A model generated the notes under the pieces. That model had not been told where the DNA came from. It did not search any database and saw only the letters and a program-made list of their open reading frames with translations. This document shows positions 1-64,000 of a stretch of DNA of 64,000 bases, in pieces. The translations under genes were made by a program, and so were the position numbers. The stretch lies in contig NZ_CP012332.1 of the NCBI RefSeq assembly GCF_001263175.1, positions 1 to 64,000 on the forward strand, read 5' to 3'. Origin of the DNA: Vulgatibacter incomptus. GTDB lineage: Bacteria > Myxococcota > Myxococcia > Myxococcales > Vulgatibacteraceae. How positions within the stretch are numbered: position 1 is the stretch's first letter; each line of letters starts with the position of its first letter.

Positions 1-611
1 CCGACCTCCTGCCGCTCCGGGTGGGCGACGAGTGGATCGAGTCGATCGCGGGTCGCTGCCAGAGCTGCCGCGGGAGAAGGCGGCGCGCTTCCACTCGGAG
101 TACGGGCTCTCCGCGTACGACGCGGGTGTGCTCGTGGCCGAGAAGGCGATCGCCGAGTGGTACGAGGCGGCGGTCGCGGCCCTTCGGCGGGAGCGCCAAG
201 ACCGTGGCGAACTGGGTGATCAACGAGATCTTGCGCCTGGTGAAGGATTCCCGCGAGGGGATCGCGGGCTCCCGTCTCACCCCGGCGAAGCTCGCCGCGC
301 TCCTCGACCTCCTCGAGGCGCGGAAGGTGAGCGGCGCCGGCGCCAAGCAGATCCTCGAGGAGGTCCATCGCTCGGGGGCGGAACCCGCCGAGGTGATGGC
401 CGCCAAGGGGCTCGAGCAGGTCTCCGATACCGGCGCCGTCGACGCGGCGGTCGAGAAGGTGCTCGCCGCCAACGCGGATCAGGTCGCGAAGTACCAGGGA
501 GGGAAGAAGAACCTCCTCGGGTTCTTCATGGGGCAGGTGATGAAGGAGCTCAAGGGCCAGGGCGACCCCAAGGTCGTCACGGACGCGCTCCGGGCCCGCC
601 TCGGAGACTGA
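1..611 (+). CDS. gatB: Asp/Glu-tRNA amidotransferase subunit B, 3' end, two frameshifts
   Basis: This is the C-terminal part of GatB, the subunit of the GatCAB complex that binds misacylated Glu-tRNA(Gln) or Asp-tRNA(Asn) for amidation in the cytoplasm. The tail domain is clear: [18 protein letters not shown], then [13 protein letters not shown], then [19 protein letters not shown], and finally [20 protein letters not shown] with the usual short end. The reading starts in frame 3 ([11 protein letters not shown]), moves to frame 2 near position 50 ([20 protein letters not shown], then [17 protein letters not shown]), and returns to frame 3 near 175-190 ([11 protein letters not shown]). Each segment matches the family, so the two shifts probably reflect missing bases and not two genes. 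Whether they are sequence errors or real cannot be decided here. The 5' end lies outside the window. Confidence 0.85.
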
Positions 612-619
612 CGCAATTG

Positions 620-983
620 GTGATCGGGCTATCGGCGCTGGCGGGATCCTGGGGATTGCGGGCGTGGTCTGTGCCGCGCTGTCGGTCTTCCTCTCGGGCC
701 CGCCCGTCCTCACCCGCGGCGCTCGCGCGCTGGCCGTCGGCGGCCTGATCGTCGGCGCAGCGGGTCTGCTCCAGGAGCTCGTCGCGAACGGCTTCCAGTT
801 CGAGCCCGGCCAGCGGGGAGGGCAGGGCTCGCTCCTCGCTCGGGCGGCATGCTCCTCCTCGTCTTCGGCGCCGCGCGGACGGCCGAGCAACGGCGCCTGC
901 GGCGCACGCAGGAGCGCCTCTCGGCTGCCCGCCGCCAGGCCCGCGACCAGGGCGGTTCGCAGGGCTCGAGCTCGCTCGGCTGA
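620..983 (+). pseudogene. Small membrane protein with coiled-coil tail, frameshifted
   Basis: Family not recognised. Frame 1 encodes two hydrophobic stretches ([18 protein letters not shown] and [18 protein letters not shown]), followed by a Gly/Gln linker. The reading then continues in frame 3 from about 845 with GGMLLLVFGAARTAEQ and an Arg/Gln-rich helix (RLRRTQERLSAARRQARDQ), ending at a TGA at 981-983. The join needs one missing base between about 815 and 845. The start is uncertain: no good in-frame ATG is present, and GTG 664 would cut off the first helix. It lies just after gatB on the same strand. It may be intact in the organism if the shift is a sequence error. Confidence 0.5.
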
Positions 984-1053
984 AGCTCGCAGCGCTGAAC
1001 CTCGCGCCTTGCGATCGGTCCGCGCAGGACGGACGCTAGAGGCGAGGGTACCG

Positions 1054-1606
1054 ATGGACGAGGTGACTCCCTCCGGCACGCGGCGCAGGCGTGGGCGCGA
1101 GCGGGAGGCGATCCAGGGCATTCTGCTCACCGACGGAGTCGAAGGCGCCTCGTCGCGGGCGCGATCCGCGATCGCGGCGGCGATGGTGGTGAGCGCCGTG
1201 AACGGGCAGTCGGTCGCCGCGCCGTGGGTCTCGACGGCGTCGATCGTGCTCGGTTCCAGCGCCTTCAAACGGGCCGTTCACCTGGGGGATCGTCTTCGTC
1301 GCTTCGTGGTCCACTTCGCCTTCGCGGCGCTCTACGGCGCGATCTGGGGCGCGGTCGCCAACCGCCTGCCGCGGCGGCTCCGCGACAACGTCTTGATCCA
1401 CGGCGGCTTGGGCTTCGGCTACGGCCTGCTGCTCTGGGTGATCAACATCCGGGGATCGCGCTGGTCGTCTATCCCTGGCTCGCCCAGGCTCCCACCTGAC
1501 GCCGCTCCTCCTCCATGCGGCGGCGTACGGCCTGTCGCTCGGCCTCTTCCTGGCGATCCGCGTCCGGCCGATCGACCTGGCCCGTCCTCGCGCCGCGCGC
1601 GTGTGA
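1054..1606 (+). pseudogene. Tandem membrane protein, copy 1, frameshifted
   Basis: Family not recognised with certainty. From ATG 1054, frame 1 gives a charged N-terminus and the membrane-like stretches FVVHFAFAALYGAIWGAVAN and GGLGFGYGLLLWVINI. The protein then continues in frame 3 (GIALVVYPWLAQAP) and in frame 2 (HLTPLLLHAAAYGLSLGLFL, then AIRVRPIDLARPRAARV) to a TGA at 1604-1606. Both shifts equal one missing base each. The next gene (1630-2308) has the same plan (a YG(L)LLWVIN or YGLILWVIN motif, then YPW or FPW), so the two are tandem paralogues. Confidence 0.5.
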
Positions 1607-1629
1607 CGCGCCCGGCGAGCGGGCGGGCG

Positions 1630-2308
1630 ATGCCCCAGCAGCCCTTTGCGTCCCCCCCGAATCATCCCAAGACTTCGTCCGATGACATCGCAAGCCGAGG
1701 AAAGATCATCAGGGAGGCCACGATTGGCGGCCTCCTCGCGGGCGGCTCCTTCGCGCCGGGCAGATCCTGGTCGCAGCGACGGGGAGCCAGCCGCCGGGCA
1801 CGCCCTGGCAGCACTTCGCGTCCGTCTCATGGGCTCGCACGTGCTCCAGGGCTGGATCGGCGTCGGCGTCGTCTTCGTGGGCGCGGGCTTCAACTTCGCC
1901 CTGGCGACGGTCTTCGGCGCGATCTTCGGGTTCGTCGTCTCGACCGTTCGCCCCAGGATCCGCGACGACATGAAGCTCCAGATCGCGGGGGCGCGCTCTA
2001 CGGCCTGATCCTCTGGGTCATCAATTACGAGATCTCGGATCGCTCTTCTTTCCGTGGATGGTCCGGGCGATCAATCCTGCCTCCAGGCTGCGGTCCACGT
2101 ACTCTTCTACGGCGTGCCCCTGGCCACCTGGCTGTCCCTGCGGATCCGGGAGCTGGAGGTGCCGGGCGTCCACGAGCTGCGCCACCGGTACCAGACGTCC
2201 ACCGGCGCCGAGCAGGAGTTCCGGATCGAGCGCGACGAGGAGGAGCTCGGAATCCGCATGCCGCCTCCGCAGCTCCCTCCGCCCGAGCGCCGGCCGCCCG
2301 CTCGCTGA
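1630..2308 (+). pseudogene. Tandem membrane protein, copy 2, frameshifted
   Basis: Paralogue of the preceding gene, starting at ATG 1630. The coherent protein is spread over five changes of frame: ATIGGLLAGGSFA (frame 1), AGQILVAATGSQPPGTPW (frame 3), LMGSHVLQGWIGVGVVFVGA (frame 2), GALYGLILWVINYEISDR (frame 1), FFPWMVRAINP (frame 3), and LQAAVHVLFYGVPLATWLSL onward (frame 2) to the TGA at 2306-2308. Every step is in the -1 direction, as if one base were missing each time. The tail is acidic and then Pro-rich (QLPPPERRPPAR). The function is unknown. The uniform direction of the shifts argues for sequence error over decay. Confidence 0.5.
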
Positions 2309-2336
2309 GCGGAGATGGCGATCGACCGAACGATGC

Positions 2337-2365
2337 TTGACACCATCGGGACGATCACCTAGATC
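2337..2365 (+). promoter_or_regulatory. Candidate promoter of rplU-rpmA
   Basis: A perfect TTGACA (2337-2342) is followed, after 17 bases, by TAGATC (2360-2365), a weak -10 match. It lies about 100 bases before the rplU start, which would give a leader of roughly 95 nt. This is a by-eye match only. Confidence 0.4.
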
Positions 2366-2467
2366 AGCCACCTTTCGCGGGCTTCCCTGTTTCCCGGAAG
2401 CTGCTCGTGCAACTCGTCGAGCCGTCGTTTCGAACGACAGGTTCGTGCAGGAAGGTCGAGGTCTTCG

Positions 2468-2776
2468 ATGTACGCCGTGATCAAGACGGGCGGCAAGCAG
2501 TACCGGGTCCAGGAGGGCGATACCCTCCGCGTGGAGAAGCTCGCAGGCAGCGCCGGCGACAAGATCGAGTTCGCCGAGGTGCTGATGCTCGGTGGCACGG
2601 AGTCGCCGAAGATCGGCATGCCGGTCGTCTCGGGCGCCAAGGTCGCCGGCGACATCGTCGAGCAGGGCCGGGGCCGCAAGGTCTTCTCCTTCCGCAAGAA
2701 GAAGGAAGGCTGGAAGCGGATTCGCGGTCACCGCCAGGCCTTCACGGCCGTCAAGATCACGAAGATTTCGGGCTAG
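2468..2776 (+). CDS. rplU: 50S ribosomal protein L21
   Basis: Ribosomal protein L21 (102 aa) of the large subunit. The family start [18 protein letters not shown] is intact, as are the [10 protein letters not shown] strand and the RNA-binding C-terminal part with [16 protein letters not shown] and the final KITKISG. The length is normal. ATG 2468 follows a purine-rich AGGTCGAGG. It is followed 26 bases later by rpmA in the standard rplU-rpmA-obgE order. It has no frameshift, unlike everything upstream in this window. Confidence 0.97.
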
Positions 2777-2802
2777 TTCGCCCCTGAAGCAGGAGTAGGC
2801 AA

Positions 2803-3063
2803 ATGGCACATAAAAAGGGCCAGGGCTCGTCCAGGAACGGTCGCGACTCTGCCGGCCAGCGACGCGGCGTCAAGCGCTTCGGCGGCCAGGCCGTGATCCC
2901 CGGCAACATCATCATCCGGCAGTGCGGCACCAAGATCCACCCGGGCACCGGCGTGGGCATGGGCCGTGACTACACGATCTTCGCCACGGTCCCCGGCGTC
3001 GTGACCTTCGAGCGCTTCGGCAAGGACCGGAAGCGCGTGTCGGTCATCCCGGCGCAGGCCTGA
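2803..3063 (+). CDS. rpmA: 50S ribosomal protein L27
   Basis: Ribosomal protein L27 (86 aa), whose N-terminus reaches toward the peptidyl-transferase centre. It begins directly with [16 protein letters not shown], so it has no cleavable N-terminal extension of the Firmicutes kind. The diagnostic [14 protein letters not shown] and [18 protein letters not shown] stretches are present. A GCAGGAG ribosome-binding site precedes the ATG. It is probably co-transcribed with rplU. Confidence 0.97.
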
Positions 3064-3087
3064 TTCTCGGCGAAAGCCACTCAACGG

Positions 3088-3127
3088 AGACCGCGGGGCA
3101 GCGAATTGCCGCCGCGGTCTTCGTGTT
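3088..3127 (+). terminator. Hairpin between rpmA and obgE
   Basis: AGACCGCGG (3088-3096) pairs with CCGCGGTCT (3112-3120), with an inner GGCA/TGCC extension around a short loop. A T-rich TCGTGTTT follows. It could end or attenuate transcription of rplU-rpmA before obgE. The tract is not a pure T-run, so termination may be partial. Confidence 0.5.
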
Positions 3128-3174
3128 TCTCGGCAAAGGAGCCCGCCCTCTTCCCGGCGGGCGGCTTCCCATCC

Positions 3175-4197
3175 ATGAAGTTCGTCGATCAGGTTCGAAT
3201 CTTCGTAAAAGCCGGTGACGGCGGCCACGGCGCGGTGGCGTTCCGCCGCGAGAAGTTCATCGCCAAGGGCGGCCCCTCCGGCGGCGACGGGGCCAACGGC
3301 GGCAGCGTGATCTTCCGCGCCGACACCCAGCTCACCACGCTTTTGGACTACCGCTACCAGCAGCACCACCGGGCGCCGAACGGGCAGCCGGGCATGGGCT
3401 CGGATTGCAACGGCCGCGGAGGCGAGGATCTCGTCCTGCGGGTGCCGGTGGGCACGGTGTTCAAGGACGCGGAGACGCACGAGATCCTCTCGGATCTCGC
3501 GGAGCCCGGCCAGGAGTGGACCGCAGCGAGGGGCGGGCGGGGCGGCCTCGGCAACATGAACTTCGCCACCTCGACCCGCCAGGCGCCGCGCTTCGCCCAG
3601 CCCGGGACACCGGGTGAGGAGACGACGCTCCTCCTGGAGCTCAAGCTCCTGGCCGACGTCGGCCTCATCGGCTATCCCAACGCGGGCAAGTCGACGCTGA
3701 TCTCGGTGGTCTCCCGGGCGAAGCCGAAGATCGCCGACTATCCGTTCACCACCCTGGTGCCGAACCTGGGCGTGGTCGGCTACAAGGATCACAAGAGCTT
3801 CGTCGTCGCCGACATCCCCGGTCTCATCGAGGGTGCGAGCGAGGGCGCGGGGCTGGGACACCAGTTCCTGCGGCACGTGGAGCGCTGCCGGATCCTCGTC
3901 CACCTGGTGGACGCCTCGGCGCCGGACCTCGACCCGGAGCGGGCGCTAGATACCGACTTCGCGACGATCAACCGGGAGCTCGCCCGCTACTCCCAGGAGC
4001 TCGCGGGGCGGCCCCAGATCGTCGCGCTGAACAAGTGCGACCTGCCGGAGGCCCGGGAGCGGGCCGAGGCGTTCGCGAAGAAGCTGCGCAGGCGCAAGAA
4101 CGCGCCGAAGGTCTTCCTGATCTCGGCTGCGACGCGAGACGGGGTCGACGCCCTCGTCGACGCCTGTGCGGAGGTTCTCTGGAGCGCGCAGGCGTGA
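3175..4197 (+). CDS. obgE: GTPase Obg/CgtA
   Basis: Ribosome-associated GTPase acting in late 50S assembly and the stringent response (340 aa from ATG 3175). The N-terminal Obg fold is Gly-rich ([20 protein letters not shown], then [10 protein letters not shown]). The G domain follows, with GYPNAGKST (G1), the FTTLVPNLG switch region, DIPGLIEGA (G3), and NKCD (G4). It ends just after the G domain, so there is no long C-terminal extension. An upstream GTG at 3106 is in frame, but the added residues do not look like Obg, so ATG 3175 was chosen. It sits in the classical rplU-rpmA-obgE order. Confidence 0.96.
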
Positions 4198-4258
4198 AGA
4201 TTCGGCCTGCGCCGAACGTCTTGGGAGAAGACGCGGTTTTTCCGCCAGGAGGAGCTCG

Positions 4259-4996
4259 ATGAAGAGCCTCATTGCGACGGCGCTGCTCGCGGCCGCCGGA
4301 ACTTCGGCCCAGGCGGCCACGCCCGCCCCTGCAACCCCTGCGACCACGGCGCCCGCCAAGGCGCCGCCGTTGGCGATGCCCTCCGACGTCGCCGCGCTGG
4401 TGGCGAAGCTCCAGGCCTTCTACGAGAAGAGCCCGGGCCTCGACACCCGCTTCGATCAGAGCTTCACCCAGGGCGGGATGCCGTCGAGGCTCGGCGGGGC
4501 GACCGCCAAGGGCCGGATGCGCTTCCGGAAGCCCGATGGTGCGACCGGGCCGCTGATGCGCTGGGATTACGACGACGGCCGGATCCTGCTGCTCGTGAAG
4601 GATCGGAGCTGGACCTTCGATCCCGACACGAAGCAGGCGACCGAGTACCGCGTGGATCCGGGGCAGCTCTCGGCAGCCGTCACCTTCATGTGGGGCAAGG
4701 GCCGCCTGGCCGAAGAGTTCGAAATCGTGCAGTCGAAGCGCGACTTCGGCGGCGACGGGACGGCGCTGGAGCTCACGCCCCGGAAGCCCTCGGGCTTCTC
4801 CAAGGTCTTCCTGGTCGCCGATCCCGCCACCGGAAAGGTGAGCCGCTCGGTGGTGGTCCAGTCGAACGGCAGCGAGAACCACCTGATCTTCCACGACACC
4901 CAGGCGAACGCGAAGGTCGTTCAGGCGGACTTCGATCCCGATCGCGCGTTCCCCGCCGGCACGTCCCGGGTGCGGGCCGCGGTCCCTGGGCAGTAG
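4259..4996 (+). CDS. lolA: Outer-membrane lipoprotein carrier protein LolA
   Basis: Periplasmic chaperone (245 aa) that carries lipoproteins from the LolCDE exporter to the outer membrane. It has an N-terminal signal sequence (MKSLIATALLAAAGTSAQA) and then an Ala/Pro/Thr-rich linker. The LolA fold follows with VAALVAKLQAFYEKSPGLDT, a GRMRFRKP strand, MRWDYDDGRILLLVKDRSW and FDPDTKQATEYRV. An AGGAGG lies a few bases before ATG 4259. A working Lol pathway is relevant here because the window encodes at least four giant lipoproteins and several smaller ones. Confidence 0.85.
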   Translation: MKSLIATALLAAAGTSAQAATPAPATPATTAPAKAPPLAMPSDVAALVAKLQAFYEKSPGLDTRFDQSFTQGGMPSRLGGATAKGRMRFRKPDGATGPLMRWDYDDGRILLLVKDRSWTFDPDTKQATEYRVDPGQLSAAVTFMWGKGRLAEEFEIVQSKRDFGGDGTALELTPRKPSGFSKVFLVADPATGKVSRSVVVQSNGSENHLIFHDTQANAKVVQADFDPDRAFPAGTSRVRAAVPGQ

Positions 4997-5014
4997 CGCA
5001 GAGCGAATGAAGGA

Positions 5015-5254
5015 TCAGGCCGGCTCGGGCGGGAACGAGCCGCTCCCGGAGGCGGCCCTCGCGGCGTTGCGCAGCGCACGAACCCTCGAGCCGCCGCCGA
5101 TGCAGGTCGGGCCACCCGGCGCGCTGTGTGGAAACGCGCGCCAGCTCGCTCGGAGCTCGGCCTCGTCCAGCCCCGTCTGCTCGTGGAGCACCAGGACGCC
5201 GCAGATCTCGCACGGCCGGATCGCTACGTTTCCTCCGGGATGGCGATGATGCAT
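5015..5254 (-). CDS. Small Cys-containing hypothetical protein
   Basis: A 79-aa protein of unknown function, convergent with lolA. The start is supported by a GGAGG five bases before the ATG at 5254. It has a CEIC (CxxC) pair and a third Cys in GPTCIGGG, plus an acidic helix LDEAELRASWRAF. A single CxxC could bind metal only with the third Cys or as a dimer. The opposite strand is also open here, but its translation is low-complexity and lacks a comparable start. Confidence 0.5.
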   Translation of the reverse strand: MHHRHPGGNVAIRPCEICGVLVLHEQTGLDEAELRASWRAFPHSAPGGPTCIGGGSRVRALRNAARAASGSGSFPPEPA

Positions 5255-5335
5255 GACGGCCTCCGTGGGTGGGCGCGCGAGCTTGCGCGAGCCTGAACCC
5301 TGGCCATCGCCAACCGGCAGCGCAACCTCGGAGCA

Positions 5336-5373
5336 TGAAGAAATCGCCCCCGCGGAGCGGGAGCGATTCCTTC
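5336..5373 (-). terminator. Hairpin terminator after cysQ
   Basis: A long near-perfect inverted repeat: GAAGAAATCGCCCCCGC pairs with GCGGGAGCGATTCCTTC. On the minus strand it lies just after the cysQ stop (5432). A very similar hairpin is at 10896-10933, and both are followed by a related CGCTCCTT...CGTTTGCTC...CGGCTC tract. Confidence 0.6.
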
Positions 5374-5431
5374 AGCCGCGCGCTGCGCGGAAACGCTCCT
5401 CCTTGCGTTTGCTCCGCCTTCGGCTCCGCTG

Positions 5432-6265
5432 TCAGCTCAGAATGGCGGCTTCCCTGCCGGTCTGTTCGATCGCGGGCAGTACCTCGTCCAGCACCGCCGG
5501 ATGGCAGGCGACGATTCCGCGCAGGTTCTGGAGCTCCGTGCCGTCGTAGCGGTACGGCTGCCCCGCCATGTCGCCGAAGAAGCCGCCGGCGGCGCGGACG
5601 ATCACCTCGGGTGCGCAGGCGTCCCACCGGTAGCTGATGCGGCTCGCGTGGACGTAGAGGTCCGCGTCGGCGGCCGCGATCATCCCGCACTTGATCCCCA
5701 CCGAGCCCACGTGCTGAACCTCTTCGATTCCGAGGGACTCGCAGAGGTCGAGCAGCCGCTTGGTGCGATGCGATCGCGAGACGACCATGCGCATGGGCAC
5801 GTGCGCCACGGAGGGCAGCCGGAGTACGCGGGCGACGCCCCGCTCCTCGAGAGTGCAGCCCAGGCCGACGACGCCCGAGTAGCACTTGTCGTCCACCGGC
5901 TGATAGACCACGCCCACCGTCGCCTCGCCGTCGACCGCGAGGCCGATGTGGATGGCGAACTGGTCGTTGTGCTGGACGAACTCCTTGGTCCCGTCGAGGG
6001 GATCGACGAACCAGCAGCGCGAGAAGCGCGCGGCGTCGGAGGTCTCTTCGGACTCCTCCGCCACGACGCCGTCGTCCGGAAAGGCCTCCCGGAGGCCCCG
6101 CACGATGAACGCGTTGGCGCGCTCGTCGGCGATGGTCACCGGGCCGCCGCCGCCGGGCTTCTGGGTCACCTCGTACTCGGTGTCGTAGACGTCCAAGAGG
6201 ATCCGGCCCGCCTCCCGCGCGAGGCGGGCGGCGACCTGGAGCTCCTTGGTGAAGTCGTATTTCAC
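5432..6265 (-). CDS. cysQ: 3'(2'),5'-bisphosphate nucleotidase CysQ (inositol monophosphatase family)
   Basis: Mg-dependent phosphatase (277 aa) of the inositol monophosphatase superfamily, expected to remove the 3'-phosphate of PAP from sulfate assimilation. The metal site is visible: VAEESEE (about residue 68), DPLDGTKEF (about 88-96), and the distal [15 protein letters not shown]. The family motif is usually WDxAAxxxI, so WDACAPEVI is a typical CysQ variant. Its ATG overlaps the rimO stop by 4 nt (ATGA), so the two are probably translationally coupled. Inositol monophosphatase activity cannot be excluded from sequence alone. Confidence 0.85.
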
Positions 6266-7677
6266 CGGTGCGCCACGAAGACCGGGAGCTTCACGCTCCG
6301 CGGGGCAGGGCGCTCGATCACGGGCGCTCGCAGGAGCACCTCGGTCGCGGCGCCGACAAGGTCGTACTCGTACGCCTCCTCCACCCGAACCCGCACCAGA
6401 TCGCCGGCGGCCACGCCGCCCTCCGGGAGGTCGTTGATGATCACCTGTCCGTCGATCTCCGGCGCCTGGCCCGCGTGCCGGCCCACCAGTAGGTGCTCGG
6501 TCTCCTCGTGGGGACCCTCGACCAGGACCTCGATCTCCTTGCCGACCCAGGCCTGCTGCTGCTCCATCCGGATCTCGGCCTGGAGGGCCATGGCCTGCTC
6601 CCAGCGCGCGGCCTTAACCTCCTCCGGGAGCTGATCCTCCATCTCGCCGGCGAGGGTGCCCTCCTCCTGCGAGTAGCGGAAGATCCCGAGGTGGTCGAAG
6701 CGCTGCTCACGGATGAAGTCGAGGAGCAGCGCAAAGTCCTCTTCGGTCTCGCCGGGCAGGCCGACGATCAGGGAGGTTCGCAGCACGATGCCGGGGATCT
6801 CCGTGCGCAACTTGCCGAGGAGCTCCCGGAGGAACGTGGAGTTGCGGCCGCGGCGCATGGCGCGAAGGAGCCTGTCGCTCGCGTGCTGCACCGGCATGTC
6901 CAGGTACTTCACCACCTGCGGCGTGTCGCGGATGGCAGCGATCAGCTCGTCGGGGAAGTTGCGCGGGTAGGCGTAGTGGAGGCGGATCCATCGCACGCCC
7001 TCCACCTCGCCCAGCGCGCGGACGAGCTCGTGGAGCTTGGGCCTGCCGGGGAGGTCGTGGCCGTAGGCGGTGAGATCCTGCGCGACGAGGTTGAGCTCGC
7101 GGGCGCCCTGCTCGGCGAGCGTGCGGGCCTCGCGCACCACGTCGTCGATCGGCCGGGAGCGCTGATCGCCCCGGAGCGTCGGGATGATGCAGAAGGCGCA
7201 CTCGTTGTCGCAGCCCTCGGCGATCTTCAGGTACGCGGTGTACGAGGGGAGCGAGTTGATCCGGGGCGTCGCCGAGCTGTGGATGTAGTCGGGATCGGGG
7301 ATCACCTGCTTGCTCGCGCTCACGTCCTTCAGCAGGTTGGGGAGCTGGGCGTAGGCCGAGGTGCCGAGGAAGTGGTCGACCTCGGGCAGCTCCTTGGCGA
7401 GCTCCTCGGGGTAGCGCTGGGAGAGGCAGCCGGCGACCACGACCTTCTTCGCCCGGCCCTTCTCCTTCCACTGGGAGGCCTCGAGGATCGCGTCCACGGA
7501 CTCCGTCTTCGAGGCCTCGATGAAGGCGCAAGTGTTCACGACGATCACGTCGGCGTCGTCGGGGGCCTCGGTGAGCTCCCAGCCGTCCTGGACCAGGCCG
7601 CCGAGCATGATCTCGGAGTCGACCCGATTCTTCGGGCAGCCGAGCGTGACGATGTGGACGTTCTTCTTTTCGCTCAC
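6262..7677 (-). CDS. rimO: Ribosomal protein S12 methylthiotransferase RimO
   Basis: Radical-SAM enzyme (471 aa) that adds a methylthio group to the conserved Asp of ribosomal protein S12. The order is standard: an N-terminal MTTase domain beginning [16 protein letters not shown] with the first cluster's Cys residues (GCPKN, NTCAF, GCLSQRY), the radical-SAM motif CDNECAFC (about residues 151-158) with AEG before and IIP after it, and a C-terminal TRAM domain ([11 protein letters not shown]). The LGCPKN motif and the length favour RimO over MiaB. It is upstream of and overlaps cysQ. Confidence 0.93.
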
Positions 7678-7709
7678 GAGGACAACCTAGCTTCTGTCTG
7701 GTCCCGCGG

Positions 7710-8207
7710 TCAGTCGCGGAAGTTTTCGAACTGCATGTCGAGGTGGAGCTTGTCCGCGCTCTCGCGGCAGAGCCGGATCGCGGCCTGAAGCTCGTCCCGA
7801 TCCTTGCCGGTGACCCGTAGGGATTCGCCCTGGATCGAGGCCTGGACCTTGAGCTTCGAGTCCTTGATCAGCTTGGTGAGCTCCTTGGCCTTCTCGGTCG
7901 GGATGCCCTGCTGGAGCTGAACGGACTGCTTGAACTGCTTTCCTCCCACCGGCTCCTTCTTTCCCCTCTCGAGGGAGTTGGCGGTGAGGCCCCGCTTCAG
8001 GAGCTTGCCCAGGAGCACGTCCCAGAGGGCGTCCAGGCGCTCCTCGCCGTCGGTCTTCAGGACCAGGCCCTTCTTGTCGTCGGCCATGGAGATGTCGACC
8101 GGGACGCCCTTGAAGTCCCAGCGGCCCTGGAGCTCCTTACGGGCCTGGTTCATGGCGTTGTCGACCTCCTGCAGGTCGACCTTCGAGACGATGTCGAACG
8201 AAGGCAT
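7710..8207 (-). CDS. yajQ: YajQ family nucleotide-binding protein
   Basis: A 165-aa YajQ/UPF0234 protein with the characteristic start MPSFDIVSKVDLQEVDNAMN, the GRWDFKG core motif, and the C-terminal KDRDELQAAI segment. Members of the family bind nucleotides, and some have been reported as cyclic-di-GMP effectors. Whether this one does is unknown, but the window also encodes a GGDEF protein (25379-26278). A GGAGGATCC lies just before the start. It precedes rimO by 32 bases on the same strand and is probably co-transcribed. Confidence 0.9.
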   Translation of the reverse strand: MPSFDIVSKVDLQEVDNAMNQARKELQGRWDFKGVPVDISMADDKKGLVLKTDGEERLDALWDVLLGKLLKRGLTANSLERGKKEPVGGKQFKQSVQLQQGIPTEKAKELTKLIKDSKLKVQASIQGESLRVTGKDRDELQAAIRLCRESADKLHLDMQFENFRD

Positions 8208-8247
8208 CTTGGATCCTCCTCCGGGTGGGGGAGCCTCGAGTCGGCTC

Positions 8248-9894
8248 CTATAGCTCGATCACTAGCGGCAGCACGACGGGCTTGCGCTCGGTGCTCCGCT
8301 TATAGGCACGGCGGACGGCGCGGCGCACCTCCTCCTGCACCAGGGTCGTGTCGCCGCGGAGCACGGGGCTCAGGCTCTCGACCGCGGCGTGGACCTCCCG
8401 GCGCACGTCCGCGAGGAGGGCCGCCTCGTCCGGCACCGCGATCCCGCGGGCGGTGAGCTCCGGACCCCGGACCAGGGCGCCGGTCGAGCGGTCGATTACG
8501 ACCACGGCCGTGACGAGGCCCGTCTCGGCGATGAGCGCCCGCTCGCGGAGGGTGAGCTCGGGGACGTCGGGCCCGCCCCGCCTGTCGACGTAGACCCGCC
8601 CCGACGCCACCGTGCCGTTCACGAAGGCCCTGCCCCCCTCGAACTGGAGGACCTCGCCGTCGGTGATCAGGTGGCAGGAGCTGTCGGGGATCCCGACCTC
8701 GTGGGCGGTCTTCACGTGGCGAACCAGGTGCCGATACTCACCGTGGATCGGGACGAAGTGGCGCGGGTTGGTGATCCGGAGCATCAGCCGCTGCTCCTCG
8801 CGGTAGGCGTGGCCCGAGGCGTGGAGGTCCTCTGCGCCCTCGTAGACCACCTCCGCGCCCCTCATGGCGAGGCGGTTCACCATGTGGCCGATCGCGACCT
8901 CGTTTCCCGGGATGAAGCGCGAGGAGAGGACCACCAGGTCACCCTCGTCGACGGGCATGGGCGCGTTGGGATCGCCCAGGGCCATCCGCATCAGCGCCGA
9001 GCGCGGCTCGCCCTGGGCGCCGGTGGAGAGCACCGTGACCTCGTGGTGGCGGAGCCTGCGGCCTTCTTCCACGTCGACCACGAGGCCGAGCGGGATGTCC
9101 AGGAGGCCGAGCTCGCTGGCGATCCGCGTGTTCTGCTGCATGGAGCGGCCGACCAGCACCACCTTGCGGCCGAACAAGCGGGAGACGTCGAGGACCTGCT
9201 GGATCCGGTGGATGTTCGACGCGAAGGTGGCGATCACCACGCGGGATTTGGCCTTCGCGAAGATCTCCTCCAGGGCGCGGCCCACCTGGCGCTCCGAGAG
9301 ACTGGTGCCGGGGCGCTCGGAGTTGGTGGAGTCGGAGAGGAGCGCGAGGATCCCGTCGCCGCCGAGGCGCGCGAAGCGCTGCAGGTCCGTGGGGAGCTCG
9401 TCGATGGGCGAGTGGTCGATCTTGAAGTCGCCCGTGTGGACCACCAGGCCTTCCGGCGTGTGGATCGCGAGGCCGAGGGCGTCGGGGATCGAGTGGGTGA
9501 CCCGGACGCCTTCCACCCGGAAGGCCTCGCCGAGGTCCACGGAGCTGCCTGCCGCCAGCTCCGTGAGGGGCGCCCGGATCCCGAACTCCTCGAGCTTGGG
9601 GGCGAGGAGGCCCAGGGTGAAAGGCGAGCCGTAGACGGGGAGCGGCCGATCCTTGAGCAGGAAGGGCAGCGCGCCGATGTGGTCCTCGTGGCCGTGGGTG
9701 AGGACCACGCCCTTCAGCTTGTCGCCCAGCTCCCGCAGGTACGTGAAGTCCGGCAGGACCACGTCCACGCCCAGGGCCTCCGCCTGGGGGAACATGATCC
9801 CGCAGTCCACGAGGAACGCCTGGTCCTCCGACTCGAAGACCATGGCGTTGAGGCCGACCTCGCCGAGGCCTCCGAGTGGGATGATCCGGAGCAC
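8248..9894 (-). CDS. rnj: Ribonuclease J
   Basis: Metallo-beta-lactamase/beta-CASP ribonuclease (548 aa) for 5'-end-dependent RNA decay and processing. The zinc site HGHEDHIG lies near residue 67, HTGDFKIDH carries further ligands, and the beta-CASP part contains SDSTNSE and, later, FIPIHGEYRHL. The C-terminal domain ends in a basic stretch, AYKRSTERKPVVL. RNase J is common outside the Gammaproteobacteria, including in delta-type lineages. It heads the minus-strand run rnj-yajQ-rimO-cysQ, with 40 bases between rnj and yajQ. Confidence 0.92.
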   Translation of the reverse strand: MLRIIPLGGLGEVGLNAMVFESEDQAFLVDCGIMFPQAEALGVDVVLPDFTYLRELGDKLKGVVLTHGHEDHIGALPFLLKDRPLPVYGSPFTLGLLAPKLEEFGIRAPLTELAAGSSVDLGEAFRVEGVRVTHSIPDALGLAIHTPEGLVVHTGDFKIDHSPIDELPTDLQRFARLGGDGILALLSDSTNSERPGTSLSERQVGRALEEIFAKAKSRVVIATFASNIHRIQQVLDVSRLFGRKVVLVGRSMQQNTRIASELGLLDIPLGLVVDVEEGRRLRHHEVTVLSTGAQGEPRSALMRMALGDPNAPMPVDEGDLVVLSSRFIPGNEVAIGHMVNRLAMRGAEVVYEGAEDLHASGHAYREEQRLMLRITNPRHFVPIHGEYRHLVRHVKTAHEVGIPDSSCHLITDGEVLQFEGGRAFVNGTVASGRVYVDRRGGPDVPELTLRERALIAETGLVTAVVVIDRSTGALVRGPELTARGIAVPDEAALLADVRREVHAAVESLSPVLRGDTTLVQEEVRRAVRRAYKRSTERKPVVLPLVIEL

Positions 9895-10106
9895 GGGCCA
9901 CCTTGGCGCCGAGGACGACGCTTCGAGGGGGAAAAGGGGCGCTACCTACCACCCTGGCGCGCCAGGCGGCAAGCCGGCCGCCGCTATTTGGGGGTGGAGG
10001 TCCGGTCTCGCCCTGCGCCACCGATTGGCGAGGCGGTGGCAGGGCGGCGGAGGACTGCCCAACTTGGGGGACGGCGGGGCATGTCCCCGGGTGCGCGAGG
10101 TTCGTC

Positions 10107-10868
10107 TTGCACGCGACTGCCGTGGCCACGATCGTGCTCGGGTGCATCCTCGGCAGCGTCGTGGCGGGGTCGATCCTTCGCGCGCTGGTCCCGCAGCACC
10201 ACCTCAGCGAAGAGTCCCGGAGCGCCCTGAAGCTGGGCACGGGGATGGTCGCGACGCTGAGCGCCCTCGTCCTCGGCCTCCTCGTCAGCTCGGCGAAGAG
10301 CAACTTCGACGCGCTGAACGCAGGTCTCCGTGAGACGGGCGCGAGGATCATCACCCTCGACCGGCTCCTCGCCCACTACGGGGCCGAGGCGGGCGAGGCT
10401 CGGCGCCTCTTGAAGGACGTCGTGGAGGCGACGATCGAGCGGGTTTGGCCGGAGGAGGCGAGCGGCACTCAGCCGAGGCAGATGGGCGCCTCGATCGGTG
10501 CCCTCTCCAAGTTGATGGACCAGATCGATCGGCTGCCGGTCGAAGGCGTACAGGAGCGCGCCTTCCAGTCCCAGACCCTCGCGATGAGCACGCAGCTCAC
10601 CCTATCGTTTTGGCAGCTCGCGGAGAGGACCCAGACGGCCCTGCCGTTCCGCGTGCTCGTGATCCTCGTCTTCTGGCTCTGCATCCTCTTTGCCGAGGTG
10701 GGGCTCTTCGCCCCGCGGAACCTGACCGTGGCGGTGGTCGTCGCCCTGAGCGCGCTGTCCACGTCCGCGGCGATCTACCTGATCCTCGAGATGAACCTGC
10801 CGTTGACCGGGGCAGTCAAGGTCTCGAGCGGGCCGTTGCGGGCGGCTGCGGCGCAGCTCGGCAAATGA
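10107..10868 (+). CDS. DUF4239-type four-helix membrane protein
   Basis: A predicted inner-membrane protein of about 253 aa, similar in plan to the bestrophin-like DUF4239 family. It has two N-terminal helices (TIVLGCILGSVVAGSIL and ATLSALVLGLLVSSAK), a soluble helical region of about 120 residues (NFDALNAGLRETGARIITLD, then AHYGAEAGEARRLLK), and two C-terminal helices (VLVILVFWLCILFAEVGLF and AVVVALSALSTSAAIYLIL). There is no ATG in a good position. TTG 10107 is preceded by GCGAGG; GTG 10122 is an alternative. Its biological role is unknown. Confidence 0.7.
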   Translation: MHATAVATIVLGCILGSVVAGSILRALVPQHHLSEESRSALKLGTGMVATLSALVLGLLVSSAKSNFDALNAGLRETGARIITLDRLLAHYGAEAGEARRLLKDVVEATIERVWPEEASGTQPRQMGASIGALSKLMDQIDRLPVEGVQERAFQSQTLAMSTQLTLSFWQLAERTQTALPFRVLVILVFWLCILFAEVGLFAPRNLTVAVVVALSALSTSAAIYLILEMNLPLTGAVKVSSGPLRAAAAQLGK

Positions 10869-10895
10869 GCCGGCGCCGGGACGCTCAGAGCGTGT

Positions 10896-10933
10896 GAAGA
10901 AATCGGCCCCGCCGAAGCGGGCCCGCTTTCTTC
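10896..10933. terminator. Bidirectional hairpin terminator
   Basis: GAAGAAATCGGCCCCGC pairs with GCGGGCCCGCTTTCTTC around a CGAA loop. It separates convergent genes (DUF4239 on plus, BASS transporter on minus). It resembles the hairpin at 5336-5373, including the downstream tract CGCTCCTTTTCGTTTGCTC. Confidence 0.65.
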
Positions 10934-10986
10934 AACTCGCGCTTCGCGCGAGGGCGCTCCTTTTCGTTTGCTCGCCTCCGGCTCGC

Positions 10987-11016
10987 GAGAGTTCGTGAAT
11001 TTCTTCACGAACTCTC
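10987..11016. repeat. Perfect 13-bp inverted repeat
   Basis: GAGAGTTCGTGAA and TTCACGAACTCTC are exact complements around a TTTC loop. The repeat touches the stop codon of the minus-strand transporter (11015). A related palindrome, AGCTCGTGA/TCACGAGCT, is found at 30075-30097 after lipoprotein A. It may be an RNA 3'-end stem or a protein site. Confidence 0.6.
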
Positions 11017-11857
11017 AGCCGGGCTTCTCGAGCAGTCTGCGGACGATCCGCAGGTACACCGCCGTGACGATCAGGAACACGACCCCGTAGGGCACGAGGA
11101 TCGGGAGCGCCACGTTCTCTCCGACCTGGACCGAGGCGATGAAGAACGCCAGGCCCAGGTTGCGGGACGCGCTCTCCATCGCGAAGACGGTGCGCTCCCT
11201 GCTGTCGCCTCCTCCCACGGCGTGGCCGAGCGCCAGGGCCGCCGCGACGAACGCGGCCATCGCCAGGTACTCGCGGACGCCCAGCTCGACCAGCGCTCGG
11301 GCGTTGAAGACGAGCACCAGCACGAAGACTGCCATGAGGAAGAGGAGCGCCACGCGCGCGCCGGGACGCCGCACCTTTCCGGCCAGCTCGGGCCAGAGCG
11401 CGCGTGCGCCGATCCCAGCCGCGAACGGGACCACCAGGCCGAGCGCCACTTGTCGGGCGACCGGCATCGGCTCGACCTCCGCGCGGAAGCCGAGGGCTCT
11501 GCCGAGCAGCACGATCGTGACGGGCGTGGTCACGACCGCGAGGACGGAGAGCACGATGTGGATCGCGCCGGCCGTCTCGCGTTGCCCGCCTGCCTGCGTG
11601 ATCCGCCGGAAGGCGAGGGGCGCGATCGGGCAGGCGGCGAGGAGCGCGACGGCGCCGACCACGGGGCGGAGGGGCCGGATGAGGACGATCACGATCCACG
11701 CCGCCACGGGCACGAGCACGTCCACCGCGATGAACGCGCGCACGAAGAGCATCGGCCGTCGCCGCAGGTCGAGGAGCCCTCGAACGTCGACGCCGAGCCC
11801 CTCCATGAGCATCAGGCAGACGAGGGAGATCGTCGTCACAAGCTTCAGGACGTCCAT
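11015..11857 (-). CDS. Bile acid:sodium symporter (BASS/SBF) family transporter
   Basis: A 280-aa integral membrane protein with about nine hydrophobic helices, resembling the BASS (SBF) superfamily. Supporting stretches are CPIAPLAFRRITQAGGQ with its helix-break Pro/Gly pattern, and ESASRNLGLAFFIAS, which corresponds to the conserved E-x-G-x-Q/R-N-x-x-L/A segment of SBF proteins. The substrate cannot be read from the sequence; bile acids themselves are unlikely, and organic acids are more usual for bacterial members. The gene is monocistronic, convergent with the DUF4239 gene and divergent from the alpha-2-macroglobulin gene. Confidence 0.7.
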   Translation of the reverse strand: MDVLKLVTTISLVCLMLMEGLGVDVRGLLDLRRRPMLFVRAFIAVDVLVPVAAWIVIVLIRPLRPVVGAVALLAACPIAPLAFRRITQAGGQRETAGAIHIVLSVLAVVTTPVTIVLLGRALGFRAEVEPMPVARQVALGLVVPFAAGIGARALWPELAGKVRRPGARVALLFLMAVFVLVLVFNARALVELGVREYLAMAAFVAAALALGHAVGGGDSRERTVFAMESASRNLGLAFFIASVQVGENVALPILVPYGVVFLIVTAVYLRIVRRLLEKPG

Positions 11858-12071
11858 GGCGGCCTCATGACCTCAACCCCCCAGGCCCTCTCGCGCGCCT
11901 CAGAAGAAAAAGGGGCGGGGCGAAACTTATGCACGCCCGCTCTCGTCCGAATCACCGCTGTTTCGGGAAAGCCTGTGTGAATCACCGTTCAACGGCGCGT
12001 TCGTCGTTGGTATGATTTCGGATTGTCATGGCCGACGTCCCCTTGGCCTCGAACGATAGGTTCCATTCCGA

Positions 12072-15000
12072 ATGAACCGCCATACGCTCTTCCTTGCATT
12101 GCTCGCAGCCGTCATTGCAGTCGGCTGCCCCGGGAGCAGGCCCCCAGGGGTGATGAAGGCGGCAGAGACGACGGTGAAGACGCCCGCTCGCGGCTCGAGC
12201 TCGGCGCTCGGCTTTCGCTTGAGCAACGCCGACGACGGGATCCAGGCGATCGAGGAGCGGAAGGTCGCAGCGGCGATGCCGCTCGGGAAGGAAGACGCGG
12301 CGCGCTTGCTGGCCCGCCTTCCGAAGCTGGCGGAGCAGCCGGGCGACGCGGCGAGCTTCTCCCTGCGGGCGCGCTCGATCCCGGCGCCGCGCCCTGGTGT
12401 CACGATCGACGAGGCGTTTCCGCCGATCGAAGCCCCGCCCGCCGTGGTCGCGACGCCGACCGGGCCGCTCTCGGTCGATCGTTATGCGCCGGAGGGTGAG
12501 GTGCCGATCGCGCCGAACGTCTCCGTGACCTTCTCGGAGCCGATGGTGCCGATCACGTCGATCGGAGAGCTCTCGAAGGAGAGTGTACCGGCGCGGATCT
12601 CGCCGGAGCCGGAAGGAGAATGGAGGTGGCTGGGCACGCGCACGTTGGTGTTCCAGCCCACGAAGCGCATGCCGATGGCGACGTCGTTCTCGGTGACGGT
12701 GCCGGAAGGCACGAGGGCGATTAGCGGGCAAGCCCTCGCCGATGAAGTGAAATGGAGCTTCACAACGCCGCCGCCAGCGCTCGAGAGCTGGCTACCCAAG
12801 GGCTCCTCGGTGTCGCTCGAGCCGGTGCTCTTCGCGGCCTTCGATCAGGCGATCGATCCGGCGGCGATGTTCGACAACGTGGAGATTATCGCGGGCGATG
12901 CGAAGATCCCCGCTCGGCTCGCCACCCAGGACGAGATCGACGCGGACGAAGGCGTCCGTCGCGCAATCGAGCGGGCGGACGAGGGGCGCTGGTTCGCGTT
13001 CCGTCCCGAGCGCCGCCTGCCGAACGGCACTCGAGTCAGGGTGCGGATCGCAGAGGGCACGAGAGGCGCCGAGGGGCCGCTGCCCACCACGAAGGAGCAG
13101 TCGTTCGACTTCGAGACCTTCGGCCCGTTGAACCTGCGCCAGACGAAGTGCGGCTGGGACGATCGCTGCACGCCCTACACACCGTTCGTGCTGAGATTTT
13201 CGAACGAGCTCGACGGGGCGAGATTCGACCCGGAGCTCGTGACCGTCTCGCCCGAGATTCCGGGGATGAAGGTCTCCGTAGACGATCACGAGATCACGAT
13301 CCGCGGGCGCACCAAGGGGCGCACCGACTATGCCGTGGCGATCCACGCCGCGCTCACCGACGTATTTGGCCAGACGCTGGACACGACCGTTCCCGCGTCG
13401 TTCAGCGTGGGCCCGGCGGTGCCGCGCCTCTTTGGCCCCGAGGGCGAGATGGTCGTGCTCGATCCCGCGGCGCCGAGGCAGTACGTGGCCTACTCGATAA
13501 ACGAGGAGGCGCTGCGGACGCGTGTCTACGCGGTGACGCCCGAGGACTGGCGGGCGTTCGCGTCCTGGCGCAGCCCTTGGTCGTGGCAGCGCGAGGGCGC
13601 GCCACCAGGGCGCCTCGTGGTCGACGAGGTGGTTCGCCCACAAGCGGCCCCCGACGATCTCGCCGCGACGCCGATCGATCTCTCCGCGGCGCTCGATCAC
13701 GGCCTGGGCCACGCGGTGGTGTGGGTGAATCCGGCGCGCACGCGAAAGGGCTACGAGTACATCGAGGACGTGGTGGTCTGGGTGCAGGCGACGGAGCTCG
13801 GGATTCAGGCCTTCCTGGAACCGGATCGCGCCACGGCGTGGGTGACGAACCTCGCCGACGGGGCGCCGCTCGACGGCGTGGAAGTCTCGCTCCTCGGCGC
13901 AGGCCCGGCGGTGCCGACGAAGAACGGCCTGGCGACGCTCCCGCTCGTGCACGGCGGCTATCCCCTTGTGGCGAAGCGGGGCCGCGACACGGCGTTCCTG
14001 ACAGAGGGCCGGAGCGACACTGAGACCTTTGTGCAGCACAGGTACTCGCGCGCTCCGCGCTGGCTCGTCTTCGATGATCGCGGGATGTACAAGCCCAGCG
14101 AGAAGGTCCACGTCAAGGGCTGGCTCCGCGTCGCAGAGCTCTCGCGCGGCGGCGACCTGGTGGCGGCACCGCCGGACGAGCTGGGGGAGAGCGTCAAGTA
14201 CCTCGTGCGCGATCCGCGCGGCGCCGAGCTGACAGGCGGGCTCGTGACGATCGATGAGCACGGAGCGTTCGACCTCGCCTTCGATCTCCCGGCGAACGTG
14301 AACCTCGGCGAGGGCGAGGTCGAGCTGGAGCTGATCGGCTCCTCGCTGCCGAACACATGGAAGCATCGCTTCTCGATCCAGGAGTTCCGCAAGCCCGAGT
14401 TCGAGGTGAAGACGCGCGTGGGCGAGGGCCCGTACTTCGGCGCCGGCCACGCGATCGCCTCGGTCGTCGCGTCATACTACGCGGGGGGCGGCCTCCCCAA
14501 CGCTCCTGTGGACTGGACGATCACGCAGAACACCACCTCGTTCACGCCTCCGCACCAGCGTGATTATCACTTCGGCCCGGAGTCCAAGAGGTTCTGGTGG
14601 TGGCGCGGGCCCGGCGGCGAGGGAGGCAGGAAAGAATGGTGGTCTGCGCGCACCGATGCGGCGGGAGTTCATAGTCTGCGCTTGGACTTCGACGCCCGCG
14701 AGCCGGCATACCCGATTAGCCTCTCGCTTGCCTCGAGTGTCGAGGATGTAAACCGACAGCGCTGGTCCGGCCGCGCCTCGATGCTGGTTCATCAGTCGGA
14801 TCGCTACGTGGGCTTGCGCCTCGCGAAGAACTTTGTACGCGCTGGCGAGCCGCTCGCGGTCGAGCTCGTCGTCGCGGATCTAGACGGCGCGCTCATTGGC
14901 GGCAGGCCGATCGAGGTGCGGAGCGCCCGGCTCGAGAGCACGCGGCGCGGAATGGAGCACGTGGAGCAGGAGGTGGACGTGCAGCGCTGCGAGGTGAAGA

Positions 15001-18000
15001 GCTCCTCCGACGCGATGCCGCTCCGCTGCTCGTTGGAGACGAAGGGGGGCGGGCTGTACCGGGTGACGGCGGTGGTCACCGATGAGCAGGGGCGGCGGAA
15101 TCAGTCGACGATCGAGACCTGGGTGATGGGCGGGGACGGGCCGAAGCGGAGTGGCGTCGACGCCGATCGCCTCACCGTCATCCCCGACAAGAACGAGTAC
15201 CTGCCTGGGGAGACGGCGACTTTGCTGGTGATCTCGCCGCTGGCGCCGGCGGAAGGCGTGCTCACGGTTCGTCGCCAGGGCGTCGTGCATCTGGAGCGCT
15301 TCACGATGCGCGAGCCGTCGCAGACGCTGCAGGTCGCGCTCGACGACGCGATGGTGCCGAACGTGAGTATCTCGGTCGATCTCGTGGGCGCCGCGTTGCG
15401 CGAGGGGGCCGACGGCGAGGCCGATACTTCGTCGCCGCGCCGCCCCGCGTATGCGAGCGGCTCGGCCGAGGTGAAGGTCCTCCCGTCCACGCGGACACTC
15501 AAGGTGAAGGCGACGCCGAAGGCGCTGAGCCTTTCGCCGGGGGGTAGCACGACCATCGATCTCGAGGTGTATGAGCCGAGCGGGCGCCCTGCGAAGAACG
15601 CCGAGGTCGCGGTGATCGTCGTCGACGAGGCGGTGTTGGCCCTCTCGGGGTACGAGACGCCGGACCCGCTCGCGGTCTTCTACGCCGATCGATCCGCCGA
15701 CGTCCGCGCGCTCGGCAACCGTGAGAACGTGATCCTCGGGGAGCCCGCGGTCGAGCCCGGGAGGAGGGGGGGCGGGGAGGGAGGGAGAGGTCTTGGCCTG
15801 GGCGGGCTCGGGGCTCGGGGGGCGAGCGCAAAAAGATCCTGAGCGCGGGGCTGTTGGGCAACCTGGGCGACCCGGGTGAGACCGCCGACGCCTCACCGAT
15901 CGACGTGCGCGTAGACTTCTCCTCGCTCGCGCTCTTCGCGCCTCGGGTGCGGACCGACGCGAGCGGCCGCGCCACAGCGCCGGTGAAGCTGCCCGACAAC
16001 CTCACCCGCTACCGGGTGATGACGGTCGCCTCCGCTGGGGCCAACTTCTTCGGCTCGAGCGAGGCGACGATTACGGCGCGGCTGCCGCTGATGGTCAGGC
16101 CGAGCGCGCCGCGCTTCCTCAACTTCGGCGACGCGTTCGATCTCTCCGTGGTGATCCAGAACCAGACCGACGCGCCGGTGGACGCAGACGTGGTGGTGCG
16201 CGCGACGAACGCCACGATCCGCGACGGCGCCAAGCGCGTGACGGTGCCCGCGAGCGATCGTGTCGAGGTCCGCTTCCCCGCATCGACGCGGAGGGCGGGC
16301 AAGGCGCGCTTCCAGTTCGGCGTCGCTGCGCCGGGCTTCGCCGACGCGAGCCAGCTCGAATTGCCCGTCTACACGCCTGCGACGACGGAGGCCTTCGCGA
16401 CCTACGGAGAAATGGACGCAGGAGCGATCGCCCAGCCGGTGAAGCTGCCGGAGGGGGTGTTCACGGAGTACGGCGGCCTCGAGATCTCGACCAGCTCGAC
16501 GCAGCTCCAGGCCCTCACCGACGCCGTGCTCTACTTGGTGAAGTATCCGTTCGACTGCAACGAGCAGGTGGCCTCGCGCGTGATCGCGATCGCCGCCCTG
16601 CGCGACGTTCTTTCGGCGTTCCAGGCGGGGGGCCTGCCCTCGCCCAAGGAGCTGCGGGCCTCGATGGAGGACGATCTCGAGCGCCTGGCCCGCGCCCAGG
16701 ACAGCAGCGGAGGCTGGGGCTTCTGGCCGGGCCAGAAGGAGACGTGGCCGTATCTCTCGGTCCATGTCGCCCACGCGCTCGTCCGCGCGAAGGAGAAGGG
16801 CTACGCGCTGCCTCCCGACACGCTCGGGCCCGCGATGGCCTACCTGCGCAAGATCGATTCTCACATCCCTGCCTGGTATGGGCCGGCGGCTCGCCGATCG
16901 ATCGTCGCCTACGCGCTCTACGTGCGCGGGCGAATCGACGACGCCGATCCCGCGCAGGCCAGGCGGCTGATCGAGGAGGCAGGCGGCGTGGAGAAGCTGC
17001 CACTCGAGGCGCTGGGCTGGATCTGGCCCACGCTCTCCGGCGACAGCGAGGGCGCGGAGATCCGCCGCCACATCGGCAACCGGGTCACCGAGACCGCCGG
17101 CGCCGCCCATTTCGTCTCCAGCTATGGCGACAAGGACTGGGTGCTCCTCCACTCCGATCACCGCGCAGACGGCGTGCTGCTCGAGGCGCTCATCGGCGAT
17201 CAGCCGCGCTCGACGCTGATCCCGAAGCTCGTCAAGGGGTTGCTCGGGGATCGCAAGGCGGGCCGCTGGACGAACACCCAGGAGAACGCCTTCGTCCTCC
17301 TCGCGCTCGACCGCTACTTCTCCACGTACGAGAAGGTGACGCCCGACTTCGTCGCGCGGGTGTGGCTCGGCGATCGCTGCGCTGGCCAGCACGCCTTCCG
17401 TGGCCGGACCACCGAGCAGAGCGAGCTCCGCGTCCCCATGTCGTGGCTCGCGGAAAACGCGGCGGACACGCAGGCGCTCACTATCGGCAAGGATGGCCCC
17501 GGCCGCCTCTACTTCCGAATCGGCATGCAATACGCGCCGACGGACCTGAGGCCGATTCCGCTCGATCGTGGCTTCGTGGTCTCGCGCGCCTACGAGGGCG
17601 CCGATCGCTCCGACGACGTGAGGCGCGACGCGGACGGCACCTGGCGGGTCCGGCTCGGCGCGAGGGTGCGGGTGCGCGTGTCCATGGTCGCGCCGGCGCG
17701 TCGGCACCACGTGGCGCTCGTCGATCCGCTGCCAGCGGGCTTCGAGCCGCTGAACCCGGCGCTCGCCGTCACCGGCGAGGTCCCGAAGGATCCAAAAGGC
17801 GAGAGGGACGCCGAGACGGGGGGAGGTTGGTGGCGCTGGCTCTGGACGCGAACGTGGTACGAGCACCAGAACCTGCGCGACGATCGCGCGGAGGCCTTCG
17901 CCTCCCGCCTCTACGAGGGCGTCTGGGACTACACCTACGTCGCGACCGCGACCACGCCCGGCACTTTCGTCGTGCCTCCTCCCAAGGCCGAGGAGATGTA

Positions 18001-18052
18001 CGCCCCCGAGACCTTCGGCCGCGGAGCGGGAGATTGCGTGATCATCGAGTAG
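12072..18052 (+). CDS. Bacterial alpha-2-macroglobulin lipoprotein (one frameshift)
   Basis: A very large cell-envelope protease-trap protein, about 1990 residues once one frameshift is bridged. The N-terminus MNRHTLFLALLAAVIAVGC is a lipoprotein signal (lipobox AVGC). An Ig-like domain follows (VSVTFSEPMVPITS), then macroglobulin domains (WLVFDDRGMYKPSEKVHVKG). After the shift come SLALFAPRVRTDASGRATAP, the LPDNLTRYRVMTVA segment, and the thioester site YPFDCNEQ (codons 16556-16567), which marks a thioester-forming member. The first part reads in frame 3 to a stop at 15842; the rest reads in frame 2 (ERKKILSAGLLGNLG). They join in G-rich runs at about 15770-15822, a -1 change. No pbpC-like penicillin-binding partner is next to it. 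Confidence 0.88.
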
Positions 18053-18177
18053 GGGCCTCTGGCTCTCGAGGTTGGGCGAGAGGCGCTGCGCAAATAGCGG
18101 GACCGGGCCGCGCGTTTCGCAATGGCCTGCCTCGCGGATTGCGCCCTCACGGCCCGTTGGGTAGGTTGCGCGACCCC

Positions 18178-20496
18178 ATGGCGTTCGATCCCTCCAAGCT
18201 TCCGTCGCTGCTGAACCCTGAGCAGCTCCGCGCCGCCACGCACACTGGCGGCCCGCTCCTCGTGCTGGCAGGCGCAGGTTCGGGCAAGACCCGCGTGATC
18301 ACCTACCGGATCGCGAACCTCGTGATCGCCCACGGCATCGAGCCGTGGCGGATCCTGGCGGTGACCTTCACCAACAAGGCCGCCGGCGAGATGAAGGAGC
18401 GCCTCGAGAAGCTCCTGGGGCCCACGGCACACGAGGCCTGGATCTCGACCTTCCACGCCACCGGCGCGCGGATCCTGCGCCGGGACGGCGCGGCCATCGG
18501 GATCCCCAGCGGCTTCGTGATCTACGACGACTCCGATCAGCTCGCCGAGATGAAGCGGGTGATGAAGTCGATGGGCGTGGATCCGAAGCTCGTGGATCCG
18601 CGCAAGGTGCTCCACCGGATCGACGACGCGAAGAACCACGGCCGCTCGCCGGACGACCTCGCGAAGCGGCCGGGCTACGACGAGCTCTCGCGCCTGACGC
18701 CCGAGCTCTACCGCCGCTACCAGAAGTCCCTCGCCGCCGCCGGCGCCGTGGACTTCGGCGACCTGCTATCGCGGCTCGTGGAGCTCTTCGAGAAGGCGCC
18801 GGACGTCCTGCAGAAGTACCGGAACCGCTTCCGGCACGTGCTGGTGGACGAGTTCCAGGACACCAACCGCGTGCAGTATCGCCTGCTGCAGATGCTGGCG
18901 GGCGACGGGCGCGGCCTCTGCGTGGTGGGCGACGACGACCAGGCGATCTACCGCTGGCGCGGCGCGGACGTCACGAACCTGCTCTCCTTCCCCCAGGACT
19001 TCGCCGGGGCCGAGGTGGTGAAGCTCGAGCAGAACTACCGCTCGACCCAGACGATCCTCGACGCCGCCCACGCGGTGATCGCCCACAACCCGACGCGGAT
19101 GGACAAGCGCCTCTGGACGGAGGAGAGCGGCGGCGCGCCCCTCGAGCTCGTGGTCGCCCGGGACGAGAGGGACGAGGCGCAGCAGGTGGCCGACCGGGTG
19201 CGCGCGGCGCTGCGCGACGGCGTCGACGCCGCCGAGGTCGCGGTCTTCTACCGGACCAACGCCCAGAGCCGCGTGATCGAGGAGGCCTTCCGCCTCGGCC
19301 GGATCCCGTACGCGGTGGTTCGGGGACGATCCTTCTACGACCGCGCCGAGGTGAAGGACCTCGCCTCCTACCTGCGGCTCGCGGTGAACCCCCTCTCGAG
19401 CGCGGACGCCCTTCGCGTGATCAACAAGCCGGCCCGGGGCATCGGCGACACCACCGTGGGCCGGATCGAGGCGGCGGCGGAGGAGTGGGGCGTCGGGATC
19501 GTGGACGCGTGCCGGCAGTCGGCGCAGATCCCCGGGCTGAACGCCTCGGCGCAGGGCAAGGCCCGCTCGTTCGCGCAGCTCGTGGGCAAGCTCGCCCTCG
19601 AGGCGGCCAACGGATCCGCCGGTGCAGCTGCCGAGGCGGCCCTGAAGCTCTCCGGCCTCGAGGATGCGTACCTGGCCGAGGGGAGCGACGAGGCCGTCGA
19701 TCGCCTGGACAACCTCCGCGAGCTCGTGGGCGCGGCCAAGGAGTGGGACCAGACCTGGACGCCGCCGATCGACCCGGACGAACCCGAGGCCGAGGGGCCG
19801 ACGCCGCTCGCCGCCTTCCTGGAGCAGCTCGCCCTCCTGGGCGACGCCGACGAGAAGATCGCCGGCCCGAAGGTGGCGCTGATGACGCTCCACGCGTCAA
19901 AGGGCCTGGAGTTCGAGCGGGTCTTCCTCACCGGAATGGAGGAGACCGTCTTCCCCCACTCGCGGGCGCTGGGCGACGAGGGCGGCATCGAGGAGGTCGC
20001 CGAGGAGCGGCGCCTCTGCTACGTCGGCTTCACACGGGCCAAGCGCCGCCTGGTGCTCTCGCTGGCCCGCAGCCGCGTGCTCTTCGGCAACCTGCGCTTC
20101 AACGAGGCCTCGCGCTTCCTGGGCGAGGTGCCGAGGGAGCTCTTCGGCATCAAGGGGGCGGCCAAGCCTTCGCGGCAGACGGGGGTCCACGTCGTCTACG
20201 ACGACGCTCGGGGCGAGCCCGAGATCGACCTCGGCGACGACGACGGCTTCGAAGACCGCTACCAGGTCGACTACTCCTTCGATCAGCGGCCTGCCCCTCG
20301 GCAGCCCGAGATCCGCAGGGCGGTCGTCCGGGCTCCCGCTCCCGACACAGGCGCCCCGTTCCGGATCGGGATGCCGGCCCGTCATCCCAGCTTCGGCGTC
20401 GGCATGGTGGAGGGGATCGACGGCGACAAGGTCGCCGTGCGGTTCCCGGGGGTCGGGGTGAAGCGGGTCGTGGCCCGCTTCCTCCAGGCGGTGTGA
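18178..20496 (+). CDS. uvrD: UvrD/PcrA-type DNA helicase
   Basis: Superfamily 1A 3'-to-5' DNA helicase (772 aa from ATG 18178) for nucleotide-excision or mismatch repair and replication-fork maintenance. Motifs in order: LNPEQLRAA, Walker A AGAGSGKTRVITYR, FTNKAAGEM, the Walker B region VLVDEFQDTN, GDDDQAIYRWRGAD, LEQNYRST, VAVFYRTNAQSR, LMTLHASKGLEFERVFL, and EERRLCYVGFTRAKRRL. The C-terminal RHPSFGVGMVEGIDGDKVAV resembles the small PcrA/UvrD C-terminal domain. The frame stays open far upstream, but residues before 18178 do not resemble helicase. Its stop overlaps the next gene. Confidence 0.95.
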   Translation: MAFDPSKLPSLLNPEQLRAATHTGGPLLVLAGAGSGKTRVITYRIANLVIAHGIEPWRILAVTFTNKAAGEMKERLEKLLGPTAHEAWISTFHATGARILRRDGAAIGIPSGFVIYDDSDQLAEMKRVMKSMGVDPKLVDPRKVLHRIDDAKNHGRSPDDLAKRPGYDELSRLTPELYRRYQKSLAAAGAVDFGDLLSRLVELFEKAPDVLQKYRNRFRHVLVDEFQDTNRVQYRLLQMLAGDGRGLCVVGDDDQAIYRWRGADVTNLLSFPQDFAGAEVVKLEQNYRSTQTILDAAHAVIAHNPTRMDKRLWTEESGGAPLELVVARDERDEAQQVADRVRAALRDGVDAAEVAVFYRTNAQSRVIEEAFRLGRIPYAVVRGRSFYDRAEVKDLASYLRLAVNPLSSADALRVINKPARGIGDTTVGRIEAAAEEWGVGIVDACRQSAQIPGLNASAQGKARSFAQLVGKLALEAANGSAGAAAEAALKLSGLEDAYLAEGSDEAVDRLDNLRELVGAAKEWDQTWTPPIDPDEPEAEGPTPLAAFLEQLALLGDADEKIAGPKVALMTLHASKGLEFERVFLTGMEETVFPHSRALGDEGGIEEVAEERRLCYVGFTRAKRRLVLSLARSRVLFGNLRFNEASRFLGEVPRELFGIKGAAKPSRQTGVHVVYDDARGEPEIDLGDDDGFEDRYQVDYSFDQRPAPRQPEIRRAVVRAPAPDTGAPFRIGMPARHPSFGVGMVEGIDGDKVAVRFPGVGVKRVVARFLQAV

Positions 20497-21017
20497 CCTT
20501 GGAGAAGATCTTGATCAGCGCGTGCCTGCTCGGGCAGCGGGTCCGCTTCGACGGGGCCGCCGCGCAGGTCGAGGACGAGCTCCTCACGCGCTGGATCGAG
20601 GAGGGGCGGCTGGTGGCGATCTGCCCGGAGGTGTCGGGCGGGCTTCCAGTGCCCAGGCCCTCGGCGGAGCTCCGCGGAGGCTCGGGCGCCGACGCGCTGG
20701 ACGGTCGCTCACTCGTAGTGACCGCATCGAACACGGACGTTTCGGAGCATTTTCTGGCGGGAGCCCGGGCGGCCCTGGAGCTCGCCCAGCGCCACCGGAT
20801 CCGGGTCGCCGTGCTCAAGGATCGCAGCCCGTCCTGCGGGAGCCTGCAGATCTACGACGGGAGCTTCACCCGTACCCGAATCGGTGGAGAGGGCGTCACC
20901 GCTGCGCTCCTGCGCCGCAGCGGGATCCGGGTGTTCAGCGAGGCGGAGCTTCCCGCCGCCGCGGCAGCCCTCGCCGAGCTGGAATCGGCTCTCAGTGGAG
21001 CAGCGCCGCGTCGGTGA
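20493..21017 (+). CDS. DUF523 protein, TudS thiouracil desulfidase-like
   Basis: A 174-aa DUF523 protein. The three conserved Cys positions of the family are visible: SACLLGQRVRFDG, AICPEVSGGLPVPRPSAE, and LKDRSPSCGS. Characterised relatives (TudS) use a Cys-ligated [4Fe-4S] cluster to remove sulfur from thiouracil or 4-thiouridine compounds; this activity is inferred for this gene. GTG 20493 overlaps the uvrD stop (GTGA), indicating translational coupling; TTG 20499 is an alternative start. Its end overlaps the convergent CBS gene by about 25 bases. Confidence 0.8.
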   Translation: MTLEKILISACLLGQRVRFDGAAAQVEDELLTRWIEEGRLVAICPEVSGGLPVPRPSAELRGGSGADALDGRSLVVTASNTDVSEHFLAGARAALELAQRHRIRVAVLKDRSPSCGSLQIYDGSFTRTRIGGEGVTAALLRRSGIRVFSEAELPAAAAALAELESALSGAAPRR

Positions 21018-21414
21018 GGGCGTGGAGCTCGTGGGCGTCCACTTCGCGCGCCGCCTGACGGATGTCGCGAGTGCCGATGAGGCCGACCACCCGATCCGAC
21101 TCGAGCACGGCGATCCACCTCGAGCGCGCCTCGTCCATCCGCTTCAGCGCTACCGCGACCGGATCGTCCGGCTCGCACGAGGGGACGCCGCGATCGAGGA
21201 TGAGCGTGACGCGGGTGAGCTTCGGGTCGAGGCCCTCGGCCATCACGTCGCGGACGAGCCCCCGCTCGGTGACCATGCCCAGGTAGCGGCCGGTCTCGTC
21301 GGTCACCGGGATCGCGGCGACGTCGGCGCTCTTCAGCTTTCGGACGGCGTCCTGCGCCGTCTCCTCCGGCGCCAGGGTGATCGGGCCCTTCCACATCACG
21401 TCTCGGCATCGCAT
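20992..21414 (-). CDS. CBS-domain pair protein
   Basis: A stand-alone pair of CBS domains (140 aa from ATG 21414). The first spans MRCRDVMWKGPITLAPEETA to PVTDETGRYLGMVTERGLVR, the second VPSCEPDDPVAVALKRMDEA to DRVVGLIGTRDIR. Such proteins usually bind adenosyl nucleotides and regulate a partner enzyme or channel; the partner here is unknown. The frame is open upstream to 21627, but AGAGGAAG just before 21414 and the start of homology-like sequence support the shorter form. It is convergent with the DUF523 gene. Confidence 0.8.
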   Translation of the reverse strand: MRCRDVMWKGPITLAPEETAQDAVRKLKSADVAAIPVTDETGRYLGMVTERGLVRDVMAEGLDPKLTRVTLILDRGVPSCEPDDPVAVALKRMDEARSRWIAVLESDRVVGLIGTRDIRQAAREVDAHELHALTDAALLH

Positions 21415-21614
21415 CGCTGGCTTCCTCTCCCGGGGCTTCCTCACTTGGTCCTCCCGAATATGTGCAGGACCGAACGAGGGATGCTCGGCTGCCAGGGTGT
21501 CGCGCCGGCGGCCAGTGTCGACCGTGCGAAAGCCGCGGAGGAGGCGCGCTTGTCGGCCCTCTTCCGGGTCGCTAGATCGCAGGCTCCCGAGGATGCCGGG
21601 GGGACCCCACACCG

Positions 21615-22856
21615 ATGTCGAGGACACTCGCGCTGATACTTGCGGGCGGCGAAGGACGCCGCCTGGAGCCGCTCACCCGTGATCGGGCGAAGCCGGCGGT
21701 TCCGTTCGGCAGCCGCTACCGCATCATCGATTTCGCCCTGTCCAACTTCGCGAACTCGGGCGTGCTCAAGATCAAGGTGCTCACCCAGTACAAGTCCGAT
21801 TCACTGAACCGGCACATCACGCGCGGCTGGCGACTGGCGGCGATGCTCGACAACTACGTGGAGACGGTGCCGGCCCAGATGCGGACGGGGCCGGAGTGGT
21901 TCAAGGGCTCCGCCGACGCGGTCTACCAGAACCTCAACCTGATCACCGACGAAGAGCCGGACTTCGTCTTCGTCTTCGGCGCCGATCACGTCTACCGGAT
22001 GGACGTGAGGCAGATGCTCCACTTCCACCGGGAGACAGGGGCGGACTGCACCGTTGCTGCGATCCCGATGCCGGTCGCGGACGCGCCGAGCTTCGGCGTG
22101 ATCGAGATGGAGCCGAACGGGCGCATGGTCGGCTTCCAGGAGAAGCCGAAGGTCGAGGCCGCCAAGACCATGCCGAGCGATCCCACGCGGATCCTCGCCT
22201 CGATGGGGAACTACATCTTCACCACCGACGCGCTGGTGCGCGAGATCGTCCGGGACGCCGGACGCGAATCCGCGCACGACTTCGGCAAGTCGATCATCTC
22301 GGAGATGTACAAGCACTCCCGCGTCTTCGTGTACGACTTCGCCCAGAACTCGGTGCCCGGCCAGGGCCCGAAGGAGCGGGGCTACTGGCGCGACGTCGGG
22401 GAGATCGAGACCTACTACCGCTCGAACCTGGACCTGGTGGAAGTGGATCCGGTCTTCAACCTCTACAACGACCGCTGGCCGATCTTCACCGCGCAGCACA
22501 ACTATCCGCCGGCGAAGTTCGTCTTCGCCGATCGCGAGAGCGAGCGGGTGGGCATGGCCACTGACTCCCTGATCTCGGAGGGCTGCATCCTCTCCGGCGG
22601 GAGCGTGCACCGCTGCGTGCTCTCGCCCCAGGTCCGGATCAACTCCTACTCCCAGGTGGAGGAGTCGATCCTCTTCGAGAGGGTGGACATCGGCAGGCGC
22701 TGCCGGATCCGCAAGGCGATCATCGACAAGAACGTGGAGATCCCGCCGGGGACCGTGATCGGCTACGACCCGCAGGAGGATCGCCGCCGGTTCCACGTCA
22801 CCTCCGACGGGATCGTGGTGATCCCGAAGGGCATGCGGATCGAGGGGCAGCGATGA
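21615..22856 (+). CDS. glgC: Glucose-1-phosphate adenylyltransferase
   Basis: ADP-glucose pyrophosphorylase (413 aa), the first committed and normally allosterically regulated step of glycogen synthesis. It has the nucleotidyltransferase start [20 protein letters not shown], then [27 protein letters not shown], the GADHVYRMD catalytic segment, and FQEKP. The C-terminal left-handed beta-helix repeats follow ([20 protein letters not shown], then [14 protein letters not shown]). It opens the glycogen cluster, and its stop overlaps the start of the next gene by 4 nt. Confidence 0.95.
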
Positions 22857-23185
22857 GCCGTGCTGGCGGAAGGCCGATTGCACGCTTCCGAGGTGGCGCC
22901 GCGGGCGCCGCTTTGGCACATTCCCCCGCCGTGGACGACCTCTTCGCCAAGAAGAAGCGGCGAAAGCCCTTTCTGGCCTTCGGCGCCGGGCTCTTCGGAG
23001 TGCTCGCGGCCGCGTCGATCTTCGACGCGGTGCGGGACGAGCCGCTAATCTTCGCCGGCGAGCCCGTGGGCTCGCTCGTGGAGAGGCTCGGGTACCGGAT
23101 CGGCGCCGCCCTCGTCTGCATCCTGCTCGCCGCCTTCCTCTTTCCGCGCTCCCGCTCGGAAGAGCGGGAGCCGCTCCTGAAATAG
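22853..23185 (+). CDS. Small two-helix membrane protein coupled to glgC
   Basis: A 110-aa protein of unknown function. Its ATG overlaps the glgC stop (ATGA). A GTG at 22932 ([13 protein letters not shown]) could instead be the real start, because the first 26 residues are Arg/Ala-rich. The visible core is a basic segment KKKRRKP, a hydrophobic helix ([20 protein letters not shown]), a short loop, and a second helix ([18 protein letters not shown]) ending in charged residues. It sits between glgC and the GH57 gene, so it is likely co-expressed with glycogen genes. Confidence 0.6.
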
Positions 23186-23206
23186 CGGCAGCGCCGGGGG
23201 GCCACG

Positions 23207-25375
23207 ATGGATCGCGTAGAGGTCGCCTTCCTCTGGCACATGCACCAGCCGCCCTATCGCGACCCCGAGAGCGGGAGCTACGTGCTGCCGTGGGTACGGC
23301 TCCACGCCACCCGCGGCTACCTCGACATGGCGGCGATCCACGAGCGCTTCCCCGGCGTGTCGGCCACCGTGAACTTCTCGCCCGTGCTCCTCGAGCAGCT
23401 CGAGGACTACGCCTCGGGCCGCGCGAACGATCGCTTCCTGGAGCTCTCCGCGAGGCCCCCGCAGGATCTCGCCCTCGAGGAGCGCGCCTTCCTCCTCCGG
23501 ACGTTCTTCATGGTGAGCTGGGAGCAGGGCGTGCGCCCGATCCCGCGGTACCGCGAGCTCCTCCATCGCCGCGGCCTCGAGCTCGAGGGCGTCGACCTGC
23601 GGGAGGTGTCGAGAGCGTTCAGCGTCGACGACCTTCGCGACCTGCAGGTGCTCTTCAACCTCGCGTGGATGGGCTTCGCTGCCCGTGAGCGTGACGACAC
23701 CGTCCGCGAGCTCCTCCGCAAAGGGAGGGACTTCAGCGAGAGCGACAAGCAGGCGCTCCTCGAGGCCCAGCGCCGCCTGGTCGGCTCGGTGATCCCCGCC
23801 TGGCAAAAGGTCGCCTCCGGCGGCATGGTGGAGATCTCCGCCACCCCCTACTTCCACCCGATCCTCCCGCTCCTCTGCGACTCGGACGCGGCGAAGGTCG
23901 CGCTGCCGGATGCGCCGCTGCCGCCGAGGCTTCGCGCGCCCGAGGATGCGCGGGAGCAGGTGAGGCGTGCACGCGACCAGGTCTCGACGATCTTCGGCGC
24001 GCCGCCGGCGGGGATGTGGCCCGCCGAGGGGAGCGTGTCGCCCGAGGCCCTCGAGGTCTTCGCCGCCTCCGGCGTGCGCTGGCTCGCGTCGGACGAGGAG
24101 GTCCTCCTCCGCTCGCTGCCGGCCGGCGCAAACCGTGAAAAATCCCTCTACAGGCCGTGGAGGGTGCGCGCCGGCGACGGCGAGGTGGCGATGGTCTTTC
24201 GCGATCGGGGCCTCTCCGACGCCATCGGCTTCCGCTACGCGCGCAGCCCGGCGAAGGACGCGGTCTCGGGCTTCCTCGGGGACCTCTCCCGCATCGCGGA
24301 CGCCAGGCCGGCGGGAGAGGAGCTTCCGCTCGTTTCGGTGATCCTCGACGGCGAGAACCCGTGGGAGTACTTCCCCGACTCGGGCCGCGACTTCCTAATG
24401 GAGCTCTACTCGCGCCTCGAGGCGAGGGAAGCCGGCGTGGTCTCCACCTCGATCGGGCGGCGGATCGCCCGCGGCGTCCCGGCGGACCGCCTGGAGCGGA
24501 TCCATTCGGGCTCGTGGATCGAGGGGAGCTACCGGATCTGGATCGGCCAGCCGGAGTCCAACGCGGCTTGGGCGCTCCTCGGCGAGGCCCGCGCCGCGCT
24601 CCAGGAGGCGCGGGAGCGGCTTGCGCCCCACGAGCGGATCGCCGCTGCGGAGGAGCAGCTCCTCGCCGCCGAGGCCTCCGACTGGTTCTGGTGGTACGAC
24701 GAGGACTTCGTGACCGAGACGAAGGCGGAGTTCGACCGCCTCTTCCGAACCCGGATCCAGGCCACGTTCCGCGCGCTCGATCGGCCGATCCCCGCCGCCG
24801 CGCTCAGCCCGATCGGGGACGGCTCCGCCACGGCGGGCGAGCCCCTCTCGACGCTGCGGGGGCCGAGTGGTTTCATCCATCCAGTCCTCGACGGCGAGGT
24901 CTCGAGCTGGAAGGAGTGGCTCGGCGCCGGGATCTTCGAGGCCTCCCAGGCCAGGCAGAGCGCGATGCACCAACGGGCGGGGGTGTTCACGAGCCTGCGC
25001 TTCGGCTTCGACCTGGACACGCTCTATCTGCGCGTGGACCCGATGTGGGATGAGAGAGCACATTCAACCATGGACGGGCTCCGCATCGACCTGCAGGTGG
25101 ACAAACGAGACCTCGACCTCCGATGCCGGCTCACCGAGGGAGCGCTCTTGCCGTATAGTGAGGAGTTGGGACGCCATGTGGGAAAGGGGTTTTTCCACAC
25201 GGTGGTGGAGTTGGCGGTTCCGTTCGCCGAGCTGGGGCTCGAGCCGGGGCAGCGGATCTCCATGGCGGTGAGGGGGACCCGCGGCGAGGTAGAGGTCGAG
25301 CGAATCCCGCTGGAGGGGTGGATCGTGCTGGACGTGCCCGACGAGAGCTTCGAGCTGCGCATGTGGAAGGTCTAG
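23207..25375 (+). CDS. Glycoside hydrolase family 57 protein
   Basis: A 722-aa GH57 enzyme, a family of amylases, 4-alpha-glucanotransferases and branching enzymes with a (beta/alpha)7 barrel. The start VAFLWHMHQPPYRDPESGSY is the family's first motif. ATVNFSPVLLEQLEDY, GGMVEISATPYFHPILPLL, GMWPAEGSVSPEAL (the region of the catalytic nucleophile Glu) and ILDGENPWEYFPDSG (the catalytic Asp region) follow. A C-terminal beta-rich part includes FGFDLDTLYLRVDP. The exact activity is not readable. Its position between glgC and glgA suggests glycogen remodelling or breakdown. There is no obvious signal peptide, so it is probably cytoplasmic. Confidence 0.88.
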   Translation: MDRVEVAFLWHMHQPPYRDPESGSYVLPWVRLHATRGYLDMAAIHERFPGVSATVNFSPVLLEQLEDYASGRANDRFLELSARPPQDLALEERAFLLRTFFMVSWEQGVRPIPRYRELLHRRGLELEGVDLREVSRAFSVDDLRDLQVLFNLAWMGFAARERDDTVRELLRKGRDFSESDKQALLEAQRRLVGSVIPAWQKVASGGMVEISATPYFHPILPLLCDSDAAKVALPDAPLPPRLRAPEDAREQVRRARDQVSTIFGAPPAGMWPAEGSVSPEALEVFAASGVRWLASDEEVLLRSLPAGANREKSLYRPWRVRAGDGEVAMVFRDRGLSDAIGFRYARSPAKDAVSGFLGDLSRIADARPAGEELPLVSVILDGENPWEYFPDSGRDFLMELYSRLEAREAGVVSTSIGRRIARGVPADRLERIHSGSWIEGSYRIWIGQPESNAAWALLGEARAALQEARERLAPHERIAAAEEQLLAAEASDWFWWYDEDFVTETKAEFDRLFRTRIQATFRALDRPIPAAALSPIGDGSATAGEPLSTLRGPSGFIHPVLDGEVSSWKEWLGAGIFEASQARQSAMHQRAGVFTSLRFGFDLDTLYLRVDPMWDERAHSTMDGLRIDLQVDKRDLDLRCRLTEGALLPYSEELGRHVGKGFFHTVVELAVPFAELGLEPGQRISMAVRGTRGEVEVERIPLEGWIVLDVPDESFELRMWKV

Positions 25376-25378
25376 AAG

Positions 25379-26278
<900 letters not shown>

Positions 26279-26302
26279 TCGCGGAGCTCGTCGGGGGGAG
26301 CC

Positions 26303-27301
26303 GTGTCCGAGCTGCGCAGGGATCCCATCTCCGGAAGCTGGGTGGTCTTGTCCCGCGAGCGGGGCTTGCGGCCCAGCGACTTCACGCCGCGCTTCTCGAA
26401 GACGGAGGCCTCCTTCTGCCCCTTCTGCCCGGGTAGCGAAGACGCGACCCCGCCCGAGCTCCTCGCCCTCCGTGCGCCGGACGCGCCGGCCGACGTCGGT
26501 CGCTGGACCGTGCGGGCGTTTCCCAACCGCTTTCCCGCGCTTCGCGTGGAGGGTGAGCTCGAGCGGACCGCAGAGGGGCCCTACGATCGCGTGAGCGGGA
26601 TCGGCGCCCACGAGGTGATCGTGGAGACGGTGCGCCACGACGAGACGCTGGCCGACCTCGGCCTCCCCGCGCTCGGCGAAGTGCTCTGGGCTTGGCGCGA
26701 ACGGATCCTCGATCTCGGCCGGGACCTGCGGCTCGCCCACGTCCAGATCTTCAAGAACCACGGGCCCGAGGCGGGCGCCACCATCCTCCACGAGCACAGC
26801 CAGGTGATCGCGCTCCCCGTGGTGCCGAGGGACGTGGCGCTCGAGCGCGAGGAGCAGCAGGCCTGGTTCGGCCGCAAGGAGCGCTGCCTCACCTGCGATA
26901 TCGTCCGCCACGAGCGGAGGGATGGCGAGCGCCTCGTCTTCGAGAACGCCCGCTACGCGGTGCTCTGCCCCTGGGCCCCGCTCAGCCCCTTCGTGCTCTG
27001 GATCGTCCCCAAGGGACACTCGTCGCACTTCGAGGCCATCGAGCGCCACGAGCTCGAGTCGTTGGCGGAGGCGCTGCGGCTCGCCCTTCGCAAGCTCGAC
27101 AAGGCTCTGGAGCGCCCCGCCTACAACTTCGCCCTGCACTCCGGCCCGCTGAGGGGAGCGGCATCGCCGAGCCTCCACTGGCGCCTCGAGGTGGCTCCCA
27201 CGCTCACGGTGCCCGGCGGCTTCGAGCGCGGCACCGGGAGCTGGCTCAACTCCACGCCTCCCGAGGAGGCCGCCGCCTTCCTGCGCAAGGTTCGGGAATG
27301 A
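26303..27301 (+). CDS. galT: Galactose-1-phosphate uridylyltransferase family protein
   Basis: A HIT-superfamily nucleotidyltransferase (332 aa) that would exchange UMP between UDP-glucose and galactose-1-phosphate. It starts at GTG 26303 with MSELRRDPISGSWVVLSRER. A zinc site CPFCPG is near residue 36, the FPNRFPAL segment follows, and the active site is HEHSQ (family HPHxQ), preceded by FKNHGPEAGATILH. A second CxxC is CLTC. Pro is replaced by Glu in the active-site motif, as in some non-enterobacterial members. It overlaps glgA (ATGA), so a role in feeding hexose-1-phosphates to the glycogen pathway, or a different nucleotide specificity, is possible. Confidence 0.85.
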   Translation: MSELRRDPISGSWVVLSRERGLRPSDFTPRFSKTEASFCPFCPGSEDATPPELLALRAPDAPADVGRWTVRAFPNRFPALRVEGELERTAEGPYDRVSGIGAHEVIVETVRHDETLADLGLPALGEVLWAWRERILDLGRDLRLAHVQIFKNHGPEAGATILHEHSQVIALPVVPRDVALEREEQQAWFGRKERCLTCDIVRHERRDGERLVFENARYAVLCPWAPLSPFVLWIVPKGHSSHFEAIERHELESLAEALRLALRKLDKALERPAYNFALHSGPLRGAASPSLHWRLEVAPTLTVPGGFERGTGSWLNSTPPEEAAAFLRKVRE

Positions 27302-28704
27302 GCACGATCGTCTTCGCGTCGGCGGAAGTCGCCCCGTACTCCAAGACCGGCGGTCTCGGCGACGTGGCCGGCGCCTTGCCACGGGCCCTCGTCAAGAGGG
27401 GCCACGAGCTCCTGGTCGTGACGCCGCTCTACGGCAGCGTCGATCGGGAGCGGCACGCCCTGCGGCTCCTCGACGAGCGGATCCCCGACGCCCGCCTCTA
27501 CGAGGCGACGCTGGACGGGGTGCGCACGATCTTCTTGGAGAACGAGGCGCTCTACGGGCGGACCGGCGTGTACGGTGAGGGAGGCGAGGGCTATCCCGAC
27601 AACGCCCAGCGCTTCGGCTTCTTCTCGCGAGCGATCCTGCCCGTGGCCGACGCGCTCCTCCCGGCGCCCCCGGACGTCGTGCACCTCAACGACTGGCAGA
27701 CGGGGCTCGCCGCCCTGGACCTGGCGCGCCGCCGGGGCTCCAGGGCTGGCCTCACCAGGAGCGTCTTCACGATTCACAACCTCGGCTACCAGGGCGTCTT
27801 CCCAAAGGATGTGGTGGAGGAGCTGGGGATCGGCTGGGACGCGTTCACGCCGGAGGGACTCGAGTTCTACGACCAGGTCAACTTCCTCAAGGCGGGCCTG
27901 GTCTTCTCCGACCTCGTCACCACCGTCTCGCCCACCTACGCCCGGGAGATCCAGGAGCCGGAGGAGGGCTTCGGCCTCGACGGCGTCCTGCGGAGCCTCG
28001 ATGGCCGACTCACGGGGATCCTGAACGGCATCGACACCCGGGAGTGGGATCCCGCCAGGGATCCACACCTGGCCGCGCGGTTCTCGGACGCCGATCTCTC
28101 GGGGAAGGCCGCCTGCCGTGCGGCGCTCTGCCGCGAGCTCTCGATCGACGAGGCGGGCGCGATGGTGATCGGGATCGTCTCCCGCTTCGCCGCCCAGAAG
28201 GGCTTCGACGTCGTCCTCGAGGCCCTGCCCGACCTCTTGGAGCGCGACGTCCGCCTCGCCATCCTGGGGAGTGGCGAGCACCGCTACGAGCACTGGCTCC
28301 AGAGGGCCGCCCTGGAGTACCCCGGGCGAATCGGCGTGAAGGTGGGCTTCCACGAGGGGCTCGCTCACCGGATCTACGCGGGCAGCGACGCCTTCCTGAT
28401 GCCCTCGCTCTACGAGCCCTGCGGGCTCAGCCAGCTCTACGCCCTGCGCTACGGGAGCGTCCCCATCGTCCGCGCCACCGGCGGCCTCGCCGACACCGTG
28501 GAGGAAGCGAGGGACGGCGGCGGCACGGGCTTCCTCTTCGACTCCTTCACCGCCGAGGCGCTCGTCGGCGCCGTCGACCGCGCGCTGTCCGCTTTTCGCT
28601 CGCCCGAGCGTTGGTACGGTGTGGTGCAGCGGGGCCGGTCGAAGGACTTCTCCTGGGACGCTTCCGCGCGTGCCTACGAGGAGGCCTACCGCTCCATTCG
28701 TTGA
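27298..28704 (+). CDS. glgA: Glycogen synthase (ADP-glucose)
   Basis: GT5 glycogen synthase (468 aa). Diagnostic stretches: VFASAEVAPYSKTGGLGDVA (the KTGGL ADP-glucose site), TPLYG, HLNDWQTGL, FTIHNLGYQGVF, ILNGIDTREWDP, GIVSRFAAQKGFDVVLEALP, and PSLYEPCGLSQLYALRYGS (GT-B catalytic and donor region). The ATG overlaps the galT stop by 4 nt. It closes the plus-strand glycogen cluster. No glgB is seen in the window, so the GH57 enzyme might supply branching. Confidence 0.96.
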   Translation: MSTIVFASAEVAPYSKTGGLGDVAGALPRALVKRGHELLVVTPLYGSVDRERHALRLLDERIPDARLYEATLDGVRTIFLENEALYGRTGVYGEGGEGYPDNAQRFGFFSRAILPVADALLPAPPDVVHLNDWQTGLAALDLARRRGSRAGLTRSVFTIHNLGYQGVFPKDVVEELGIGWDAFTPEGLEFYDQVNFLKAGLVFSDLVTTVSPTYAREIQEPEEGFGLDGVLRSLDGRLTGILNGIDTREWDPARDPHLAARFSDADLSGKAACRAALCRELSIDEAGAMVIGIVSRFAAQKGFDVVLEALPDLLERDVRLAILGSGEHRYEHWLQRAALEYPGRIGVKVGFHEGLAHRIYAGSDAFLMPSLYEPCGLSQLYALRYGSVPIVRATGGLADTVEEARDGGGTGFLFDSFTAEALVGAVDRALSAFRSPERWYGVVQRGRSKDFSWDASARAYEEAYRSIR

Positions 28705-28709
28705 CGATT

Positions 28710-29975
28710 TCAGGCGCTGTTGCGCTTGGCGGAGACGGCGGCCTGGACCAGCACCCGGAGCACGCGGGTGGCGTTGCGGTCGGCCACGGTGAAGGCGAGG
28801 CCATGGCTCTCGAGGGTGGCGCCGACCTCCGGGATCTCGCCGGCGAGGCCGTTGAGGAAGCCCGCCAGCGTGCCGAACTCGCCGTGCTCCGGGAGGGCGG
28901 TCCCGAAGTGCTCGTTGAAGGCGACCACCGGGATCCCGGCGTCCACGAGGTGGCCGCCGTCGGCCTCCACGACCTCGGTCCCGCTCGGCACGTCGCGGAT
29001 GCCTCCGACCAGCTCCTCGAGGATGTCCTCGAGGGTGACGATGCCCATGAAGCCGCCGTGCTCGTCGGCCACCATCGCCAGGTGGATGCGGTCCCGCTGC
29101 ATCTGCCGGAGCAGACGGCCGATCCGCATCGCCCAGGGGACGAAGACCGGAGGGCGGATCGCATCGGCGAGCTGGATCAACTCGGGGTGGGCGAGGAGGG
29201 GGACGATGTCCCGCGTGTGGAGCACGCCGACGATCCGATCGATCCGGCCGTCGTAGATCGGAAGGCGGGAGTGCCCTTGCTCCGCCACGAGCCGCACCAG
29301 GGCCTCGGGGGCGATCCCCAGCGGGGCCGCGACGACCTCTGTGCGCGGCACCATCACATCCCGTACGGTGCGGCTCGGGAACTCGAAGAGGGAGTGGACG
29401 AGCTCCGGCGCCGGGCCATCCCGGTGCGACTCGGAGAGCAGGATCCGCTCGATGTCCTCGAGGGCGGGATCGGCGCCCTTGAACGTGGCTCGGACGCCGA
29501 GGGGGGAGAGGAGGCGGTCGAGGACGGCTTGAGCGGCCCTGGCCGGCGGCGCCACCACGAGGGAGGCGAGCCGGAGCGGCGGCGCCGAGCGGAGGGCCCA
29601 GGCCTCCGGCGCCGCGATCGCGAGGGAGCGGGCGACGGTGTCCGCCAGGACGCAGAGGAGGGCGGCGGCCAGCCCACCCACCGCTGCGGAGAGCACCGCC
29701 GATTCCGCGCCGAGCCAACTGGCGCAGGCGATGCCGGCAAGGCCCGCGCCGAGGGCGAGGGCGGAGATGGAGCCGACCCGCGTGGTCGCGAAGCTGCTCT
29801 CGACGTCGCGCTTTAGGGCGAGGAGGGATCGGGCGGCGAGGCTCCCGCGCGCGGCGTGCAGCTCGTCCGCCCGCTCGGGAGAGACGGCCACGAGGGCGGT
29901 CTCCGCCGCGACGAAGAAGAAGCGGGCGACGATGGCCGCGAGAGCCAGCGCCGGGAAGGGGGCTTGGAGGGTCAT
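28710..29975 (-). CDS. CNNM/CorC-type membrane protein (DUF21-CBS-CorC_HlyC)
   Basis: A membrane protein (421 aa from ATG 29975) of the family once annotated as hemolysin or magnesium/cobalt efflux proteins. It has an N-terminal membrane domain with several helices (ALALAAIVARFFFVAAETAL, LALGAGLAGIACASWLGAE, and GGLAAALLCVLADTVARSLA). A CBS pair follows (SRTVRDVMVPRTEVVAAPLG, SRLPIYDGRIDRIVGVLHTR, IHLAMVADEHGGFMGIVTLE, DILEELVGGIRD), and then the CorC_HlyC domain (GEFGTLAGFLNGLAGEIPE). The frame is open upstream to 30092, but those residues are not membrane-like. It ends 6 bases from glgA on the opposite strand. The transported ion is unproven. Confidence 0.88.
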   Translation of the reverse strand: MTLQAPFPALALAAIVARFFFVAAETALVAVSPERADELHAARGSLAARSLLALKRDVESSFATTRVGSISALALGAGLAGIACASWLGAESAVLSAAVGGLAAALLCVLADTVARSLAIAAPEAWALRSAPPLRLASLVVAPPARAAQAVLDRLLSPLGVRATFKGADPALEDIERILLSESHRDGPAPELVHSLFEFPSRTVRDVMVPRTEVVAAPLGIAPEALVRLVAEQGHSRLPIYDGRIDRIVGVLHTRDIVPLLAHPELIQLADAIRPPVFVPWAMRIGRLLRQMQRDRIHLAMVADEHGGFMGIVTLEDILEELVGGIRDVPSGTEVVEADGGHLVDAGIPVVAFNEHFGTALPEHGEFGTLAGFLNGLAGEIPEVGATLESHGLAFTVADRNATRVLRVLVQAAVSAKRNSA

Positions 29976-30030
29976 CCCGTCCGCCGAGCATAGCCCGAAA
30001 TCGGCGGAGGACGTGAGGTGGGCCCGGTCC

Positions 30031-30067
30031 AAAAGAAGAAGGGGCGGCCCGATTGGACCGCCCCTTC
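30031..30067 (-). terminator. Terminator of giant lipoprotein A
   Basis: GAAGGGGCGG and CCGCCCCTTC form a 10-bp stem (30038-30067), followed on the minus strand by TTCTTTT. It lies just beyond the stop of the minus-strand gene at 30116. Confidence 0.75.
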
Positions 30068-30074
30068 GACGTTC

Positions 30075-30097
30075 AGCTCGTGAATCTCTCACGAGCT
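30075..30097. repeat. 9-bp inverted repeat
   Basis: AGCTCGTGA and TCACGAGCT are exact complements around five bases. It resembles the palindrome at 10987-11016 (common core TCGTGA/TCACGA). Both lie just after minus-strand stop codons. Confidence 0.5.
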
Positions 30098-30115
30098 TTC
30101 ATGGTGCGACCGACC

Positions 30116-33100
30116 TCAGGGGAGGGCGGGCACGTCGATCACGACGAGGTCGTCGATGTAGGCGCCCTCGAAGTTCACGCCGCCGTCCGACCGGAAGTCG
30201 AAGCGGAGCTGGACGATCTGACCGGCGTACTCGGTGAGATCCGCCTGCACCAGACGCCAGCCGGAGCCGATGTGATCGCCGCCCCAGGCGGGCTGGCCGT
30301 CGAGATGCACGTCCGGCCCGGGCGAGACGGACGTGACCGCGGTGAAAGTCTCGCCGCCGTCCGTGCTGACCTTGAGGTTGGTGCCGTCCCAGCTCCCGCC
30401 TTCGGTCATGACCCACAACCGGAAGAGCGCGGCCGGATGCGCGGAGCCCGTCAGGTCGATCTCCGGGGAGGTCGCGGTGGACATGCCCCAGCTCATGCTG
30501 TCGCTGTAGTTGCCGCCAAGGCGGGTCGCGATGCACTGCTGGCCTTCGTACGCGGCGCCTGGGCCATTGGTGGGCACGCCACACTCCCAGTCGCCGGTGA
30601 GCGTCCATCCGTTCGGGCAGGACTCGAAGCTCTCCTGGAGGTGCACGGTGGTGTCGAACACCGTGAAGCCCAGGGTGCGCTCGTCCTCCAAGAGCGGGTT
30701 GGACGGATCCTCCACGCGCACGGTGACGCTCACCGGGCCGGCGTCGGCCGGGAAGGCCGTGCCGCTGAGGACGCCCGTCTCCGGATCGATGGAGAGCCAG
30801 CCGTAGTTCTCACCGCCGGTGATGCTCCAGGAGACCTGCTCGGGGCCGCCGGACTTCTGGAGCCGGGCGACGTAGGGAACGCCCACGATGGCCGGCGCGA
30901 CGTCGCTCTCCGCGATGGCAGGCATGACGTTCGACGCCTCGCGGATGGCGATGCCGTCGATGTACACGCCCGCATGGGCGGCGAATCGGCCGCTCTCGAA
31001 GGGGAAGCGGAGCACGATCGAATCGCCCGCGTAGGCGGAGAGATCGACGGTGTACTGCCGCCAGCCGAGCTGCGAGAGGTCGCCGCCCCACGAGCCTTCC
31101 ACGTAGGGGGGCGAGACGTCATCGAGGAACGTGAACAAGGTCTCCGAGGTCCTCCGGGCCCGGACGTCGAACCAGTCGTGGCGGTTGCTGTAGGTCTGGA
31201 CCCACGCCCAGAAGGTGAGCACGGGGCTCGTGCCCTCCGGCAGGAGGATCGGCGGGGACTCCGCGTAGTCCGACGCAGCGTCGAGGGCCTGGGTGTAATT
31301 GCCGTCGAGCTTCGTCGCGAGGCAGTTCCCACCCGAGCGGCAGGACGCGGGGCCGACGTTGGACGGCACGCCGCACTCCCAGTCGCCGGTGAGCGTCCAG
31401 CCCGCGGGGCAGTTGCTGAAGTCCTCGACGAAGAAGACGCCGGGCTCCAGCGCGCGGACCAAGAAGCTCGCGGTCGTCTCGGCGGAGTTCGAGGGGAGGG
31501 TGGTCTCCTGGACGCGCACCGTGACCGTCACCTCGCCCGCTGCTGTCGGCGTTCCGCCGAGGGTTCCGGTCGCAGGGTCGATCGAGAGCCAGCTCGGGTG
31601 ATTCCCGACGAGGCTCCAGACCGGGGTCGTGCTGCCGCCGGACTTCCGGAACGTGGCCTGGTAGGGCTGCCCGACGACGCCGGACGGCAGGGTCGCCGCC
31701 GCGATCGAGATCGGGTCGTAGGCCGCGTCGATCACCTTCAGGTCGTCGATGAAGACGCCAGCCCTCGTCCCGCTGGAGTCGGTGCGCCACGCGAAGCGGA
31801 CGTAGACCGGGCCTCCCGCGTAACGGGAGAGGTCGACCGAGTACTCCTTCCAGCCCTCCGCCGAGTGGTCACCGCCCCAGCCCGGCTGGCTGTCGGCGAC
31901 GTCGTCGTAGGCGGGCCTCTCGTCCGTGGCGAGCGTCCAGTTCGTGCCGTCGGCGCTGAGCTTGACGTTGAACGCGTCGTAGCGCGGGCCTTCCGTGTGG
32001 ACCCAGGCCCAGAAGGAGAGCCGGGCCGAGGTGACGCTCGACAGGTCGATCGGCCGTGCGTCGGCGGTGGCCGAAGCCCACGCCTGGCTGTTGCTGTACT
32101 CGCTCGCGAGCTTGGTGGCGAGGCAGCTCTGGCCGGAGTGGCAAGAGCTGGGCCCGACGATGGAGGGCGTCCCGCATTCCCAGTCGCCGTGGAGGGTCCA
32201 GCCGCCGCACCCTTCGAGGTCATCCACGTGCACGGTGCCGACCGGCAGCACGTCGACGACGAGGGTGAACGTCTTGGTGGCGAAGTTGTCGGGCCGCGAC
32301 GGCTCCTCGACCCGCACCGTGAACGTCACCGTCCCGACGCTGGCTGCGTCGGGCGTGCCGCGGAGCGCGCCGGTCGCCGGATCGAGCTGGAGCCAGGTCG
32401 GGTGAGCGCCCTCGAAGCTCCACGAAGACGCCGGGCTGCCGAACTGCTTGGTGAGCTGGCGCTGGAACGGCCGATCGACGAAGGCCGAGCCGAGGTTGGG
32501 GCTGGTGGAGATCCCCACCGGATCGGCGTCCGCCTCCGAGATGCTGAGGTCGTCGATGTAGATGCCGGGGTGCTGACCCGACCCGTCCGAACGGAACGCG
32601 AAGCGGATCCACACCGGCCCGCCGGCGTGGCGGGACAGATCGACCTCGAAGCGCCGCCAGCCCTGGGCCGCGAACTGCCCGTACCAGGCGCTCTCGTTTG
32701 CGGCGGTCCCGTTGTAGGCGGGGGTCACGTCCGTCGCGATCGCGAAGTTGGTCCCGTCGCCGCTGGTCTTCACGTTGAACGCGTCGTACGCGCCGGACTC
32801 GGTCTGGATCCAGGCCCAGAAGAAGAGCTTGGGAGCCACCGCGCCCGAGAGGCTGATCGGCGAGAGGTCCGCCGTCGTCGTCTCATACGCCTGGTTGTTG
32901 TTGTAGACGTCGTCGAGTCGGGTCGCGAGGCAGCTCGTTCCCGAGTGGCAGGTGGCGGGGCCGACGTTGGTCGGGGTGCCGCACTGCCAGTCCCCGCGGA
33001 GCGCCAGGCCCGCGCAGTTCTCGAGGTCGTTGGTCATGTAGACACCGGGCGTGCCCTCGACCACCGCGAAGGTGAGCGTCTTCTCGGCCTGGTTCGACGG

Positions 33101-35698
33101 CGCGAGGGGCTCCACTGCGCGCACGGTCACGGAGACAGCGCCGAGGTTGCCGGCGCCGGGCGTTCCCGAGAGGTTGCCCGTGGCCGGATCGATGGTGAGC
33201 CAGCCCGCGTTCGTCCCGCCCACGATGCTCCAGACGGTCTGGAGCGAGCCGCCCGTCTTCCGGACCGGACCGAGGAAGGGAAGCCCGGTGTTGGCGTCGG
33301 GGAGGACGGAGGTCGTGATGACGAGCGGATTCACGGCGCTCTCGATGATGCGGAGGTCGTCGATGAAGACGCCGTTCATCTCGCCGGAGCTGTCCGAGCG
33401 GAAGGCGAAGCGGAGCTGGATCTGCTCGCCGGCGTACGCCGAGAGGTCGACCGAGTACCGCTGCCATCCGGCAGCCGTCTTGTCGCCGGACCACGCCGGC
33501 TCGTTGGCCTGGGTCCCGTCATACGCGGGGCTCACCGACATGAGCTGGGTGAAGCTCATGCCGTCGGTGCTCACCTTGAGGTTGAAGGCGTCCGGGTTCT
33601 CCGTCTTGCGCCAGACGTAGAACTGGAGGAGCGGGCTCTCGGCCTGCGACAGGTCGATGAACGGCGAGTCGGCCGTGGCGGACACGTACGCCTGGTCGGG
33701 GCTGTATGCGCCCTCGAGCTTCGTCGCGAGGACGGACGACCCCGAGTACGGGCCGTATTCGGGTCCGAAGGCGCCAGGGGTGCCGCACTCCCAGTCTCCT
33801 CTCAGAGTCCAATCGCAGCTCTCGAAATCATCCGCCCAGAGGAGGAGCGAGCCGTAGTCCCGAACGTCGATCGTGAAGGTCTTCTCCGCGACGTTCGCGG
33901 GATACCAGGCGTTCCGGACGCGGACGGTGACCGTGGTCTGGCCGGCGTCGACCGGCGTCCCGAAGAGGAACCCCGAGGTGGGATCGATCGAGAGCCACTC
34001 GTGGCGGTTTCCGCCCACGATGGCCCACTCCGAGTTCGAGGCGCCGAGCGACCAGACCCGAGCTGCAAAGCCCTGGCCGACGATCGCGGACGGGAGCTCG
34101 GTGCGGAGGACCAGGTTCGGCGACCCGTAGGCCTCGGACACCTGGACGTCGTCGATGAAGACGCCGTCGTACTGGAGGCTGCCGTCGCTGCGGAAGCCGA
34201 ACTGGATCTCGATCTCGGAGCCCGCGTACTCCGAGAGATCGACCCGGTACGGCTGCCAGCCGCGGGCGGCGTAGCGGCCGCCCCAGGCGGGCTGGCCCGT
34301 GATCTCGGAACGGTAGCCGGGGATCTCCGGATGGAGGACGGTGAAGTCGGTCTCGCCCACCCGGCGCGCCTTCACGTTGAAGCCGTCGTAGAGGTTGTTG
34401 TCACCTTCCGTGTCCACCCACGCCCAGAAGGAGAGGCGCGGATCGCTCGCCCGGCTCAGGTCGATGACCGGCGAGGTGGCGGTGGTGGTGTCGAAGCTCT
34501 GATCCGGGGAGTATTGCGCCGCGAGCTGGGTCGCGAAGCAGCCGGTGCCGCCGTGGCACGCAGGGCCCACGTTGGCGGGCGTGCCGCACTGCCAGTCGCG
34601 GGTGAAGGTCCAGCCGGAGGCCGCGCAGTCCTCGAAGTTCTCCGAGTAATGGAGCGCGTTGGCCGTGCAGGTCGCCTCGTCGTAGGTGCCGCTGCAGCTG
34701 CCCGCGACGCAGGCGTCGCCGGTGGTGCAGGGATTGCCGGAGTTGCAGGCCGAGCCGTCGGGACGGGCATCGGACTCGCAGGCGCCAGCGGCGTTGCAGG
34801 TCGCGACCTCGCACTGGCCGAGGTTGGGAAGATTGCAGGAGGTGCCCGCGGCGACCGGATGTGCCTCGCAGGTGCCGGTTGCGTTGCAGGTCGCGAACTC
34901 GCACTGGCCGAGGCCGAAGAGGGAGCAGGAGGTGCCGGCGTCGACCGGCTCCGCCTCGCAGGATCCGTCGGCGGGGTTGCAGACGCCCACGGTGCACGCG
35001 CCGTTCAGGCCCGCGCAGCTCTTCGGCGCGCCGACGCACTCTCCGGCGTGGCAGCTCCCGACCTCACAGAGGTCGCCAGAGTCGCAGCTTCCGCCTTCGT
35101 TGCCGGCGACGAAGTCGCAGGTCTGGCTGTCCTCGTCGCAGGCCACGGCCTGGCACGAGGCGGGCTCGAGGCCGCAATCGTTCGGCGTCGTGCCGACGCA
35201 GACGCCCTCGCCGTCGCAGACGTCGTTCAGGGTGCAGAAGAGGCCGTCGTCGCAGGCCGTTCCGGCCTCGAGGGGCACCTGGACGCAGACGCCCACGGGG
35301 CCTTCGTACCTGCCGTCGTTGCAGACCGCGGTGACGCACTGATCCGCGGCGAGGGGCGCGCACTCCTCGTCGGTGACGCACGCGGGCTCCTCGCTGCCGC
35401 CGGTGCCTCCGGTGCCTTCGCCGCCGGACCCGCCGGTGCCTTCACCGCCTGAGCCGCCGGTGGCCTCGCCGCCGGTGCCGCCGGTGGCCTCGCCGCCGGT
35501 GCCTCCGGTGCCTTCGCCGCCGGTGCCGCCGGTGCCTTCGCCGCCGCTACCGCCGGTGCCGACCGTTCCGCCGGTTCCGCCAGGAGAATCGTTGCCGCCG
35601 CCGCCACCACAGGCAGCGACAGAGAAAGAGAGGAGAACGGGAAGGCAGAGCCTTCTCAATACGCCAAACGCCACTACCGAATCGGAGGTACGACTCAT
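30116..35698 (-). CDS. Giant surface lipoprotein A (six jelly-roll/Ig units)
   Basis: A 1860-aa lipoprotein of unknown function. The start at 35698 has AGAGGG upstream, and the signal ends in lipobox VAAC (Cys30). Next come a Gly-rich stalk of 8-residue repeats (GGTGGEAT and variants) and a Cys-rich region (DEECAPLAADQCVTAVC, then DDGLFCTLNDVCDGEGVC). Six modules follow, with starts near 34656, 33845, 33045, 32235, 31440 and 30650. Each has FExC..W..GDWECGTP, ATSPxIDLS, FWAWVxTE, AFNVK and FRSDxS..GVYIDDL, resembling MAM or other concanavalin-like sandwiches. Five Ig-like modules of He_PIG type lie between them (WSIVGGxNxxWLSIDPxTG, then FAEKTF). It probably sits on the cell surface as an adhesin or binding protein; the ligand is unknown. 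Confidence 0.85.
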   Translation of the reverse strand: MSRTSDSVVAFGVLRRLCLPVLLSFSVAACGGGGGNDSPGGTGGTVGTGGSGGEGTGGTGGEGTGGTGGEATGGTGGEATGGSGGEGTGGSGGEGTGGTGGSEEPACVTDEECAPLAADQCVTAVCNDGRYEGPVGVCVQVPLEAGTACDDGLFCTLNDVCDGEGVCVGTTPNDCGLEPASCQAVACDEDSQTCDFVAGNEGGSCDSGDLCEVGSCHAGECVGAPKSCAGLNGACTVGVCNPADGSCEAEPVDAGTSCSLFGLGQCEFATCNATGTCEAHPVAAGTSCNLPNLGQCEVATCNAAGACESDARPDGSACNSGNPCTTGDACVAGSCSGTYDEATCTANALHYSENFEDCAASGWTFTRDWQCGTPANVGPACHGGTGCFATQLAAQYSPDQSFDTTTATSPVIDLSRASDPRLSFWAWVDTEGDNNLYDGFNVKARRVGETDFTVLHPEIPGYRSEITGQPAWGGRYAARGWQPYRVDLSEYAGSEIEIQFGFRSDGSLQYDGVFIDDVQVSEAYGSPNLVLRTELPSAIVGQGFAARVWSLGASNSEWAIVGGNRHEWLSIDPTSGFLFGTPVDAGQTTVTVRVRNAWYPANVAEKTFTIDVRDYGSLLLWADDFESCDWTLRGDWECGTPGAFGPEYGPYSGSSVLATKLEGAYSPDQAYVSATADSPFIDLSQAESPLLQFYVWRKTENPDAFNLKVSTDGMSFTQLMSVSPAYDGTQANEPAWSGDKTAAGWQRYSVDLSAYAGEQIQLRFAFRSDSSGEMNGVFIDDLRIIESAVNPLVITTSVLPDANTGLPFLGPVRKTGGSLQTVWSIVGGTNAGWLTIDPATGNLSGTPGAGNLGAVSVTVRAVEPLAPSNQAEKTLTFAVVEGTPGVYMTNDLENCAGLALRGDWQCGTPTNVGPATCHSGTSCLATRLDDVYNNNQAYETTTADLSPISLSGAVAPKLFFWAWIQTESGAYDAFNVKTSGDGTNFAIATDVTPAYNGTAANESAWYGQFAAQGWRRFEVDLSRHAGGPVWIRFAFRSDGSGQHPGIYIDDLSISEADADPVGISTSPNLGSAFVDRPFQRQLTKQFGSPASSWSFEGAHPTWLQLDPATGALRGTPDAASVGTVTFTVRVEEPSRPDNFATKTFTLVVDVLPVGTVHVDDLEGCGGWTLHGDWECGTPSIVGPSSCHSGQSCLATKLASEYSNSQAWASATADARPIDLSSVTSARLSFWAWVHTEGPRYDAFNVKLSADGTNWTLATDERPAYDDVADSQPGWGGDHSAEGWKEYSVDLSRYAGGPVYVRFAWRTDSSGTRAGVFIDDLKVIDAAYDPISIAAATLPSGVVGQPYQATFRKSGGSTTPVWSLVGNHPSWLSIDPATGTLGGTPTAAGEVTVTVRVQETTLPSNSAETTASFLVRALEPGVFFVEDFSNCPAGWTLTGDWECGVPSNVGPASCRSGGNCLATKLDGNYTQALDAASDYAESPPILLPEGTSPVLTFWAWVQTYSNRHDWFDVRARRTSETLFTFLDDVSPPYVEGSWGGDLSQLGWRQYTVDLSAYAGDSIVLRFPFESGRFAAHAGVYIDGIAIREASNVMPAIAESDVAPAIVGVPYVARLQKSGGPEQVSWSITGGENYGWLSIDPETGVLSGTAFPADAGPVSVTVRVEDPSNPLLEDERTLGFTVFDTTVHLQESFESCPNGWTLTGDWECGVPTNGPGAAYEGQQCIATRLGGNYSDSMSWGMSTATSPEIDLTGSAHPAALFRLWVMTEGGSWDGTNLKVSTDGGETFTAVTSVSPGPDVHLDGQPAWGGDHIGSGWRLVQADLTEYAGQIVQLRFDFRSDGGVNFEGAYIDDLVVIDVPALP
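35390..35590 (-). repeat. 24-bp tandem repeats encoding the stalk of A
   Basis: Tandem 24-base units encoding GGTGGEGT, GGTGGEAT or GGSGGEGT. Units differ at few bases, so slippage or unequal crossing-over could change the copy number. No spacers occur, so it is not a CRISPR array. Confidence 0.85.
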
Positions 35699-35733
35699 GA
35701 TGCCCTCTGCTTTGCTGCTATGGGAGGGCTGGG

Positions 35734-35761
35734 ATGCTAGGCGATTTCCTTGCTGGTGCAA
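35734..35761 (-). promoter_or_regulatory. Candidate promoter of lipoprotein A
   Basis: On the minus strand TTGCAC (35756-35761) is followed, after 16 bases, by TAGCAT (35734-35739). The same layout (TTGCAR, 16 bases, TATNNT) precedes lipoproteins B, D and E. Confidence 0.45.
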
Positions 35762-35939
35762 ATAGATGGGAACAAAGTTTCAGTCATCGGCGATCATCCC
35801 GTCGAAGTCGCCAGGCGAGGTCCGGCCCGATGGCCCTTCGCAGACGGCGATCAAAGTGCTATAGGCCGCGCCACCAACGCCCTTGGCCGCTCCCGCGGCG
35901 GGGGCCCTCTCGGCGGATGGCGCCGCCAGGAGCAGCACG

Positions 35940-36188
35940 ATGCAGGCCCGCGTCTACGTCACGCTCAAGCGTGGGGTCCTCGATCCCCAGGGAAAGGCCG
36001 TCGCCCTCTCCCTCTCCTCCATGGGCTTCGAAGAGGTCGAGGACGTTCGCCTCGGCAAGTTCATCGAGGTGAAGCTCGCCGACGGCTCCTCCCCGGAGAA
36101 GGCCAAGGAGCGCCTCACCGAGATGTGCCAGCGCCTCCTCGCGAACACCGTGATCGAGGACTACCGCATCGAGATCGTCGGCGCCTGA
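35940..36188 (+). CDS. purS: Phosphoribosylformylglycinamidine synthase subunit PurS
   Basis: Small subunit (82 aa from ATG 35940) of the three-part FGAM synthase, which uses glutamine-derived ammonia and ATP in purine synthesis step 4. It starts [20 protein letters not shown] and continues with [19 protein letters not shown] and a C-terminal [13 protein letters not shown], all typical. The open frame extends upstream, but the residues before 35940 are low-complexity. The separate PurS, PurQ and short PurL of this locus form the Bacillus-type complex rather than the fused enterobacterial enzyme. Confidence 0.95.
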
Positions 36189-36255
36189 TCAGGCGGCCGC
36201 AACCGTTCACGGATCGGGCGCCTTTGTCGGCGACCGTCCTTCGAGGAGGCATTTC

Positions 36256-36939
36256 GTGCGCTTCGGCATCGTCGTCTTCCCCGGCGCCAACTGTGATCAC
36301 GACGCGTATCACGTGGCCAAGCACGTGCTCGGCCAGGACGCGCGCTTCGTGTGGCACAAGGATCGGGACCTCTCCGGCCTCGACTGCGTGGTCCTGCCCG
36401 GCGGCTTCTCCTACGGCGACTACCTCCGCTGCGGCGCGATCGCGCGGTTCTCGCCGGTGATGGAGGAGGTCGTCTCCTTCGCCGCCAAGGGCGGGAAGGT
36501 GATCGGCATCTGCAACGGCTTCCAGATCGCCCTCGAGGCGGGGCTCCTCCCCGGCGCCATGCTCCGGAACCGCTCCCTCAAGTTCGTCTGCAAGGACGTC
36601 CACCTCCGGGTGGAGAACGGGAACACGCCGTTCACGAAGGGGATCGCGGAGGGCACCGTCCTTCGGATGCCGATCGCGCACGCGGAAGGGAACTACTTCC
36701 TCCCCGACGACGAGCTCGCCCGCCTCGAAGGCGAGGGTCGGGTGGCGTTCCGCTACGTGGACGCGGCGGGGCAGGTCACCGACGCGGCCAACCCGAACGG
36801 CTCCCGGAACAACATCGCTGGGATCCTGAACGCCAAGGGGAACGTGCTCGGCATGATGCCCCACCCCGAGCGGCTCGCGGAGAGCGTGCTCGGCGGCGAG
36901 GACGGCCTTCGGATCTTCGAGGCGCTCCTCGGGAGCTGA
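36256..36939 (+). CDS. purQ: Phosphoribosylformylglycinamidine synthase subunit PurQ
   Basis: Glutamine amidotransferase subunit (227 aa, GTG start 36256 after GAGGAGG). Class I amidotransferase features: [31 protein letters not shown], the nucleophile elbow [17 protein letters not shown], and the distal His/Glu of [10 protein letters not shown]. It lies between purS and purL, 67 and 86 bases away, and is expected to be co-transcribed with them. Confidence 0.96.
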
Positions 36940-37025
36940 TCGAATTGGAACTCGGCTTCGCCCCCGGACGGGACGCGAAGCCACGGCGCCTCCGCCCGCG
37001 TGAGCGCCGGCAGGAAAGGGTAGCG

Positions 37026-39284
<2,259 letters not shown>

Positions 39285-39313
39285 GAGCTCGCGCGAAGCG
39301 CGGCTGAAAAAAG

Positions 39314-39345
39314 ACGGTCCCGCTACTGCGGGGCCGTTTTTTTTT
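39314..39345 (+). terminator. Intrinsic terminator of purL
   Basis: ACGGTCCCGC and GCGGGGCCGT form a stem around a TACT loop, followed by nine T residues (39337-39345). A diverged copy is at 41211-41239 after the purL fragment. Confidence 0.9.
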
Positions 39346-39495
39346 CACGCTCGCGAGAACGTTCTGCCGGGGTCCGAGCCGCGGCCTAGACGTTGTGTCG
39401 ATGCGGAGACCAGCTCGTACCCGTTACCCGTGGCCGTTTCATTTCTTATTCCAGCGCGGTGAAAAGTGAACGGGACTCATCGCCCAGTGGGCGCA

Positions 39496-39529
39496 AGCCG
39501 GATTGAGGCCCACCCGTCTCAAACCGGCT
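39496..39529. repeat. Inverted repeat at the end of the 89-aa gene
   Basis: AGCCGG-A-TTGAG pairs with CTCAA-A-CCGGCT around ten bases, spanning the minus-strand stop at 39519-39521. No T-run follows; it may be a 3'-end stem. The rest of 39346-39495 shows nothing I can assign. Confidence 0.4.
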
Positions 39530-39788
39530 CATACGGGTCGACATGAAAAGCGGGGCCGCACGCCTTAGAGAGGCAAGCGGCCCCGCTGGCTAGGGCCGAG
39601 GACTCCGGAGTGCACTCGAGGTGATTTCGGGCGATACGGTTCGCTTCACTAGCGGCCGCTTTGAGTGCGTGGCCGTCTACTAGATAGCTCAGCGCCTGGC
39701 TCAGAGAACCCGGGCCATGTCGCATGGCAATTCCCTCGAGGCCTGCTGCAGTCAAGAGGAGATTGCGCAGTGAAAGGAGGTAGCCCAT
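39519..39788 (-). CDS. Hypothetical protein, 89 aa
   Basis: Function not recognised. The composition is protein-like, with an N-terminal hydrophobic stretch (MGYLLSLRNLLLTAAGLEGIA), a helical middle (SLSQALSYLVDGHALKAAAS) and a C-terminal part with three Cys (HLECTPES, GAACLSKACGPAF). There is no clear ribosome-binding site. It follows the MYXO-CTERM-like gene by 47 bases on the same strand, so the two may form an operon. The local sequence has less GC bias than the pur genes beside it. Confidence 0.45.
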   Translation of the reverse strand: MGYLLSLRNLLLTAAGLEGIAMRHGPGSLSQALSYLVDGHALKAAASEANRIARNHLECTPESSALASGAACLSKACGPAFHVDPYEPV

Positions 39789-39835
39789 GGTTTATGATTC
39801 GATGTCGATCTTTGTTGGTTTTTCGAGGGCGCGGC

Positions 39836-40426
39836 CTAGCGCGGGAATAGGATTGCAGGCCTGCGTCGCGATCGTGAGAGCGCGGCTGCGACGATCGGAA
39901 TCAGGCCCAGCAATCCGACCGAGTCGTCGGACGTAGAACAACCTGCGCCGTCGTGGCAGTCGAAGATGAGGCCCGCGTCGCGCGCTGCCGAGAAGCAGTC
40001 GGTGGCCATGCTGATTGCAGCGGCCTGCTCGAGCGGAACCGTCTCGAACATGACCGGGCAGACGACCTGATCGCTCTCGATGTTGAATACTGTTGGCAGC
40101 GTCCCTTGCGTCTGTGGCGGGGGCATAAGGACGAAGACCGGGATTCCGGTGGCCAACGCGAAGTGGAGATTGTCGTGGTACCGCGGGATTTCGATCTGGT
40201 CTCCAGGCCCTAGCGAGGAATCCTCCCCAAAGACCCGCTCGATGCGGATCACGAGGCTCCCCGGACCAGGCAGGTCGAGGATCGTTCCCTCGAGCGCGAC
40301 TGCCGTTCCATCTTGTGGACAGAATTCCATGCCGCAGGGGTCGGCGCATTTTGCCGATGCAGGCTTCACGAATGTCAGTATGGCGACGAGCCCCAACATT
40401 ACCGCAGCTCGCATAGCAAGAGGCAT
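39836..40426 (-). CDS. Secreted protein with MYXO-CTERM-like tail
   Basis: A 196-aa exported protein of unknown function. ATG 40426 has GGAG upstream. The signal peptide is MPLAMRAAVMLGLVAILTFV, followed by KPASA and a Cys-containing start of the mature chain (KCADPCGMEFCP). A central beta-rich part (GSLVIRIERVFGEDSSLGPG, then DQIEIPRYHDNLHFALATG) follows. The tail DGAGCSTSDDSVGLLGL, PIVAAAL, SRSRRR has the Cys, hydrophobic helix and Arg cluster arrangement of MYXO-CTERM sorting signals. It lies between purL and its partial copy. Confidence 0.65.
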   Translation of the reverse strand: MPLAMRAAVMLGLVAILTFVKPASAKCADPCGMEFCPQDGTAVALEGTILDLPGPGSLVIRIERVFGEDSSLGPGDQIEIPRYHDNLHFALATGIPVFVLMPPPQTQGTLPTVFNIESDQVVCPVMFETVPLEQAAAISMATDCFSAARDAGLIFDCHDGAGCSTSDDSVGLLGLIPIVAAALSRSRRRPAILFPR

Positions 40427-40654
40427 GTCTTCTCCATTTTCGTACGTGTGTGCTTCTTGATGGGTGCTGGATTTCTGACGGCGGATGTTGGATGAGTGGC
40501 GACTGTGGGTCAACGAGTGGGAATGGCCGAGCGCGGTTTTGTGCAGTGGTTTTGGAGCTCCTTTGGAGCGGAGTCGTTGGGGTCGTTCGGCGAGCGAAGG
40601 CGGCTCGGCTTGGTCGCCGGATTCCATGTTGGGAGGAGGTTGGGACGTGGGGGG

Positions 40655-41173
40655 CTCGGCTCCGTCACCGACACGGGCACCCTGCGGCTCTTCTGGCACG
40701 GCCAGCTCGCCGGCGAGCTCCCCGTCGATCCCCTCACCGAGGGCGCTCCCGTCTACGACCGGCACCGTCAGCGGCCCGCCGACCTCGACGCGCTCCAGGC
40801 CTTCGATCCCGCCACGCTCCCCGCGCCGGCGGACCTGGGCTCCACGCTGCTCCAGCTCGTGGCCCGGCCGACCATCGCCAGCAACGAATGGGTCTACCGC
40901 CAGTATGACCAAATGGCCCGGCTCGGCACGGTGGTCCGGCCCGGCGGCGACGCCGCGGTGGTCCGCGTCGAGGGCAAGAAGGGCGGGCCCTCCCCGCCGA
41001 CTGCCCGTCGCGGATGGTCTACCTCGACCCTACAAGGGGCGGCGATCGAGGGCGCGCTGAAGGTCCCGGTGCAGGCCCTCGCCCGTGTCTGGCGCACCGG
41101 CCTCATCCGGGTGCTCGGCCTCGCCGACTCGGACTACCCGGATGAGGTCGCCAGCACCGCCGCGCCCGTCTGA
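40655..41173 (+). pseudogene. purL: Partial purL copy with internal deletion
   Basis: Two blocks of purL are repeated here. Bases from about 40655 to 41043 match 38044 to about 38433, and 41044-41173 match 39155-39284 (the C-terminus ending [10 protein letters not shown] and the stop). About 720 bases of purL are missing between them. Scattered substitutions and a single-base loss near 40985 (GGGCGGGCCC against GGGCGTGGCC) break the frame, which the second junction restores. The ORF remains open from upstream, but the N-terminal half is unrelated and the enzyme core is absent. The terminator downstream is copied too. Confidence 0.9.
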
Positions 41174-41210
41174 GAGCTCTTGAACGGCGCGCGGAGCGCC
41201 GCTGAAGAAA

Positions 41211-41239
41211 ACGGTCCCGCGACTGCGGGACCGTCTTTT
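41211..41239. terminator. Copied purL terminator, now bidirectional
   Basis: ACGGTCCCGC and GCGGGACCGT are perfect complements around GACT. T-rich tracts flank both sides (CTTTTC on plus, TTTTCTTC on minus), so it can also serve the convergent lipoprotein gene at 41271. It corresponds to the terminator at 39314-39345. Confidence 0.8.
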
Positions 41240-41270
41240 CACCCTCTCTGACGGGATCGGCGGCGAGCGG

Positions 41271-41759
41271 CTACCTCCGGCAGTCCTCGTCGAGGTCGAG
41301 GGAGTCGAAGGTGCAGCCGTGGTAGCCGTCGCCGTAGACGACCTCGTAGGAGGTCTCGCCGCAGTTGATTCGAACGTCGTCGCCGAACACGACGCCGACA
41401 AGCTCGCGGGTGTCGCGGTCGTAGGTGCAGCCTCGGGACGGTGTGCACGAGTTCTGGACGACGAGCCATTTCCCGCAGGTTCCGGCGCACAGGTTCGTCC
41501 CGCAACGAAGATTCCGGTCGGCCAGCGCCTCGTCGTAGGACGACGGGCAGCCGCGATTCTCGAACGAGCGAGTGGACCGGCAGATCCCCTGGTCGTCCAG
41601 GGCGTCCTCCGTGGAGACCGCTCCACCGGATCCTCCGCCACCCCCCGAATCGACCGAGCCTCCCGAGCCTCCGGTACCGCTCCCGCCCGCCGGCGGCTCG
41701 GTGCTACAGGAGAAGAACAACAGCGCGGCGAAGCAAGAACGCAGGAAAGTTCCGGACAT
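41271..41759 (-). CDS. Small Cys-rich lipoprotein
   Basis: A 162-aa predicted lipoprotein of unknown function. ATG 41759 has GAGGAG upstream. The signal MSGTFLRSCFAALLFFSC ends in a lipobox-like FFSC. A Gly/Ser-rich linker follows (GGSGTGGSGGS), resembling the stalks of the giant lipoproteins, and then a Cys-rich domain (CRSTRSFENRGCPSSY, LRCGTNLCAGTCGKWLVV, CTPSRGCTYD, and GYHGCTFDSLDLDEDC). The even spread of Cys suggests disulfides, hence an extracytoplasmic position. Confidence 0.7.
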   Translation of the reverse strand: MSGTFLRSCFAALLFFSCSTEPPAGGSGTGGSGGSVDSGGGGGSGGAVSTEDALDDQGICRSTRSFENRGCPSSYDEALADRNLRCGTNLCAGTCGKWLVVQNSCTPSRGCTYDRDTRELVGVVFGDDVRINCGETSYEVVYGDGYHGCTFDSLDLDEDCRR

Positions 41760-42094
41760 GGTTGCTCCTCACGTATGAAGCCCGTCGGCGCAGGGGGATT
41801 TCGGAGAATGCTATCTGCGAAACGCCGAGATGTCATTCCAGCGGCTCGGCGAGCCCAGGAACGAGACGGCCCCACCGACGTCGCATGCCGGCATCTCTAG
41901 AGAACGCTTTGTCCACCGAGTTTTCGTGGTTCATTGCAATGCATTGAAATCACGAGTGGTTTTATCGTGCTGACGTGCCCTTGCGCGATAGTTTGAGTCG
42001 AAGTCTTTGCAATACCAATCAAATCTCCTATCCTCCCGCCGCGCGAAGCCGCTCCTGCGATCGGCTTCATCGATTGGCGAGAGGATTTCGAAAA
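41760..42094. promoter_or_regulatory. Intergenic region with candidate promoter of lipoprotein B
   Basis: This is AT-richer than its surroundings. TTGCAA (42007-42012), 16 bases, then TATCCT (42029-42034) matches the promoter layout before A, D and E. It lies about 60 bases before the B start, whose ribosome-binding site is GAGAGGA (about 42079-42085). No small gene is evident in the rest. Confidence 0.45.
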
Positions 42095-45000
42095 ATGAGA
42101 TTTTTTGGATCGGCTTGGTTGCCGAGCACTGCACGGTCGTGGACGCTGGGCGCCCTGATCGCGTTTTCGCTCGGCGCCTGCGGCGGCAAGACGTCGCCCG
42201 GTAACGAGGGCGGCACCGGCGGCGAGGCCACTGGCGGCACCGGCGGCGAGGCGACGGGCGGCAGCGGTGGCGAGGCTGCTGGCGGCACCGGCGGCGAGGC
42301 CACTGGCGGCAGCGGCGGCGAGGCGACCGGCGGCACCGGCGGCGAGGCGACCGGCGGCAGCGGGGGCGAGGCGACCGGCGGCAGCGGTGGCGAGGGAACT
42401 GGCGGCGCAGGCGGGGAGGGCGCCGGCGGAAGCGGCGGTGACGACGGCGAGGGGCCCGGCGGCTCCGGCGGCGGCGATCCCTGGCAGTGCCATGAGGACG
42501 CCGACTGCGCCGACTTCGCGCTCGAGCAGTGCGTGGTCGCCGTGTGCAACGACGGCCGGTACGAGGGCGAGGTAGGCTCCTGCGTCCTGCTCCAGGCCGA
42601 GGCCGGCACGCCCTGCGACGACGGTCTCTTCTGCACCGTCGGCGACGTCTGCGACGAGGCGGGCGCCTGCGTCGGTACCGCTCCGAACGACTGCGGCCTC
42701 GAGGGCAACGCCTGCGCCGATGTCGTCTGCGACGAGCTGACGGCGACGTGCAACCTGATCCCGGTCGCCGACGGCACGAGCTGCCAGGGCGAGGACGGCG
42801 ATCTCTGCGAGGTCGCCGCATGCCAGGCGGGCCAGTGCGTCAACGCGCCGAAGGATTGCTCGGCGGCAGGCTCGTCCTGCGTGGTCGGCGTCTGCAACCC
42901 GATCGACGGCGCCTGCGAGGCCGAGCCCCTCGACGCCGGCAGCTCCTGTGCGCTGGCCGGACTCTCCCAGTGCGAGGTCGCTGCGTGCGACGGCGCCGGC
43001 GCCTGCCTGGCGCAGCCGCTGGCCGCAGGTTCGTTCTGCTCGCTCGCGGGCCTCGGCCAGTGCCAGACCGCCGCCTGCGACGGCGCCGGCGCGTGTGAGC
43101 CCGCCGACCTGCCCGACGGCAGCTCCTGCGACGACGGAAATGACTGCACCGTCGCGGACGCCTGCTCGGCCGGCTCGTGCACCGGTACCTTCGACGAGGC
43201 GACTTGCGTCGCCGCGGCGACGATCTACAGCGAGGACTTCGAGTCCTGCGACGCCTCCGGTTGGACCTTCGCCGGCGCATGGGAGTGCGGCACGCCCAAC
43301 TCGGGCCCGAACGGAGCGCGCTCGGGCACCGGCGTCTTCGCGACCAAGCTGAACGGCAATTACCCGGACAACGCCACCTTCGCCGACAACACGGCCACCT
43401 CGCCCGTCATCGACCTCGGCAAGGCGTCCGATCCGATCCTCTCCTTCTGGGCGTGGGTCCACACGGAGGGCGCGAGCACGCTCTACGACGGCTTCAACGT
43501 CAAGATCCGCCGCGCCGGTGAGGACGACTTCGTCCTCGCGGCGGCGAAGGCTCCTCCCTACCGGGCGGTGATCTCCGGCACCGGCGAGTGGGCCTGGGGC
43601 GGCCTGCTGTCCGCTGAGGGCTGGAAGCGCTACACGTTGGATCTCTCCCCGTACGCCGGCGATCAGGTCGAGCTCCGCTTCGCCTTCCGCAGCGACGGCT
43701 CCACCAACTACGCCGGCGTCTACGTCGACGACATCGAGGTCGCCGAGCGATTCGTCGAGCCGGTCGCGATCGTGCGCAAGAGCCTCCCCGTCGCCATCGT
43801 CGGCCATCCCTTCGCCGCGAGGATCAGCGCCGAAGCGAGCTCGACCGCGACCTGGAGCATCGTCGACGGAGCGAACGCCGGCTGGCTCGGCATCGATCCG
43901 GCGACCGGAATGCTGAGCGGGGTCCCGGCCGCCGAGGACGCGGGAACGGCCTCCATCACGGTGCGTGTGCAGGAGTCAAACCACCCGTCGAACTTCGCGG
44001 AGAAGACCTTCTCCATCGTCATCCGCGACTACGGCGCCTACCTGAACTACTTCTCCGACCTCGAGCCCGACTGCGAGGGGTGGACCCTCCGCGGCGACTG
44101 GGAGTGCGGGACGCCCACCTCCGGTCCCGGCGAGGCATGGTCGGGTACGGCGAGCCTCGCGACCCGCCTGCACACGGACTACAACCCGAACCAGCGCTGG
44201 GACACGGCCACCGCCGACTCGCCCGAGATCGATCTGACCGCCGCCCTCCACCCGCGCCTCATCTTCCGCGCGTGGGTCCACACCGAAGGCACGGCGGACG
44301 GCTTCCACGTCGAGGCGAGCAAGGACGGAACCACGTTCGCGCTGCTCACCGACGTCGACCCGCCCTACCTGAACACCAACAACTACGGCCCGGGTTGGGC
44401 CGGGGACCGCAGCGCCGAGGGGTGGCGGGAGTACACCGTCGATCTCGCCAAGTACGCGGGCGAGGTCCTCACACTCCGGTTCGCGTTCGCCAGCGACGGC
44501 TCGGGCCAGAGGTCGGGCGTCTTCATCGACGACGTCACCATCACCGAGGCGGCCCTGATCCCGCTCGGGATCGTCCCCACCGGCGCCTCCGACGCCTTCG
44601 TCGACGCGCCCTACACGGCGCTCCCGAGGAGGACTGGCGGCTCGAACCACCCGGTCTGGGCCATCGTCGACGGGACGAACCACGACTGGCTCTCGATCGA
44701 TCCGGCGACCGGCGCGCTCTCGGGCACGCCGACCGTGTCCAACCTCGGCGCTGTCAGCGTGACGATCCGGGTCGCCGAGCCTTCGCGGCCCTCGAACTTC
44801 GCCGATGCGGAGCTCCACTTCTCCGTGGAATCCCCGACCTACGGCGTCTACTTCCAGGACGACTTCTCGTCCTGCGAGCGGGGCTGGTTCCGCCGCGCCG
44901 ACTGGCAGTGCGGAACGCCGACCGCGGTCGGACCTGCGACCTGCCATTCGGCGACCGGCTGCCTCTCCACCAATCTCTCGGGCGATTACAGCGACGGGCT

Positions 45001-48000
45001 CGCGTGGAACGACGCGGTGGCCGACTCGCCCGTGATCGACCTCACCCGCGCCGGCGAGCCCATGCTCACCTTCTGGGCGTGGGTCCACACCGAGGCGGCG
45101 AACTATGACGCCTTCAACGTCAAGGCGAGCGCCGACGGCGGCGTGACCTGGCGGCAGCTCACCGAGGTCAGCCCCGCGTACGACGGGACGGCGGCGAATG
45201 AGCTCGGCTGGGGCGGCGACCGCAGCGCGAAGGGCTGGGAGCGCTACTCCGCCAACCTCTCTGCCTACGCCGGCGAGCGGCTCATGCTGCGCTTCGCGTT
45301 CCGCAGCGACTCCTCCGGTACCCGGCCCGGCGTCTACATCGACGACGTGCTGGTCACGGAGAAGTTCGGGGATCAGGTGGAGATCGGGACCGGCGCCCAC
45401 CTCGCGGACGCCTACGTCGGACGCGCGTACACGATGCCCCTCCGCAAGGACCACGGGTCGAGCCGGTCGACGTGGACCATCGTGTCCGGCGCTCCCGCCT
45501 GGCTGCAGGTCGACCCGGCGACGGGCGAGCTCTACGGCACGCCTTCCGAGGACGACCTCGGGACGGTGAGCCTGACCGTGCGGGTCGAGGAGCCGCTCAA
45601 CCCGGTGAACTTCGCGGAGAAGGCGCTCACCTTCGACGTGGTCACCCTCGAGCCGGGCCTGCTCTTCACCGATGGCTTCGAGCCCTGCACCGCCGGCTGG
45701 GATCTCCGCGGCGACTGGCAGTGCGGGACGCCGACACAGGTCGGCCCCGCCGCCTGCCATGGCGGCACGAGCTGCATCGGCACGAACCTGAGCGGCAACT
45801 ACAACAAGAATCAGTCCTACGCGACGACCACCGCGGACTCCCCCTGGATCGACCTCGACCAGACCGCCGAGCCCCGTCTCGTCTTCTGGGCCTGGGTCAA
45901 CACCCAGGGGCCAACGAACGCCGGCTTCAACGTCGCGGTCAGCACCGACGGGCGGACCTTCTCGCAGCTCACCGCGGTCAGCCCGGCGTATTCCGCCACC
46001 GTCAACGGACAGCAGGCCTGGTCCGGCGACATGTCGGCGCTCGGCTGGCGCCGCTTCGACGCGGACCTCTCCGCCTTCGCCGGCGAACAGGTCCGGATCC
46101 GCTTCGCCTTCGGCAGTGACTCCTCCTCCTCCACCAGGACCGGCGTCTACCTCGACGACGTCCAGGTGATCGAGGCAGCCCACGATCCGATCTCGATCGC
46201 GACCAGGACCCTGTTCACGGCCTTCGAAGGCAAGCCCTACGAGTTCCAGCTCGCGAAGTCCCGCGGCTCCGCCCAGGCGCGGTGGAGCATCGTCGGCGGC
46301 TCGAATTCCGGCTGGATGGTCGTCGATCCGGAGACGGGCCTCCTCTCCGGCGTGCCCACCGACGGTTCGGCCGGACCGGCGTCCGTCACCGTCCGGGTGC
46401 AGGAGTCGGCGGTCCCGACCAACTTCGCCGAGAAGACCCTCGGCTTCGACGTCGTCCGCCTCCTCCCGGGGCAGGTCCACGCGTCGGACTTCGAGGGCTG
46501 CCCGACGAGCTGGACCCTCGGCGGCGAGTGGGAGTGCGGGACGCCGTCCAACGTCGGTCCGTCGACCTGCCACTCGGGCACCAGCTGCCTCGCGACGCGG
46601 CTCGCTGGCAACTACAACAACAGCGCGTCCTACGCGGCCTCGATCGCGACCTCTCCCACGATCGATCTGTCGGGGGTGGCGGAGCCGATGGCCTCGTTCT
46701 GGATCTGGATGCACACCGAGGCGAACTACGACGGCTTCAACGTTCGGGTGAGCACCGACGGAGGCTCGACGTTCAGCGTGCTGAGCGACGTGTCCCCGGC
46801 CTACGGCGGGAACGTCGACAGCGTTCCGGCCTGGAGCGGCAACCAGTCCGGCGCGGGCTGGCAGCAATTCTCGGCCAACCTCGCGGCCTTCGAGGGCCAG
46901 CAGGTCAAGCTCCGGTTCGCCTTCCGCTCCGATGGCAGCACGAACTTCGCGGGCGTCTACATCGACGACGTCTCGATCTCGAGCCGCGCTGCGTTCCCCA
47001 TCTCCATCGTCGCCAGCAACCTCGCCGATGCCGTCCCGAACGTCCCCTACGAGGCGCGGTTCACCAAGACCGGCGGAACGCCAGCCGCGATCTGGACCAT
47101 GACCCCGATCGAGAACGCCGACTGGCTCTTCTTCGACCCCTCCACCCAGACGGTCTCGGGCGTCCCCACGAGCCAGAACGCCGGGCCGGTGCGCTTCTCC
47201 CTGCGCGCCCAGGAGCCGAGCCTCCCGGAGAACGTCGACGAGAAGACCTTCGTGTTCGCGGTGATCGGCGACCTCGCCGAAGGGACCTACTACGAGCAGA
47301 GCTTCGACGCGGGCAGCGGAGGCTGGACCCTCGCGGGAGATTGGCAGCACGGGACCCCGACCCGGGTGGGCCCGGCCTCCTGCCACTCCGGCGACGGATG
47401 CCTCGGCACGAAGCTCGACGGCAACTACACCAGGGGCCAGGGCTACGCACAGAACTACGTGGAGTCTCCGCCGATCGCCGTTCCGCCGGGCTCGGCGCCG
47501 GTGCTCACCTTCTGGGCGTGGGTCAGCACCAACAACCAGCACTACGACGGCTTCCAGGTCCGGATCCGGAAGGCGGGCGAGTCGACGCTGACCATCCCCA
47601 CGGACGTGGATCCGCCGTACTCGGGCGACACCAGCGGGGATCGGTCCTGGGGTGGCGAGCTCGAGCAGTTCGGCTGGCGCCGCTACTCGGTCGACCTCTC
47701 GCGCTGGGCAGGCGAAGCCATCCACGTGCGGTTCGCGTTCTATGCCTCGAGCTCCAGCTCCCCCACGGCGCCGGGCGTCTACGTGGATGACGTGCAGGTC
47801 CGGGAGGCCACCGCGATCGAGCCCTCCATCACGGTCGCCCCCGTCGGCGACGCGTGGGTGGACGTCCCCTTCACCCATCGTATGCAGAAGACGGGTGGCC
47901 CCAACGATGCGTACTGGTCCATCGTGGGCGGCGAAAACTTCGACTGGCTGAGCATCGACCCGGAGACCGGCGTCCTCACCGGCATCCCGACCGCCGCCGC

Positions 48001-48625
48001 GATCGGTCGCGTGAGCGTCGTCGTCAAGGCGGAGGACGTCCTGGAGTGGTCGCTGACGGACGAGGTCGAGCTCGTGTTCGAGGTGAGCGACGCGAACGTC
48101 TACTACGCCGCGGACTTCGAGGGCGTGTGCCCCAACGGCTGGTCGCTCGTCGGCGACTGGGAGTGCGGGAGGCCGACCACCGTGGGTCCGTCGAACACCT
48201 GGAGCGGTAGCCAGTGCCTGGCGACCGGGATGTCGATGAACTACCTGCCCAACATGTCGTACGCGACCTCCCACGCCACCTCGCCCGAGATCGACCTCAC
48301 GGGTGCGGTGCACCCGGTGGCGTGGTTCCGCCTCTGGGTCTGGACCTGGGGCGGATCGGACGACGGTTCGAACTTCACGGTCAGCACCAACGGCGGCCTG
48401 TCGTTCCAGGCGGTCCCCGACGTCTCGCCGGGACCGAAGCTCACGGTGAAGAGCCAGGCGGCGTGGGGTGGCAACCACTCCGGGGCCGGCTGGAGGCTCG
48501 TCCGTGCCGACCTCTCGGCCTTCGCTGGTCATGTGGTGAAGCTGCGCTTCGCCGACGCCAGCGACGGGTCGCTCGAGTTCGCCGGCACCTACGTCGACGA
48601 GCTCATCGTCGTCGAAGCCGACTGA
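42095..48625 (+). CDS. Giant surface lipoprotein B (seven jelly-roll/Ig units)
   Basis: A 2176-aa paralogue of lipoprotein A, on the opposite strand. The signal sequence ends in lipobox LGAC (Cys29). The stalk uses the same 8-residue unit as A (GGTGGEAT), about ten copies. A Cys-rich region follows to about 43200 (DDGLFCTVGDVCDEAGACVG). Seven modules start near 43228, 44047, 44850, 45661, 46480, 47290 and 48103, a period of about 810 bases. He_PIG-like Ig modules (WSIVDGxNxGWLxIDPATG) separate them. Unit 1 matches A unit 1 (GFNVKIRRAGEDDF), unit 6 matches A unit 5 (NYVESPPIAVPPG), and unit 7 matches the last unit of A (CPNGW, AWGG, GWRLVRADL). The extra unit is therefore in the middle. Function unknown; surface adhesion or ligand binding is inferred. 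Confidence 0.85.
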   Translation: MRFFGSAWLPSTARSWTLGALIAFSLGACGGKTSPGNEGGTGGEATGGTGGEATGGSGGEAAGGTGGEATGGSGGEATGGTGGEATGGSGGEATGGSGGEGTGGAGGEGAGGSGGDDGEGPGGSGGGDPWQCHEDADCADFALEQCVVAVCNDGRYEGEVGSCVLLQAEAGTPCDDGLFCTVGDVCDEAGACVGTAPNDCGLEGNACADVVCDELTATCNLIPVADGTSCQGEDGDLCEVAACQAGQCVNAPKDCSAAGSSCVVGVCNPIDGACEAEPLDAGSSCALAGLSQCEVAACDGAGACLAQPLAAGSFCSLAGLGQCQTAACDGAGACEPADLPDGSSCDDGNDCTVADACSAGSCTGTFDEATCVAAATIYSEDFESCDASGWTFAGAWECGTPNSGPNGARSGTGVFATKLNGNYPDNATFADNTATSPVIDLGKASDPILSFWAWVHTEGASTLYDGFNVKIRRAGEDDFVLAAAKAPPYRAVISGTGEWAWGGLLSAEGWKRYTLDLSPYAGDQVELRFAFRSDGSTNYAGVYVDDIEVAERFVEPVAIVRKSLPVAIVGHPFAARISAEASSTATWSIVDGANAGWLGIDPATGMLSGVPAAEDAGTASITVRVQESNHPSNFAEKTFSIVIRDYGAYLNYFSDLEPDCEGWTLRGDWECGTPTSGPGEAWSGTASLATRLHTDYNPNQRWDTATADSPEIDLTAALHPRLIFRAWVHTEGTADGFHVEASKDGTTFALLTDVDPPYLNTNNYGPGWAGDRSAEGWREYTVDLAKYAGEVLTLRFAFASDGSGQRSGVFIDDVTITEAALIPLGIVPTGASDAFVDAPYTALPRRTGGSNHPVWAIVDGTNHDWLSIDPATGALSGTPTVSNLGAVSVTIRVAEPSRPSNFADAELHFSVESPTYGVYFQDDFSSCERGWFRRADWQCGTPTAVGPATCHSATGCLSTNLSGDYSDGLAWNDAVADSPVIDLTRAGEPMLTFWAWVHTEAANYDAFNVKASADGGVTWRQLTEVSPAYDGTAANELGWGGDRSAKGWERYSANLSAYAGERLMLRFAFRSDSSGTRPGVYIDDVLVTEKFGDQVEIGTGAHLADAYVGRAYTMPLRKDHGSSRSTWTIVSGAPAWLQVDPATGELYGTPSEDDLGTVSLTVRVEEPLNPVNFAEKALTFDVVTLEPGLLFTDGFEPCTAGWDLRGDWQCGTPTQVGPAACHGGTSCIGTNLSGNYNKNQSYATTTADSPWIDLDQTAEPRLVFWAWVNTQGPTNAGFNVAVSTDGRTFSQLTAVSPAYSATVNGQQAWSGDMSALGWRRFDADLSAFAGEQVRIRFAFGSDSSSSTRTGVYLDDVQVIEAAHDPISIATRTLFTAFEGKPYEFQLAKSRGSAQARWSIVGGSNSGWMVVDPETGLLSGVPTDGSAGPASVTVRVQESAVPTNFAEKTLGFDVVRLLPGQVHASDFEGCPTSWTLGGEWECGTPSNVGPSTCHSGTSCLATRLAGNYNNSASYAASIATSPTIDLSGVAEPMASFWIWMHTEANYDGFNVRVSTDGGSTFSVLSDVSPAYGGNVDSVPAWSGNQSGAGWQQFSANLAAFEGQQVKLRFAFRSDGSTNFAGVYIDDVSISSRAAFPISIVASNLADAVPNVPYEARFTKTGGTPAAIWTMTPIENADWLFFDPSTQTVSGVPTSQNAGPVRFSLRAQEPSLPENVDEKTFVFAVIGDLAEGTYYEQSFDAGSGGWTLAGDWQHGTPTRVGPASCHSGDGCLGTKLDGNYTRGQGYAQNYVESPPIAVPPGSAPVLTFWAWVSTNNQHYDGFQVRIRKAGESTLTIPTDVDPPYSGDTSGDRSWGGELEQFGWRRYSVDLSRWAGEAIHVRFAFYASSSSSPTAPGVYVDDVQVREATAIEPSITVAPVGDAWVDVPFTHRMQKTGGPNDAYWSIVGGENFDWLSIDPETGVLTGIPTAAAIGRVSVVVKAEDVLEWSLTDEVELVFEVSDANVYYAADFEGVCPNGWSLVGDWECGRPTTVGPSNTWSGSQCLATGMSMNYLPNMSYATSHATSPEIDLTGAVHPVAWFRLWVWTWGGSDDGSNFTVSTNGGLSFQAVPDVSPGPKLTVKSQAAWGGNHSGAGWRLVRADLSAFAGHVVKLRFADASDGSLEFAGTYVDELIVVEAD
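42208..42455 (+). repeat. 24-bp tandem repeats encoding the stalk of B
   Basis: About ten tandem 24-base units encoding GG(T/S/A)GGE(A/G)(T/A). Many units are identical over long stretches (GGCGGCGAGGC core), so copy number may vary between strains. Confidence 0.9.
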
Positions 48626-48678
48626 CGGCTTCGTGAAAGGGGCGCGCACACCCGTGCGCGTCCGCGCTTCACCCAAGG

Positions 48679-48713
48679 CGCCGCTCCCGCTACCAGGCGA
48701 GAGCGGCGTTTTT
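48679..48713 (+). terminator. Terminator of lipoprotein B
   Basis: CGCCGCTC pairs with GAGCGGCG around the intervening bases and is followed by five T residues. The same hairpin design (CGCCGCTC, loop, GGCGGCG, T-run, then GGGATCC) follows fossil C and lipoprotein D. Confidence 0.75.
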
Positions 48714-49207
48714 GGATCGGGGGATCCTTCTGGTCGCCGCCGTGCCCTGGGCGCGACGGGGCTCTTCCTTCACGCGCGCGCCTTCGAGGACCAGGCAGCC
48801 TTGCCGGATGCGCAACCTTGAAGGCGGCGATCTCCGAGCTCCTCCGGACCAGGTGGGCGACCGTTGCTCGAAGATCCTCAGAGGCGGTGGCGGGCAGCTA
48901 CCGGACGACGGCCCGGACGGGCCGTCGGGTGAACCACAGGGCGGGTCTATCGCCTCTACAGCGCCGAGGATCTGACGGTGCGGAAGAAGAAACGAAGCGC
49001 ATCGCCGCGCGGATTCGAACTGTGCCCCCGCTGCCAAGCTGAAGATCGACGATGGGTGGAACCGGTTCACTTTTGCCCAGCGTATTGCTCCCTCGACAAT
49101 CAGACGCCGACAGAGAAGGAAAAGGCCCACCGAGCTTACGCTACGAGTGGGCCAGTGATGGGAGTGGAAGGTCAGAGAATGCGTATTCTGCGATAGCCTT
49201 CCCGACG
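48714..49207 (+). pseudogene. Remnant of IS3-family transposase OrfB in a non-coding stretch
   Basis: At about 48926-49000 one frame gives GVNHR and the next gives RVYRLYSAEDLTVRKKKR, which matches the strongly conserved IS3-family (IS407/IS2-type) OrfB segment of the form N-x-KRVYRLY...LTVRRKKRKR. A one-base shift separates the two parts, and no catalytic residues remain. The rest of the stretch (the conserved GGGATCC tail of B at about 48719-48730, then unassigned sequence to 49207) shows no gene I can support. Confidence 0.5.
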
Positions 49208-50389
49208 TCAGGGCAAAGAGAACTCGACGAAGTTCACTTCCGATCCGTTGCTCTTGATGTATGCAATCGAATAGTTTTCCGTGTCGAAAGACGCCTGGAA
49301 GTTAGTGGGCGATTCCATTACATCGTCGACTACGTAGATCGGCTGGTTTTGCGGTTTTGGATCCCGGATGTCAGCCAGGAAAAGCACTGAGCCAGGATGC
49401 TTGTCGCACTTTCTCCCCTCGAAAATCACGTAGCTCGGTGCGGATCGATAGCCGTTCGTCGATGATCCTCCGAGGATCGGGTGATGAAAAGAAGAACAGC
49501 CGAGGTTCTCGACGAGGAGTCTTACCCCCAAAGTGCTTTTGTCAATCTTGCCGTCAGTGGCACGCCAGAGCGTTTCCCAATAGATCGCTCCGCTCTTGAC
49601 ATAGACAACAGTATCTCCAAAGACGTCGAGCTGGGAAGCGGGACCTGGAATTTTGGCTTTTTGGGGGGTGGGTTGATTGAAAATGCCGTCCGGGATCGTG
49701 AATCCCTCGATCATGATGTCATCGCCGGCTGGTGTTATTGCTGCGGTGATAGTGGGCGATTCTGCACTGGTCCCTTCGCCAAAAGACGTAATGCCAATTC
49801 TTTCGAGGGCTTTCGATCGTGGCTGATGAGGGCTCGGATTCGAATAGGGATACCAAGAAAGGAAGGGGTCCGGCGTTTGCGGTGCTGTCCAGAACACTTG
49901 CGCTTTGTAGGCGTCAACCGCAAACATGTCTGACAGTATCGCAAACGGAACGTCTGCATGGAGATTTGCATAGTTCACTGGATTTGCATCGTATGCGTCG
50001 CCATCCCAGTCTGGGAGGACGTCCGGATCAGAATCCATCCGGTCCAAGTTGGTGACCCAAGGTCGCCGGGCGTTCTCCTCGCAATCTGTCGCCATGAATG
50101 GCCCAGCGGCTCGGATCTGCGTTCCTTCGTGGAGATCCAACAGCCTCGATACGCCGGTCGATGTACTCCAAATTTTCGTGAAGCCGCAGTACGATCCTAC
50201 GTGGAAGTCTCCGTTCCACGATTGGCCGACTGCCACCGCGGAGTAGCCGGTCTTCAGCGTGCACTCCTGTGAAAGCTCGTTCGTGATCGGCAACGTGGGC
50301 AGCGGCGGAGCCGCGAAAGCCTTGAACCCCGGAGTCCCTGCCAAAATGAGAATTCCAGCCATCATTGCGTTGCGGAGGTAAGAGTGCAT
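49208..50389 (-). CDS. Secreted hypothetical protein, 393 aa, lower GC
   Basis: Family not recognised. ATG 50389 follows GGGAGA. The signal peptide MHSYLRNAMMAGILILAG, then TPGFKAFAA, predicts export. The mature chain is rich in aromatic residues and short beta-like strands, and has Cys in QECTLKTG, SYCGFTKIW, ATDCEENARR, NLGCSSFHH and GRKCDKHPG. Recurring segments such as LDVFGDTVVYVKSGAIYWET and SYVIFEGRK suggest a beta-propeller or similar sandwich, which is an inference. Third codon positions are visibly less GC-rich than in neighbouring genes, and transposase remnants flank it, so recent acquisition is likely. Confidence 0.65.
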   Translation of the reverse strand: MHSYLRNAMMAGILILAGTPGFKAFAAPPLPTLPITNELSQECTLKTGYSAVAVGQSWNGDFHVGSYCGFTKIWSTSTGVSRLLDLHEGTQIRAAGPFMATDCEENARRPWVTNLDRMDSDPDVLPDWDGDAYDANPVNYANLHADVPFAILSDMFAVDAYKAQVFWTAPQTPDPFLSWYPYSNPSPHQPRSKALERIGITSFGEGTSAESPTITAAITPAGDDIMIEGFTIPDGIFNQPTPQKAKIPGPASQLDVFGDTVVYVKSGAIYWETLWRATDGKIDKSTLGVRLLVENLGCSSFHHPILGGSSTNGYRSAPSYVIFEGRKCDKHPGSVLFLADIRDPKPQNQPIYVVDDVMESPTNFQASFDTENYSIAYIKSNGSEVNFVEFSLP

Positions 50390-51449
50390 TGGGTCTCCCT
50401 GAACGGTTTGGAGCGGGTGCATCATTCGGATGTTCGTCACTTCGGAAATGTGTTTGGCGGGACCTGCAAAGAGCGTCCCTGCGCTCGATCATGTCCTTTC
50501 GGCAGGATGAATTCGTCGGCCCTTGGCCACGAACTGGAAAATCGCAGGCCCACGCGACCGAACGGACGGTCTGCCTTGTACGTAGGAGCAGCAACACCTC
50601 CTGCTTTGCACCAATCGGGTTTGGCTGGCTGTCGTGCTCCAGGTCGAAGCCCGGCATCCCGCTTCCGCTTGGTTGACTAGCTCCGGCTCATGAGATGCCG
50701 TGGTTCCTAAGGCTTTCGGCGACCAGCGCGACCCTCTTTTCGGTTGCGACTGGCACGCCCCCGTCTCGTCAGGGTTCGGATGTCGATTCCCGGGGGAAGA
50801 CGACCGCTAGGCCAAGGCCGAGCTTCTTGACCTTGTTCGCGTTCCCGATCGGTCCTCGATGGGCCGCTGCATCGAGCGGATCGATCGAAGGCTCCTTTCG
50901 ATCGGCCGGCACCTTCCGTCCTCCGGGCGAATCGAGGCCTTCAACAACAACTTGGAGACGCAGCAACGTCGAGTACGAGGATGTCGCGACCATCGCCATT
51001 TCCTTTTCAACCTGCGATTTGCAACGCCGCCCTTCCGGTCGCCCTAGCGATCGCTCGCTTCTTCGCGCACGCCACGTCCCCTGCTTGGGCACCTGTCCCC
51101 ATTTGCCTACGGTGAAGGCTATCTCAACTTGTTCCTAAAGAAAAATTTCGCGCGTCGAATTTCTGTAGACATCCGATTTGTCAAGGGTTTCTGGCGGGAC
51201 CGGATTACAGCAGACGGTCGGACCTCAGGGGAACGATCGGGCCATGAAGTCACCCGCACGGACCTCGGGTTCGCGGGTGTCGACATTGCAGCTCTTTCGA
51301 GCTCCGCTTTGACCACGCCTTCCGTCGCGGAGCGGCGCCGAGAATGGCTTTGGTCTCGTTCCGCTCCGAACGCAAGGAGCCGAAGGTTGCCGCAGGCTTG
51401 CTGAACGCCTGCGCGTCCCCGGCCCACAAATGCGTGGACCCAATCGTGA
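50390..51449 (+). pseudogene. Intergenic stretch with ISL3-like transposase remnant
   Basis: At about 50859-51047 the plus strand reads SSGRIEAFNNNLETQQRRVR, then GCRDHRHFLFNLRFATPP, resembling the C-terminal GRIEAxNNxIKxxxRRxxG(F/Y)RDxxxF motif of ISL3-type transposases. It begins without the catalytic domain, so it is a fragment. The remaining sequence (50390-50850 and 51050-51449) gives no convincing gene on either strand. 51119-51190 is notably AT-rich. Confidence 0.5.
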
Positions 51450-51663
51450 CGCTCACGACGTCGACCCCGGCTGTTCGTTCACGGCCTCGGATGCGAGCGC
51501 CTGGGGCGGCGATCTGAGCGGTTCCCGGTTGCGGCTCTTCCGGGTCGAGCTGTTGATCTGCGCCGGACAGGTGCTGAAGCAGCGCTTCGCCGACGCCATC
51601 GATGGATCGCTCGAGTTCGCCGGGACCTACGTCGACGACCTCGTCGTCGCAGAAGTCGACTGA
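51450..51663 (+). pseudogene. C-terminal scrap of a giant lipoprotein (fossil C, part 1)
   Basis: The reading DVDPGCSFTASDASAWGGD, then VLKQRFADAIDGSLEFAG, then TYVDDLVVAEVD-stop aligns with the last about 65 residues of lipoprotein B (DVSPGPKLTVKSQAAWGGN, then FADASDGSLEFAG, then TYVDELIVVEAD). The downstream 50 bases (GTGAAAGGGGCGCGCACACC and on) are also nearly identical to those after B, up to GGCGCCG, where the match stops. It is therefore a duplicated B-type 3' end without a gene body. Confidence 0.8.
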
Positions 51664-52520
51664 CGGATTCGTGAAAGGGGCGCGCACACCCGTGCGCGCC
51701 CGCGCTTCACCTAAGGCGCCGCGTCGGGAAGCTCCCAAACGACTGCGGCCTCGAGGCTACCGACTGCAGCGAGGTCTCGTGCGACGAGCTGTCCGCGACC
51801 TGCTCTCTCATATTCGTAGCGGATGCTGAATACCTCCAGCACTGCCGTGGTGGGAGCTGGCGCGTACGTGGACGACCTGCTCGTCGAGCTGGCCTCTCAG
51901 GGTAACGATCCGTCGATCGTGGAGGACCTGCTGGCGGATGCCTACGTCGGTCTGCCCTACACGCAGCGGATGACCCGCACCCAGGGTCCTGTCTCGGTCA
52001 CGTGGAGCATCGTCGGCGGCCTCAACCACACGTGGCTCTCGATGGATTCGGCGTCCGGGGTTCTCACCGGAACTCCGTCCCTCGGCGATCTCGGGCCGGT
52101 CTCCGTCGTCGTTCGGGCCGAGGATCCGAGCGATCCTTCCGTCGGGGACGAGCGGGAGCTCGTGTTCGAGGTGAGCAGCGCTGCGATCTACTTCTCCACC
52201 GGCTTCGAGGACGCCTGTCCGAATGGCTGGACGCTCAGGGGCGACTGGGAATGCGGCACGCCCTCCTCGGTGGGGCCCTCGACGGCCTTCGGCGGCAACC
52301 AGAGCCTCGCCACGAAGATCGGCGGCAACTATTCGAACGACAGGTTGTACGCGAGCTCCAACGCGACCTCGCCGGAGATCGACCTGACGAGCGCCATCTC
52401 GCCGATCCTCTGGTTCCGGATGTGGACCGACACCGAGGGGCAGGTCTGGGATGGCGTCAACCTGAAGGTGTCGAGGAACGGTGGATCGTTCGATGTGCTC
52501 ACCGATGTCGCGCCCCCCCT

Positions 52521-52542
52521 GTGTCAGCGTAGTTGTCGCCTC
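52521..52542 (+). repeat. Left terminal inverted repeat of the IS
   Basis: Begins GTGTCAGCGTAGTTGTCGCC. It pairs with 54111-54132 in inverted orientation with two mismatches. Confidence 0.85.
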
Positions 52543-52591
52543 GTCGTGACAGCGTAGGTCGATCACGTAGGGGGCGAAGAGCAGGTTGGAG

Positions 52592-53104
52592 ATGGGTCGG
52601 ACTCCGTACTCCGAGGCGTTCAAGGCGAAGATGGTGGAGAAGCTTACGGGGCCGCACGCGATGTCGGCGACTGCGCTTGCAAGGCAGTCCGGGATTGCCC
52701 AGGCGACGCTCTCCCGTTGGCTGCTGGATGCGGGTAGGCTCGGCGTCAAGATGGACGACCGCGACGACAAGAGCACCCGCCAGTGGACCAGCGAGGAAAA
52801 GCTGCAGGTCCTGATCGAGACAGCGAGCTTGAGTGATGACGAGCTCGGCTCGTACCTCCGCCAGAGGGGACTGCACAAAGCCCAGTTCGATGAGTGGCGC
52901 GCAACTGCCGTCGCTAGCCTTGGGAGCGCAGCAGCGCGTCGTTCTGTTGGGCCTGATGCGAAGCGGGTTCGCGAGCTCGAGCGCGAGCTCAGGCGTAAGG
53001 AGAAGGCGCTCGCGGAGACCGCCGCGCTCCTCGTCCTCAAAAAAAAAGTGCAGGAGATCTGGGGGGACGAGGACGACGACACGGACGGGAAGAGCGGAAG
53101 ATGA
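52592..53104 (+). CDS. IS3-type transposase OrfA (helix-turn-helix protein)
   Basis: A 170-aa protein with an N-terminal helix-turn-helix of the IS3/IS911 kind (YSEAFKAKMVEKLTGP, then SATALARQSGIAQATLSRWL) that would bind the IS ends. It ends in an acidic, Lys-rich coiled coil (RVRELERELRRKEKALAETA). ATG 52592 is chosen over TTG 52586. A run of nine A (53039-53047) near its end is a typical slippery site for -1 frameshifting into orfB. The two genes also overlap by 4 nt (ATGA at 53101), so OrfB could be made separately. Confidence 0.85.
   Translation: MGRTPYSEAFKAKMVEKLTGPHAMSATALARQSGIAQATLSRWLLDAGRLGVKMDDRDDKSTRQWTSEEKLQVLIETASLSDDELGSYLRQRGLHKAQFDEWRATAVASLGSAAARRSVGPDAKRVRELERELRRKEKALAETAALLVLKKKVQEIWGDEDDDTDGKSGR
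53039..53048 (+). promoter_or_regulatory. Candidate -1 translational frameshift site
   Basis: A9G in the orfA frame. After a -1 slip the reading stays open through 53101 into orfB without a stop, which would give an OrfAB fusion transposase, as in other IS3 elements. Confidence 0.6.
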
Positions 53105-54105
53105 TCGTCGAGCTCCTCGACGAGGCTGTCGTCAGCGGCGCAAGATTCGAGAGAGCCTGCGAGGAGATTGGCTTGAGCGCTCGGTCGGTGCAGCGATGGC
53201 GCGCAGGAGCCGAGGACGATCTCCGATGTGGGCCGCTGACGGCGCCGCGAAACAAGCTCAGCGAGGCCGAGCAGCAGAGGATTCTCGCGCTCGTAACCTC
53301 GCCCAGGTTCCGGGATTTGTCGCCCGCGCAGATCGTTCCGCTCCTTGCGGATGAAGGCATCTACGTCGCTTCCGAGGCGACGATCTACCGCTTGCTCCGC
53401 AGGGAAAAGCTTCTGAAGCACCGGCAGGCGTCGCGGCCTCCGATGCGTCGCAAGCGGCCTGAGCATGTCGCCACCGGGCCGAACCAGGTCTGGGTTTGGG
53501 ACATCACGTATCTGCGGGGACCGATTCGCGGCATGTTCTTTCGCCTCTACACGATCCTCGATCTCTGGAGTCGGAAGGTAGTGGGCTGGGCCGTGCACGA
53601 GGTCGAGTCCGAGGAGCTTGCGAAGAAGCTCTTCGTCGAGACCTGCCGGCGTTTGGACGTCAATCCGAGCGGCATGGTGTTCCACGCCGACAACGGCGCG
53701 GCGATGAAGGGCCCGACCTTGCAGGCCACGCTTCAGGTGCTCGGCGTCGTCCCGTCGTTCAGCCGCCCCCGGGTGAGCAACGACAACGCATTCGCGGAGG
53801 CGCACTTCCGCACGATGAAGTATCGGCCTGACTTCCCGTCGAGGCCGTTCGCCTCGCTCACCGTGGCACGTGCCTGGGTCGAGAGTTTCGTCGCTTGGTA
53901 CAACGCGACGCACCTCCACAGTGGAATCCGGTTTGTAACTCCCGCGCAGCGCCATGCCGGACAGGACCTCGCGATTCTCGAGAAGCGTGCTGGCGTCTAT
54001 GCGGCTGCGCGCGAGCGATGGCCCGGACGCTGGAGCGGTTCTACGAGAAACTGGTCTCGCATTCAGCACGTAAGGCTCACGCCAGAGAGGACCGCGGCCG
54101 CATGA
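53101..54105 (+). CDS. IS3-type transposase OrfB (DDE integrase domain)
   Basis: A 334-aa catalytic protein. The N-terminal part has a second helix-turn-helix (FERACEEIGLSARSVQRWR) and the HTH_21-like SPAQIVPLLADEGIYVASEA segment. The rve catalytic core has Asp134 (VWVWDITYL), Asp197 (FHADNGAAMKG) and Glu233 (NDNAFAEAHFRTMKY). The D-to-E interval holds exactly 35 residues, the DD(35)E signature. The C-terminal AWVESFVAWYNATHLHSGIR is also typical. The frame appears intact, so the element could be active. Confidence 0.92.
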   Translation: MIVELLDEAVVSGARFERACEEIGLSARSVQRWRAGAEDDLRCGPLTAPRNKLSEAEQQRILALVTSPRFRDLSPAQIVPLLADEGIYVASEATIYRLLRREKLLKHRQASRPPMRRKRPEHVATGPNQVWVWDITYLRGPIRGMFFRLYTILDLWSRKVVGWAVHEVESEELAKKLFVETCRRLDVNPSGMVFHADNGAAMKGPTLQATLQVLGVVPSFSRPRVSNDNAFAEAHFRTMKYRPDFPSRPFASLTVARAWVESFVAWYNATHLHSGIRFVTPAQRHAGQDLAILEKRAGVYAAARERWPGRWSGSTRNWSRIQHVRLTPERTAAA

Positions 54106-54110
54106 CCGGG

Positions 54111-54132
54111 GAGGCGACAACTATGTTGACAC
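54111..54132 (-). repeat. Right terminal inverted repeat of the IS
   Basis: On the minus strand it reads GTGTCAACATAGTTGTCGCC, matching the left end at all but two positions. Confidence 0.85.
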
Positions 54133-54337
54133 TCACCGGCCCGGCAATCCGTTCACCATCTCGGACGAGCGCGCCTGGGGCGGCGATCACACCGGGGCGG
54201 GTTGGCGGCTCGTCCGGGTCGACCTGTCCGGCTACACCGGAGAAGTCGTGCAGCTCCAGTTCAGCAATGCCAGCGATGGCTCGGGCGTGTTCCCCGGCGT
54301 CTACATCGATGATCTCGTAATCGTCGAGGCCGACTGA

Positions 54338-54679
54338 CGGCTGATGCGGGCGCGCTGCCGGGCGCGCCTACGTTTCAAAACGCCGCTCTCGCTGTCAGCG
54401 AGGGCGGCGTTTTTTTGGATCGCGGGATCCCTCGTAGACGAACGACCGGCGGGAGGACTGAAAGTTCTTTGTCGAGAGGCCATTCCGTTTATACGCCAAG
54501 TATTTGTTTCATCTTGTTGGCAGTTTGCGGAAATTGCTGGAGAATTTCCCGCGGTCCCTACCTTCTGTGCTTGGCGGTCAAACATTCGGTCTTGCAGCTG
54601 GATGTAGTCCATCTATTGTCGACGACCATCGACATGAATCCCGGCTGCAAACGGTCGGGCTGGCTGGAGGATCTCGACG
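54338..54679 (+). promoter_or_regulatory. C-D spacer: terminator plus promoter of lipoprotein D
   Basis: This spacer is duplicated at 61166-61513 between D and E. It contains a hairpin (AACGCCGCTCTCGC / GCGAGGGCGGCGTT, 54378-54411) with a T-run to 54416, the GGGATCC landmark, and from 54491 a block of about 190 bases nearly repeated before E (ATACGCCAAGTATTTGTTTC at its start, GGAGGATCTCGACG just before the ATG). The candidate promoter is TTGCAG (54592-54597), 16 bases, TATTGT (54614-54619). No gene is seen. Confidence 0.7.
54377..54416 (+). terminator. Terminator after fossil C
   Basis: GC-rich stem AACGCCGCTCTCGC with GCGAGGGCGGCGTT (one mismatch) and seven T residues. Same design as the terminators after B and D. 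Confidence 0.85.
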
Positions 54680-57600
54680 ATGCGTACGTTGTTGTCGGCC
54701 TTATCGTTTCACCCCGTTCGATCATGGGCGCTGGCGATCCTGCTCGCGTTCTCCTTCGCGGCCTGTGGCAGCGGCGGCGATCCCGGCGAAGGCACAGGCG
54801 GTAGAGGTGGCGGGGGAGCCGGCGGCAACGCCGGCGAGGGTGGCAGCGGCGGCACAGCGGGCGAGGGCGGCAGCGGCGGCACCGCCGGCGAGGGCGGCAC
54901 CGGCGGCAGCGCCGGCCAGGGCGGCACGGGCGGCAGCGCCGGCGAGGGCGGCAGCGGCGGCGGAGATCCGACGGAATGCCACGACGACGCCGATTGCGCA
55001 GGGCTCGCAGTCGGCCAGTGCGTCGTCCCGCTCTGCAACGACGGAAGATTCGAGGGACCGATCGGCTCCTGCGTAGAGGTCGAGGCCGAGGTCGGAACCG
55101 CTTGTGACGACGGCCTCTTCTGCACCGTGGGCGACGCCTGCAACGAGGTAGGCGAGTGTGTCGGCACGATCCCCAACGACTGCGGCCTCGAGGCCACCGA
55201 CTGCAGCGAGGTCTCCTGCGACGAGCTGAACGCGAGCTGCTCCCTCGTTCCCGTCGCAGACGGCACGAGCTGCGAGGCCGGCGACCTCTGCGAGATCGCG
55301 GCCTGCGAAGCCGGCGAGTGCGTGGTCACGCCGAAGGACTGCTCCGCGATGGGATCGGCCTGTTCGGTCGGCAGCTGCGATCCGGTGGACGGCTCCTGCG
55401 TCGCGGAGCTCGTCGAAGCGGGCACGTCGTGCTCGACCGACGAGACCGGGCAGTGCCGGTTGGCCACCTGCGACGGAGCGGGCGCCTGTGTCACGGAGCC
55501 TCTCGACGCGGGCACGTCGTGCTCGATCCCGGGCCTCGGCCAGTGCCAGGTCGCTGCCTGTGACGGCGATGGTGCCTGCGCCGCAGAGCCCCTCCCCGCC
55601 GGGACGTCGTGCTCGCTCGGCGGCCTCGGGCAGTGCCAGTTCGCCGCTTGCGATTCGGCCGGCGCGTGCGCGCCGCAGAACGTGGACGACCGTACCGCTT
55701 GCGACGACGGCAACCGGTGCACGGTCGCGGATGCTTGTGCGGCAGGCTCCTGCATCGGCACGTACGACGGGCCTGCATGTCTGGCAGCAGCGACCTACTA
55801 CCTCGAGGGCTTCGAGGACTGCGGCAGCTCCGGCTGGACCTTCGCGGGACAGTGGGAGTGCGGGACGCCGGCATCCGGTCCGAACCGGGCCCGCACCGGC
55901 ACCGGCGTCTTCGCGACGAACCTCGCGGGAAACTACGACGACTACGCGGAATTCGATTCCTCGATCGCTACGTCGCCGTCCATCGATCTCGGCAACGCGT
56001 CGAGCCCGGTCCTCACCTTCTGGGCGTGGGTTGACACCGAAGGCTCGTCGACCCTCTATGACGGATTCAACGTCAAGATCCGCCGGTCCGGCCAGACCAA
56101 CTTCACCCTGGCGACTGCGGTGACGCCCCCGTACAGGAGCTCGATCGGCACGCCCAGCGAGATGGCCTGGGGCGGCTATTGGGCGGACCTTGGGTGGAGG
56201 CCGTACTCCGTCGATCTGAGCGCGTACGCGGGGGATTCGATCGAGGTGCGGTTCGCGTTCCGCTCCGATAGCGGCACGAACGCCGCCGGCGTGTACGTCG
56301 ACGATCTCTCGATCACGGAGGCGAACGCGGCTCCGCTCGTGGTTGGAGATCTGGCGCTCCCTTCGGTCCTGTACACGGGCCGTTCCTTCTCCGCTCCGCT
56401 CGCGCTGGGGGCAGGGTCATCGGACGTCTCCTGGAGCATCGTCGAGGGCGAGAACCACGGCTGGCTCGACGTCGACGCGTCCACGGGGGTGGTGTCCGGT
56501 ACGCCGTGGTCTAGCGACGTCGGCCCCGTCTCGATCACCGTCCGGGCCACGTCGAATGAGTTCCCGACCCACTATGCGGAAAGAACGTTCTCGACGAGGG
56601 TGGTCGACCTCGGCTCGAACCTCTTCTACTTCAGCGATTTCGAGTCGGATTGCTCGGAGTGGGCGCTCTCGGGCGACTGGGAATGCGGCGTGCCCTCTAA
56701 CGTCGGACCCGCTGCTCCGTACTCCGGCCGGAACGTCCTCGCGACCGGGCTCGATTCGAACTACAGCGATAACCAGGACTACGATACGTCCACCGCGACC
56801 TCGCCCGCGATCGACCTCACGCAGGCGAGCCAGCCACGCCTTCGCTTCTGGGCGTGGATGAAGACCGAGGCGGGCTACGACGCCTTCAACGTCAAAGTCA
56901 GCACCGACGGGACCGACTTCACGCTGCTGACCGGAGTCGAGCCGCCGTACACGGAGACGATCGACGACGAGCTGGCCTGGGCGGGCGACCTCTCGTCGAA
57001 CGGCTGGTACCCGATCGAGGTGGATCTGGGCGCCTACGTCGGCGAGACCATCACCCTGCGCTTCGCCTTCCGCAGCGACGGCGGCACCAGCTACGACGGC
57101 GTCTACATCGACGACATCGCGATCGTCGAGGCGGCCGCCGATCCCATATCCATCGTGGCCAACGGCCTGCCCGATGCCAACCTGGGAGCCTCCTACTTCG
57201 CGGTCCTCGGGAAGCACGGCGGATCGAACGACTCGCTGTGGAGCATCATCGGCGGGACGAACCACGAGTGGCTCTCGATCGATCCCGCGACCGGCGTCCT
57301 CTCGGGGACTCCGGCCGCGTCGAACGAGGGACCGGTCCAGGTGAGCGTTCGCGTCGAAGAGGAGTCGATGCCTTCGAACTTCGCCGTCGCGGACTTCGAA
57401 TTCGAGGTCGCGGATGCTCCAACCGGTACGTACCTGGTCGACGACTTCGAGTCCTGTTCCCGGGGCTGGACCTTCAGGTCGGACTGGCAGTGCGGCACCC
57501 CGAGCGGGAACGGGCCGACCTGCCGCTCCGGAGCCAATTGCCTCGTGACCAACCTCACGGGCAACTACCACGACAACCTCGCCTGGGCGACCACCACGGC

Positions 57601-60600
57601 CGACTCCCCGACGATCGACTTGTCGAACGCCGATGAGCCGATGCTCCAGTTCTGGGCCTGGGTCCACACCGAGGGCCCGAGCTGGGATGTATTCAACGTA
57701 AAGGCCAGCACCGATGGCGGCAGGACCTGGACCCTCCTCACCGGCGTGACGCCCGACTTCGATGGGAGCGCCGGCGGCGAGAGCGGATGGGGCGGCGATC
57801 GATCGGAGGAGGGCTGGGTGCCGTACGCGGTGGATCTCTCCAGCTTCGCCGGTCAGCGGATCCTTCTCCGGTTCGCCTTCCGCACCGACGGCGGCGGGAA
57901 CCGGCCCGGCATCTACATCGACGACCTGTCGGTGGTGGAGCGGTACCGGGATCCGCTCTCGATCCTCGATCCCGCAGAGCTCGGCAGGACGTTCGTGGGC
58001 CAGCCGTTCCTCTACAATCCCTCCAGGACCGGAGGCTCCACGGCGGCGGTCTGGTCCCTCGAAGACGCTCCCGCGTGGCTCCAGATCGATCCTGCGACGG
58101 GCGCCCTGTCCGGGACGGCTTCGGAGGGCGACCTCGGGACCAACGCCTTCACCCTCCGAGTGGAGGAGCCTCAGAACCCTGAGAACTTCGCGGAGAGGTC
58201 GGTTCGAGTGGAGGTCATTCAGCTCGAGCCCGGCCAGTTCGCCGATTTCGACTTCGACGGGACCGTCAACGGTTGGACGCTCGCCGGTGAGTGGGAGTGG
58301 GGCACGCCGTCCAATGTCGGTCCGTCGAGCTGCCACTCGGGCAGCGGCTGCATCGCGACCCGGATCGCCGGCGAATACGAGAACTACGCTTCGTACGACA
58401 CGTCGACGGCGACCTCGCCGCCGATCGCCCTGACCGGCGCAATCGAGCCGACGATCACGTTCTGGGCATGGGTCCACACCGAGTCGGGGTACGACGCCTT
58501 CAACCTGAAGGTGAGCACGGACGGAGGCGCCACCTTTGCGCTGTTGGAGGACGTCAGCCCCTCCTACGACGGAACGGTCGACGACGAGCTGTCGTGGTAC
58601 GGCGACAGGTCCAGCCTCGGCTGGCAGCGGTTCCAGGCTCGGCTCCCGAGCGCGTATGCGAACGAGACGATCCAGCTCCGCTTCGCCTTCCGATCCGATA
58701 GGAGCGGCACCTACCCCGGTGTGTACATCGACGATCTCAAGGTCGAGGAGCCTTGGTTCGATCCGGTCGCGATCATCACTTCGTACCTTCCCAACGGCTT
58801 CCCGAACCTGCCCTGGGTCGGCGCGTTGGCGAAGTCCGGAGGCACGGACGCCGCCGTCTGGAGCATCGTGAGCGGTCCTTCGTGGATGCAGATCGACGCT
58901 CGGACCGGAGTCCTGACCGGGACCCCGCCGAATCTCGGCGCCGAAACCGTCACCGTCCGGGTGGAGGAGACCTCCCGTCCCGAGAACTTCGCGGAGAGAA
59001 CCTTCACCTTCGGCATCTTCGACCCCCCGACCGCTTCCTACTTCGAAGCCGATTTCACGGCAGCCGGCGGCTGGACCGTGGCAGGCGAGTGGGAGCGTGG
59101 CGTGGCGACGAGCGGCCCGGGTGCCTGCCGCTCGGGTGGCGAATGCATCGCCACGAGGCTCGCGGGCGACTACCACTCGAACGCCTCGTTCTCGACCTCG
59201 ATCGCGACCTCTCCGACCATCGATCTCTCCGAGGCGGTGGCGCCGCAGGTCTCCTTCTGGGGCTGGATGGAGACGGAATCCTGCTGCGACGGCTTCAACC
59301 TGAAGATCAGCGTCGACGGCGGCCCCTTCAACCTCTTGACCGCCGTGTCCCCGGCCTACAACAAGACGTTGGACGATCAGCCGAGCTGGTCCGGCTCGAC
59401 GGCGGGGTGGATGCGGTTCACCGCCGACCTCGGCGCCTATGCGGGCCACCAGATTGCGCTGCGCTTCGCATTCCGCTCGGACTACAGCAACGAATACGCC
59501 GGCATCTACATCGACGATCTGGTCGTGCAGACCAGGGGCCTCGAGGCGCTGTCGATATACGCCCTCGACCTCCCGGCGCGGCTGCCCGTTGGCGTTCCGC
59601 TCTCGTCGCGATTCGGGCAAGACGGTGGGACCGCCAGCTCGATCTGGACGTTCACCCCATTGGAGAACGCGTCCTGGCTCACCTTCGATCCCGCCGCACG
59701 GACGGTCTCGGGCACTCCCGCCGAAGCCGACGCGGGACCGGTGTCGTTCACGCTCCGCGTCGAGGAGCCCGCGTTCCCCTCGAACTTCGCCGAGGAGACC
59801 TTCAGCTTCGATGTCGTTTCCCTCGCCTCGGGCGTCTCGTTCCTCGAAGACTTCGAGGGCGGCGACGGGTGGACGCTCCGAGGCGACTGGGAGATCGGAA
59901 CGCCCTCCAACGTGGGGCCGGCATCGTGCCACTCGGGCACGAGCTGCCTCGCGACCAAGCTCGACCGGGTCGCTACGGACGGGCTCTCGCTCACCGAGAA
60001 CTACGTGGAATCTCCGCTCATCGTCGTTCCGGCCGGAGCGCCGTCCAAGCTCACCTTCTGGGCATGGATCGAGACCTCCAACGCCCGGTACTCCTGGTTC
60101 CAGGCTCAGATCCTGCGGCTCGGAGAGTCGACCTACCGAGTCCCCTCCGCCGCAGCGGTCTCGCCGGCCTACGTGAACTCCGAGAACAACGGCGCATGGG
60201 GTGGCGATCTGAGCCAGCTCGGGTGGCGGAAGTACTCGATCGATTTGTCGGCCTATACAGGCCAGACGGTTCAGGTGGCGTTCATGCTGGATACCTCCAG
60301 CAGCGCGGGAGTCGGCGCCTACGTGGACGACGTGGTCGTCGAGCTGGCCTCCCAGGCCAGCGAGCCGTCGATCGTGGAGGACCTGCTGGCGGATGCCTAC
60401 GTCGGCGTGCCCTACACCCAGCGGATGACCCGCACCCAGGGGCCGCCCTCCGTCATCTGGAGCATCGTCGGCGGCTCCAACCACTTGTGGCTCTCGATCG
60501 ATCCGGCCTCCGGTGTGCTCACCGGTACGCCGACCTTCGGCGACCTCGGGCCGGTCTCGGTCGTCGTCCGGGCGGAGGATCCGAGCGATCCTTCCGCTGG

Positions 60601-61165
60601 CGACGAGCGGGAGCTCGTATTCGAGGTGAGCGGCGCGACGGTCTACTACTCCACCGGCTTCGAGGACTCCTGTCCGAACGGCTGGACGCTCACGGGCGAC
60701 TGGGAATGCGGCACGCCCTCCTCGGTGGGCCCGTCGACGTCCTTCGGTGGCGACCAGTGCCTCGCCACGAAGCTCGAGGGCAACTATTCGAGCAGCATGT
60801 CCTACGCCACTTCCAATGCGACCTCGCCTGAGATCGACCTGACGAGCGCCATCTCGCCGATCCTCCATTTCCGGATGTGGACCGACACCGAGGGGCAGAC
60901 CTGGGATGGCGCCAACCTGAAGGTGTCGGGCAACGGAGGATCGTTCGAGGAGCTGACGGACGTGGCGCCCGACTATCCGTTCACGATCAAGGACGAAAGG
61001 GCCTGGGGTGGCGATCACACCGGGGCTGGGTGGCGGCTCGTTCAGGTCGACCTGTCCGCCTTCAGCGGACAGGTGGTGCAGATCCAGTTCGGCAATGCGA
61101 GCGACGGCGGGGCCGAGTACTCCGGCGTCTACGTCGATGATCTCGTAATCGCCGAGGCCGACTGA
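54680..61165 (+). CDS. Giant surface lipoprotein D (seven jelly-roll/Ig units)
   Basis: A 2161-aa paralogue of A and B. Its signal (MRTLLSALSFHPVRSWALAI, lipobox FAAC, Cys29) is nearly the same as that of E and shares RSW(A/T)L with B. The stalk uses a 9-residue unit (GGSGGTAGE), unlike A and B. A Cys-rich region follows with repeated GTSCSxxGLGQCQxAACD-like blocks. Modules start near 55792, 56623, 57430, 58240, 59038, 59840 and 60642, about 805 bases apart, alternating with Ig-like modules. The first (GFNVKIRRSGQTNF), penultimate (NYVESPLIVVPAG) and last (CPNGWTLTGDWECGTPSSVG) units correspond to those of A and B. Start: ATG after GGAGGATCTCGACG. Surface-anchored binding protein by inference; ligand unknown. 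Confidence 0.85.
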   Translation: MRTLLSALSFHPVRSWALAILLAFSFAACGSGGDPGEGTGGRGGGGAGGNAGEGGSGGTAGEGGSGGTAGEGGTGGSAGQGGTGGSAGEGGSGGGDPTECHDDADCAGLAVGQCVVPLCNDGRFEGPIGSCVEVEAEVGTACDDGLFCTVGDACNEVGECVGTIPNDCGLEATDCSEVSCDELNASCSLVPVADGTSCEAGDLCEIAACEAGECVVTPKDCSAMGSACSVGSCDPVDGSCVAELVEAGTSCSTDETGQCRLATCDGAGACVTEPLDAGTSCSIPGLGQCQVAACDGDGACAAEPLPAGTSCSLGGLGQCQFAACDSAGACAPQNVDDRTACDDGNRCTVADACAAGSCIGTYDGPACLAAATYYLEGFEDCGSSGWTFAGQWECGTPASGPNRARTGTGVFATNLAGNYDDYAEFDSSIATSPSIDLGNASSPVLTFWAWVDTEGSSTLYDGFNVKIRRSGQTNFTLATAVTPPYRSSIGTPSEMAWGGYWADLGWRPYSVDLSAYAGDSIEVRFAFRSDSGTNAAGVYVDDLSITEANAAPLVVGDLALPSVLYTGRSFSAPLALGAGSSDVSWSIVEGENHGWLDVDASTGVVSGTPWSSDVGPVSITVRATSNEFPTHYAERTFSTRVVDLGSNLFYFSDFESDCSEWALSGDWECGVPSNVGPAAPYSGRNVLATGLDSNYSDNQDYDTSTATSPAIDLTQASQPRLRFWAWMKTEAGYDAFNVKVSTDGTDFTLLTGVEPPYTETIDDELAWAGDLSSNGWYPIEVDLGAYVGETITLRFAFRSDGGTSYDGVYIDDIAIVEAAADPISIVANGLPDANLGASYFAVLGKHGGSNDSLWSIIGGTNHEWLSIDPATGVLSGTPAASNEGPVQVSVRVEEESMPSNFAVADFEFEVADAPTGTYLVDDFESCSRGWTFRSDWQCGTPSGNGPTCRSGANCLVTNLTGNYHDNLAWATTTADSPTIDLSNADEPMLQFWAWVHTEGPSWDVFNVKASTDGGRTWTLLTGVTPDFDGSAGGESGWGGDRSEEGWVPYAVDLSSFAGQRILLRFAFRTDGGGNRPGIYIDDLSVVERYRDPLSILDPAELGRTFVGQPFLYNPSRTGGSTAAVWSLEDAPAWLQIDPATGALSGTASEGDLGTNAFTLRVEEPQNPENFAERSVRVEVIQLEPGQFADFDFDGTVNGWTLAGEWEWGTPSNVGPSSCHSGSGCIATRIAGEYENYASYDTSTATSPPIALTGAIEPTITFWAWVHTESGYDAFNLKVSTDGGATFALLEDVSPSYDGTVDDELSWYGDRSSLGWQRFQARLPSAYANETIQLRFAFRSDRSGTYPGVYIDDLKVEEPWFDPVAIITSYLPNGFPNLPWVGALAKSGGTDAAVWSIVSGPSWMQIDARTGVLTGTPPNLGAETVTVRVEETSRPENFAERTFTFGIFDPPTASYFEADFTAAGGWTVAGEWERGVATSGPGACRSGGECIATRLAGDYHSNASFSTSIATSPTIDLSEAVAPQVSFWGWMETESCCDGFNLKISVDGGPFNLLTAVSPAYNKTLDDQPSWSGSTAGWMRFTADLGAYAGHQIALRFAFRSDYSNEYAGIYIDDLVVQTRGLEALSIYALDLPARLPVGVPLSSRFGQDGGTASSIWTFTPLENASWLTFDPAARTVSGTPAEADAGPVSFTLRVEEPAFPSNFAEETFSFDVVSLASGVSFLEDFEGGDGWTLRGDWEIGTPSNVGPASCHSGTSCLATKLDRVATDGLSLTENYVESPLIVVPAGAPSKLTFWAWIETSNARYSWFQAQILRLGESTYRVPSAAAVSPAYVNSENNGAWGGDLSQLGWRKYSIDLSAYTGQTVQVAFMLDTSSSAGVGAYVDDVVVELASQASEPSIVEDLLADAYVGVPYTQRMTRTQGPPSVIWSIVGGSNHLWLSIDPASGVLTGTPTFGDLGPVSVVVRAEDPSDPSAGDERELVFEVSGATVYYSTGFEDSCPNGWTLTGDWECGTPSSVGPSTSFGGDQCLATKLEGNYSSSMSYATSNATSPEIDLTSAISPILHFRMWTDTEGQTWDGANLKVSGNGGSFEELTDVAPDYPFTIKDERAWGGDHTGAGWRLVQVDLSAFSGQVVQIQFGNASDGGAEYSGVYVDDLVIAEAD
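54805..54965 (+). repeat. 27-bp tandem repeats encoding the stalk of D
   Basis: Units of 27 bases encoding GG(S/T)GG(T/S)AG(E/Q). Same unit as in E, three bases longer than the A and B unit. Confidence 0.85.
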
Positions 61166-61513
61166 CGCGAGCATGACGGTGCGCCTCCGAGCGCGCCCTC
61201 GTATCGAAAAAGGCGCCGCTCCCGCTGACAGCGCGGGCGGCGCTTTTTTTGATCGGGGGATCCTGCACCGACGAACGGCTGGCGGGACCACTGCAAGGTC
61301 CTTCTCGAGTGGTCAGGCTGTTGATACGCCAAGTATTTGTTTCATCTTACTGGCATCCTTCGGGAATCACTGATGAATATCTCCTTTCTTTGATCCCTTG
61401 TGATTGAGGGTCAAACGTTTGGTCTTGCAGTTGGTTGAAGTCGATCTATTGTCGACGACCATTCACATGAAACCCGGCTTCATGTCGGTCGGGCTGGCTG
61501 GAGGATCTCGACG
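61166..61513 (+). promoter_or_regulatory. D-E spacer: terminator plus promoter of lipoprotein E
   Basis: A copy of the C-D spacer (54338-54679) with many substitutions but the same order of elements: hairpin with T-run, GATCGGGGGATCC, a GACGAACG(G/A)C(T/C)GGCGGGA stretch, the ATACGCCAAGTATTTGTTTC block from 61324, and TTGCAG (61425-61430), 16 bases, TATTGT (61447-61452). The run before the start, GGCTGGAGGATCTCGACG, is identical to that before D. No gene is seen. Confidence 0.7.
61213..61250 (+). terminator. Terminator of lipoprotein D
   Basis: GCGCCGCTCCCGC and GCGCGGGCGGCGC form a GC-rich stem around TGACA, followed by seven T residues (61244-61250). Confidence 0.85.
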
Positions 61514-64000
61514 ATGCGTGCGTTGTTGTCGGTCTTATCGTTTCACCCGGTTCGATCATGGACGCTGGCGAGCCTGCTCGCGTTCTCCTTCGCTGCCTGT
61601 AACGGTGGCGGCGATCCCACCGTAAACCCAGGCGGTAGCGGCGGTAGCGGCGGCAGCGCCGGCGAAGGCGGCACCGGCGGCAGCGCCGGCGAGGGCGGCA
61701 CCGGCGGCAGCGCCGGCGAGGGCGGCACCGGCGGCAGCGCTGGCGAGGGTGGCACCGACGGCAGCGCCGGCCAGGGCGGCACCGGCGGCAGCGCCGGCCA
61801 GGGCGGCACAGGCGGTAGCGCCGGCGAGGGTGGCAGCGGCGGAGGAGATCCGTCGCAGTGCCACGACGACGCCGATTGCGCAGGTCTCGCCGTCGGCCAG
61901 TGCGCCGTCTCGGTCTGCAACGACGGCAGCCACGAGGGTCCGATCGGCTCCTGCGTCGATGTCCTGGTCGAGGTCGGCACCGAGTGCGACGACGGGCTCT
62001 TCTGCACCGTTGGTGATGTCTGCAACGAGGTCGGCGAGTGCGTCGGCAAGCTCCCCAACGACTGCGGCCTCGAGGCCACCGACTGCAGCGAGGTCTCCTG
62101 CGACGAGCTGAGCGCGAGCTGCTCCCTGGTTCCCTTCGCCGATGGCACGAGCTGCGAATCTGGCGACCTCTGCGAGATCGCGGCCTGCCAGGCCGGCGAA
62201 TGCGTGGTCACGCCGAAGGACTGCTCCGCGATGGGCTCGGCTTGCACGGCCGGCATCTGCGATCCGGTCGACGGCTCCTGCGGCGCCGAGCCTCTGGACA
62301 TGGGTACGTCCTGTGACCTCGCCGGGCTCGGTCAGTGCGAGGTGGCGGCCTGCGACGGCGCCGGCTCCTGTCTCGCCGAGCCCCTCGACGCGGGCACGTC
62401 GTGTTCGCTCGCCGGCCTTGGCCAGTGCCAGTTCGCCGCCTGCGACGGCGCCGGTGCCTGCGAGGCAGAGGCACGCCCCGCCGGGACTGCGTGCTCGCTC
62501 GGCGGCCTCGGGCAGTGCCAGACCGCCGCCTGCGATTCGGCCGGCGCGTGTGCGGCACAGAACGTGTCCGACGGGACCGCTTGCAACGACGGCGACCGGT
62601 GCACCTTCGCGGATGCCTGCATGGCCGGCTCCTGCGCAGGCACGTACGACGGTCCTGCCTGCATGGCAGCTGCGACTCTCTACCTCGAGGGCTTCGAGGA
62701 CTGCGCCAGCTCCGGCTGGACTCTCGCTGGCGAGTGGGAGTGCGGGACGCCGACCTCGGGTCCGAATCAGGCCCGCACCGGCACCGGCGTCGTCGCGACG
62801 AAGCTCGCGGGCACCTACGGAAACAACGCCAGCTTCGCGACGTCCACGGCGACCTCTCCGGTCATCGATCTGAGCGGTGCCTCGAGCCCCGTCCTCGCCT
62901 TCTGGGTATGGATGCATACCGAGGGCAACTCGCCCTACGACGGATTCAACGTGAAGGTCCGCCGTGCAGGCGAGACCGGATTCACGCTGGCGGACGACGT
63001 CTCGCCGTCCTACCGCGGGGTGATCGACTCGCAGCCCGCCTGGGTCGGCTACGACCGGAACTTTGGCTGGCGGCGGTTCGCCGTAAATCTGAGCGCCTTC
63101 GCCGGCGACTCGATCGAGGTGCAGTTCGGCTTCCGAAGCGATGGCAGCGGGGCCTACGACGGGGTCTTCATCGACGATCTCTCGGTCGCCGAAGACGTCG
63201 CGGATTCCGTCGCGATCCTTCCGAATGGCCTCCCCCGTGCAACCGTCGGCCATTCCTTTGCGGCGAACCTCAACCGGGCCGGCGGATCGAACGCCGTCTC
63301 CTGGAGCATCGTCGGCGGCGCGAACCACGACTGGATCGCTATCGACTCCTCGACGGGCGTGCTCTCCGGCGTGCCTTCGGTCTCGAACGTGGGTCCCGTC
63401 TCCGTCACCGTCCGCGTCGAGGACGGCATCCTGTCGCTGAACTCTGCCGAGGCGACCCTGACCACCTCGGTCGAGGATCCGGGAGCGCTCCTCCTCTACC
63501 GCAGCGATCTCGAGGGTGATTGCTCGAGCTGGACGCTCGGCGGCGACTGGGAGTGCGGGACGCCCACGAAGGTTGGGCCCCCGGGGGCCCTTTCGGGCGA
63601 GACCTGCCTCGCGACCCGCCTGTCCTCGGATTACAGCTCCAGCCAGAACTACGACACGGCCACCGCGACCTCGCCTTTGATCGACCTGACCCAAGCGAGC
63701 CATCCGCTGCTCCGCTTCTGGGCCTGGGTCAGGACCGAATCGTCGGGAACCTCGTACTACGACGCGTTCAACGTCAAGGTGAGCACCAACGGAACCTCCT
63801 TCAGCCTCCTCACGGCAGTCGACCCTCCCTACACTGGCACGGTCAACAGCGAGCAGGCATGGTCGGGCGACCTCGTCGCCTTCGGCTGGAGGGAGTACCA
63901 GGCCGATCTCAGCGAGTACGCAGGCCAGAGCGTGAGCCTGCGTTTCGCCTTCCGGAGCGACTCGAGCGGCAATCTCGAGGGCGTCTACATCGATGACATC
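61514..64000 (+). CDS. Giant surface lipoprotein E, 5' part (runs off the window)
   Basis: The reading from ATG 61514 stays open for 829 codons to the window end. The signal MRALLSVLSFHPVRSWTLAS ends in lipobox FAAC (Cys29). The stalk has about eight 9-residue units (GGTGGSAGE). The Cys-rich region is very close to that of D (CDDGLFCTVGDVCNEVGECV, NDCGLEATDCSEVSCDEL, GLGQCQFAACDGAGACEA). The first module begins near 62680 (LYLEGFEDCASSGWTLAGEW), the Ig-like module reads WSIVGGANHDWIAIDSSTG, and the second module begins near 63495 (DLEGDCSSWTLGGDWECGTP). It is the closest paralogue of D and its immediate tandem neighbour. The number of units beyond the window is unknown. Confidence 0.85.
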   Translation, partial: MRALLSVLSFHPVRSWTLASLLAFSFAACNGGGDPTVNPGGSGGSGGSAGEGGTGGSAGEGGTGGSAGEGGTGGSAGEGGTDGSAGQGGTGGSAGQGGTGGSAGEGGSGGGDPSQCHDDADCAGLAVGQCAVSVCNDGSHEGPIGSCVDVLVEVGTECDDGLFCTVGDVCNEVGECVGKLPNDCGLEATDCSEVSCDELSASCSLVPFADGTSCESGDLCEIAACQAGECVVTPKDCSAMGSACTAGICDPVDGSCGAEPLDMGTSCDLAGLGQCEVAACDGAGSCLAEPLDAGTSCSLAGLGQCQFAACDGAGACEAEARPAGTACSLGGLGQCQTAACDSAGACAAQNVSDGTACNDGDRCTFADACMAGSCAGTYDGPACMAAATLYLEGFEDCASSGWTLAGEWECGTPTSGPNQARTGTGVVATKLAGTYGNNASFATSTATSPVIDLSGASSPVLAFWVWMHTEGNSPYDGFNVKVRRAGETGFTLADDVSPSYRGVIDSQPAWVGYDRNFGWRRFAVNLSAFAGDSIEVQFGFRSDGSGAYDGVFIDDLSVAEDVADSVAILPNGLPRATVGHSFAANLNRAGGSNAVSWSIVGGANHDWIAIDSSTGVLSGVPSVSNVGPVSVTVRVEDGILSLNSAEATLTTSVEDPGALLLYRSDLEGDCSSWTLGGDWECGTPTKVGPPGALSGETCLATRLSSDYSSSQNYDTATATSPLIDLTQASHPLLRFWAWVRTESSGTSYYDAFNVKVSTNGTSFSLLTAVDPPYTGTVNSEQAWSGDLVAFGWREYQADLSEYAGQSVSLRFAFRSDSSGNLEGVYIDDI
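61634..61848 (+). repeat. 27-bp tandem repeats encoding the stalk of E
   Basis: Several near-identical 27-base units encoding GGTGGSAGE or GGTGGSAGQ (GGCGGCACCGGCGGCAGCGC core). There are more units than in D, consistent with copy-number change. Confidence 0.9.

Follow-up and report, generated by a model that had tools for sequence, protein, structure and literature searches.

The window analysed here, a stretch of 64,000 nucleotides, is the start of a single contig of 4,350,553 bases from a soil myxobacterium. Its right-hand part is taken up by an array of giant lipoprotein-like genes. Six such genes, with 2035-2223 codons each and with repeated domains, lie in tandem at 41975-64000 of the window and 61514-87794 of the contig (G000:C1). 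A relative with 1860 codons was seen on the minus strand at 30116-35698.

The gap between lipoprotein genes A and B

In the array, gene A (41975-48625) has 2216 codons and gene B (54680-61165) has 2161; the two are separated by 6,054 bp, compared to 348, 339, 182 and 161 bp in the next four gaps of the array; these sizes were computed from the longest ATG/GTG ORFs, and true starts may enlarge some of them. The last domain of gene B, used as a query, had a match at E <= 1e-10 in five out of the order's 145 genomes, its own genome included. The following features were found in the gap.

48731..51465, strand not assigned: low-GC stretch with no detected similarity to lipoprotein genes
48929..49010, plus strand: plausible IS3-type OrfB scrap, frameshifted, read by eye (plasmid blastn, shuffles)
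49208..50389, minus strand: gene of a 393-aa orphan protein, ATG at 50389; GTG at 50440 open too
50859..51047, plus strand: C-terminal scrap of an ISL3-family transposase (PF01610, NCBIfam transpos_ISL3, genome profile search)
51466..51722, plus strand: remnant of a lipoprotein gene 3' end (blastn against the window)
51721..51809, plus strand: remnant of a lipoprotein gene 5' part (91% to 62040-62127, 89% to 55160-55246)
51823..52515, plus strand: remnant of a lipoprotein gene 3' part (87% to 60284-60970)
52521..54132, plus strand: complete IS3-family element (OrfA 52586-53104, OrfB 53101-54105)
54139..54433, plus strand: continuation of the interrupted lipoprotein remnant, with a terminator-like hairpin (blastn against the window)

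In a blastn search against the window, similarity to the lipoprotein gene ends ceased near 48730 and resumed at 51466. A tblastx comparison gave numerous short pieces that look like chance matches, and these were left out of account. The low-GC stretch begins directly past the terminator-like end of gene A, and its right edge is the first lipoprotein remnant. Rfam gave nothing at the gathering score in 48000-55000. Between 48600 and 51500 we found no promoter (0.6 expected) and four terminator-like sites, compared to 2.9 expected.

The lipoprotein pieces from 51466 onward follow each other in a non-native order: a 3' end, a 5' piece and a 3' part. Within the first piece, 51533-51722 was 86% identical to 48495-48684, and 51466-51709 was 70% identical to 54140-54377; the first 67 bases were matched at 70% only, to 54140 onward. 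The last remnant is interrupted by the IS3 element, which sits inside it. Its continuation was 80% identical to 60967-61532, in a match that extends to 54698. The original prediction had ended the island at 51449, which was too early: the lipoprotein debris (51466-54340) and the complete IS3 element bring the end to about 54340. The disturbed zone is wider than had been described and occupies the whole gap.

We observed that the element at 52521-54132 has the features of IS3-family insertion sequences: an OrfA HTH domain (PF01527), an OrfB integrase core (PF00665) and inverted ends (22 nt, 91% complementary). It is complete, with two ORFs, and scored 185.5 bits against NF033516 (cut-off 160). 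Inspection by eye showed no clear target duplication. The genome has six copies, the other five at 99% identity, and the family must therefore have been active recently. One copy contains a TGA within the OrfB match (G000:C1 1410664-1411536).

The orphan gene, its paralog and its composition

The minus-strand ORF of the low-GC stretch spans 49208-50440, with 410 codons counted from the GTG and 393 from the ATG at 50389. The translated N-terminus is signal-like, of the Sec type by eye, and ends AFA-AP. The 393-aa exported protein of the original prediction was thus recovered as an ORF, with export a putative property read from its N-terminus.

A paralog was found in the same genome at G000:C1 1390673-1391721 (about 1.39 Mb), with a GC content of 0.534. 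The search matched it in three pieces within 1390700-1391718, the longest with an E-value of 7e-48. Its frame is broken, with two overlapping ORFs in different frames (8674-9195 and 9174-9722 of locus L005). The two proteins had identical residues at 167 of 336 aligned positions; all five cysteines were aligned (5/5), and the AFA-A/V-P junction ('AFA-xP') is common to both. Out of the 336 codons, 81 were identical, 86 had synonymous differences and 169 had residue differences, while mismatches at codon positions 1, 2 and 3 numbered 111, 105 and 208. The estimates of dN were 0.41 (NG86) and 0.43 (LWL85), with dS undefined (NG86) or 2.2 (LWL85). Such conservation in frame means that the orphan has been a constrained protein-coding gene. 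Judging from this comparison, the ORF is a real gene, and its two copies diverged long ago.

The base composition of the gene is unusual for this genome. In 500-base windows GC was 0.52-0.56 over 49000-50249, rising to 0.58-0.62 beyond it as far as about 51500, and it stayed at 0.52-0.62 across most of 48731-51465. For the 1,233-base ORF stretch GC was 0.545, compared to a background mean of 0.6815 (SD 0.0349, z -3.9). The background was drawn from 20 evenly spaced samples of 20 kb each (400,000 bases in total, including 7,500 N) and comprised 3,673 N-free windows as long as the ORF stretch; the runs of N, in sampled loci L011 and L019, were excluded from the counts. As few as 3 background windows (0.08%) were as low in GC, all in locus L024, where the eight lowest-GC windows were all located and where a glycosyltransferase-like gene was read by eye. 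The description of this DNA as visibly less GC-rich than its neighbours was correct (54.5% vs 68.2%, SD 3.5, in sampled genome DNA), and a composition deviating from that of the host genome is one of the marks of a genomic island.

The GC3 value of the ORF was 0.626 vs 0.895 in 123 background ORFs, a contrast that is overstated, as this set, used for GC3 and codon adaptation, was pre-filtered (GC3 > 0.8, GC2 < 0.6). Among 208 unfiltered ORFs taken longest first, GC was as low in 1 and GC3 in 31. For the 25 of these 31 that were listed, GC1 was at least 0.79 in 20, and they resemble wrong-frame ORFs.

Another mark of an island, sporadic presence among relatives, was observed as well. A protein search over 145 genomes of the order found only the own genome (0/144 others), and a profile search gave the same result for the class (147 genomes) and for the phylum (195 genomes, 0/194 others); the sets overlap. 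The genomes listed include no second member of the genus and one of the family (G144, 92% complete), which had no match; among them, no relative had the same gene at the same place with ordinary composition.

The other searches were similarly empty. Plasmids and phages had no match to the protein. Short exact peptide patterns, which miss distant homologs, matched in 3 and 27 stretches of GTDB genome contigs and in 1, 24 and 21 stretches of viral contigs, and no stretch encoded a relative. Plasmids, phages, phylum genomes and these pattern scans thus yielded no relative from a possible donor lineage. Pfam, NCBIfam and PHROGs had no family for the protein, and Pfam none for the C-terminal halves of the orphan and the paralog. 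Among PDB sequences only 9lhr_A appeared, with non-significant E-values of 0.71 and 1.3.

The paralog has transposase remnants beside it, with matches to Nterm_IS4, DUF772, IstB and Mu-transpos_C_2; these are remnants of an IS4 N-terminus and of a DUF772 transposase, together with IS21-type genes that are broken. A tRNA-Arg gene is located about 1.6 kb upstream (L005 7039-7115). By blastn the two sites are alike within the gene only, bar one 22-base and one 29-base match (E 0.53). What the sites have in common is an IS-scarred location, not their flanks. Beside the transposase remnants, at L005 10136-10673, there is also a short tandem repeat with several open frames, which read as Ala/His, Ala/Leu or Ala/Trp runs.

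Transposase remnants and the origin of the gene

An ISL3-like C-terminal fragment had been proposed at about 50859-51047, and the profile searches point the same way. PF01610 (DDE_Tnp_ISL3) matched with E 1.8e-4 and 21.8 bits, a short match just below the 23-bit cut-off, covering positions 193-238 of the 240 in the profile. The six-frame read gave E 0.0026 for PF01610, NCBIfam transpos_ISL3 gave E 0.0038, and the genome profile search found the scrap again at 21 bits, below the cut-off. The likeness to ISL3-family transposases lies in this profile match; the difference is that we have a C-terminal scrap only, below the curated cut-off, and that element ends were not found.

On the other side of the gene, the IS3-type OrfB fragment proposed at about 48926-49000 is plausible but weak. 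A distant blastn search against plasmids gave 8 weak records, 6 of which overlap 48929-48986 or its right part (E 0.3), while the best E-value (0.09) belongs to a different part of the query, where the hit is to an unrelated gene. For two of the six overlapping records the frame around the match was read, and by its motifs it resembles IS3 OrfB. The protein-level score of the scrap was reached by dinucleotide shuffles 0/1000 and 1/1000 times. On the other hand, the scrap had no Pfam match in six frames at E <= 0.5, was absent from the 13 NF033516 matches of the genome, and ranked second in a scan of 364 window stretches (63, with the stretch at 35351 first). The stretch in question, 35351-35701, scored 70 against the IS3 OrfB frame, perhaps because of an Arg-rich composition. 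By eye, the scrap RVYRLYSAEDLTVRKKK is unlike the intact OrfB of 52521-54132 (IYRLLRREKLLKHR at the like place), and it would therefore come from another IS3 type.

With respect to mobility genes and flanking repeats of its own, the low-GC stretch has transposase scraps only, and the repeats found to bracket the gene are no more than short, imperfect ones, among them a 17-nt pair at 82% (48776-48792 and 50851-50867); 20 of 25 direct families were listed. The DNA of 50440-51450 matched 7 plasmid records with E from 0.02 to 0.9, in unrelated genes or where no genes are annotated, and the right flank of the gene matched no other DNA of the genome.

We think that the orphan is probably a lineage-restricted accessory gene that was horizontally transferred from a lower-GC source and now resides in a recombination-prone and IS-prone gap of the array. 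This reading is favored by the low GC, the intact frame, the constraint seen with the paralog and the absence from the searched relatives. It is also favored by a good transposase scrap and a plausible one, the lipoprotein debris and the adjoining multi-copy IS3 element; the site of the paralog is likewise IS-scarred. Since no donor or outside relative was found, the transfer is deduced from composition and absence. The gene would have entered from the lower-GC source, activity of IS elements together with recombination between repeats may have opened and eroded the A-B gap, and the gene would persist in sites that tolerate insertions. The transposase scraps would then be bystanders and not parts of the gene's own transposon. 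The earlier reading of this DNA as acquired material beside the array is thus supported by the composition, the absence from relatives, the scraps and the oversized gap; what does not stand is the notion of the scraps as the ends of one gene-carrying element.

A less probable alternative, though one to be reckoned with, is a lineage-specific AT-rich family, inherited vertically or born here, whose low GC would reflect its own history in gene-poor gaps. Both copies are AT-rich despite synonymous saturation, and no outside relative was found in the order, class, phylum, plasmids, phages or pattern scans. Moreover, the genus is represented by one genome among those listed, which leaves room for a vertically kept AT-rich gene. 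However, both copies lie among transposase remnants, GC is this low in just 0.08% of the sampled windows, and G144, the sole genome of the same family, had no match. Saturation in two copies that are both AT-rich is explained roughly as well by a standing AT-rich gene, or by two separate entries, as by a single transfer. Taken together, the evidence leans to import over a long-resident AT-rich orphan.

That the gene was a passenger of one transposon, with the two scraps as its ends, is very improbable, and this reading was rejected. The scraps do lie on both sides of the gene, and the 17-nt pair mentioned above is inverted and brackets it. Yet the scraps come from different IS families, and pairs as short and imperfect as this recur many times across that stretch, where 22 inverted pairs were counted. 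The paralog has other IS families as neighbors (IS4, a DUF772 transposase, IS21), and the right flank lacks a second DNA match in the genome. Even less credible is a spurious ORF in decayed DNA, which would agree with the missing family match in Pfam, NCBIfam and PHROGs but not with a paralog conserved in frame, the excess of third-position differences and the E-value of 7e-48.

The locus is comparable to IS-scarred islands with orphan cargo in its low GC, its transposase scraps, a gene absent from relatives and the debris of neighbor genes. It differs from them in having a single cargo gene, and neither an integrase nor attachment repeats were found; a tRNA gene lies near the paralog, while there is none in the window. 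The gap illustrates, clearly and on a small scale, how a space between giant lipoprotein-like genes in tandem gathers IS elements, debris of genes and an orphan. The locus has the look of ordinary acquired or accessory DNA and does not speak directly to any long-standing question; its modest interest comes from a protein for which the searches gave no relative outside this genome.

Predicted export and fold of the orphan protein

From the N-terminal sequence we infer that the protein would be exported via the Sec route. As a two-copy family with no detected relative, the orphan is a candidate for structural work. It is conceivable, though doubtful, that the orphan is the founder of a new family, made up of secreted proteins with five cysteines, restricted to this lineage and placed by old transfers into IS-rich spots, with a fold or function undescribed so far.

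The AlphaFold model had a mean pLDDT of 38.6 (three rows), and the model of the C-terminal half, which is all-beta and of low confidence, had 50.7 (two rows). A Foldseek search of the PDB with the C-terminal-half model found 575 matches with E <= 10, not one of which reached E <= 0.001. Internal repeats were not detected in a crude test, where the best self-match was equalled or exceeded in 279 of 300 shuffles. The orphan therefore differs from secreted beta-propellers (WD40, TolB and olfactomedin-like folds) in having no significant fold match, no sequence family match and no detected internal repeats; the likeness is in the all-beta C-terminal half of the low-confidence model. Many of the 50 Foldseek entries listed are, by their names, presumably propellers (WD40, clathrin terminal domain, olfactomedin, RCC1). 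The model weakly suggests a beta-rich, perhaps beta-propeller-like and disulfide-bearing protein, which might serve in binding or as a scaffold at or outside the cell envelope.
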